Of a stretch of 52,797 nucleotides of DNA, positions 1 through 52,797 are shown piece by piece. Source of the stretch: Saccoglossus kowalevskii (taxonomy: Eukaryota > Hemichordata > Enteropneusta > Harrimaniidae). The translations under genes were made by a program, and so were the position numbers. Location: positions 8,244 through 61,040 of the forward strand of contig NW_003142305.1 of the NCBI RefSeq assembly GCF_000003605.2, in the 5' to 3' direction. The notes under the pieces are model-generated. The model was not told the origin of the DNA. It saw only the letters and a program-made list of their open reading frames with translations, and searched no databases. Numbering within the stretch: the first letter of the stretch is position 1; each line of letters begins with the position of its first letter.

Positions 1-2613
1 AGAGTCTCCAATTGTGCGACCATTGAGTATGATTAAATTACACTCCATGCACATATCGATTAATTTTCTGCCAAATTTATTTACACTAGATTTAGAATTT
101 ATATCCATATTTTTCCTAAAGCCAATCTGGAGAACCCGGGCAAGTAGTGCAGGGTGTTTAAATAGATAGATAGATAGAATTTTTATTTGGAACGTACCAA
201 TGAAAACTTGAATATGAATCAGTTTTTTAAAGGAATAACCGAAATGTCGTCAACATTTAATGTCGGTACAACATTGAGCAGTTACAAATGTATTAGCATT
301 AATAGACGCCACCGTCGCGCAGGGGACAGAGAGTTCGATTGAACCATGGAGGTAGAAAAGAGATCTCTTTTTCTACCTCCATGATTGAACCAAGTACAGC
401 TCCCTGGATTGAACTTATAAAACACGCCCTCTGTAGTCTGATGTTGCCGTCATAGGTGGCTGCATTAGTATCTCCTCAGCCTCAGGTAACCTTCAAGTTT
501 ATGTTCATTCATCTCAATACACATAATCATTTTTTTACATAGATTACTTGGAGGAAAGGGTTCTTTATGGCCCCTCACCCCTAACCTGAACCCTAACCCT
601 AAAACTGCAGCTCCAATGTGTCCCTCCAAATAATAATAAGTGACCCAAAGAATGACAATTGAAATGTGTAATAATTATGAGACAGTTTATCTGAGGGAAA
701 GGACTGGTTTGTTTATTTAACCAACTGATGACTGAACCCTGGTTGCTAGGTGCTACTGAGCATGCTTGCATAATTAATTACAAGACAAGACTAGGTCAAA
801 GGTCACGATAATACAGAAGTAGAATACTACAAAATGGAGGAGGGGTACTGGAGGGGCAGGGTTAGGATTAGAGTTATAGCAAGAACACTTGCAACACTTG
901 CCTATTTAAATTGAAAAATTATTACAAAAAGTAAAATATATTCTTTGTAACATAAGAACCTAAATACAAACAATTTCTAATCAGGGACTAAGCTGGGCAA
1001 GATATTGTTACCAGAAAGCATAAACACTGTTTTACATTCAAAAACATTTCAACAAAACATCTAGATTTGGCTAGTTTTTCGTTGAATATTTTAATAATAT
1101 TTGTGGCTTAATTGAGCAGATTAAACGGCCACAGAACACAAAATATCCAGTCAGTTTATATTTAATACTTGTACCATGGCTGCCTTTAATTGACAAATGC
1201 GCATTCTAGAATTCTCATGGTTACTGACATTTGCTGTAACCTGGTTATAGCATGGTGTATCAAAGCAACGACAAATTACAAATTAACCTATATATATTCA
1301 TAAGACAATTTGATTGGTTGAACCTCCCCAATTCATTCGAGTTGTACCGGTAGTATAAATTAGTTAAATCATGGTCATATGAGTTATAATGCAAATAAAA
1401 ATCAAGAGCAAATATTTAATTACATAATTGAATGCCTTTAAAATGTGTATAAAATCTGATATATTGTATATGCTTCATTCTACTTGTATTTGTAATATTT
1501 TTTTTTATTATTTTCTGATTGTTTTATTATTATTTAGTACATTGTAAACACATATATCATTATGCAATAAAAAAATAAATGGATAAATAAATAAATAAAT
1601 AAAGCAAGCCAAAATTATGATCTTATTTAATCAGATGTGTGAACTAAACTATTTTAACACATCAAATCATGCATATCTGTATGTAATTAACCCAACACAT
1701 CATTGAGATTTAAGGTGTGATGACATATTTATTGAACTTGGCTGGGGTGTGTATATTCACTAGCACAAAATGTTTTAGAATTTTTCCACCTTTTATGTTA
1801 CATTGGCAAGTTACCTCATAGTGCTTTTAGGTATCACTACATATCAGCCACAAAAAAACTTACAAGGAAAACCGCTCGAAAATATTTTCCGCATTGAACA
1901 CATCCCTGGTTCCCACCTGAAGTATCCTGAGGGTATACTAAACAAAACGAGGTTGGTAACTAGGAATGGTATCCGCATTTTAATTGGTCAGTCAAGCTTT
2001 TCCTTTATGCTCAAAAGTTGGGCAATTATTTAATTGTTTTATTTGTTATCACTTTGCACAATAATAATTAGATAGCAAGAACCATCTCAAGTACTGTAAA
2101 TGCATTAATTATTAACTGGGTTTTAATTTCACCATTTCTGCTGATAAGTAAAATTAGGCTAAATTAAAACTACCGGGTACGTGATCATGTAAAATAACAT
2201 TGAAACTCGTCGTGTCCTTGACAAATTCATGAAATTAAAACACAGTTAATATGCTCAAAACATCAAAATAGTGAAATTAAATGTCAGTGAATATAAATGT
2301 TTTTACAGTATATTACACATGCTAACTCAAGTATGTGATATTTAGAAAACAACCACGGCTTATGCAGATTGGCTAATTTGAATATTATACAATATACAAA
2401 TTAGCATTTTTGACTACATAACTTACGCTGTGTGGCGGTGATATTTATTTATTCAGTTATTAATAGTCGTAATGCAATTCGTTCAAAGTGGCACATATAA
2501 ATCACAAGGGGGTGCTGCACCCCTGTTACCCTCTTTGGGGAGAACACTGACTTCTGTATATATGAAGGTATTTATATAAAACATTTGTTGTGTTTTTTTG
2601 TTGTTCTCGACAG
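1..2613. other. upstream region without recognised gene
   Basis: No coding feature is supported. It holds a near-perfect 39-base palindrome at 345-383, a GATA-type microsatellite near 163-178 and an AAAT-type run near 1580-1604. The missing first exon of the GLYAT-like gene may be here but was not recognised. Confidence 0.4.
345..383. repeat. 39-base inverted repeat (hairpin)
   Basis: Two arms of about 19-20 bases (CATGGAGGTAGAAAAGAGA and its complement with one extra A) meet around AGATCT with essentially no loop. The motif TTGAAC lies on both sides. Confidence 0.8.
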
Positions 2614-5456
2614 GTCATTGGCCATTTGACATCCAATGTGAAGTCTCCAGATTGGAAAACTGAGGTGTACGTTGACTCATGGTCACATTTGAGTGTTGTC
2701 ATATGTTTGAATCGTAAACACATTGGGCCATATGTAGGTATAGCATTTACCAAAATTATTTTACCAGTATTTAAATTTATTTATTTTTATTTTTTTTCAT
2801 TTAATTAAATAACAAAAAACACCAAAACAAACACAAATGCACACAAACAAAACAAAGGAAAAAAGCCACCTTAGACTGAATTTGATTTTGATGACTTGAT
2901 TTACAATCCCGTTATGATCAATTTCGCTGCATTGATGCAAACAAGCAGCTTCTAACTGGAAATAAATTCAGTGAACTGTGTCCCTGGTGATTTATTATTG
3001 AAATTTGGATGTGTGCATTGCAATGTCTTATGGTTCTTTTCTGAGATAAGTGTAAGATAGGTTCTTTTCATTAGTTGAGGCTCTCTTGTATTAGGTGAGA
3101 ATCAAATTTTTCTGACCAACTCTATGGTCATTTCATTTCCCTCCGAAAAGGGGGGGGGGCAGGGAGGGAAATGTGGGATGGCTGTTTTCTCATGAATTTG
3201 ATGGGAGACCCTCACACCAATTGACATCAAACAAACAAATAATCTGACTTTAATAACAATGTTATACAATTCATCTTAGTTCAAGAGAGTTATATTTACT
3301 TGTCAATTCCATGTGTTTTTAGAATTTATGTACCCCGGTAGTTATGCTTTATCTTGGTAAGAGGTTCCACATTAAAGAGTTTAAATCAAATTAAAAATAA
3401 TGTCTTTTCCACGGTATTATCATTATTATTAAAAAAACAATTGGGATCAATTAGGGAAGAAAAATCAAAAATTTTATGGAAAATGGTTAGAATTTACGTT
3501 AGCATTTGTGCATTGATTTCTATGGTGAAATTATTATTTCATATCTCAAAATTGTTCTTGGTCATATATTATAAATAATTTGAATACTGATATTGTTAAA
3601 ACAATTCAAAACATTTACATTTAAAGGGCGGTGGTTACCATACGAGTCTCATATGAACAAAGATGGTGATCTTGACTGTTACGCAGACCAACGAGTACAA
3701 ACTTGGATGTTACTAAGTTTTAACTATGTAATTTCTTTGGTGATTGAAAAGCATCAAGACAATTCGTACATGTACCGCCTGGGTCAAAATTTATGCACAT
3801 TGTATTGTGGGAAAAACAATGTTTGTCAACAGAAATGTCACACATGTGCGGCGCAACGACCACCGCACTTTAATTGCATTTTCCAGTGTGATAAATATTT
3901 TCCATTATAATAGAAAGTTCTTTCTAGTAATGGATTGCATATACATGTGCAGTTTGATTGTAATTCAAATTCACCTCAAACTAACTTAAAGCGTAAATAC
4001 TGGTATTTTTCAGATTACCCTAAGTGATACCGATATTTATCTTCATTCAACATGCTCAGAGAAACTAAAGGAAATTTTACTTAATAGTACTGTTATTGAC
4101 TGGGGAAACACAGTGTTCTTTGATGGTAAGTTTGGCATGTTAATTAATTACTTGTGTGCCCTAATTGTGTTTATTATGATTCACCATAGGATTATTCTAA
4201 AATGTATATACTTATTTTGTCTAACTCGTCTAAAACATGCTTTTTGAACATCATGTGGTTTTAGATTGTTGGTAGAAATTGGTAGGAAACAGAGAAGTAA
4301 ATTATTCAAGGAAATCATTCAGGTTCTTTACTTTTTCATTTGAGTAGCTCCAAACATGATTGTGTTTTAATTTTATCAACAGGAATTGATGATGCTTTGT
4401 TACCAGACTTGCAAGAAATCGCACCTCAATCAGGAAAACTCAAGTTGGAATTTTGTGCCAACATTCATTTACATACAAATACTGACAGATTGAATTGGTA
4501 AGTAAGTTGTACTTTGAAAATCACGCACTGACAGTTTGATAGGTAATTATTCACTCTGTTCATGCACATATGTCATATTATATATGATTTAATCATATAT
4601 GTGGGTGGACCAATCAGATAGATTTGATTTATTCCTGATCAGATTAATAACTGTTTTTGTGATCTTGAAAATGGCTACTGTAAAATACTTTATTTTGGCT
4701 GAAATTAATTTTGGCTGAAAAGACTTTTTGGGTGTTTTGTATGGAATTTATTTTCACTGGTTTTTGACAAGTTGAATGTAAAATATAGGAAAACAGGTAT
4801 ATATTCGCTGGATTTTATTTTCACTGAATTAATTCCAAACGAAAATAAGTATTTTACAGTATACTGATTTGATAATCTTTTCTCATTATATGCATCTAAA
4901 ACAGTGAAGTATATCAGACAACAAGCTGCCTGTTAAGACATTTGAATAAGAGACTACCAAAATTACATCAATATATGAATCAGAGTTCACCACCAAGTCG
5001 TAGTGTAGTAACGTTGACTTTTATTTCAGGGCTACTCCGAATGGAACTCTCCTTTCTCCATTGACAGTGGCTGAAGCGAGGATCGTTCTGAAAAACTGGA
5101 AATTTGGACGTGACTGGATGTTGTCTGAGATTGAACATATCATTCAAACAAACCTAACCAGTGGACTTTTCACCAATGAAGGTGAACTCGTAGCATGGGC
5201 TCTTGAAGGTTTCTATGGTGGAATTGGATTTGTGCACACATTGGAAAATCATCGACGCAAGGGTTATGCAAAGATCGTAGTAGCGGACTTGACAAAAAAA
5301 ATGCTGACAGCAGGTCAGACACCGTGGGCCCATGTGGAAGACCATTCAGAGAAAGGTGTGTCAGAAAGACTGTTGGAAAGTGTTGGCTTTCTCAAGAGTG
5401 ACGTCAGGCAAGCATTTATAGGTTTCGCTCCACATGGGAAAGAAATTATTTGGTGA
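2614..5456 (+). CDS. GLYAT-like N-acyltransferase, 3' four exons (5' exon not found)
   Basis: Four exons join in phase: 2614-2733, 4014-4125, 4383-4497 and 5030-5456, ending at TGA. Each has an AG acceptor and a GT donor (GTAGGT, GTAAGT, GTAAGT). Together they encode about 257 residues. The first starts VIGHLTSNV and continues into a DSW motif typical of the GLYAT N-terminal domain. The last is a GNAT/FR47-like domain with the acyl-CoA-binding loop HRRKGYAK, followed by a LLESVGF element. Family members transfer an acyl group from acyl-CoA to glycine or a related amine, usually in mitochondria; the substrate here cannot be inferred. Human GLYAT is about 296 residues, so roughly 40 N-terminal residues are missing, probably on an exon upstream of 2614 that I could not find. 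The last intron carries a MITE. Tandem-core repeat copies begin soon after the stop. Gene family sure, exact paralogue unknown. Confidence 0.85.
4676..4861 (+). mobile_element. palindromic MITE, copy 1
   Basis: Terminal inverted repeats TACTGTAAAATACTTTATTT / ATAAGTATTTTACAGTA bracket 186 bases with no coding capacity. A TA target duplication is suggested by the ends, as in Tc1/mariner-derived MITEs. It sits in the last intron of the GLYAT-like gene. Confidence 0.8.
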
Positions 5457-8370
5457 GAAATTAGGCAATATGAAATATTCCTATGTGGCCAAACAGAGAT
5501 CATTACAAAATACATATATATTTACATGAAACTGATTTTAATAAGTTTCAATCAAATGTGATGATTAGTACTTGAGATATCAATGTGAAAGCTAAAAATT
5601 GATTAATTATGCAAATAGATGATTAATATCTATGGATATTAACCTGAAAACTATCAGATCTGTGCATTGTCCTATGACATCTATGTAGCAAGTTTCATTG
5701 AAATGTGATTAGTACCTGAGATATCAGTGGCAAAGCCAAAAACTGACCAAGTCTTATGCAAATTAGATAATACTAATCAAATCCGCGCATTAGTTCAGAG
5801 CATTTATGTACCAAGTACGTAATGGTATGTTTAACAACAATGTACCTAAGCAAAATGTAATCAAATATTTTCTTCATCAGAATTTAAAATTCAGTCTTGC
5901 TGCCTTTATCCTTTCACGGTTTAACATTATGCAAAGTTATCCAGGGTTCACAACTGTAGTTTGTTTTCCATCATTGTTTTTATCATTTCTTGAATATTGT
6001 GATTGAAGTCCATATATGTAGCCTAAAATACATTGATGTTACATTGATAGTAAAATAAATAATAAGAAAAATGCCTCAACCAATCAAATCATCACTGTCT
6101 AAGGGCGACTTTTGTGCTGATGGCACCAACATTCTTTTTCATCCAGTGATTATTGGTGATGGCGCAATTCACTGACGATTGCAAAACTAATAAGTTAATA
6201 TGTTTTACAAAAATATTGTCTATCATAAAATGTGTGCGATTGTATGCAGGATGCAAGGAACAACCACAATCTGCCCATATGCAGGTTACACTCGCATTAA
6301 ATGCGGTTTATTTGGCAAGAATAATGTTTTTCTAGAATCATCAGCAGATCTGTATGATGGGTAGCACCCATGGATAGTCCATTAAGTGCTATCCACTCCC
6401 AACTCAGCCTATCAATGTCACTGTAGTGTAGGCTGACTTCTTCTGGCTGTTTCCTGAGTGTGCAAGTATTGAGTTGTAAAAAGGCAAAAAAAAACTTTAT
6501 TCTATTTTCACTACCTGGGGTGCAGCTGGTGACTTCGCCATTGAGGGCAGTCTACCACATTAGGGAGTCTTTTTCTTAGCCCAGATAGGTTTAATTAATG
6601 GTAATAACCAATTATTGAGCAGATGCAGCTCCACTCCTCTTCTGGTTCCAAGTACAAAACTATTCACTAAAACTAGTCCTGAAATTGAGATTATTTATTC
6701 ATTGTTTTGTATCTCATAACTGCAAGTTTGAGATCATTATCTACGTGATTGAGATGAAGTCACCCCACTCACATAAGCTAATATTACAGCACTGCCTGCC
6801 AATCACGGGTCGTGATGTGCATTTGTACCATTTGTAGAAGCAGCAAACACTAATATTTACACGAACAAAGAATTCATGTGCCGAAACACAAATATACCAA
6901 AAATTGTATGCTGGATTATTTAAAATATTACTATTTTGATCTTAGACACACTTCTGCCATATTTACAAAAGACAAGCCTAATAAAACCAGAAGCCTTTAA
7001 GCTAATATTGTAATAGCTCTGCTCTTTGAGAAGCACAATGTCATCCAGAGTGTGCAAGTTTAATAACACTAACTGAAAACTCTAGAAATATAACAAAAGT
7101 AATAACTTGATAGTGCATCTGTGATTATTGATCCATGGTTATCCTAGAGCATCTATTTTCATTGAAATCTAATCGGTTCTTGAGATATCTATAGAACAGC
7201 TAAAAATTGCAAAATGTAGGCAAAATTAAGATGAACAGGTTTCAATTTTTCTTCTTTAAATGAAATTTTATTTCTGGCATTAATGGTACAGAAAAAAATT
7301 GGTTCTTTTTTCTTTATGAACATAAATTAATGTTCTAACTCTGAAGATACCTGGGAACAAAACTCTTTAAGCATTACACATCCCTCAGGCTATGACAGCA
7401 AAAACATACTAGTAGCAACACTCTCTCAAATGTTTATATTAAAAAAATACTTTTAAGTTCATGTTGTAAATTAGAACTATAAATGCAGTCTTAACTAATG
7501 TGTACATTGCTGCAACCCCTCATGGTATTTATCGTTGCTACAGAATGAAATCACCCAAAATAAGACATTGCTTAATAACCACATATTTGGCATCACATTC
7601 AATTTCCATGTCTGATTTATTTTGCAGCATGTGTTTATTATGCAATTTTAAGCTCACATTGCAGTGACAAAAAAATCATGTGGTAAATAACACTAACATA
7701 AAAATATTTTAGAAATGTTTTCAAAATTCCTGAAATCTCTGTACATGTAATATACTTAAAAAGGTAGGTAAAGAGGTAAGGTTCAATGCTCAAGATCCCA
7801 AGAGAAATGCATATTTTTAAAAATAGTGAGCGCTTACATGTGTATTCACATAATTACTGCATGATGGCAAATAGAATCACATTATATTTATAACCATGCT
7901 CATTTCTGTTTTTCATAATGGAACCTGTCCAAAGTTACTGGCAATTATCTTCTGTTGCTTCTGATCAAACAAGTTTAATTATAATGCCGGCCTCACAGAA
8001 ATATGTAATTTCAAATAGTGGAATTCAATGGGATGAAAATTGTACACTCATCTCTTTGTCTACATTTGGTACCTACTGGTGAAATTAGCAGAGCCTGGGG
8101 TTGCTCTACAGGTCTGAATGGATCAAATAAATATACAGAGTTTGAATGAACCCACATCAAATGAAAGTGTCCTTGGCAACATAATTCCTTCAATTTATAA
8201 AATTTATTTACAGGAAGACACCATCTCCTTCAACATATCTTAAATTTGTTTTTTTCCTTGAAGTTTGTAGATGATACTGGCAAAGGGGTTGCACCAAATA
8301 ACATAATACCACTACAATAATATACATAAATCTTGATTTCTTTTGAAAATAAATGGTAGGTCTAGGCTCA
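5457..8370. other. GLYAT-like 3' flank and spacer
   Basis: Two diverged units of the ~160-base tandem-core repeat lie at about 5510-5815 in reverse orientation relative to the array at 25.7-27.0 kb, recognised by GAGATATCA and CAAGTTTCATTGAAATGTGA. A partial unit lies near 7120-7220. The right part probably holds the C/EBP-gamma 3'UTR. Nothing else is recognised. Confidence 0.45.
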
Positions 8371-8751
8371 CTAAGCTTCAGCTTTTATAGTGGCATTCCC
8401 TGCGTCATTTGTTATTGCACAACAACTAGTCCCTCCATCAATGGCAGTGCAGTTTGAGTTGGAACCACTAGTATCTGGCATATGCCCAGCATGTGCTAGG
8501 AAAAGATCCTTGAGAAGACTTAATTCCTTCGACAGAAGTTTTACCTTCACTTCCAATTGTTCATTTTCCGCCTTCAATTCATTCACTTTTTTTAAAGTGT
8601 CTAATGTCCTCATTTTCGTCTTTGTACGACTTTTTCTCACGGCAATGTTGTTTCGTGCACGACGCTTCTTGTATTCCTCACTTTCCTTGGTAGGTTTATT
8701 TTTCTTGGTCTTGGATGCCTGATGTGGTGACTTTGTGCTGTCAGGAGCCAT
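8371..8751 (-). CDS. CEBPG: C/EBP-gamma bZIP transcription factor
   Basis: A complete 126-residue reading frame in a single exon with an ATG start. Residues 22-48 form a C/EBP-type basic region (SEEYKKRRARNNIAVRKSR), followed by a leucine zipper at about 52-85 that ends in the KELSLLKDLFL signature of this family. The protein is short and has no N-terminal activation domain, as in vertebrate C/EBP-gamma (about 150 residues). C/EBP-gamma is a nuclear protein that dimerises with other C/EBPs and ATF4 and binds CCAAT-enhancer-like sites. The coding region is intronless as in vertebrates. A probable 5'UTR splice acceptor (TATTGCAG) lies about 25 bases upstream of the ATG, so a leader exon probably sits in the shared upstream interval. 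It is head to head with the second C/EBP gene. Confidence 0.93.
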   Translation of the reverse strand: MAPDSTKSPHQASKTKKNKPTKESEEYKKRRARNNIAVRKSRTKTKMRTLDTLKKVNELKAENEQLEVKVKLLSKELSLLKDLFLAHAGHMPDTSGSNSNCTAIDGGTSCCAITNDAGNATIKAEA

Positions 8752-9765
8752 TACAAGTTAATAAACCACAATCACTGCAATAATACACTGCTTTATGCTC
8801 AAAATACTGAGAAGAAATTTGGGTCAGTCCAATTCTGTTATCAAATGGTGGCCTAGAACTAAAAAAAAAAAAAACAATTTAACAACAGAATACAGTATAT
8901 TATAGCAGAGGATGGGCTTCCATCAATTTGTTGATGAATTACTTATTTGCCTACAAGAATTTACGTATTTTTGATCGCCACTAATGGTAATTACAAGCAT
9001 GAATTATTCTGAGAAAATGGCCAGCATTTAAAAACATGTCAACAATCAAGGATTACAAATTAGAAAACTTTTTGTTTCTTATGTCTATGTTACAGTAGCA
9101 TACAATGCACGGCAGAAACTTTTACCTAGTTTATAAACACATTTATGGATATCATTACATATATATTCTCACCTTTCATTATGCAATTGTGATTGGTTTA
9201 AGAACTTAACATTCTTAATGTGTCCCTGCCTTCAATCATATTTGAATGTGATGTGGTGTATGTGACCACCCACTTATTTAAATTGAATAACTATGGTTTC
9301 TGGTAGTAAAAAGTGGTAAATTTCCTAAATTGATAGAAATCATATTTTACGTTCATACACACATAACAAAATTAAATGAAATACAATTTATATGAATTTG
9401 GTATCCCTACAGACCTGTGTAAACATTTCTGGGGGACGACATAATATCTATTCAACTTATGAAAAACTTAATCAAACTGGCTTCTGGGCGACAGTTTGTA
9501 GAATTGTTGTTGTTGTTGTTGGGGGGGGGGGGTTGTATGATAATAGGTAATCGCTTCTACTAATTGGAAAGAGAGTACTCTTTCCCAAATTTTACCCAAA
9601 CAGCCTGTATTTGAAGCACTGTGTTGAGTACAGAAATATACAGAATATTCAACTGCAGTTTCCAGTTTGTACTGTTGCACACCAGTGATATAAAAAAACA
9701 CCCAATTCAGTATCGACTGGCAGGCTTTCCTTGGTTTACACGTGTACGTTCAGTTACAATAACAA

Positions 9766-9774
9766 TGACGTAAT
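9766..9774. promoter_or_regulatory. CRE / C/EBP-ATF-like element
   Basis: TGACGTAAT combines a CRE half with a C/EBP-like half, the type of site bound by ATF4-C/EBP heterodimers. It sits on the C/EBP-gamma side of the shared promoter interval. Motif evidence only. Confidence 0.35.
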
Positions 9775-10670
9775 TGTCGTGCGAAATTGCATGCCATAAA
9801 AAATACTAGATGTCTTTCCAAACTCAATTTAAATTCTGTCCACCGTTCGAGAATAAAATAAAACGAACATTATAAAATACACTGTTGTTAAAATCTGTCA
9901 AACACAGTCCCCCAAACTACGTGTTTCGTTAAACCATCTAGTCGGTAACGTCACACCCCCCCTAAAGCACCGCCAACACCAACGACTGAATTTTGATCAG
10001 TTCTCGGTTTGACATGTTTTGTTGAAATAAGTTTAAAAAAACAACCTGAAAGCCGAATATAATCATCATGATATACAACAATGTAATTTGTGAACAATAT
10101 CAGGTTGGAGAATAATTTAAGGTGCACACAAGCAGACGGTTTTTATACTACTATGATCAACCCGATCGAAAGGCGTGACCTATTTTTTCAAACTAGACCT
10201 TTTTTGTAAATTCCAAAACAGACTCACCTAATTATGTGCCAGAACAAGAGTCAGTGTACGCGAGCGATAACAGCAAAATCAAAAATGTTCAATTACGTTG
10301 ATGAACTGTAGTTTGAAAACTGCGTTTTACTCTTTTTTTTTGTCTATCAAAGGTTTCACTACGACGACGCAAATGATGCAATGTCGGCTGCCATTGCGAG
10401 TGAATTCTACCAATCACAAGGCGCGAAGAGAATCGAATGTGCGAGTCCAGTCAGTGTCGAGCAGTGTGAAAGACAGTCTTCGATTGGCTACTATTTTTGG
10501 GGGTGACAGACGACATTTAACTCAGGTTTAGAACTTACAAGGTCCCAATTACAAGTATTTAAAGCGTTTTCGTACCAAGATTGATTCGAAGATACAATAT
10601 TGTTGATTTTAGTACACTTTTTTCTGAGAATTTTAAACAATTTCACGGGTTTTCAACAGCATTGCGCAAT

Positions 10671-10680
10671 CCTCAACGAG
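10671..10680. promoter_or_regulatory. consensus palindromic C/EBP binding site
   Basis: The ten bases ATTGCGCAAT match the optimal palindromic C/EBP site exactly. It lies about 600 bases upstream of the C/EBP ATG and 1.9 kb upstream of the C/EBP-gamma ATG, inside their shared interval. This suggests auto- or cross-regulation, which is known for vertebrate CEBPA. Occupancy is inference. Confidence 0.6.
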
Positions 10681-11260
10681 AACGAGGCTCTACTATAGTA
10701 ACTTGCTACCACATGTTCTAGTAGAGCAATCCAATCACATTGCCCTTAGATGATATCATGTACTATTTTTAGGATGTCACGTTTTCCCGCATCACATCTC
10801 ATTGAGCCGCAAGGTGTTTACGCACACTAATTAAGTCCCTAAATATAATTACAGTGGCCCCCACGAATAACATAATAACGTATTTACTTATTTTGAAAAA
10901 AATATTATTGTCAGTTGCTGAAAAATGTAAGTCGAAAATCAAGGAAACGATTTGCATATGTCTGAATAATGGACCTTTTATGCGTATTGATAATTCAGTA
11001 ACTAAAGTAAAAAGATATTGCTACGTAAGCCCACGTTTGGCGTGACGTAGCATTTCGTACATTCATCGACATAAGTGAACTGGTACGAAAATTTCTCGGT
11101 GAAATCGACCGACAGTACACGGTAAAATAGCCGTGGAAGAACATTATTATCCGAAGTTGCACAACCAAACCGTCAAGATAACTCCGCTAAGTGAACTAGG
11201 CTTTGATTTCGGCGAAATCACGGAAATCTCCGGCTTCAAATTCCACGACGAACTCTCACC

Positions 11261-11317
11261 ATGCCAGTCGAACGTAAAAGCAGCAATGGATTCTCCGGCG
11301 AACTTTTACGATTCTGA
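11261..11317 (+). promoter_or_regulatory. overlapping upstream ORF of the C/EBP gene
   Basis: An ATG with A at -3 opens 25 bases upstream of the C/EBP start, in another frame. It reads 18 codons and stops at TGA inside the C/EBP coding region. Vertebrate CEBPA and CEBPB use a short uORF to control alternative start choice (long and truncated isoforms). Here the uORF overlaps the main start, which would favour leaky scanning or skipping. The ORF is seen; the regulatory role is inferred. Confidence 0.5.
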
Positions 11318-12080
11318 GGTGGACGACACCAAACCAAAGAGTAATAATTCCGTGTTTCTCTTCGACGAAACGGTATTGGCAGATTACAGCGACATCTATC
11401 GCAACGAGGGCTCGATCGATTTCAGTTTATACCTTCAAGGCACCGCTGCCGCCAACTCGCCATCGACTACGGTGAAGAACGACGACATCTACAATGAATT
11501 AGATTTTCTACCCGCTTCGTGCAACCCGGCTTTGACAATAACCCCGACACCAACCGACAGCACGCTTCCAGAGCTCATAGAAGTAAATCAGATTGAGTCC
11601 AAAACGTCAAAGGAAGATACCGAATACATGTCTCAGATTGGCGAAAACAGAGCACCGCCGACAAGCGTCAAGACCGAGGCACAAGAGCCGGAGAAAATCG
11701 TCGTCACGATCAAGACAGAAAAGGACGCCAGTTCTCCATCTGTGTGTCAACACACCTACTCAACCTCCACACCTGAAACTCGAAATCGTCTGAAGTCCGC
11801 CCCAGCTAGCAAATCTCTCAAGGGAAAGCGTACGATCGACAAGAACAGCGAAGAGTACAGACATCGTCGCGAGAAGAACAACGTTGCAGTTAGGAGATCA
11901 CGTGAAAAGAGCAAGGTCAAGCAGAAAGAAGTCCAAAACAAAGTTTCACAACTGCAAGACGAAAACGATAAACTACAGAAGAAGGTTGAACTTTTGACGA
12001 AAGAACTGACAGTTCTGAAATCACTTTTCACTAATGTTGGAGTTACCCCTCCTGTCCTCAGTGGGTCAGACTCAATGTAG
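11286..12080 (+). CDS. CEBP: C/EBP alpha/beta/delta/epsilon-type transcription factor
   Basis: A 264-residue intronless frame. I place the start at 11286 because the protein then begins MDSPANFYDSE, closely resembling the C/EBP-alpha N-terminus. The frame stays open upstream to a stop at 11100 but has no other ATG. An acidic/aromatic N-terminal activation region includes a GSIDFSLYL element. Two sumoylation-like KTE motifs lie mid-protein. The basic region begins at about residue 182 (NSEEYRHRREKNNVAVRRSR), and the zipper runs to about 250, ending KELTVLKSLF. The product is a nuclear homo- or heterodimer binding C/EBP sites. It appears to be the single-copy counterpart of the vertebrate A/B/D/E paralogues. 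Neighbours are C/EBP-gamma (divergent) and a SPIDR-like gene (convergent). Confidence 0.93.
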   Translation: MDSPANFYDSEVDDTKPKSNNSVFLFDETVLADYSDIYRNEGSIDFSLYLQGTAAANSPSTTVKNDDIYNELDFLPASCNPALTITPTPTDSTLPELIEVNQIESKTSKEDTEYMSQIGENRAPPTSVKTEAQEPEKIVVTIKTEKDASSPSVCQHTYSTSTPETRNRLKSAPASKSLKGKRTIDKNSEEYRHRREKNNVAVRRSREKSKVKQKEVQNKVSQLQDENDKLQKKVELLTKELTVLKSLFTNVGVTPPVLSGSDSM

Positions 12081-14187
12081 TAACCTCTGTAGCAGTCGTA
12101 ATTTTACCCTTGTTGGATTAACGGAGATAATGAGATCATGCATTTCAAATTATGTATTAAAATTGTGTCCCTGGCAACCACATTTATTATCATGTCAGAA
12201 CACAGTTTATTTTCAATATAGACATGTTATATCTAGAGCAGTTTTTAAGTATCTATTGTTTTTTAAAGCTAGTGATGTTAGGTTAGAAACATTGTATATT
12301 CAGTATCATGGTGTGATATTAAATTATCAGTCATAATGGTATAACCTTGTTTTTAGCAGTCTTTGAATGTGTGTTGTGTGTGTTCGTTCAACATCAGAAC
12401 ATTGCTCCATGTAGTCTCAAAGCTTGCATTTACAATGCACAGTTTAGAATGCCTGGCTCAAAGTTCTTGGTGGTGAAGGAATGTGTGCTTTTATGTCAGT
12501 ATTGTTCAAACCAGCACTTGTAGCACAAGTTAGGCTGCTGTGTAGGTGGGTGGGTGGGTTGGTTCTAGTGTTGTGAAAAGTGAAACAAAAAACTGGTAGA
12601 AAGTATGGCAAGGTCACATGCCCTTGGAGGAGCATACTATATACTAACACACCCATGGAAAAAACACTCAAAATTTTCATGCAATTACTATTCTAGGTTT
12701 AATTTAAAGATGACAAAAATTGTAAAGTCATGCTGCAATACATGGGATTTCCCCTGAAAAGGACATTTTCCTTTCAAGGCATTTCTATTCATATGCAAAT
12801 TATAGTGTCTGATTGTGTTTTTCATGGTGTTGCATCACTTGAGGTCATGGGTTGCTATAGTGATTTGTATATAAATTTTCTGTTGGGAGTGTGGAAAGAA
12901 TAGTTTTGCTACCATATGTGATACACCGTGAAGCATGCGACAAACATGCTGTACCCATACGGTTGTTTTCGGACTTTGCCCAGATGACACTATGCACATT
13001 GTGAGATAGGTCAAACAAAGTCAAGGTCAAAACAGGTCATGGTCACTAGCTTATTGTCATCACCCAATATTAAAACTGAGAATTTGTCACTGGTTGTACT
13101 ATTTTCAGTTGTCATGGTGATCCTTCCAGCTGTTGATGAATGTTACACCATAAACTAAGTGAAATTCAGTTTTATAAAATTATGTTCAATTATTTGTCCA
13201 TCTCTGTCTGTGGATACACGTATACAGTGCATCAACACTTAAAGTGGGAATAATGGTAAAATGATTGTGTACACGTAGTCTTGTGATCACCAGTCACATG
13301 GTTAGTATCCAAACCACAATTACTTTGAGTAATGCATAATGCTGAAGGAAGAAATGGCATTTACATACAATGTATTGACTCCCCTGCCAAATGGCACTTG
13401 ATTTCATACTGGGTTTCCGCTAAACATTTGTCATTTGGTGATTTAATTTTAGGTTTGGCTACAACAAATTGTCATTTCAGTCACCAATGGTTCTGACTGA
13501 TTTTAAACCATGAACTGTTCTGACAATATGGTCATTTAAAAACATGTCATCATTGACAAACAAGAAAAAATATAGTTAACTAATTATTATGAAGTGGACT
13601 GGTATGTTACATTAGCAGATTTCAAGTTGAAAAATTTGCACATTGCTATTTGTTTGCAATTGGCTGACCAAAGTACAAATTGTTGTGTCCTTAAATATCA
13701 TCTAATTCAATAATAGGTAGAAATGTCCCTAGTAGCACTTAACTCACTGATTCTTGTGGCATTTTAGGGTGGAATCGGAACTTTTATTCAGCTGTTCCAG
13801 TTCTCACAGATGTTGTGTGTGTGACGTAAAGGTATAACAAGGAAAAGACAAATTTTCTGGTAAAATACAAAATATATTTAATTCAGCTTTGAAAATCAAT
13901 ATTAAAACAGTGATATAACAAAGTGTAAATATTTATAATTACAGCCTGAATCGCAGACACAAACTTTATAACTGTAGTATTACAGTTAAATTCATGGCAA
14001 ATTTAGTAAGGATTAATTAAAATAACAATAACTTTTGTGTGAGTATAGATGCCATGTGTAGTGGTTAAATTACAATTTATAAAATACTGCTTTGTGTACT
14101 GTACAGAATGTATTTTGTAACCTAAACCACTCATAATCAAAAAGGCTAGAATGATTATGAGTACACTCATGACCAAAAAAATGACAA

Positions 14188-14323
14188 TACTGTGGAATAC
14201 TTTATTTTCGCTGGAATTAATTTTCGCTGAAAAGGCTTTTTGTATGGAATTTATTTTCACTGATTTTTGATGAGTTTAATGTGAAATATAGGAAATAAAG
14301 TATATTCGCTGGATTCTACAGTA
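14188..14323 (+). mobile_element. palindromic MITE, copy 2 (internally deleted)
   Basis: The left half matches the other copies (TACTGTGGAATACTTTATTT, then TTTTCGCTGG), but the right subterminal arm is missing; it ends at TCTACAGTA. It lies downstream of the C/EBP gene. Confidence 0.75.
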
Positions 14324-14451
14324 TTACCATAGTAACTAACATACCTATCATTGGTGCCAAAGCATGTTGGTGTATGTGTTAATACTGCTTACATACGACT
14401 GTTCATTTCACATGTGCGAGAACCACTCCTTCCCTCCCTGAAACCTTGATA

Positions 14452-14650
14452 TACTGTAAAATACTTCATTTTAGCTGGAATTAATTTTTACTAAAAAGAC
14501 TTTGCGTTTTTTGTATGTATTTTATTTTCACCGATTTTCGATGAGTTGAAAGGTGAAATATAGAAAAAAAAAGTATATTAGTTGAATTTTATTTTCACTG
14601 AACCATCCCTTCAGCAAAAATAAATTCAGAGCGAAAATAAAGTTACAGTA
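14452..14650 (+). mobile_element. palindromic MITE, copy 3
   Basis: Begins TACTGTAAAATACTTCATTT and ends AAAATAAAGTTACAGTA. It has the same internal TTTTCACCGATTTTCGATGA core as other copies, with no coding capacity. Confidence 0.8.
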
Positions 14651-14935
14651 CTATGAATACAAGGGTACTCCTCCTGAGATATAAAGACAATTTAACAATG
14701 CCCTTCAAGTCCATATGAGGTGTGACAGTTGTAAAAGTATGTGAGTAGTCGATACAAGTATGGGCCGAACTGTTTAACTGAGGGGCAATGCAGCCCTCAA
14801 TCCATTGTTATACACGTGGTACCCATAATGCAATGCAGGCATCTTGCATCCACCTATGAAATCGATATTATAGACATTCAAAATGTCACAAGCTTCAAAC
14901 TCTAGTTGACAATGTATTGAATAAACATCCATTAT

Positions 14936-17900
14936 CTAAATTTGGATTTCTTCTAAGACTATCTGCTTCTTTGATGAAGATTCTTCCAGTAAGGCAAGTA
15001 CAAAGCATTTCAACGAATCAAGTGATTTACCCAGAATGCACTGCATGTCATATCCATCTTCAGAGTCATCAGAGTCTGAGAGTAATTTCTCTATAGTACA
15101 CTGCAGCAACTAGAGGCAACCAAAATTACAACCTTGAAGGTTATTTCTCATGAAGGGAAGGATGATATTGAAAAATTTCATGAAACCATGGGAAACCTTA
15201 CCTTTCTTGATACATTCTGTATTTTCATACAGAAAAAGTACAATAAATAATTTTTAGAGGTTTTATACTATTAGTAAAAATAATGGAATATTTACCTTAA
15301 CTTTGACAGTCATATTTTTTAACTGTGAACATTTTACGTATACTTCTAAATTCATTTTAATTTGTGGACTGGTTACACTTCTGTCACAATCATTACAGTG
15401 TAACTGTGTGACACTGAAATGAACAAAAAAATAAATTCTTAGCATGTTAGACAAAAATAAATATATACTGGGTAGTATATAGGTTGTAAACAAAAATAAT
15501 GTTCATAATGTAATATGGTGCCACTTCCTTTTGAAAGTCACTCTCATCCTAGTCTTAACATGTTAGGGGTGTTACCACATTTCACAGTCTTAACACAAAC
15601 AGATAACATTTTTACAGTTAGAAACATTGATTATTATTGAGCTGTGATCATGATAGCATACAAAATAACAGTTCATTGGTTTGTTATGAAATATAAGTGA
15701 AATTAAACTTATATATATATATAACCAATCAGAATGCTGGAAGAGCCAGATGAACGAATTCAGAAATATTTTAATAGCAAGACAGAAGTGCTTTACAAAA
15801 GTTGCGATTTGTTAAAAAAAAAGGGGGAAATTTGGATTTTCGGAAAATAAACTCATCATTATAGAAGTATTTAACACTTCACATTGATAACAGCTCAGAA
15901 AAGATTGAAATGTTCTAAAAATGATTCCTATGTTACCATGTTTGTATATAATAAACCAATTATGCTATTTATAACCAACTTTTTTATCAATTATCAGTTG
16001 GCTACTATCTTGCGATAGTCAGGTACCTACTTGTCATCTTCTCCACCTTGTAATCTTTCATTACCACAGACATCACAAGCTGGCCATGAAAATGCAGTGG
16101 ATTCATCAACACCATATATAACACCTACAGACATGGCAAAACAAATTTTTATCAACACATTACAAGCTGAAAACCTATAGTCCTTTGTGCTTGACCCACT
16201 TTTAATGAAATTTATTGATGCATTTTAAACCATTGAAAGTTCTGCCAGATGAACTTCAATATAAAGGTTCTGATTATTTGCTGATTGATACCTATCATCA
16301 ACAAAAACACACAACGGGAGTGTTAGCATGAATTAAAATCATTTCTGCACCTAATTCTGATATAATATACATGAACATTTTTGTTTTGGTCTGAATGGTC
16401 TCAATAATTAGGAAAACTAGCAAGTAAACATTTATATTAGGGAATTAATAATCAGAAGCACAAACCTTCAAGTTCCACCAGGGAGTGGGTTTTAATTTTC
16501 ATATCTACTAGTATTTTTGGTAAAACAATCTGCAATTTCCCAGAAAACTCTTTAGCTAGTTCATCACCAATGTGCATTGTGTCAGCTTCTAGTGATGTCG
16601 TAGGATCAGATGCAGTCAGAAAGACTCTACTACAAACATCAGCATACATATGTGAAGGATTATCTGAAAAAAATGTAATTTAATGTAATGTTCTTTTCAA
16701 GTCCATGTCAACTGGTATTATTTTCTACATAATAATTTTAAAATGTGGCAATAACCTGGGGAAAATCAGGAAACCATAGAAAGAATTCCCATGCACCGAA
16801 GGCTTGAAGCCCAAATAGGGAATATTTAAAATTACCGGATTCGGCTGATACCCCGCCCATCCTAAACCCTGCCCATGGGCGATGTTTCAAATAGTGGGCG
16901 ATGTTTTGGTCCACACATTGTCTGACTGAACCAACAAACATTTTTACAGACCCCAATTTTCCCGTCCGACATCTTGTATCGAGTGCGCTATTTCAAATAT
17001 GACGCTAAAATAATTCACTGTGAAGCCGAAAAGCATTAAAAACTTCAATAAAACCAATGGGCGAACTAAAATGTCTCCTGCGTTTCACATGCGACATGAT
17101 TATTAAAAAACACAGAGTTAAGCGATCATGTACGTTCTATAAAGCTAACCTTGTACACATAATCTTGTACTGACGTGTTTTTTCTCCAAAAAAGACGTTC
17201 TCTTTTAGTTAACCCCCAGTTAGCTTTTCGCGTTCATGGTATTTGTGAGAGTTGAAAGATTTTTTGAACACATGACAAGTAACTATATTGATTTACGTAC
17301 GTTACGTCATGTACGTTCTATAAAGCTAACCTTGTACACATAATCTTGTACTGACGTGTTTTTTCTCCAAAAAAAGACGTTCTCTTTCAGTTAACCCCCA
17401 GTTAGCTCTTCGCGTTCATGGTATTTGTGAGAGTTGAAAGATTTTTTGGGTGGCTCGAATTTAACTATCAGTGCGTGAACTCAAACCCGTGGTTATTAGA
17501 GTTCAGTCGAAATGTACGTGAATATTATTGCGATCGAGTTTATTATATTATAGTAAAATTTAACTTGACGCATGGTATGGTTTATATTACATGTTCACTT
17601 TATTTTGAATAAAAAAATCACCATTGGAACATTGGTGAATCACAAGTATTTAAAATATTTTCTTGACTTTCCATAGATACCCGACTACTATCATTTTTAA
17701 TGATTTAAATGCGCCAATGTTTATGTTTGCATAATTATTACGAATGCAACGCATTATCAAGTCGGTAATATTGAAATATTCACAGACCCAATACCCCGGG
17801 TCAGTGCCCTAACAATAGTAAAAATTAACTTGAGTTTGCGTAATTATCATGAAAGCAATACATTTAATACAAAGTTGAAATATTCAGAGCTGGTACAATA

Positions 17901-20714
17901 TTGTAAACAAATTTGCGTAATTAGAAAAGCAGTGCACTAAGTAAACGACGTTGATATATTCAAAGCCAGTACATAGTTGCATACAAGTTGCGTAATTACA
18001 GTACCGTCGGATATAAGGAAAATTTTACTAGATCGACGTGCGCACCGCAAAAGAAAAAGGTTGCTAAGGTAACGCGCCAGTTCAGCGCGTGAGTTGGGGT
18101 CAAACTTCGGTCAACACAGGGGGGGGGGATTGGCACGAGAGGGCGCCATCCAATCTGAATGGAACGTTTCGACGTCAGTCGTCCGTAGCCATCATCAAAG
18201 CAACAACGTCCCGTTTACGAACAGATGAAATAATTTCAGCAATTTCTTTACAGAATAATCCTCAACAAAACTTAGAAACATTTCATAGACAACTACAGGC
18301 TCCAAAATTATTGTCTATTGCAAAACAATTCAACTGACAACCAGTTTGACGCCACAATTTCTTGCTGGAGCCCGAGTTCTATGCGTGATTTTATTGCGTT
18401 CAAAACTGTTCCATTTCAAACTGCGCATGCACAAACACTGTGGTTTCTCGAAATGCATGCTAATTAGATAACTTGTCACTGATAAAAGTCACCGAAAACA
18501 TTTTGAGCAATTTTGAGCAATAGTACTAGAGTGAAATTTAAACGTGCCTCTGCATTCTCCATGAATTTCGTAACTTGCTATGATCATGGTAAAGAGAAAA
18601 CCTATGCTTACTTTCAACAGTTAGCTGGAGTCGAATCGAAAATGTGTCTCAAAAAATACCTTTACATCATTTTTCCGAATATTTGTTCAGCTCGTAACGA
18701 TAGAATCAGTCAATTTAGAACTAACATGTATGCTATCGGAAAGCATTTTGGCACAATATTACTGAAAAAACGAGTTTTTCATTGCTCATGAATATTAATT
18801 TATGCAAATGAGACGATTATTTCAACCAATCGTGTCATGCAACTCCCCCCCTGGGTCAACACACACTTGATGCCAGCATCACCGCGCAGCAAGTTTCGCA
18901 AAGAAGTACTTCAAGTTCAATTGCGTCCCAAAATTATGTCGCTAATCACTCGGTTGTCGCAGCGTGTGTTGTGTCATGTCCATGATGCACCCCGTTTCGA
19001 CTTGCTTTTCCTTTTTAGTGCATGTTCTTGTTCACGTAAAATTCGACCTCTCACCAATGTTTTAAAACACTTTGAATTTATACTTTGCATGATTATATTT
19101 GGTCAACGCGAAACATTATTTTTTCTAGACCATTTCTATCAATGCAGGGTTATTTTTTTAGACAAGATGGGCCTCGTAATATCTGCCATCTTTTGGTCAA
19201 CATTTTTCTAAAAAAAAATCGAATCCTCCATAAGATCGCCCAGGGTGGGGTATCAGCCGAATCCGGTAATTACAAATTGAAATCTGAGTAGTTGTCATCA
19301 AAAAATCAGAAAATAGTTTATAAGAAAATAATTTATGCTAATTAGATTATTAATATTCATCCCTTTCAACCTTAAAGTATTCATGGCTGGATTATCCAAG
19401 AGCACCTATGTACCAAGTTTCATAACAAATTGATGAGTGGCACTGTAGTTATATGTGAAACACCTATAAATTGGCTAATTTATGCAAATTAGAAAATTAG
19501 TATGCATGGAATTCCACCCAAATCTAGCCACATTGGTTCTTGCAATATATGCAGCTGAACTTTGGCCAATTATTATACAAATTAGAAAATTAATATGTAT
19601 AAACAGATTTCAACCCAAATGTACTAAAGTTACATTGAAATCTGACAAGTGGTTCTTGAGATGTCTGTCAGCCAGATTGCAATGCAGAAAACAGCACAGT
19701 TTTAGTCACACAAAATGATAAAGCCTGCCCTTTTGGTGCCTCCTAAACATTTAGCTAGTTTTGTGATAGCTGGCCAAGAGGGAGCGATACCATTTTACAA
19801 AATGGAGCAATGCCATTTTGTTTTAATGAATGCAGTTCTAGTGCCATATCTTTGACATGCTTTGACAAATGTTATACATGTATATTCATTATAATCATGT
19901 CATAGGTATACAGATTTATTGGTTTGACAATCCAATTCAAAATGGCCGAATGGTGGCTATTTTTGTGCAAAAAATCAAGTATTTCTGGCATTCCAGAACC
20001 AGACTGCGGCCATTTACAGATGGATTTTGTTCAAACATGGTACATACATTAGACATTATTGAACCTTGATGCACATCATTTTGTTTTTCAGATCAGATTC
20101 AAAATGGCTTACTGGTGGCCATGTTGTTTTAAGAATGCAGTTCTAGAGCCATATATCTGCATGCTTTTAATAATTATGTTCAAATTTTATATATTCATTA
20201 TACATGACATAGATAAACAGATGTATTCATTTGAATATCTGATTCAAAATGGCTTACTGGTGGCCATTTTGTTTTAATGAATGCAGTTATAGAGCCATAT
20301 CTCTTGACATGCATTTTCAACAATATTGATACAGCGATCACAGACAAAACACAAGACCTAGTTCACAAACACTATAGCATTTGGACTGACAGTTATTTTA
20401 GTTAAGGGTGGCGATATGTTAATCATATACCTACCAATGGCCTTCTCAAAACAAACATCTTGCAAATAGACCACCTGTCCAGCAGTGAGAGCTTGTCTCA
20501 CAGAACCCAACAGGGTACAGGAACTAGTGATATGTACATATACATATGGCCTTGGCTTGCATATAAACTTGTCATTCATATACAATGATGAATCCGTGAA
20601 AAATATGTGGTAGCCACCCATGTAGGTTTGTTGATTCTCTTCTCCAGTGTTCCCATCTGATCTGATGTAAACAAGTTTGCCATATATGCACACTCTGCAG
20701 TGCTTACATTCAAG
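14936..20714 (-). CDS. SPIDR: SPIDR-like DNA-repair scaffold, C-terminal five exons
   Basis: Five minus-strand exons join in phase in transcription order: 20714-20435, 16663-16466, 16124-16031, 15413-15296 and 15100-14936, with a TAG stop. They encode about 284 residues. The first reads ECKHCRVCIYGKLVYIR and ends VVYLQDVCFEKAI, an OB-fold-like segment. The third and fourth supply a split zinc ribbon (CDVC, then CNDC) followed by a conserved LEVYVKCSQ stretch. The last holds ILGKSLDSLKCFV. This pattern matches the C-terminus of SPIDR (KIAA0146) as I recall it; SPIDR bridges RAD51/FIGNL1 and BLM in homologous recombination. Tail-to-tail position with a C/EBP gene matches the human SPIDR-CEBPD order. 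SHLD2-type OB/zinc-ribbon proteins are the alternative. Human SPIDR is about 915 residues; the upstream exons were not found. The intron between the first two exons holds a TIR element with a nested hAT-like element. Confidence 0.65.
17128..17443. repeat. direct duplication, ~136-base units 180 apart
   Basis: The block starting CATGTACGTTCTATAAAGCT at 17128 recurs at 17308 with very few differences through the stretch ending AGAGTTGAAAGATTTTTTG. It is internal to the TACCGG-ended element. Confidence 0.85.
18117..18853 (+). mobile_element. hAT-like non-autonomous element, copy 1
   Basis: Ends CAGGGGGGGGGATTGGCA and (complement) CAGGGGGGGAGTTGCA form short inverted repeats. They are flanked by a perfect 8-base duplication GGTCAACA (18109-18116 and 18854-18861). 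CAG-initial ends with an 8-base target duplication are the hAT signature. The internal open frames resemble no transposase. Confidence 0.8.
19310..20340. repeat. tandem-core-type repeats, ~160-base period
   Basis: From about 19320 to 19680 there are degenerate units with ATTAGAAAATTAAT and CAAGTTTCATAAC motifs. From 19775 to 20330, three to four units share TTCAAAATGGC, TGGTGGCCAT and TTTTAATGAATGCAGTT with a ~150-165-base spacing. This lies in the intron upstream of SPIDR exon 2 (in recovered order). Confidence 0.6.
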
Positions 20715-20774
20715 CTATTAAATACAGAAAAACAATCAGATGAATGTATGTGGTGACAGAGAAGTCAAGATATA

Positions 20775-22029
20775 TACCGTATTACCCCGCACGCGCCCAG
20801 AGGCCTGAACGTACAAAATCGGGAAAAATTGGGGGTGGGCGCTTACCCGATTTGTGATCGTATGATAAGGTCAAATAAAGGAATGCTTTCGTACACTTTG
20901 TACACGTACTTATTTTTTGATTTATGCGAGGTTTCAATAAATGTGAGCACTCGGTCAAGAACTGTGGGAACACTAAGACACAGGGTCGAATTTCAAGAAT
21001 AAAACTTGTTTTATGTCAGCGAATGAAGTTGTATTACTCACTGAAATTGACTACAAACATGTTAAGTATTGTAATCAATGCACGGTTACATTTTTAGTAA
21101 CCGTGATCACTGCAAGTCGAAACGGCCGGGAAAAACTACCGCTTGTAATCCAAGAAGGCGATGACCTCATTAGCATAATTTTGTTCACACATGTATTGAT
21201 ACATCGCATCGTAATTACTGAAGAATACAGACAGGGTTATGAAACAAAAATAAACTTTTATTACTGATGTGAAATGTTTACAAACTATTGTGAATACATA
21301 AACATATCCAAATGGCGATACATAAAAAACAGACTGAAAATAAACTCTGGTCGACCTCATTAACATGATTTATTCACGCACCCACACACGTGACAAAATT
21401 ACAAAAATAACGATGATGCAACAAGTTCCCATCGTCGGCATGCCTCATTATGGTTATCGTGATGGACTTGAGGTCGGCAAAATGTTTTTTCTTCAACAAC
21501 AGAAAAATAATCCACATGCTGTGATGAAGGATGGAAAGAAAGTAGCAAGTTTACGACGTGATGTCTCAAAAGTGCGAGCTCCCATTATGGATTCACAGTC
21601 AGCGAAATGCTACGTTTTGAAACCAAAGCTAAGTGATTCAAACTACTCACCAAGGTATGGATCGTTGCAATATTGCAATATTGGATTCATCGTGAATGAA
21701 GAGAAAGCAGAACGTGTGCGCCACATGCTGCGTGGTTCATCTTACGTTGTTAAGTTCCAATGCGTTTTTACGTAAAAACACAAACAAAGCGGCTCTTTTC
21801 AGGGCCACCACACACTCCAAAAAGAGAACTACCGTAACAAACATACTATTTAAATAAATTGAACGCGTTCGTTTTTGAATATTGACAAATAAAACTTTAT
21901 TGTTGACCCCGTTCTTGGCTAAAAATCACCCTGGGCGTTTAACCGAGGATGTCCCCAACATGTAACTTTTGTGAAAACAGGGGGTGGGTGCTTGCCCAGG
22001 GAGGGGCGCGTGCCCGGGGTAATACGGTA
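20775..22029. mobile_element. TIR element with TACCGTATTACCCCG ends (1.25 kb)
   Basis: Inverted ends TACCGTATTACCCCG are followed on both sides by a subterminal GGGTGGG-GCTT-CCC motif. It is inserted only about 60 bases from SPIDR exon 1 (in recovered order). It carries a 136-residue ORF. It appears related to the larger element at 25.5-28.0 kb by terminal and subterminal sequence. Confidence 0.75.
21365..21775 (+). CDS. hypothetical protein of TIR element, possibly HIRAN-like
   Basis: An ATG-initiated 136-residue frame lies between the inverted ends. The central part (GLEVGKMFFLQQ, then NPHAVMKDGKKVASLRRDVS) loosely follows the order of a HIRAN-type fold (GL-VG-...-NP-AV-V-DG-KVG-LPR-S), a small DNA-end-binding module. 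I saw no transposase catalytic motif. Function is unassigned; a chance frame is possible. Confidence 0.35.
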   Translation: MIYSRTHTRDKITKITMMQQVPIVGMPHYGYRDGLEVGKMFFLQQQKNNPHAVMKDGKKVASLRRDVSKVRAPIMDSQSAKCYVLKPKLSDSNYSPRYGSLQYCNIGFIVNEEKAERVRHMLRGSSYVVKFQCVFT

Positions 22030-23356
22030 AGTGATTGAAGTCATTGAATATTCTGTAGGAAGCTGATATTTTAACGAAGCATAAATTTTATCTATCTCTA
22101 TTCTTGTTAGGTTCATAATTACAGAAATATGGAGAATAAACACAGAAAAAACTTGCATATGTGGAGATTATTTAACCAAGCAAAAAAGTAAATGAACTAC
22201 GACCTAACTAATACTCCTCCCTGTTTACGTCTCGCACTATCTCGTGTTATTTGATGAAATAATAAAGGTCATCGCCTTATTACGTTATAGTTGTGTTAGT
22301 TGATCGGTTGTTTATTCGATTAAAAACAAACATGGCACGCATCTGACCAAAGGAAAAGCCACGTACTGTTGCTAGTCTGTCTATAGTAGTCTGAGATTAT
22401 ACAAGTACATGTTAGTATACATGTCTATGACAATTTGTTTTACAACTGGATCAAAGATGGCTGACTTGTGGCTGTCTTGCTTTTGGCCGTACTGCTACAT
22501 ATATATCTTCAAAACTTATAGACCATTTTCATATTTGGTACACACATCATACATGTTAGAATACAGGTCCATCATATGAAAAATTCAGCTTACAACTGAT
22601 TTTTAATCCGTGTCAAAAACATATTTTCGACAGTGCCTAATTCATAGGATAAACACCCAATGTCAGCAAACCAAAGGTATGTTTCTAATGCATACTTTTT
22701 GGTATAAAAAAACGGATAAGCGTACACACTATTACAATATTGGAGCCATGCACTTTACTTGAGTTTTGATACAAAAAAATGCATAAATATGAAAAATAGC
22801 AAATAGAAATATATTAGATTGCAAATTTAGATGTCATTTAGTAAATCTGATTTTGTTGACACTACAATGTAGATTATATTCACTGCCTGACTATACACTA
22901 CAAATTCATCCTGAAATGTAAACATGACCAGTTATTTGCATATCCAATTTGATTTGCATATATTATGCATGTAGCAATACATGTCCATAACAATTCAATT
23001 TGTGATTAGATAAAAGACAACAGGCTTGCGGCCATCTTGCTTTTTGGTAATATTACTTTATCTTAGACATCAATAACATTTCCCCTTATTGCAACAGGGA
23101 CTTTGTCATTAACATTGATTAATTTGTTTACTTGTTTATGATGTAATGGTTCAGTTTGATGGTCCTTGTAAGGTCATTGCAATTTAATGGGACTTGTTTT
23201 CATTGGTATATAGACAAAGTCTGTAAAGGTGGCCTGCTATTTTCTACAATATTCATATTTAACAAAAAAATGTATTGTTTTCGTCACAAGCAAGCATATT
23301 TGAAACTTAGGTTAATGTTCCTACAACATACATGTACATTTGAATACTACATGCTA

Positions 23357-24315
23357 AAATTAAACCCAGCAAGTTAGTTTTCCTACATTGTAGCATAGCA
23401 AGTTAGTCTTCCTACATTGTAGCATAGCAAGTTAGTCTTCCTACATTGTAGCATAGCAAGTTATTCTTCCTACATTGTAGCATAGCAAGGTATTCTTCCT
23501 ACAATACATCGTAGCATAGCAAGTTAGTCTTCCTACAATACATCGTAGCATAGCAAGTTAGTTTTCCTACATTGTAGCATAGCAAGTTATTCTTCCTACA
23601 TTGTAGCATAGCAAGTTAGTCTTCCTACATTGTAGCATAGCAAGTTAGTCTTCCTACATTGTAGCATAGCAAGTTAGTCTTCCTACATTGTTAATGTAGC
23701 ATAGCAAGTTAGTCTTCCTACATTGTAGCATAGCAAGTTAGTCTTCCTACATTGTAGCATAGCAAGTTAGTCTTCCTACATTGTATCATAGCAAGTTAGT
23801 CTTCCTACATTGTAGCATAGCAAGTTAGTCTTCCTACATTGTATCATAGCAAGTTATTCTTCCTACATCGTAGCATAGCAAGTTAGTTTTCCTACATTGT
23901 AGCATAGCAAGTTATTCTTCCTACATTGTAGCATAGCAAGTTAGTCTTCCTACATTGTAGCATAGCAAGTTAGTCTTCCTACATTCTAGCATAGCAAGTT
24001 AGTCTTCCTACATTGTTAATGTAGCATAGCAAGTTAGTCTTCCTACATTGTAGCATAGCAAGTTAGTCTTCCTACATTGTAGCATAGCAAGTTAGTCTTC
24101 CTACATTGTATCATAGCAAGTTAGTCTTCCTACATTGTAGCATAGCAAGTTAGTCTTCCTACATTGTATCATAGCAAGTTATTCTTCCTACATTGTAGCA
24201 TAGCGAGTTAGTCTTCCTACATTGTAGCATAGCAAGTTAGTCTTCCTACATTGTAGCATAGCAAGTTAGTCTTCCTACATTGTAGCATAGCAAGTTAGTC
24301 TTCCTACATTGTAGC
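23357..24315. repeat. 29-base minisatellite, ~33 copies, with 325-base higher-order repeat
   Basis: The unit is TAGCATAGCAAGTTAGTC followed by TTCCTACATTG. Unit variants (TCATAGC, TTATTC, TTAATG insertion) recur at 325 bases, that is 11 units plus 6 bases. Adjacent units create the hairpin CTACATTGTAG at each junction. The array ends about 120 bases upstream of the first recovered receptor exon. Confidence 0.95.
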
Positions 24316-24435
24316 AAAGTTAGCCAGTGAAGTTCATTACTCAATATGAATTACTGCTATTAAATTTGAGACTTGCACACCACTATCTTCGTGGAATATT
24401 TTTCACACTAATTGTTTTTTTTTTCTTTTTTGTAG

Positions 24436-27400
24436 CTGGTCCAGTAGAAGAATGCAGTGAAGATAATAATTTTCAATGTCCTGATGGAAACTGCATACCT
24501 AAGGTGTTACTATGTGATGCACATAAAGACTGCAGTGACGGTGCTGATGAATCTCAATGTGATTGTAAGTACTATGTCATCTATGTATTTCTTGCCTCTA
24601 ACCATTTGGGTACTACCGTATGTTGTATTATGCCAACATTTCGGTGTAATATTTCGCCTATTTTTAGCGCTGCTGTCAACTTAGTTGACAGAACAGAGCT
24701 GTTCATATTACTGATCAGGGATCTGGCCAGCTGGTCGGCCCAACTGACGTTCAAAATTATTGACCATCAAATGCTTCCGACCAGGAAAATTGTAATATGA
24801 TTATAAAGTTGGCAACTCATTGTTTGTAAGTAAACATTTTCTGACGATACACAAAGTTTAATTTGAAATCTAAAATTCTGTCAAAATCAATTTCAATCTG
24901 ATATAACATGATCAAAGCAGAGTTCACAATTTGTTTATGCTACTCAAATAAAAACAATATGTTTATTGCGTGAATGGGTAAAATACATTTCAGCTCAAAA
25001 TCGAAACTGTTTTTCCAACTTTTACCTTTTAAAAATTGCTAATCACCGCTTTCAAAATCCAGCATGCACTATGAAATTCATGCCAACACATTATGCTACA
25101 TCATATTATTTCCGCAATGCAAACATTATGATCATTACCATTCGGAAAACATCACATTTAATCGGCAAATTTTCTTTGTATTTCATATCAAAACTAATAC
25201 ATTTTGTGTGTAATAAGTAACATGGCATCATGACCGAGTAAGAGGCATCATTGGTATATTTATCATTTGATTACTGGTACAAAATGTATCCAGAAAAGTC
25301 AAACGATCAAAGACTAGGTTTTATGATTAGCCAAGCTTGACCCGGCTGAAAATATGTAGGGGGGGGGGGGCACCTGAACATGGACATAAATAATGACTGT
25401 GGTAGGTTCAATATACCTAGGTAATGATATCTTCAAATTGTTCTGAATATTTTTGTCATCTTTGGAATTTTCAATTTTCTTGAAAATGGCTATTCCAATT
25501 GCTTTGATGCATGTACCGTACTTGACCGCGTTAGCGCCCATGCCCGGGCAAGCACCCACCCCCCACTTTTGCGCAATTTTTGACTCCCATGTGCGAAGCA
25601 CAAAATGGGAGTCTTTGCAGTTAGTGTGTCTGTATGTGTGTGTGTGTGTGTGTATGTGTGTATGTGTGTCCGACTGTTCCACTGCTATCTCAAGAACCAT
25701 ACATCGGTTTTTGATGAAACTTGGTGCATAGATGCTCTGGGCCAATGCGCAGATTTGATTAGGTTTTGGTAAAATTTCATGCTCGTTAATTACCTAATTT
25801 GCATGATAATTAGCTAATTTTTAGCTGTTCTATGACTGTTCCACTGATATCTAAAGAACCACTCATTGGATTTTGATGAAACTTGGTACATAGATGCTCT
25901 GAACATATGCGCAGATTTGATTAAGTTTTGGTGAAATTCCATGCTCGTTAATTACCTAATTTGCATGATAATTAGCTAATTTTTAGCTGTTCTATGACTG
26001 TTCCACTGATATCTAAAGAACCACTCATTGGATTTTGATGAAACTTGGTACATAGATGGTCTGAACATATACGCAGATTTGATTAGTTTTTGGTGAAAAT
26101 CCGTGCATATTAATTAACTAATTTGCATGATAATTAGCTATTTTTTAGTGGTTCCATGACTGTTCCACTGATATCTAAACAACCACTCATTGGATTTTGA
26201 TGAAACTTGTTACATAGATGCTCTGAACAAATGCTAGGTTTTGATTAGTTTTTGGTAAAAATCCGTGCATAGTAATTAACTAATTTGCATGGTAATTAGC
26301 TATTTTTTAGTGGTTCCATGACTGTTCCACTGATATCTAAACAACCACTCATTGGATTTTGATGAAACTTGGTACATACAATGTAGATGCTCTGAACAAA
26401 TGCTAGGTTTTGATTAGTTTTTGGTAATAATCCGTGGATACTAATTACCTAATTTGCATAATGAGTAGTCAATTTTCGATTTTTCCTTTGATATCTCAAG
26501 TACTAATCATCACATTTCAATGAAACTTGGTACATAGATGTCATATGACACTGCACAGACCTGATAATTTTTATGGTAATATCAGNNNNNNNNNNNNNNN
26601 NNNNNNNNNNNNNNNNNNNNNNNNNNNNNNNNNNNACTGATATCTCAGGTACTCATCATCACATATCAATGAATGTTTATACATGGATGCTGTAGGACAA
26701 TAGACAGACCTGGATAATTGTGGGTTAAAATCTGTACATATTAATTACCCAATTTGCATAATTAACCAATTTTAAGCTTTCACACTGATATCTAAAGTAC
26801 TAATTTCCATTTTAATGAAACTTAGTACAAAGATGCTCTAGGACAATGTACAAACCTAATTAGTTTGGGGTAAAACTCTGTTCATATTATTTCCCTAATT
26901 AGCATAATAATTCATAATTTTTTGGTTCTAATCACATTTCAATTAAACTTGGTACATAGAGTTTTTGTTACATTGCGCAGACCTCATTAGTTTTACAATC
27001 AAATCTGTTCATGTTAATTTTCTGATTTGCATAATTAGTTTTCAGCTAAGTTATTTCAAATTATATTTAATGTGTCTCCAATACTCTCAGCACATGGGAG
27101 TTCTTTCTAAGCTTTCTTTGATTATATTTGGGGTCACATTCGGCAAAGCGCCCACCCCTTCAAAATGCAACTAATTTAAAACTTGGTCTTGCGTAACGAA
27201 TTTTGGTAATCGTTTTTATATGATACAACGTGGATATCGATCGCTGTGAACAGGTTGTGAATGCGTAGAACACGGTAACCGTGCGTAAACTACGCTTCGA
27301 CAATGAACTGTTAATACAAGCAAAATGTGGTAAATATTTCATGCCATATTCAATCTACCGCACCTCTCAAAAATGGCTAGTTACTAGTTTTTTGGAAAAA

Positions 27401-30400
27401 CCATGTAGTTTATTCGCTGAAATCAATTCCAACAAACCGTACTTCGACATCGATAATTCACTTCCGCATTGCGTTACTGGAAAGTTTGCATCAGTACAAC
27501 ACAGCATTCTGATTGGCAAATAACCGACTTGACCCATTAGGTCAAAGGACGCTGCTTCAGGTCAAATGCAAATGCATCATGGCGGAAAGTGATTTTCATC
27601 GAGAGTTTGCGTACGATCCAACACCTTCATCAGTGGAGATAATATGACAATTTTGACTTTGACTGTGTTCCAACAGACTCAAATGTTTTTAATTTCGTAA
27701 ATTCTGGTGGTACGTAATTAATATTGTAATAAAATGTGCATATTTGTTGTGATCATTTCTGTTTCTTCATTGTGAAAATCAATGACGACTCAACTAATTT
27801 TGTAATTTGATTTTCCCTCAAAGACGTAATCTGTCACTTGATGAATCAAATTTTTCATTTGCACTCTTTTTCGAGGGGGGTGCTCGGGTAAGCGCCCACC
27901 CCTAAAAAATCATGATTTTCTGAGTTGAGGCCCCTGGGCGCTGACGCGGTCGAGTACGGTATTTTATCTGTAGGCACTGGGTGAACATCAATGCTTTTTT
28001 TGTGATGATATCTTAAATTCTGTGATTCTGATGAATACATTTGTTAATTTGGTATAAATATGTTAATTATGTGGAGTAGTTAAGTAACAAATTAAATTAC
28101 TCAATACTTCAATCTTTTTTGTAGCTGGCCCAGTAGATGAATGCGGTGAAGATAATTATTTTCAATGTCCTGATGGAAACTGCATACCCGAGACGTTTTT
28201 ATGTGATGCACATAAAGACTGCAGTGATGGTGCTGATGAATCTCAATGCGATTGTGAGTACTATGTCATCTACATATTTCTTGTCTATCCGTCTAGATAC
28301 CATGTTATATCATGACAAAATTTTGTTGTAATAATTCGTCCATTCTTATGTACTTTTCTATGATTTTGTGAATATTGCTTATCTATGCTGAACATTGCTA
28401 TGCTACACTGAATGTAACAATGACAATAGATCATCAGCTTTAGTAAATTTTGTCAAATCATTGTATATATTTCTATCATGTACTACTCTGCCTGTTATAT
28501 GTTGTAGGGTACTGCAATGATTGTCAAAATGATGGTACTTGTTTAAAGGTACGAACTGATGATGTTGTTGTCTTCTGTATCTGTAAACCACAGTGGACTG
28601 GTGACTACTGCGAAGTGCCAGGTAAGTTGTGACTATTCATAAAATCGTTGCATACTGTAGCCATTTATTACTGACAACTTAATTTATATATAGCTCTAAC
28701 CAATAATTTGATATACATGTACATTTCGTATGGGGAAGGCAGCAGATTTGTGGAAAAGAAAACAGAACAGAAAACTGGGCATCATTCAAATAAATACAAC
28801 TAGTAAAGAATAATTTAAATGATTAAATGTTTGATTCAAAATTGTAGATAATGTATAATCTAAATTGCATGTATTTAAAATAAAATTCAAAAAAGATACA
28901 CTCATGTCTTGCATTTGAAAGTGTGAGCAATTTATGCAAATCAGTATGCTAAATAATATGCTAATTTATGTAAATTATCTCACAACTCGACTGCATAATC
29001 CAGTGGAGGACACTTTGGTCAATTTTAGTTTATGTAATTTGATATTGCTTGTCATTTTCTTAGACAGTAGATGTTTATGTTATCCACATTATTGTGGTGT
29101 TTTACTGAGATTTGAGCATTTATTTTACAAAATATATTAAATTTACCTTTCTGAGGGAAATTATGGTCTGCACTTTTATTGTTGTACAAACATGACTGAG
29201 TTATACAATACTTCTGTTTTGAATGGTTTAGTAAACTTTTACCTCTCATTTCAGTCGCTCCACTTTGTGAGACTAATCAGTGTTTGAATGGAGGTGTTTG
29301 CCATTATTTAGGTGATAAAGTGGTGTGTAGTTGTGCTGTAGGTTGGAAGGGTCTTGTTTGTGAAGAACCTGATGGTAAGTATAGTTTAGTTGTGCTTATT
29401 CACTGTCTTGTCACTGATGCAATAGAAAATTGAAATTGATATAGTGATCTTGAAAAACTTCTGACTGTTGTAATTTGGTAAAATGAAATCTCCATTTAAT
29501 TATAAACAAACTAAGTGTAAATACAAAAGAAATCAGGAACTACAACATTCCTTGTTTACAGTCAACAAGCTAATTTTATTTTAACTTATAATCCCCACAA
29601 AATCATTTCTGATACTAGTGCACACTGCTTTAAAGGTGCAAATAAACACAAATAATGAAATATGTCTTATTCCCATTTGTATACCAAAAATACTTGTGGG
29701 TTTTACATGTAAAGCTCTGGCAATTCATAATGTTTGTTACTTTTCGCAAAGGAATTTCTAACTCTCCATAAAATCTTCTCGCCCAATACAGGGACTGGAT
29801 CATTAACAATGACAATTAGAAAAAAAATGCTGACGTATTTCTTTTCTCTAGAAACATTCAGAACGTCAGTGATAGGCATGTTATCTACCAGAATGTAATT
29901 CAATTCTGTCAAATATATTACATGCTTCTGCTTCATTATTTCCTACAGAGACTGTTGGCCACTGTAGTCACCTCCAGTTCCAGTGTGATGACGGCCGTTG
30001 TATATTTTCCCGTTTTCGCTGTAATGGCGCAGGGGACTGTCTAGACTCTAGTGATGAAGTCAACTGCAGTGAGTAACAAACCATTAATAGTCTTGACTAG
30101 TCTTAGTAATTCAAACCAACCACTTAACACTCTCAACTAGTGTTCATAATTCTAACTAGTCAGTACTCTCACTAACCATTCAGTATAGTCCTTACTAGTG
30201 TTTATGATTCTGACCAACCATTACTACTCTTGACTAGTGTTAGTAATTCTAACAAACCACTGTCCAGTATAGTCTCTACTAGTGTTAGTTATTAGTAATT
30301 CAAACCAACCATTTACTACTCTCAACTAGAGTTCATAATTCTAACCAGCCATCAGTACTCTCAACATGTTAGTAATTCTAACCAACTGACCTAATAGTCT

Positions 30401-32515
30401 CTAATAGTGTCATATAAAATACCAATCATCTCACTGTAATCAAACACATTGTTTATGTATTCCTCTAAGTCACCATGGGATGCTGTGCATAGTGTATGTA
30501 CCAGTGGGCACAGCATGTAATGTAGTATGCAGCATGTACTGTAGGATGCAGCATGTACCGGTGGATGCAGCACGTACCGGTGGATGCAGCATGTACCAGT
30601 GGGCACAGCATGTACTGTAGGATGCAGCATGTACCAGTGGGCACAGCATGTACCGTAGTATGCAGCATGTACTGTAGGATGCAGCATGTACTGTAGGATG
30701 CAGCATGTAGCGGTGGATGCAGCATGTACCAGTGGGCACAGCATGTACTGTAGTATGCAGCATGTACTGTAGGATGCAGCATGTACCGGTGGATGCAGCA
30801 TGTACCGGTGGATGCAGCATGTACCAGTGGGCACAGCATGTACTGTAGGATGCAGCATGTACCAGTGGGCACAGCATGTACCGTAGTATGCAGCATGTAC
30901 TGTAGGATGCAGCATGTACCGGTGGATGCAGCATGTACCAGTGGATGTTGCATGTACAATATAGCACTAGATTCTGCATGTAACAGTGCATGTTATATGT
31001 TTCAGTGTATGCAAAGTTTGAAACAGTGACCACCAACCTTGACAATGCCACAGAATGATTAATTGATTTTACTGTTTTAGCCCCTATTCAGGGGTTTGGT
31101 CATTTATAATTTATCAATTAGTGGTATCAGTGGTATTCGTTATTTTAAAATCCTTTTAAATATGCAATACATTGTTGAGAATGACTTGTATTTGTTATCC
31201 CACAGCAAGTATAGTCCCTTCCTGGTGTGCTGGTAAATATGACTTTCATTGTGAGGCAGATGACTCATGTATTGATATAAAACATAAATGTGATGGACCA
31301 TTGGATTGCAGTGATGGACAAGACGAAGCTGACTGTAAGTTCAACCCTTTGACTAAAATTCAGACTGAAAATAAAAATTGAGAATTAGCCTCGGATATCT
31401 CATCGAAATCTCTAGATATCTCATTAAAATCTCTAGATATCTCATTAAAATCTCTAGATATCTCATTGAAATCTCTAGATATCTCATTGAAATCTCTAGA
31501 TATCTCATTGAAATCTCTAGATATCTCATTGAAATCTCTAGATATCTCACTGAAATCTATAGATATCTCATTGAAATCCAATATTCACCTTGTGTTAAGC
31601 ATCCACCTACACATGATCCAAAAACTCACCCCCCTCCTAACCCTTTGATTATCTTCATTTTTCTCGCCATCATATCGATGCAACATTTTGTTAATTTTGT
31701 ACCAAATAGAAGTCATTTTGTCACAAATGCTTTTTGTATTTTCGGTAGAAAATGTTATTTTTGACTTCTTGAAAATTTCTACTTGGTGTATGGGTACCTA
31801 GGGTGGACCTTTATTAGATTTCAACATATAGTGAAGATATTTTAATTTCTCTAATTTTAGTGAATAGTTTTGTCATTTTTAAGTGAAAATATTATTTTTA
31901 ACTTCAATTGATTTGATCAAGTGTAAATTGACTATTTTCTTTTTCGTAGGTGGTTTTCGAGGAAGTGATAATAGCAGTGAGGGAACTGACAATTACATCT
32001 ACATCAGTACAAGTTACCAGACTGTTACGTTCACGATTGTATGTTCAATCGTTACTCTGGTTGTCATCATTGCTTGTGGTGTCGCAATTCACCAATATCG
32101 GCGTAGACTCCGTTATCGCTACCAGCTTGCTATGGCCATCACAAGACGTCGCAATAGACCCAGATCAAACATCTATGTTCCACCGCCATGCTTATCTAAT
32201 CTAGAACCACAGATTGATAGAAATGCTGACCCTGACCAAACACATGTCTACATACGTTATAGCATAAATAATGGCGTCCAGATTATCAGTCTTGGGGACG
32301 ACCACCTGTCATCACCAAGTTCAACGACAAACCAGAGCTCCCTAATAAGTAACGAGGATGCTCCTCCATCATACTGGGATGTTGTCCAAACAGATGAGAA
32401 CGCAGAGAATACACAGAATAGACAATCTGTATCATCTTCTACATTAGATGAATGCCCGGATGATGGGAATGACTCACCACCGCCCCCTTACCCAGCATGC
32501 AAGGTGAACACATGA
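24436..32515 (+). CDS. LDLRAD3-like single-pass receptor with LDLa/EGF modules, 3' seven exons
   Basis: Exons 24436-24564, 28125-28253, 28508-28621, 29255-29374, 29949-30068, 31206-31334 and 31950-32515 (TGA) all join in phase 1, about 435 residues. The first six are one module each: LDLa, LDLa, EGF, EGF, LDLa, LDLa. The LDLa modules keep six cysteines and the acidic calcium cage (for example [16 protein letters not shown]); the sixth cysteine of the last one is completed by the next exon. The final exon encodes a short stalk, a transmembrane helix ([20 protein letters not shown]), a basic stop-transfer run and a tail of about 130 residues with two PPxY motifs (PPSY, PPPPY), ligands for NEDD4-type WW domains. 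LDLRAD3/LDLRAD4/PMEPA1 proteins share the PPxY-tail design, but the interposed EGF pair is different. The signal peptide and any earlier modules are not visible. Confidence 0.85.
25582..27105. mobile_element. Helentron/pearl-like tandem-core element
   Basis: A perfect hairpin GACTCCCAT...ATGGGAGTC (25582-25613) is followed by a GT-rich run (25625-25670). About nine ~160-base units follow, marked by TTCCACTGATATCT, GATGAAACTTGGTACATAGA and AATTTGCATGATAATTAGCT. A final arm copy CATGGGAGT lies near 27093. A hairpin, microsatellite and tandem core recall pearl/DINE Helentrons, but no Helentron end was verified. A 50-base N gap interrupts one unit. Confidence 0.6.
26586..26635. other. assembly gap (50 N)
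   Basis: A run of exactly 50 N lies inside the tandem array, typical of an estimated-size scaffold gap. The true copy number of the array is therefore unknown. Confidence 1.
30090..30415. repeat. degenerate ~52-base tandem repeat in receptor intron
   Basis: Units share CTAGTGTTAGTAATTCTAAC and ACCAACCA-TACTCTC with many substitutions; roughly six copies. It begins about 20 bases after the donor of the third LDLa exon. Confidence 0.7.
30485..30960. repeat. 19-base minisatellite with 228-base higher-order repeat
   Basis: Units are variants of GCAGCATGTACCGGTGGAT, GCAGCATGTACTGTAGGAT and CAGTGGGCACAGCATGTAC. A 12-unit block starting at 30567 recurs at 30795. Because 19 is not a multiple of three and the unit lacks stops, all three minus-strand frames stay open for ~500 bases; these frames are artefacts. 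Confidence 0.9.
31390..31580. repeat. 21-base tandem repeat with GATATC palindrome, ~9 copies
   Basis: The unit is CTCTAGATATCTCATTGAAAT. Its length is a multiple of three, so both strands give open frames of repeated heptapeptides that are not genes. It starts about 50 bases after the donor of the last LDLa exon. Confidence 0.9.
31640..31930. repeat. tandem-core-type repeat copy in receptor intron
   Basis: One to two units of the family at 45.1-45.7 kb, recognised by TTATTTTTGACTTCTTGAAA, ACTTGGTGTATGGGT and CTAATTTTAGTGAATAGTTT. It lies immediately upstream of the final receptor exon. Confidence 0.6.
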
Positions 32516-33172
32516 TCGGTGTATGAGGCCATTTAGAATAGCTCATTGTAAGTACACATGCTTCAAATTTACAAGATGGTTGATCTCAACACCTACATGC
32601 GGAACGCATTCATGGTTGAATAGGAGGTTACAACTACTGTCCGCCACTGCCTTATTCAGGTCTAGAACAGTGGAGAAACTGGCGACCAAGTTTGTTATTT
32701 AATAATATTTTATAATATAAATACATCTCTACTTTTCATCGAGACCATACTTTTAGCAGTAAAAGTTTTTTTAATGTCACAAATACATTTTAGAAGGCCA
32801 TTTAGCTATTATCCCGTTTTATTTTTTACTTTTCTACCATAAATCATTACACACAGTTTAGTAGATTATTTCAGAATATGATAAATTATGAAAAAAAACT
32901 GTACACGTTATATGCTAAAGAATTAGAACAAAATCAACAATTGGTTACAGAATGTAATCGTAGTTGATTTCTGTAATTAAAATATTTTATACCGTGTATA
33001 AAATCCCATATTTGTATCACAGTAGTAATGTGTATAGCGTTATTTTCAATGTTTACTTTTGTTGTTTTTTTAAAGCCGTACATACATTTTTTGTACTTGC
33101 CTTGTCAACTTTTCTTCTTGACCCTCACCAATTTCAGTTGAGTTGAAAAAAAACTGTATCTGCTTTTATACC

Positions 33173-33886
33173 CAGGAGGGGGGGTTGCATGACACGATTG
33201 GTGGAAATGCATGTAGTCGTCTCATTTGCATAAATAAATATTCATGAGCAATGAAAAAAAATTGTCTTTTCAGTAAAATTGTGCCAAAATGCTTTCCGAT
33301 AGCATACGTGATAGTTCTAAATTAAGTGATTCTATCGTTACGAGCTGAAAAAAATATATCAACAAACTGAGACACGTTTTGATCAGACTCCAGCAAACTG
33401 TTGAAAGTAACCACAGGTTTTTTCTTTACCCTGATCATAGCAAGTTACGAAATTCATGGAGAATGCAGAGGCACGTTTATATTTCACTCTAGTACTATTG
33501 CTCAAAATTGCTCAAAATGTTTTCAGTGACTTTTGTCAGCGACAAGTTACCTAATTAGTATGCATTTCAAGCAACCACAGTGTGCGTGCATGCAGGTTGA
33601 AATGAAATAATTTTGAACGCAATAAAATCACGCGTAGAACTCAGGCTCCAGCAAGAAATTGTGGCTTCAAACTGGCTGTCGGTTGAATCGTATTGCACTA
33701 GACATAATTTTAGAGCCTGTATTTTTCTACGAGATGTTTCTAAGTTTTGTTGAGAATTATTCTGTAAAGAGATCACTGAAATTATTAAATATGTTGAATA
33801 TATTCATAAAAGGGACGTTGTTGCATTGACGATGGACTACGGACTGACTTTGAAACGGTCCATTCAGATCGGATGCAATCCCCCTG
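33173..33886 (-). mobile_element. hAT-like non-autonomous element, copy 2 (inverted)
   Basis: Reverse-orientation copy of the element at 18.1-18.9 kb. It starts CAGGAGGGGGGGTTGCATGA and ends GGATGCAATCCCCCTG, flanked by an imperfect 8-base duplication (TTTATACC / ATTATATC, 6 of 8). It lies just downstream of the receptor gene and may fall in its 3'UTR. Confidence 0.75.
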
Positions 33887-34713
33887 ATTATATCATAGTA
33901 TCATCATTAATAACATATGTAACAAGTCTGAACCATAAAACAGAATTTCTTTGAAAACTAGGGAACCATTTTGGTGTTATGCCTCCAATACTGTTCAATT
34001 AATAATACTAACCGACTGAGCAGTGCTATAAAGGTTACTTACTTTTTCACTCGTGGTGTAAGCCAATGGAAAATTAAACAGACTGTAAGGTTTGGGAATC
34101 CCTCTGAATAATTATGATGCTATGGTTTTTGAGCATTGAGTTGAATTTTGAAGCAAAAGTCAAAATTAGAAACAATAGTTTCTAATTATTTTTTACACAA
34201 AGGCTGATATTATAACTATGGAACTCAAAATACTTTCAGCTGAGCAAGACTCAAATTATGCAGTCTCTCAGACTATGGCCTCGGTTTTTGTGATCCTGAT
34301 TGTCAATTGATAGAAATCATGGTCAGATTTTATATCAAATATTTTGTAAAAAAAGAAGAAAAAAAACTTGTTATATTCATTCTTCAGTAGAAGAGAACGT
34401 ACTTGTTTATATTTTGTGTGCGAGTAAAGTGACTTGTTGGCATAACAACCAGTCATTGATGAAGATAAAATAATGAAAAATTGTTGGCTGCATAGTGCTG
34501 TAGTGTTGTTTTGTCAGGCTTTTCAAAAAATATATACAAATGACATCACAGTTTGATGACTCGTATTTATCTTTCTATGTCAGATAATATTGTTAACAAA
34601 TAATATATTTATTTTTTTCCTCTTGTGTGCAATGTACAAAATAAAGGCTTTTTTCCTGCATCACATTTCCATGGTTTTGCTGTGTTAGTAGTTACTTAGT
34701 TACTAGTATAGAC

Positions 34714-35496
34714 CATTAAAGGAAAAGTCAAGGCTTACAACATATTCCCAGATATAAGAGCTCGGCAAATGTAAGAAAATGCATTCAGTTTCTTTTATAG
34801 TCACTTTTCCTTCCTTGGATATTCAAGTTTTTATCAGTTTATGTAGTCCACCGTCTTCAGCGAAGGATTATGGGTAAAGTGTGGCATCATATTCTCTGTT
34901 GTTGGAAATTGGAAAAATGATTTCATCCATAACTTAAAAAGTTGAAATTCAAATTGGTTTAAAGTTTAGAAAAGAGTTGTCATGGCAACAGAACTGAAAA
35001 TATTCATTTTTGTGTTTTTATACCAAATGCTCAATTTTTCGTGTATTTTACACAATTTATCGATTCGAGTAGCTTATACAGGTGATACATAACCTGTTGA
35101 CTACATAAAGGGGTCAAAAAAGTGTCATTCTGTTTTCAACAAACAAAATAACGATTTTTATTCATTTTGAATTTTTGGCAATATCAAATTTCCTATTATT
35201 ATAATTATATACACGAGTAATATGCACACCGAAAATTTGAACTTATTCGCTACGGTATTTCTCGCGTTATAGATGAAAGCATTTTCTCAATTTTTCACAG
35301 CAGAGGATATGATCACACTTTACCCACAATCCTTTGCTGGAAAATCAAGATGGCGCACTACATAATACCAGAGTAATGTACCTCTGATATACTGATGAAA
35401 ATTTTATTATCTAGACTGTAAATTGCATTCTCCTACATTTGTGGAGCTCTTTCATCTGGGAGCATTATATCGTTTGCCTTGACTTTTCTTTTAAAG
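34714..35496. mobile_element. foldback element with >200-base inverted arms
   Basis: The left arm from TTAAAGGAAAAGTCAAGGC to about 34940 pairs with the right arm ending GCCTTGACTTTTCTTTTAAA. Shared internal landmarks are CAGAT-(T)AAGAGCTC, CAAATGTA-G-GAATGCA and GGATT-TGGGTAAAGTGTG. No coding capacity and no clear target duplication were seen. Confidence 0.75.
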
Positions 35497-37259
35497 TACA
35501 TATACTATATATTCGATCACTCTATACAATTCACTTTTGACCTCTGCTTGAACTTGTCAAACCACCACCTTGAAAGTATTAACAAACATACATTTGTTAA
35601 CTTTAAATTTGCTTTAGCATGTTACTATTGCATTGAAATTATTTCACTAGAGAGAACCTGATGTTATTAGTTATTTTAGTATTTGCTCCAATAATGTTCG
35701 TCTTGGAAATGCACCAACCTTAGACTGTCAAGGGTTCTCCTAAGAGCATTATAGAATAGACCCCCCCCCCCCAATCCTATAACATTGGATAAAGGCGTAG
35801 CTTACAGTGGAAGCAAACAAGATTCATATGGGTGACTTCCAAGTCCTTACCCTTATCAACTTACCCCAGACAGTTGAAGCTCTCGGAAATATAAATTGTA
35901 CAGATAATTTACAACATTCTTTGTATAGTTACAACAATGTTGAAATATGAAAACAGACAACTTTATAGCTATAGTCTCTGTACCTAAACAAAAATGAATT
36001 GGTCCAAGTGAGATTGTCACAAAATGTAGCAAATCATTTTCATATCCTTTAATAGATCGTTTGATAGCACTGATACAAATACCTTGCTATATTGCAATGT
36101 TCATAGTGACTTTCTTAGGAAGATTTGCAAACTCTTCATACGAATCTTGTTTGTGCCTGCTGTGATTACAAAATATATAGAGGTAACTAACATGTTCTGT
36201 TACCCCTGTATCTAAATTATATGATATGTTGCTATTTTCCTGGGGAGAACACCTTGTACATGTACATGTATACTATACCTGCCTAGTTGAAAGACAGGCC
36301 AAGCATGTGAATACGATAAATCATTCATTCACAAGTCTATCCTCTGCAAGCTAAGCTTTATATGGTTCAAGGTGATGTAAGTTGCGGACAAATTTAAAAC
36401 ACAGATATACCTGGTAATAAAAATTACAAATACTTTGTGATAGCTATTTGCAATATTATATTAGTAAATTAGTGTTAAAAAACATTTATTCATAAGTTTT
36501 GAGGACTCGTCTATGAACGTATGATAAAGCATTAAAAAGGAAGATGTGTCCGAGGTGAACAGTTGTCAAATTATCATGATTGTGTGTAACATATATGGTA
36601 CTTGAATTCAGCAGTTGAAATTGTATTCTGAGGTCTCTCATAGCAGTATTTCAGTCTTGCAACTATTGTGTGAAATACTTTGTATACATTTACACAGAAT
36701 GTGCATCAGCGTGTTCAAACGACGACTATTTCAGTTTCCAGGTTTGCCTTCGAGTTCTGACAAGTGTACTTTCACAAATATTCCTAACAAGTGCAAATAC
36801 CGGTAAACCATTTCCGGTGGTCGTCGCGTAGCGCGTGTTAGAATTTCATGTAAATAAACAATGTATTTTACACGCGCTGTATACGTCGCTATGAGTCCCA
36901 TATCGAACAAGACGCGACACGACGACCACCGCCCTTTAATAATACTTCATGCACAAATCAAATATTTCACATAATGGTCCCATTAAGCTCTATGAATGAT
37001 CAGAGTGCAACTTTGAAGGCAAAAACATTCAAAGAAACTGTTATATATTTTGTCAACTTAAATAAATTCCATCGTAAGGACGATATAAAAAGAAATATAA
37101 TATACCTTGACTTGTTATTTATGTAGTGTATTATCAAATGTTAAATTACAGAAGTTATTAAATTCTTATGAGAGTTTCATGTTCTTATAAATGGTGTCTG
37201 TTTTTATTTTTTCCAAAATACCAGTAGATATAAAGATAATGTGAAATATCTGTAGTTCT

Positions 37260-37580
37260 CTCAATCTCGGATCCTATCTGGGTATATGGCCCCAATTTGT
37301 TATTTTTGTTTAATTACAATACTTGGATAGACCTCTGACATATTCATTTTGTGACGATATCCTTGATTCTCTATTTTTAGTGAATATTTTTGACTTCTTT
37401 TCGAACACTGCTAGGTCCATTGCTTTGATACTTTGTGAGAACCATGGTGGTATACCTCTATCAGATTTGTTCAGTTCTATATTTTTACGGATTACTTTTC
37501 GCCACTTTTGATAAAAATTGCTATTTTTGATTTCTTCTTGAAAACTACCAGCTCAAATGCTTTGATAACTTGGTATGGGT
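37260..37580. repeat. tandem-core-type repeat, ~2 units
   Basis: Units with CATTGCTTTGATACTTTG, TTTTTAGTGAATATTTTTGA and CAGATTTGTTCA match the 45.1-45.7 kb core. The MITE copy at 37.65 kb sits just to the right. Confidence 0.6.
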
Positions 37581-37645
37581 TTGATAACAATTGTAATTGC
37601 AATGGTAAACAACCATCCTGTGTAAAAATACTACCATAGTTGTGT

Positions 37646-37849
37646 TACTATGGAATAATTTATTTTTGCTGGAATTAATTTTCGCTGAAAAGGCTTTTTG
37701 GGCGTTTTGTATGGAATTTATTTTCACTGATTTTTGATGAGTTTAATGTGAAATATATGAAAAAAAAGTATATTCGCTGGATTTTATTTTCACGGAATCA
37801 TTCCTTCAGCGAAAATAAATTCCAAGCAAAAATAAAGTATTCTACAGCA
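37646..37849 (+). mobile_element. palindromic MITE, copy 4
   Basis: Begins TACTATGGAATAATTTATTT and ends AATAAAGTATTCTACAGCA. The ends have drifted but the internal core is well conserved. It is inserted in a tandem-core repeat block. Confidence 0.75.
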
Positions 37850-39718
37850 TGACAAGAACAATAAACATGGCAAATTGCTCTAGAGAACATTATGAACTTT
37901 GTTACGAGGACGATGCCCTGAAAATACAGCAGAGGTATTTTGACTGTGGGGTTGCTCATTTTGGCATTTTTTTTATAAATTGCGTTTTATTAAAAACATA
38001 CCTACATCTAATTTTAATTAGATTGCAGTTTTCTGGAATACTTATGTTTACAGTTTTCAATTAAAGTTTTGCCCTCTAGTGACATTTTCCGACATAATTT
38101 TATGCACCAGGATGGTCATTTCTAAAATATTTATCGCAGCCACACAATTTTTAGCAAGGTATTTTGTCATTTGTTCATTGATTATTCAGTTATGAAGATG
38201 CTTTGATCAAATGAGTACTGAGAGCATCAATTATAAGAAAAACATTTCTAGAAATGCCTTGGATGGATTGAAATTGTGAAAACACTAGCTGCCTGTCGGC
38301 TGTATAGTTGAAAATATTTTTTTACCAAAAATTTCACTAAAATTAATCGTATTGTCATGCAATGAATAAATCTGCCAGAGGTGAAGCAATTGGGCAAGCC
38401 ATCTTGAAGCCTTTTTTTACCAAAAATGACAATAATATTCACTAAAATTAGAGAATTAAAGACAAACAAAGGTGTCTACATATAAGATATCAAAGTATCC
38501 ATACCATTTTCAAGTTGAAAGTTGACACAGATGAGCAATCAGTAATATATACAGGGCCTTTAATATTTTAGAAGATGCTGATCATACGTTTGGCTGTTAG
38601 CCATTCTGTTTTAAGTTAACACATCCATCGAGTTCTCAAATACCAAAACCACATGGGAGTTTTCACCCTCTGGATTGTATGTTAAACTCATACACAAGAT
38701 ACCATGAAAGTAAGAAGAGATTTTTTTATTCTTAAAATATTTGAAAAAAAGAAATTTTAATACAGGAAAAAAAAGATGGACATGTCCAACATCCACCACT
38801 GTACTGTACTCCCACAAAATAGAGACTACATATTGAAGAAGACAAATATTAAAAGTGAACTGCTAATTATAAAAAAAAAAATTGCAACACGGATTTAAAA
38901 AAACTTTATCTATTTCTAGAAATACTTTAAAAAAGTATTATCAATCAGAGGAAACCTTTGGAGCCTTTGACTGGTGTTTAATGATATCATGCAGTGAGAC
39001 ATTTATGCTCGGCATAAACTGTCTCTATAATCTAATTCCCTGAGAAGTTACCAAAGAAAAGGATTGTTATCAAGCAATATGCCAGGAATTGACAGATGGG
39101 AGTATAAAATGATCTATGTAAGGTGATATGTGACAAAGACCTCATGAGTTACAAGCATGTATCACTCAAACATATGCATGTATGTATTTTGATCAATGTT
39201 ACGACTTCACAGAATGTAGTGGACATTTCGAGATATTTGATTGGGAAAACAGAAATTGCGAAAAAAACATGCAATACATGCTTTGCAAATACGCACGAAC
39301 ATTGGCAGAAACAACCCAAGACTAACATAAGTTTTGCAGAATTACTGATCTGCCTAATCAGTTTCTCTGAAACATATGAACATTTTGCAATCTTAATCAC
39401 ATATCATTTGCATACTCTTTATATTTGATGAATCCTTGTCCATTATACAAATAACCAAACACTGAGAGACAATAACAATAGCACAAGATATACTAAAGCT
39501 TAAAAAGATACAGTAAATGTTCTGAAATATGAAACAAGCTCTATACTGAAATCTAGTCAAAATCTCTAATTTTTTTTTAATTGAAAACCTGCTGTGGATC
39601 CATACACAAATACATTGGCAAACAGGTACTAAATAAATTTAACATTATAAATTGTAAAACACAATACATGTACTTCATATTCAGTTAAAAAAACACAGAA
39701 TTATGCATATATAAAATG

Positions 39719-41293
39719 TCACGTAGAGTCATGACCACGAGTAAAGTGGCACATGAAGTCGTATTTGTCTCTACACACCTTGCCACAAACACCGCATTGA
39801 AATGGATTTTGATGATTGTGCCATCCCATATGTATGGTGTGCATTATGGTATCGCTGAAAACAATATCACAAAATTCACAAAGCAGTGAATCCTTATTTT
39901 GAAACTTGAATTTCATCAGGGACGACCTTCTTGATGGACTTGCAGCATGACTGGAAGGACTTGAGGGACTCAGACCTGACTGATTGAACATATGAACTGT
40001 AGTGTTGATGCCAGGACTGTTGATACTTTGCTGCGATGAAGGACTATGGGTAGATCTCATGGTAGGGGAAGATACCATGGATAAATTGTTTCCTCGAGGT
40101 ACTGATACAGGGCTTGAAGACGTTATAGACCTCCTAGATTTCCTGATTCTCTTTACACTACTGGTTGCTGCAATATTTAACTGACTGTTAGAACTTGAGG
40201 GAATGCATTCAACAGCATTTGGAGAAATTACGGAATTAACAGTCCTTATTTCTTCAACATCCTGATTGTTATGAGCTTCAGAGGTATTGAAAGAACTTAC
40301 AAACCCAGTATCCATTGCAATCTCCAAGCTATCCTGTCTGGTACCTGCATCAGTTGCACTACTGTCATCATCCACGGTTGTAACTTTGTCTTTCTCAGTT
40401 CTGACCTGAGCAGCATACAACAATTTCTGCTGCATGGGTGTTCGAGAGAATCCAATGCTCGCCTCAGAATTGGAAACCTTGCTCTCCTTTTGGCAATCAG
40501 TGAAACTTTGGTTTTCTACTTTTATGCCTGTCTCATCAGTCACATCCCCTGAAGGAACAGTCAAATCATACTCCTGCACTGCATTACCATGACTACCAGG
40601 TGCTCCATTATCTGCACTGAAACTTGTTGATGATGTCTGGTCTGTCTGCGTAACAGGATTTTCATTAGCACTTTGTGAACTGCTGGCTGCCCCATCCATC
40701 ATGTCGTTTCGCACTGCAATGCTGCCATTGTCTATGACTTCCCACTGCTGCACAGACATCATTGATGGAACAGCAGGTTGGTTTTGGAAAATAACACTGT
40801 CACTGCTAAGAGTTGGTGCACTGGTTGCTATAGATACTGGCATCACATCTGATCGGGTGGTGTTGATATGCTGCATATCAACATTTCTATCAAAACTGTT
40901 TTGAGCTGCCTGTGGCGATGAGAACCCACTCGACACTGGAGGTATAGTTTGATTATCATTTTGTCTACCTGCATTAACTGCACCAAAATGTCTACTTGCA
41001 ATGTGGACTTGTAAAGTATCAATAAACTTGAAATACAGACCACAATGTGGACACCGAAGTCTCGTCCTCTTGTTAGCATTAGTGTTGTTATGGCGAAGCT
41101 TAGTGTGAGCTGTTAAGTTTCCACGGATTGTACTGGCATATCCACATAACTCACAGCGATATGGTTTTGTACCAGTATGTATTCTCAAGTGTTGTACCAA
41201 ATGGCCTTTTTGTTTGAATGCCTGCGGACATAAAGTACATTTGAATGGTCTTGGAGCATTGTCCAGTACTCTGATCCTTCTGTTTGTCATCAT
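39719..41293 (-). CDS. Ikaros/hunchback-type C2H2 zinc-finger factor
   Basis: A 524-residue frame in one coding exon. An in-frame stop lies upstream of the ATG, and a 5'UTR splice acceptor (TATTTTCAG) falls at about 41439. Three N-terminal C2H2 fingers are at residues 19-39, 47-68 and 81-102; the first two are joined by a TGTKPY linker and contain QKGHLVQHLRIH and RGNLTAH. A long Ser/Thr/Asn-rich low-complexity middle follows. Two C-terminal fingers at about 472-492 and 500-521 (CEFCDIVF...TIHMGWH and CGVCGKV...FTRGH) have the unusual spacing of the Ikaros/hunchback C-terminal dimerisation fingers. By analogy it is a nuclear DNA-binding regulator that self-associates through its C-terminus. 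Vertebrate IKZF proteins usually have four N-terminal fingers and several coding exons, so orthology to one member is uncertain. Confidence 0.8.
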   Translation of the reverse strand: MMTNRRIRVLDNAPRPFKCTLCPQAFKQKGHLVQHLRIHTGTKPYRCELCGYASTIRGNLTAHTKLRHNNTNANKRTRLRCPHCGLYFKFIDTLQVHIASRHFGAVNAGRQNDNQTIPPVSSGFSSPQAAQNSFDRNVDMQHINTTRSDVMPVSIATSAPTLSSDSVIFQNQPAVPSMMSVQQWEVIDNGSIAVRNDMMDGAASSSQSANENPVTQTDQTSSTSFSADNGAPGSHGNAVQEYDLTVPSGDVTDETGIKVENQSFTDCQKESKVSNSEASIGFSRTPMQQKLLYAAQVRTEKDKVTTVDDDSSATDAGTRQDSLEIAMDTGFVSSFNTSEAHNNQDVEEIRTVNSVISPNAVECIPSSSNSQLNIAATSSVKRIRKSRRSITSSSPVSVPRGNNLSMVSSPTMRSTHSPSSQQSINSPGINTTVHMFNQSGLSPSSPSSHAASPSRRSSLMKFKFQNKDSLLCEFCDIVFSDTIMHTIHMGWHNHQNPFQCGVCGKVCRDKYDFMCHFTRGHDST

Positions 41294-41438
41294 ATTGAAG
41301 ATGGGAAAGTTGACTTCAGTTGTAACTTGCTAAACATGGTAGTTTAAGAGGAGCAAAGTATGTTCATTCATTCCATAAAAGTCGTAGGGAATCCATTTTC
41401 CAATTTTTATTTCCACCATAGAAGTGAGCCACCAAGAT

Positions 41439-43499
41439 CTGAAAATAGAAAGTAATGAACAAATATGAAACCTTGTCATCAACATATATTTGGCAATATA
41501 TATGTACAAATGTTGGTGGTTTAAGACATCAACAAAGCTATTGTGATAGATACATGTACATTGTATCTAATTAATTTCATTTCATCTAATTCAACTTTAG
41601 GTTGAATAAAATATAACATATGTTGATTTGTGCAAATAACAAACTTCAGGACTGAAAATCTAAATAAATTGATTATTACTAATTATCAGAAAAAATAATA
41701 ATACATACATGTAGTATAGTACAAATCAATTTATTTGGTTTTGGGTGTATAAATATAAAAACAATGGCCACCAGTTTTCAGTATACAAATGACAATCAAG
41801 CGAGAAACATCTCCTTGCTCCACAAAATCACTTTTTTTTCGACAATCTTAACACCTGAGGTGCATTATTTTCATGTTGCACACAACTATGAATATATCAA
41901 TGATACAATTATGATGTTAATTTACAAGTTTGAAGCAATGTCAATGTGATTTTTGTGCTTACGCAAATGCAAGGTGTTGTTTGTTCAATCTCTAGGTATG
42001 TTTATGTAATTACAAAGTTGATGATGTGAGTGATATCATGGAGCTAATAAGAGATTATATGTCGTGAGCTGTTTGTCCAGGCGTTGTCGACACTCCATGA
42101 TGTGGAACGGCCCGAGTGAGTGTTAATGGCTTATAAACTTGATTGATCCTTATTTTTTCAGCAGCAACAAGGGTGAGCTAGGTCCTGCGAGGCGAGATTG
42201 TTAATTTAGTTACAAGAGGGAAAATTAGATGATTTTCACCCCATTTTTGATGAAATAAAGACGATTCTAGCCATGGGTACTGGCCTAGATTAGTTCATTG
42301 AAAGATGTGCCGGGCATGGGTGACAATGGGTGGGTATGATAAGATGATACTGGTAATAAAAAATGTAGCAGGGTCTGTCGTCTTCGCTGACCGTCAAAAA
42401 ATTTGTCCGGACAAAAAGTCAAGTATGCATCTTGAATCTAATATATGACATTCCCAACAATTTAAAAAGTACAAATGTGCCTTGAATTAAATAAATTGCA
42501 CAGTGAAATATTTTGTGTCCGACAACAATACATAAAAAATGTATGCGCGTTCATGTTTAAGATTTTTATGTAATATGAGTCACGCATATATTCTTGTATA
42601 TTGGGGCATCAGACAACTGGATATGTAGACTGGCGCAGTCGGGCGATTAATTTGTTTTTGTAGTTTAAATAAAATAACAAAAAATCGCAAAATGAAGGTG
42701 TTAGCACGAAATCACCCCGACTGGTTTATTCTGCAGGAAATTCATTGCTATTAAATATTCATGAGCACATATTAGAATGAGGTGGGCGCTGAAACATGTG
42801 CATAATAAGGTCAACATGGTAAATGTCACACTGCAGACCCAATATGGCGGCACGTTGAAATTCGAGTTTGTCGTAGTCATCGTTTCTAATTCATCACAAT
42901 ATGTAAAAAAGTAACTCGTACTAGTCGTAGAATTAAAAATAAAATCTTCTCGGTCAGAGGTCAGTTGAAGAGACGTTGTGATTGGCTTAGATGGTTGTCA
43001 ATTTGAACACTCATTAACATAATTACCTGTTGAAAAATCGACGGGTTCCTGCAGTGTCCATAGAGGGCCATGCAGAATAAACCAGTCGGGGTGATATTGC
43101 AGTTACAGGAGATTTTGCACTAACACCTCCATTTCGCTTTTTTTTTATTTTATTTTATTTAAACTAAAAAAACAAATTACTCGCCCCGACTGCACCAGTT
43201 TACTGGATATGCTGTGCCACACAGCCGTATCACAAAGGCACAGTGATAGAGGGACTGTGACAAAGGTTTTTTTTTTGCTTTTTTAATTTGTGGGCGCCTT
43301 GTTTTTTTTCACATTGTGTTATGTTATTATTGTCTATTAAACCCACAGGGCACATTATGGCAAACGTTGTGCAATAACTACATTGTGTAGGTCATTCAAA
43401 TAAACCACAATTATATATGAGTATGCACTGTTTTGTACAAGCACAAAGGTAAATAAGAAGCTCCATGGTGCATATTGCATGGTGTTAGCTTACAAAATT
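41439..43499. other. 5' flank of zinc-finger gene
   Basis: It should contain the leader exon and promoter of the zinc-finger gene, but I could not place them. It includes a Mutator-like element at 42626-43201. Nothing else is recognised. Confidence 0.4.
42626..43201. mobile_element. Mutator-like non-autonomous element with 10-base target duplication
   Basis: Ends form inverted repeats of about 100-130 bases (for example GCAGTCGGG, AATTTGTTTTT-TAGTTTAAA, GGTGTTAG, CACCCCGACTGGTTTATTCT). The element is flanked by ACTGGATATG at 42616-42625 and 43202-43211. Long inverted ends and a 9-10-base duplication are Mutator features. The interior (~300 bases) is non-coding. Confidence 0.75.
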
Positions 43500-44375
43500 A
43501 ACACCTCTGGTTGAAATGATAACAGCTGTGGACCAAGCAAAGAACTAGGCAGATCATGCAAATTTATTACAGTGTCCGGGCTCCCAGTGACTACAGATTG
43601 GCTGCAATGCAGACAGTACAACAGTGCATTGGTCTGGGTTTGTTATGGTGGCGTTGTTTTGTTCGTTTGTACTGTTATTTCGTTTGTCGTGTGGTAATTA
43701 TGCACCACAGTGAATCAACGAATCACATAGCTATCACAATTGTTCTCTGTTTTACCTACCGATGTTACGGATATGTAGATGCAGGCAGTTATATTATAGT
43801 CATTGTTACAAACGTGCTACACAAAGGTCAGGCGGCGGCGAGACCGCTAGGTTATCTTAATCAAAACACCTGTTCTTTCAAAACATAAACTATTTGAATG
43901 GTGCACCGCCACTCCTGAATCGCAAGTTTTCTAAATGATGTGAGCCGTAAACGTCTCAAAGCGCGGTCACAGAAAAGATTTTACTAACCTGATTTGCCAA
44001 TCGAAATATCAACAACGGAATCTAAATCTCGTCGGTCGCGAGATGCTTCGACCGGATGTAGACACTAACACGGGAATCTTGGCCGCAGTTTAGTATGTAC
44101 TGGATCGAGTATAGTAACGTATACGACGTTGTAAATATTGGTAAGATTATGAGTTGAATGAGATTACGAATTCGTCGGGAAATTTGAAGTGGCGTAGTTT
44201 GTGTCAAAGGTCAAAAAGATGGTGGCCCGCCATTATGTCACCACAGGTGGCGCTCTTCACAAGGCTTGTTTTCGTTGACCCCGAAGTGGGCCTGTGTAAA
44301 GTCAAATTGGGTGCCCACCACGGAAAAAAAAACTTTCTGAACCTCGGAAAACGGCTCACCAGTGACTGCCTCGAT
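43500..44375. promoter_or_regulatory. probable ITFG2 promoter and 5'UTR
   Basis: The sequence just upstream of the ITFG2 ATG is more CpG-rich than the flanks, especially from about 43.8 to 44.35 kb, as expected of an invertebrate promoter. It may also serve the divergent zinc-finger gene, whose leader exon must lie right of 41.44 kb. No core element was identified with confidence. Confidence 0.35.
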
Positions 44376-47300
44376 ATGAGGTCTGTTTCATTTGTACAAA
44401 GACTGGAAATAGACTTACCAGGAAATCTGTTTACACATGCACTTGCTCTAGGAGATATTGACAACGACCAGGTAGTTCACTGTAGTTCTTTATATGATAT
44501 CACAGTCCCTCTATCAAATAGAGGAACTGTGATGATATCGACGTCCATAGATACATACACAATATATACACTTTAACTTTTACGATTCCACAAAACAATT
44601 ATTTTTTCTAAATTGACTCAGACTTAATAGGATATTTTGCATGTCACATACCAATTAATATACTATGCATTTCATAAAAGCATGAATTTGATTTGACCAC
44701 TGCGCTTTAAAGACCACAATGCAATGTTTTATAAACTTCTCAAAATTAATATAAATAGCAAAGTATTAAAAGCTATACATTTAAAAGCAATGTTAAGTTG
44801 TGTATTAGAATAGAAGAATAGAATAGTGCTTTATTGACACCGTAAAGAAAATATTACATTTCTTTTTTGGTTATGTTAAGACACCTTTGCAACCTGATCC
44901 AAGAACTATAAGGAATGAATAAATCATCGACATAAAGCAGATAAAGTAGTTTCAACCTTCCTAAATAAGACACATGCCGATATCACCAACTTGTTAGCTC
45001 CGCTGTCGACTTTGTTGAGCGGAGCTTATCATATGAGTGATTGTCCGTCGTAGTTGTCCATCGTCTGTCGTTCGGCGTCCGTCGTCTGTGTCAATGTTTT
45101 ACTTTTTCGACTTCTTCTTGAAAACTACAAGCCTGAATGCTTTGATACTTGGTGTATATTTAACTTGGGTAGACCTCTCTCAGATTTGTTCATTTCATGA
45201 TCATATCTTCAATTCTCTAATTTTGGTGAATATTTTTGTCATTTTTGGTAAAAAGTGATATTTTCGACTTCTTGTTGAAAACCGCAAGTCCAATTGCTTT
45301 GATATTACATATATAGGTACTACATGTGGACCTTTCTAAGATTTGTTCATTTTGTAATGATATCTTTAATTCTCTAATTTTGGTGAATATTTTTGTCATT
45401 TTTAGTAAAAGTGATATTTTTGACTTCTTGTTAAAAACCCCAAGTCCAATTGCTTTGATATTACATATATATGTACTACATGTGGACCACTCTCAAATTT
45501 GTTCATTTCATGATGATCTTTTCAATTCTCTAATTTTGATGAATATTTTTGTCATTTTTGGTAAAAAATGATATTTTCGACTTCTTGTTAAAAACCACAA
45601 TAATTTATGGTAAAAAATGATATTTTTGAATTCATGTTGAAAACAGCAAGTCCCATAGCATTGATACTATGCATATTGTTCATTTTCTAATGATATCTTC
45701 TGTTCTTTAATTGAAATGTGCATTGCTAACAGCGGAGCTATCTCAGCCGAGAGGCTGCTTGTTTAATTGTACTTATGGTGTACAGCAATGCTCCACATTG
45801 TCTCCTTTTTTATTTAATCTTTTCATTAATGATACAAGATAACTTTATTGACATTATTCTTTCGATAGAAGATGAACATAGTATAATCAAAAGAATAAAA
45901 TAACAGATTAATTAAAAGGCAATTACAAGGTAGTACAGAATCAGGTGTTTTATTAATACATACCTGTTTGCATTATAAACACACCAAGGTTAATGTGGCA
46001 GTTTGTCATAATGTAAATAAATTTATCGGAATGATCAATTGAAGTAAAATTAGGATTATTTTTATGTAAGTCTGTAAAAAGTATCTGCCTCATTTCATTG
46101 TGCTGTGGGCAGTCCATAATGTAATGGTAACTCATCCTCAACTGAGTTATCCCTTTCTCAATCATAAGCTGATGGTCACTAATTCTAAATTTACAAATAT
46201 ATTTTCTATATTTTGAATTATTCACATCCATCAAATACTTCTCCATTTTGAAGTGTGTTTTAAACCTCTTTGTAGGTGCGAAGTTTGTTGAGCTCTCCTG
46301 AATCAGATTTTCCTAAATTAATGTCACTCTTCCACTTTTTAGAATAATCATCTTCTATTTTTTCTAAAACTCCCTTCACACTTTTATCATCCCCCATCCA
46401 GTAATCATGTATATTATCCACACCAGTTATTTAACTGATTGTTGTTGTGATATAGGCGATATACTGGGAAGTGGGTTATACAACCAGGTATATTTGGGAA
46501 GGTTGAAACTACTTTATCTGCTTTATGCCGATGATTTATTCATTCCTTGTAGTTGTAGAATCAGGTTGCAAAGGCAGTTAAATAAATTATGTGTTTACTG
46601 TAAAAAATGGAAGCTTAAAATCAATGCAAACAAGTCTAAAATTATAGTGTTTAGAAACGAGGGTAGACTTAAATCAGATGAGCATTGGTATATCGATGGT
46701 GTAAGGGTAGAAGTTGTCTTATATTTTAATTATTTGGCTATAACACTTTCATCATCTAGTTTATGGAAACATGCTCAGCATGCTCTGGTAAGTCATGCAG
46801 GTAAGAATATTAAAATTAATATTGTCCTGAAGATTTTTGACATAAAAATCGTACCAATATTGAATTATGATTACGAAATTTGGTGGTTCCATGCTGGAGA
46901 AAATGTTGAAAAAGTCCATACCTCTTTTTGCAAGTAATAATTTATTGATAAACATATCCTTAATAGGGATATTGTTCATAATACAATAAAGTTAAATACT
47001 GAAAGTATATACTAAATGTTGGTTATAATACCTGTAATGCCACTGCACTTGACGAAATTGGTAGATTTCTGCTGAGAACCCTTATGTTGTCTCGTATTGT
47101 TAGATATTGGTTAAACAACTGGATGATGACAAGCTGTCATATATTAAATGTTGTTATAATTACCAATTTGAAATGGCCAAAATGGGTTAGAAGTGCTGGA
47201 GATATAATGTAAAATGTCTTTATCCAAGTATATTCTACGGTTTCAAATTAAGAGACAATATTATTTCCAATCTTGATTTTATAGATGGCATTCCTTAGTT

Positions 47301-47798
47301 TTTTGTGAAGATATACAAATTTATCTATCAAAACTGATATCAAATCTCCCCAAAACATTCATAACAGCATTAACTAATATGACAATTACTAAAAAACAAC
47401 AAACCCATTACCTTTATGTGTATAAAATACTTATAATTTAAGTCTAACCAGCCAATTAAGTCACTGTGATAATGTTCCAATGTTAGATAGAACTGTTTCA
47501 GTTTGTATTGTGAAATTTATAAATATTCACAAAGACGAATGAAGTAAGTTTGTGTTGATAGAATATCAATCAGTTATTAAAAGGGTTATAAAAAATATTT
47601 CCATGTTACGTAAAGGTACATGTATTGTCTTTGTGTCATCTGATTTTAACTGTTATCAGATGGGTAGAAATCACCGTTATTGCATTGCTATTTCTTTTTC
47701 AGATAAATGAGTTTGTTGTTGGTAATGTGAATGGTTTACTATGTATTTATAAAGGAATGAGTACACAACCATGGAGGTTGGCAAGTGGTCTTGGAATG
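44376..47798 (+). CDS. ITFG2: ITFG2 (KICSTOR subunit), first two coding exons
   Basis: Coding exon 1 is 44376-44471, beginning MRSVSFVQRLEIDLPG and ending HALALGDIDNDQ, followed by donor GTAGTT. Exon 2 is 47703-47798, after an acceptor TTTTTCAG; it begins INEFVVGNVNGLLCIYKG and ends at donor GTTAGT. Both exons are 96 bases in phase 0. The GD-DND and VVGN-G-L-IYKG pattern is the first FG-GAP/beta-propeller blade of ITFG2, whose human form also starts MRSVSYVQR. ITFG2 with KPTN, KICS2 and SZT2 forms KICSTOR, which brings GATOR1 to lysosomes to restrain mTORC1 when amino acids are scarce. The rest should lie to the right, beyond the DIRS element and this window. The frame is open upstream of the ATG but lacks another ATG. 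The intron between the exons is filled with repeats and a broken LINE. Confidence 0.85.
44997..45762. mobile_element. tandem-core element, second family
   Basis: The left hairpin AGCTCCGCT...AGCGGAGCT is followed by a GTCCGTCGT-rich stretch. Four to five ~160-base units with CTTCTTGTTGAAAAC and AATTGCTTTGATATTACATA follow. A single arm copy AGCGGAGCT and a small hairpin AGCCGAGAGGCT end it. The architecture is the same as the element at 25.6-27.1 kb, with a different sequence. It lies in the ITFG2 intron. Confidence 0.65.
45770..47600 (+). mobile_element. degenerate LINE remnant (RT and C-terminal region)
   Basis: At 45790-45835 the frame reads LSPFLFNLFIND, an RT palm motif of non-LTR elements. 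After an interruption the frame resumes at about 46440, reaches the catalytic YADD box (46524-46535) and continues LINANKSK-like downstream to a stop at 46937. Frameshifted C-terminal traces (ALDEIGRFLLRTLMLSRIVR near 47050) run on to about 47600. It lies in the ITFG2 intron and is dead. Confidence 0.75.
45836..46430 (-). mobile_element. 3' end of a LINE on the opposite strand, nested
   Basis: The minus strand reads FKTHFKMEKYLMDVNNSKYR, then FRISDHQLMIEKG, then a cysteine-containing MDCPQHNEMR motif. This is the C-terminal segment typical of such LINEs. It interrupts the plus-strand RT between its FIND motif and the YADD box. The left boundary ACTTTATTGACA is the expected complement of a LINE 3' tail. 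Confidence 0.7.
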
Positions 47799-49349
47799 GT
47801 TAGTAATCTCATCAATACAATAATGTATTTCCTCAGCTTGTGGTAGGATATAAAGGACTGTACATTATAGTCATATAGCCAGGGACAAGTAAATATGAGG
47901 GCAACATTCGTTGTAGACAAGTTAGTTCCAAAGTTAATTAACGCCAAGATTTACTGTATTTGTTTCATTAGAAGTACACATGTCACACGCAACGTAATAT
48001 TACCGTAATTGGTATAGTACAGGTGTGATGGTTCAAATACCAAAATGGCAACAGTAACATAAAGACTTCCCTGGCGACGATGATAACATACGAACACGGA
48101 GCCAACAGATGAGGTTTCAACTGGTACTGGTATTATTATACTCTGCAAACATCAAGTACAATAACGCGGTAAAACTCCAAACCTCCAATAACTAGATACT
48201 TAAACTCCAATACAATTCAACGAGATCTCCGATCTGATCTCAGTGCTGAACAACTCCCCTATATATACCCATACTGTCTATAAATAGACCATTACATCAG
48301 CATACATAATGAGTCTTGAACTTACTACCAATTTCTAGAATGTTCCATTACCTTCTATTGCCTCCTACAGTGTTCTATTACCTATTCAACCATTTTCTAA
48401 AAAATCTAGAATATTCCACCCAGACACAGTACGGTTCTAGAACATTCTCAGTGACACGGAAGTGGTAAATAAGTCGTATGCGACAGCACATAAGCCAAAA
48501 ATTGCATTAATTGCATGATGCATCTTTAAAATACGACTGATAATGACCATAGATATATACCTAGTGCATAAGCTACTGAACAAACAATACAGTATAGAAA
48601 GAAAGAAAGTTAACACATGTACTGTAAAATACTTTTCGCTTGGAGTTAATTTTCGCTATTTTTGCTGAAAGAGTGATTCAGTGAAAATAAAATCCAGTGA
48701 ATACATTTTCCCTATATTTTACATTCAACTCACCAAAAATCAGTGAAAATAAATTCCATACAAAACACCCAAAAAGTCTTTTCAGTGAAAATTAATTCGA
48801 GCTAAAATAAAGTATTTTACAATATGTAGATTTTGAAGTACTCATTGAAGTCAATATGGTAAATTGCTTAATTGTCATATTAATGATTACTGAAAAGTTT
48901 TTATGTCCAAACCTATCCTTGGTCATTCCGGGCAGGTTTTCATGACCTTGGGCAGACAAAAACAACATAAAATCAAAAAAATACTTTTCTCTCTGATCCT
49001 CTTGGCTTTCCAGTGCTTTCCAGTAAAGATTATTCAGGTAGTCAAGTTCTATTATGTGGTGTCGATCAGTATTGCAAAACTCCTTTTGCTTAACATGTGT
49101 CTTGCAATGCAAGTTTTAGAATAGTACTCTCTGTTTACTTTTTGAGCTCCAGTGTAAAACACTGCCAACAGCGATGCAAGTTAAAGAGTTTTTTCTTGTT
49201 TTCCATTTGTGGTAATGCTTTTACTTTTTGTCTCTTATTATTTTGTAAACAGTATATATGTATAATAGAGGACACACTGGATAATCATGGATTACTTTTA
49301 ATTAACAATACCCACAGACAAGTTTTTGAATTTACATGAAGCATGTGTT
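47799..49349. other. ITFG2 intron 2, visible part
   Basis: Apart from the MITE at 48.6-48.8 kb I see nothing recognisable. The next ITFG2 exon (expected to begin with a TCVGVGDV-like segment) was not found before the DIRS element. Confidence 0.4.
48620..48824 (-). mobile_element. palindromic MITE, copy 5 (opposite orientation)
   Basis: Begins TACTGTAAAATACTTTTCGC and ends AAAGTATTTTACAATA. The internal core (AAAATCAGTGAAAATAAATT) is the complement of the other copies, so it is inserted in reverse. Confidence 0.8.
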
Positions 49350-49879
49350 TGTGTGTTAGCATAGGGTGTCGGGATTCAAAGCAACCCCGTCGACACATCT
49401 CTCCCTGTCCGTCCTAGTGCGAAGTGGGACGCAGAGCACGCAAACGGTGTTGATGGGCGGACGTTGGTCAGCTGCGGAGGATGTAATGCTTAAGGCCACC
49501 TGGGTGGGGTAAACATTAGGCAACACTTCCCACTGGACCAAACGCTACCCGGTCGGTGTGGTTTTGGGATCAGACCCCATAGCGCGGGATGAGACCAAAA
49601 CGCCCCCAACCGGATCCCAAGGCTCCTTCCCCAGACCCTGGTACCACGAATTTGGCAAACCGGGCAAAGGGGGACAGCTGCGTTCCATGGGCGTTCTTGC
49701 CAATCGAAGACTACCCATCCAGCCCTGAGGGCAGAGTTGCAGGCTTGTGTTCGGCGAGTGGCCAGGTCACAACTTAGTGACTACTTCAGGCCTTGGGGAA
49801 CTCACCTCACGGGGGAAGGGAGCACCCCCCCCCCCCCGCAACTGCTGTATCCATGGCCACATATCCCTGTCGTACACAG

Positions 49880-50830
49880 ATTGTGCCAGTGTAGTCCGGT
49901 TTGGAGACAGCGGGTGACTGATCCCTGGACCTTTCCAGGTGATGACATCCTGTTACGGGATATCGCTGCAATCTCCATTCCCCCTGTCTGTGTCTCCCCT
50001 GTTGGGCACTGCCAGGGGACTCAATCAGACAGGAAGTAGCAGTATGCTGGGAAAAGGCGCCATACATAGGGTACATCAGCCGGAACTAAGTCCAGGCTTC
50101 TACCCAAATGTGTTCATAGTACCAAATCTACAAGTGGCGGGCGTCCAGTTCTGGACCTAGACAGACTGAATCAGTATGTGCTCCTCGATCGGTTCCACAT
50201 GGAGACATCATTCAGGATTCTTCTCTCCATCCACTGTTTTGACTGGCTAGCCCCACTAGACCTAAGCGGGGGCCTACCTGCACATACCGATGCACCCAGC
50301 GAGTTGCCATCTCTTTCGAATTGCCCAGCTGGGCCAAGTATTCAAATTTTGGGTGCCGCCTGTTCGGGTTAGGCACAACGCCCTACGTGTTCACCCGAGT
50401 CATGAAACAGGTAGTGCTGCTGCTTCAATAGATGTCGGTACACCTCAATCCGTACCCAGACTACTGATTACTAACAACCCGAGCAAGGGGTTAATAGCCA
50501 AACACATCAGTCTAACACAGGATTTACTTCACCAGTTGAGCTCGTTAGTAAATCGACAAGTCTCACCTCAACCCAATGTGCAGTTGGTGTCCCTGGGCAT
50601 GGAGTTTGAACACAGAGGTAAGCTTGGCTTAGCTATTTCAAGCATGTTGCTTAGCGCTAAGATGCCTAGCCAAATGCCTAGTCAGCATTCCCTCAGTGTC
50701 CCTCCAAGAACTTATGCGGATCATCAGAATGATGACCTCAGTTCAAAGGGTCGTTCCCCAGGCCCCACTACGCAGCCGCCCGGTATAACGCTTGTTATAA
50801 CGCCGAGCCCTCCTAAGGGAAATAGACAGG
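49880..50830 (+). pseudogene. DIRS reverse transcriptase, inactivated
   Basis: Recognisable RT segments in changing frames: GAIHRVHQPELSPGFY, RLNQYVLLDRFHMET, FDWLAPLDLS and MHPASCHLFRIAQLGQVFKF, then SLTQDLLHQLSSLVN. The catalytic box, normally YLDD in this group, reads YPDY followed by a stop at 50453-50467, so one metal-binding aspartate is lost. Confidence 0.8.
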
Positions 50831-50839
50831 CGGGTTTCA

Positions 50840-51302
50840 ATCTCGGACCAAGTGGACCAAGGAAGCCCTGCCCTGGTGGTCGGCACAGGCAACACAGCGG
50901 TGGTCTCCTTCAAGAAGGAGGGGGGGGACACATTCCCCATCGTTGTCAGTCCTAGCGAAGCAAATCCTCCTTTGGTGCCTGGAATACAATATGGAACAGT
51001 CTCGCGACACCCTTTCAAGACGACTCAGTCTCCAGAACATGGAGTGGCTGATACCCCAGTGGGTAGCCTCCAGGCTGTGTTGGCTGTGGGACGGTCCAAG
51101 ATTAGACCGGTTTGCCACACCCCAGAACACCAAGCTCCCAACGTACGTAACACTCCTGGCTGACTCCAGGAGCCTGGGCCAGGGTCACTTTGCTAACCCC
51201 GCGGACCCACTTAGTTGTGTACGCCTTTCCTCCCTTCCCGCTAATTTACCGGGCACCGGAGAAAATTTCGACCTGCATATTATCATTGGTCGCACCCAAT
51301 AG
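50840..51302 (+). pseudogene. DIRS RNase H-region remnant
   Basis: A frame carrying LCWLWDGPRLDRFATPQ and NTKLPTYV matches the block between RT and recombinase in DIRS elements, where an aspartate-containing RFAT-NAKLP stretch is typical. Flanking parts are frameshifted. Confidence 0.65.
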
Positions 51303-51439
51303 GCCAAGCAAGGCCTAGTTTCCTCTTCTGTTGGAAATGCTAGTCAAAACACCAGCAGTGCTTCCGGACTTACCGGACCTGCCGTCTCAACCAGACGGCG
51401 CACTACCAACGAGCCCAGCAGGTATCACTTGCACACATA

Positions 51440-52552
51440 GTGGCTCTCAGTAGACCTGCACATACGAAAGCCTTATCTGAGGGGGCTGCCAACGTCCTGG
51501 CCAGGGCGAACAGGGATTCCACCAACGCAGCCTACATTTCTAGGCTGCGAGCATACACTGATTGGTGTAGCGGAAGGGAGATTGATCCATACCATCCCTC
51601 TATTGGCCAGGTAGCAGGCTCCTTCGTCCACCTGTTTGACGAAGTGGGTTTGTCCTACGCAGTGATCATTGGCTACAGGTGGGCCTTGTCCCTCACCACT
51701 CAAAACGTACGGGAAAAAGACTAGCTGATTGTCCTATTATTAGGAGACTATTCACTGCTTTCCAGACGCCAAGACCCCATACAAGGGAGCCGCTCAACTG
51801 GGACTTGTCGACTGTGTTGTCTGCTCTAAGCAGACCGCCCTTTGAGCCTGTCCGATCAGCACCACTCAAATTTTTGATGTGGAAAATAGTCTTCCTACTG
51901 GCCCTCGCCTCAGGTAGGCGTCGGCCAGAGCTGGGGACATGCATTGTCCTTCTCAGATGATGTACCGCCGCTATGGACAATCAAGTTGTGCTAAAGACAC
52001 GAATCGGGTTTCCTGCCTAGAACCAAATCCCAGGACATGATCCTCACCTGATCGCCATCCACCGGCTGTCAAATTTTGTCTGCCCGGAGGGTCAGGAGGA
52101 ATTGCTTCTCTACCCGGTTCAAGCACGGAGTTACCACCAAACCGTACTAGGGATTTGGAACGGGGTGCAAGGCACGTATCTTTGTGTTATGGCCCAGGCA
52201 GGCAGGATAGGCTGGCCTCCCCAACTTCGATAACCAGGTGGTTTACTGCGACTGTATTAGAGGTCTATAATACTTTAACTTCCTTGACACAAAGCTTGCA
52301 CCAAGACACCAAGTACAAGCGCATAAGGTCTGTGAGATTGCTAACTAGCTGGTGCTAGCATCAGGCTCCACCCTCGAGCACACATGGAGGGCAGGCGTCT
52401 GGAGAACGCAGAACGTCTTTTTCAACTACCACCTAAGAGACACCGAATCCATTGAAAAGGGTCTCTCTAGGTTGGGTCCCGTCGTAACGGGTCAGTCTTG
52501 GTTTGCTGACCCAGCCCGAGTGACCGCTAGGGTCCCTGCGCTTAGGCAATAA
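51440..52552 (+). pseudogene. DIRS tyrosine recombinase, frameshifted
   Basis: The N-terminal core-binding part (STNAAYISRLRAYTDWC) is followed in another frame by the catalytic Arg I box (LLALASGRRRPEL, near 51890-51925). Further right, H-x-x-R-box traces are split between two frames near 52315. The nucleophile region AGVWRTQNVFFNYHLRDTE near 52390-52445 keeps its tyrosine. At least three frame changes and several stops make it inactive. Confidence 0.8.
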
Positions 52553-52797
52553 GTCAGTCTCGGCATTTTATGCGGACAGATTTCTCTACCATCAGCACTC
52601 CCCTGTCATCGTAGCAGCATTTTGGCTTTTTGCTCCGGGGACAGCACAGGCAAGGTACGACACCACCCTTTTTTGGGTTTTAACTAGAGTGTTTCATCTC
52701 GGACTGGGAAAAGACTTTTCATCATTTTTCTGTTTGCTTGGAAAACTCGCCACCTATCGGTGTCTGACTCTGCCTACAGTTCAAAATATTCATTTTG

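Follow-up and report, generated by a model that had tools for sequence, protein, structure and literature searches.

Two linkages of C/EBP genes are the closest described parallels to the locus reported here: in human, CEBPG and CEBPA are divergent neighbors on 19q13, and CEBPD and SPIDR are convergent. In the mouse, Cebpg is described as lying 64 kb upstream of Cebpa (PMC4418761, PMC4777376), while human SPIDR and CEBPD are both assigned to the 8q11.21 region, FRA8I, in a report on human SPIDR, which binds RAD51, BLM and FIGNL1 and acts in homologous recombination (PMC5157955). A duplication separating CEBP from CEBPg has already been placed on the bilaterian stem (PMC4736632). Finally, the balance of the C/EBP isoform switch is reported to be often disturbed in acute myeloid leukemia (AML), where mutations lower the level of the long isoform (PMC11109482). 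In this report, we establish the identities, order, orientation and copy number of CEBPG, CEBP and SPIDR in Saccoglossus kowalevskii, in a stretch of 52,797 nucleotides (the window), and compare this locus with its vertebrate counterparts.

Results

CEBPG (minus strand), CEBP (plus strand) and SPIDR (minus strand) are three adjoining genes that form one 12-kb block. As claimed in the initial annotation, CEBPG and CEBP are head to head, a minus- and a plus-strand open reading frame that both match bZIP_2, with 2,535 bp separating their start codons. The tail-to-tail arrangement of CEBP with a SPIDR-like gene was likewise confirmed, five joined minus-strand exons of the latter matching DUF4503 and ~2.9 kb separating the two stop codons. 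Copy number was taken from an exon search of the whole genome. The bZIP profile search of the 572-Mb genome returned seven places at E <= 10 among the best candidates scored, of which two are the CEBPG and CEBP genes of the block, three have basic regions like YWERRRKNNEAAKRSRD and are, we assume, of the PAR/NFIL3 type, and the remaining two are weak (E 0.095, with internal stops, and E 3.4). A single CEBP and a single CEBPG were found in this search, the set expected before duplication. As a separate observation, mitochondrial COX1 has eight ATA codons, which in the best-scoring PDB chain fall on Ile (five), Val (two), Leu (one) and Met (none); its single AAA aligns to Lys, and the anticodon of tRNA-Lys is TTT. 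Such a combination is hemichordate-like, and mitochondrial gene order also points to a hemichordate.

The coding exon of CEBPG (8371..8757, minus strand, ATG at 8751) encodes 126 aa and matches bZIP_2 with an E value of 6.3e-15. CEBP (11286..12080 from ATG to stop, plus strand) is a single uninterrupted coding exon of 264 aa with a C-terminal bZIP, which matches bZIP_2 (E 6.6e-14) and the C/EBP-beta chain 1hjb (E 1.4e-19). Relationships were examined in a midpoint-rooted bZIP tree of 10 rows, made from a short alignment in which the human sequences, including CEBPG, were in part not drawn from a database. In this tree, CEBPG groups with human CEBPG (support 98/96), and CEBP is placed outside human A/B/D/E plus G rather than with A/B/D/E (support 98/97), which speaks against the history proposed below. 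Pairwise identities of the block CEBPG are 49/85 to this human CEBPG sequence versus 44/78 to C/EBP-beta. The predicted CEBPG product is a C/EBP-gamma, a short bZIP protein without an activation domain that groups with vertebrate CEBPG. The predicted CEBP product has the C-terminal C/EBP bZIP expected of the alpha/beta type. The N-terminal sequence of CEBP appears to resemble that of human C/EBP-beta and may carry activation motifs of the ANFY, SIDFS and LDFL-like kind. We do not claim an N-terminal extension of CEBP. Upstream of the main AUG, its frame runs 61 codons without a stop, which has a chance of 0.044, and codon use there is no better than in shuffled sequences: 766 of 20,000 stayed open and 379 of those reached the observed score. 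This test is weak, as even the coding frame of CEBP had a score below 0.

Most of the gap between CEBPG and CEBP, together with the CEBP gene, lies in a CpG-rich stretch (9750..11999), where the observed/expected CpG ratio in 250-base bins is 0.85-1.75, against a mean of 0.81 over 151 kb. The adjoining bins have ratios of 0 to 0.48, except for 0.81 in the bin of the CEBPG exon (8500-8749). Two bins of the gap (0.85 and 0.91) are near the 151-kb mean. The gap contains a perfect palindrome, ATTGCGCAAT (10661..10670), which we take to be the C/EBP palindrome motif and which occurs only here within 151 kb of the contig. A weak candidate is TGATGCAAT (10374..10382, plus strand), similar to a C/EBP-ATF composite element; the pattern TGATGCAA[TC] has four matches over the two strands of the window taken together. 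This 2.5-kb head-to-head gap, mostly CpG-rich, probably houses the promoters of both CEBPG and CEBP, and a C/EBP site within it would serve auto- and cross-regulation.

The leader of CEBP has an out-of-frame AUG of the CEBPA type just upstream of the long start. This AUG (11261) is exactly 25 nt ahead of the main AUG and opens an upstream open reading frame (uORF) of 18 codons plus stop (11261..11317, plus strand), which overlaps the main start and reaches 32 nt into the coding region of CEBP. The uORFs of CEBPA and CEBPB, in contrast, terminate 7 and 4 nt ahead of the long start. Aligned with the mammalian CEBPA sequence, 16 of 24 leader bases are equal. Further downstream, codon 115 (11628..11630, plus strand) is the only in-frame Met between the start and the bZIP, and initiation there would yield an isoform of 150 aa that lacks the N-terminal region. 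Ribosomes using the AUG at 11261 would bypass the main AUG and may restart at codon 115, yielding a CEBP protein without the activation region. Together, the AUG at -25, the 16 shared bases and the single internal AUG suggest that the switch predates the vertebrate genome duplication. We tentatively propose that the long/short isoform switch of C/EBP genes is older than the vertebrate genome duplications and was inherited from the gene of this ancestral block, a possibility that we take seriously while leaning slightly against it; the vertebrate genes would then have inherited the switch, merely shifting the stop of the uORF upstream.

The five SPIDR exons all lie on the minus strand. Exon A (20435..20714), the most upstream one found, matches DUF4503, which we take to be a marker of the SPIDR C terminus, from position 130-131; it is followed by a second exon (16466..16663), by two exons carrying the CDVC (16031..16124) and CNDC (15296..15413) halves of a zinc-ribbon-like motif, and by the last coding exon (14936..15109, stop at 14938-14936). 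Exon borders are canonical (AG/GT), the phases 1, 1, 2 and 0 agree when read by eye, and the join translates without a stop into 287 aa, in which the second and last exons are part of the joined match. This match covers positions 131-390 of the 392 in the Pfam model in one stretch (E 8.4e-46, 156.6 bits, cut-off 27). At E <= 0.001, the only DUF4503 matches in the 572-Mb genome are two exons of this block, the CDVC one (E 8.5e-8) and the CNDC one (E 2.4e-6). The initial annotation, which had called SPIDR from the C terminus and named SHLD2 as the family to compare, was right on this point: the profile search of the joined exons matched DUF4503, and no SHLD2 model appeared.

That the minus-strand gene encodes instead some different protein with an OB fold or a zinc ribbon, for example SHLD2, might be argued from the CxxC...CxxC pair that spans the third and fourth exons, presumably also a feature of SHLD2-like OB folds, and from exon A, which taken singly is weak (E 0.0025, under the family cut-off). 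Against this stand the 156.6 bits obtained across 260 profile positions and the E values of other families, at least 1.8, the sole one at E <= 10 being the unrelated FtrD-like family. We consider this identity extremely improbable and the assignment of the predicted protein to SPIDR right. The part of the gene before profile position 131 was not found, which leaves it only half modeled and possibly not intact. DUF4502, the N-terminal domain of SPIDR, gave no match at E <= 10 genome-wide, in a search that can miss short, weakly conserved exons; neither DUF4502 nor DUF4503 was found in 10 chosen minus-strand open reading frames upstream of exon A; and scanning codon usage across 151 kb gave too much noise for additional exons to be located. 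These searches, and the terminal-inverted-repeat elements present in the intron before exon B and upstream of exon A, would fit a 5'-truncated remnant rather than a working gene. A remnant would decay, and five exons that keep frame, splice sites and phase with no internal stop make it unlikely.

Discussion

In this study, the CEBPG-CEBPA and CEBPD-SPIDR linkages are found together in one invertebrate locus, and one ancestral block is by far the most economical explanation. One block that was partitioned later is the simplest reading, and the two pairs seen in human probably go back to a single ancestral cluster. We consider it very likely that the block is a retained ancestral neighborhood, shaped by a CEBPG-CEBP duplication, an old SPIDR linkage and differential loss after the vertebrate duplications. 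CEBPG and CEBP would stem from one bZIP gene, probably via an inverted tandem duplication, and the tail-to-tail position of SPIDR next to CEBP would date from before chordates split from the lineage of S. kowalevskii. After duplication, the copies would have lost different members, the CEBPA copy retaining CEBPG and the CEBPD copy retaining SPIDR. We infer this ancestry, the mechanism of retention and the vertebrate history from a single genome on the invertebrate side. The initial annotation had already proposed one ancestral cluster and invoked the human linkages. Published work places mouse Cebpg upstream of Cebpa, and human CEBPD and SPIDR in 8q11.21, their convergent orientation being taken as given. 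The proposed cluster is supported in part: both vertebrate linkages occur in one locus of an invertebrate deuterostome. For the neighbors sought, the wider neighborhood is not common to both. Genome-wide searches gave seven matches for PRKDC-type exons, one for AMP_N (PEPD or XPNPEP type) and 23 for AA_permease_2 (SLC7A type), all on other contigs, so that a larger shared block is unsupported and the linkage is a three-gene core.

A chance rearrangement, by which both linkages arose here independently of the vertebrate ones, would be compatible with the single invertebrate genome examined and with the other neighbors tested not being shared, but would have to produce two specific neighbors matching in order and orientation. 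For SPIDR alone the chance is ~1e-4 (a given convergent neighbor at ~1 in 40,000, multiplied by the four CEBPs of vertebrates, assuming ~20,000 genes), and we regard such a coincidence as very unlikely. It is less improbable, if still doubtful, that the linkage was selected rather than being a passive relic, with SPIDR co-regulated with CEBP or hosting CEBP regulatory elements. CEBPA, CEBPB and CEBPE manage, to our knowledge, without a SPIDR neighbor; yet SPIDR stays the 3' neighbor of a CEBP gene in two very distant lineages. Furthermore, a mouse myeloid enhancer of Cebpa is described downstream of the gene, at +37 kb (PMC4418761), showing that regulation may reside on the 3' side, which counts in favor of selection.

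A retained ancestral block has several implications. One invertebrate locus would account for two separate vertebrate linkages. It would serve as an outgroup that branched off from the C/EBP paralogues before their duplication, telling which neighbor each of them lost, and as a natural experiment on the need of C/EBP genes for CEBPG and SPIDR as neighbors. If our reading of the uORF is true, a translational switch relevant to AML would predate the C/EBP paralogues of vertebrates and become open to study in an animal that has a single such gene. No paper on an ancestral CEBPG-CEBP-SPIDR block was found among titles and the starts of abstracts, in a search that left most subscription journals outside and hence does not prove absence.

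Comparison with the known loci highlights both similarities and differences. As in the CEBPG-CEBPA pair of human 19q13 and mouse chromosome 7, C/EBP-gamma lies on the 5' side of a single-exon C/EBP gene. However, the start codons are 2.5 kb apart in the block, whereas 64 kb separate the mouse genes, and the 3' neighbor is SPIDR, unlike in mouse Cebpa, where it is Slc7a10. As in the human SPIDR-CEBPD pair at 8q11.21 (FRA8I), a C/EBP gene has SPIDR as its tail-to-tail neighbor; unlike in that pair, the C/EBP gene retains CEBPG on the opposite flank, and PRKDC-type exons lie on a different contig. With regard to translation, the uORF of mammalian CEBPA has six codons and stops 7 nt before the start, whereas that of the block CEBP is 18 codons long and extends across the main AUG. 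The block CEBP nevertheless shares with mammalian CEBPA an out-of-frame AUG at -25, and with the mammalian CEBPA/CEBPB switch a single in-frame AUG inside the coding region ahead of the bZIP.

Results

The initial annotation placed three genes side by side at 8371..20714, and profile matches confirmed the block, with CEBPG on the minus strand (bZIP_2 E 6.3e-15), CEBP on the plus strand (bZIP_2 E 6.6e-14) and SPIDR on the minus strand (DUF4503 E 8.4e-46). The first of these is an ORF at 8757-8371 (first ATG 8751, 126 aa), whose best PDB chain is C/EBP-beta (E 2.3e-18) and whose protein clusters with human CEBPG (support 98/96) in a small tree in which the human A, D, E and G rows are provisional sequences; its assignment to CEBPG is firm. 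CEBP is a single uninterrupted coding exon (ATG 11286 to stop 12080, 264 aa) that matches C/EBP-beta among PDB chains at E 1.4e-19 and branches in that tree outside the combined human set of A, B, D, E and G (98/97). We label it alpha/beta-type on the strength of its length, the presence of just one coding exon and N-terminal motifs that we take to be similar to those of C/EBP-beta. With its bZIP as query, the whole genome (572 Mb in 4830 contigs, the one carrying the block, C3324, being 848,871 bp long) gave seven places at E <= 10, namely CEBPG, CEBP, three further bZIPs, presumably of PAR/NFIL3 type, and two weak matches. On the basis of this search we count one CEBP and one CEBPG, which is the gene set expected before the vertebrate duplications; the portion of PMC4736632 consulted places a CEBP-CEBPg duplication on the bilaterian stem.

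The five SPIDR exons (A, 20714-20435; B, 16663-16466; then 16124-16031, 15413-15296 and 15109-14936) have canonical borders and agreeing phases. Exon A by itself matches DUF4503, the Pfam family of the SPIDR C terminus, at only E 0.0025, and the 287 aa joined from all five cover profile positions 131-390 of 392, at the E value already cited, with no SHLD2 model at E <= 10 in the family search, so that the earlier SPIDR call is upheld. Genome-wide, the DUF4503 matches were solely two of these five exons (E <= 0.001; three candidates scored). CDVC in the third exon and CNDC in the fourth form a zinc-ribbon-like pair with an intron between its halves. Because no exon before profile position 131 was found, either with DUF4502 genome-wide or in 10 ORFs upstream of exon A, our model covers half of the gene. 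The intron between exons A and B holds an element of ~2.45 kb (16824-19277), bounded by terminal inverted repeats of 35 nt (91% complementarity), that looks like a non-autonomous DNA transposon. Directly upstream of exon A lies another of ~1.25 kb (20775-22029; 22-nt inverted repeats, 86% complementary), with a plus-strand ORF weakly matching HIRAN (E 0.0052, below cut-off).

The start codons of CEBPG and CEBP are 2,535 bp apart. In 250-base bins, the CpG ratio is 0.85-1.75 over 9750-11999 and 0 to 0.48 in adjoining bins; two gap bins (0.85, 0.91) are near the 151-kb mean of 0.81, and the CEBPG exon bin 8500-8749 also has 0.81. ATTGCGCAAT, at 10661 in the gap, occurs nowhere else in 151 kb, the gap motifs having been picked post hoc after inspection of the sequence. 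We infer that the gap may be a common, self-regulated promoter region of both genes.

Elsewhere in the window, 5004-5456 is an exon encoding a GNAT domain, which matches FR47-like at E 3.2e-14 and, more weakly and below that family's cut-off, the glycine N-acyltransferase C-terminal family, and 23360-24310 is a long tandem array with a unit of ~30 bases (TAGGAAGACTAACTTGCTATGCTACAATG). A receptor-like gene on the plus strand (24432-32515), modeled by placing candidate exons end to end, runs from three LDLR class A repeats through an EGF domain to a probable transmembrane exon in which PPSY and PPPY motifs occur. One long C2H2 zinc-finger ORF occupies 39719-41329 (minus), its last two fingers presumably similar to the Ikaros/TRPS1 dimerisation fingers. 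Exons at 44145-47846 match FG-GAP weakly (E 0.043, 0.084) and, we presume, resemble the beginning of ITFG2; a reverse transcriptase fragment (RVT_1 E 1.3e-7) lies at 46368-46937. The GC-rich stretch 49500-52358 looks by eye like a tyrosine-recombinase retroelement, with no Pfam match in the two pieces searched. To the right of the window, the minus strand of C3324:97946-99277 holds an ORF for a protein kinase (Pkinase E 4e-54).

The mitochondrial contig, C4830 (16,363 of 17,037 bp covered; several protein genes named by eye), carries consecutively on one strand COX3, tRNA-Gly, ND3, tRNA-Arg, ND4L, ND4, tRNA-His, tRNA-Ser, ND5 and cytochrome b. COX1 lies on the strand opposite to this row and to ND1 and COX2; to our knowledge, no described hemichordate has COX1 opposite to ND1 and COX2. 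Against the best-scoring PDB chain (7o37_a), its eight ATA codons align to Ile (5), Val (2), Leu (1) and Met (0), and its single AAA to Lys; seven TGA codons are in frame. ATA as Ile, AAA as Lys and the gene order are, we presume, consistent with a hemichordate and rule out echinoderms, a reading that we consider likely.

Discussion

The proposal that CEBPG, CEBP and SPIDR formed an ancestral block, later split in vertebrates, is well supported, by logic and by two vertebrate linkages set beside one invertebrate locus. In human, CEBPD and SPIDR are convergent. PRKDC-type exons were found on another contig (C256), the sole AMP_N match in the genome is on C1911, and none of the 23 AA_permease_2 matches is on C3324; the shared unit is thus, as far as tested, the three-gene core. 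In the parts of the sources consulted, mouse chromosome 7 has Cebpg, Cebpa and Pepd in one neighbourhood (PMC3784412), Cebpa is flanked by Cebpg, 64 kb upstream, and on its opposite side by Slc7a10 (PMC4418761, PMC4777376), and Cebpg is repressed by C/EBP-alpha (PMC4418761). That genome duplication can split ancient microsynteny is already known; among the papers listed by our literature searches, none concerned an ancestral CEBPG-CEBP-SPIDR block.

A second point of comparison is an 18-codon upstream ORF of CEBP (AUG 11261 to end 11317, plus strand), out of frame and running past the main AUG at 11286, with its own AUG at -25 in the context CACCAUGC. According to the sections of PMC11109482 consulted, the human CEBPA uORF has six codons, terminates 7 nt ahead of the start of the long isoform and directs ribosomes to the short isoform via reinitiation, the six codons and seven-nt spacing being kept among the CEBPA homologues compared, and the CEBPB uORF, of 36 nt, ends 4 nt before the start. 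When its stop is included in the count, the CEBPA uORF likewise has its AUG at -25. The CEBPA primer TCGCCATGCCGGGAGAACTCTAAC, as it appears in excerpts of PMC10435843 (human) and PMC4277004 (rat), is identical at 16 of 24 bases to 11256-11279, at equal distance from the main AUG. This similarity to a single 24-base stretch could be due to chance; a 16-base match occurs at 2 of 302,032 placements (151 kb, both strands), one being 11256-11279, and was attained by 10 of 200,000 shuffles. In-frame AUGs are codons 1, 115 and 264, codon 115 being the sole internal one before the bZIP, and codons 1-115 contain a single out-of-frame AUG, opening a two-codon ORF; judged from sequence, this arrangement is the layout that a gene with long and short isoforms requires. 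That the uORF acts as a long/short isoform switch is a tentative reading, to which we give slightly less than an even chance. The CEBPA uORF of mammals stops before the main AUG, whereas that of S. kowalevskii CEBP overlaps it, an overlap that should impose a stricter bypass of the long start and that, given the conserved six codons and seven nt of the CEBPA homologues, would be the older form.
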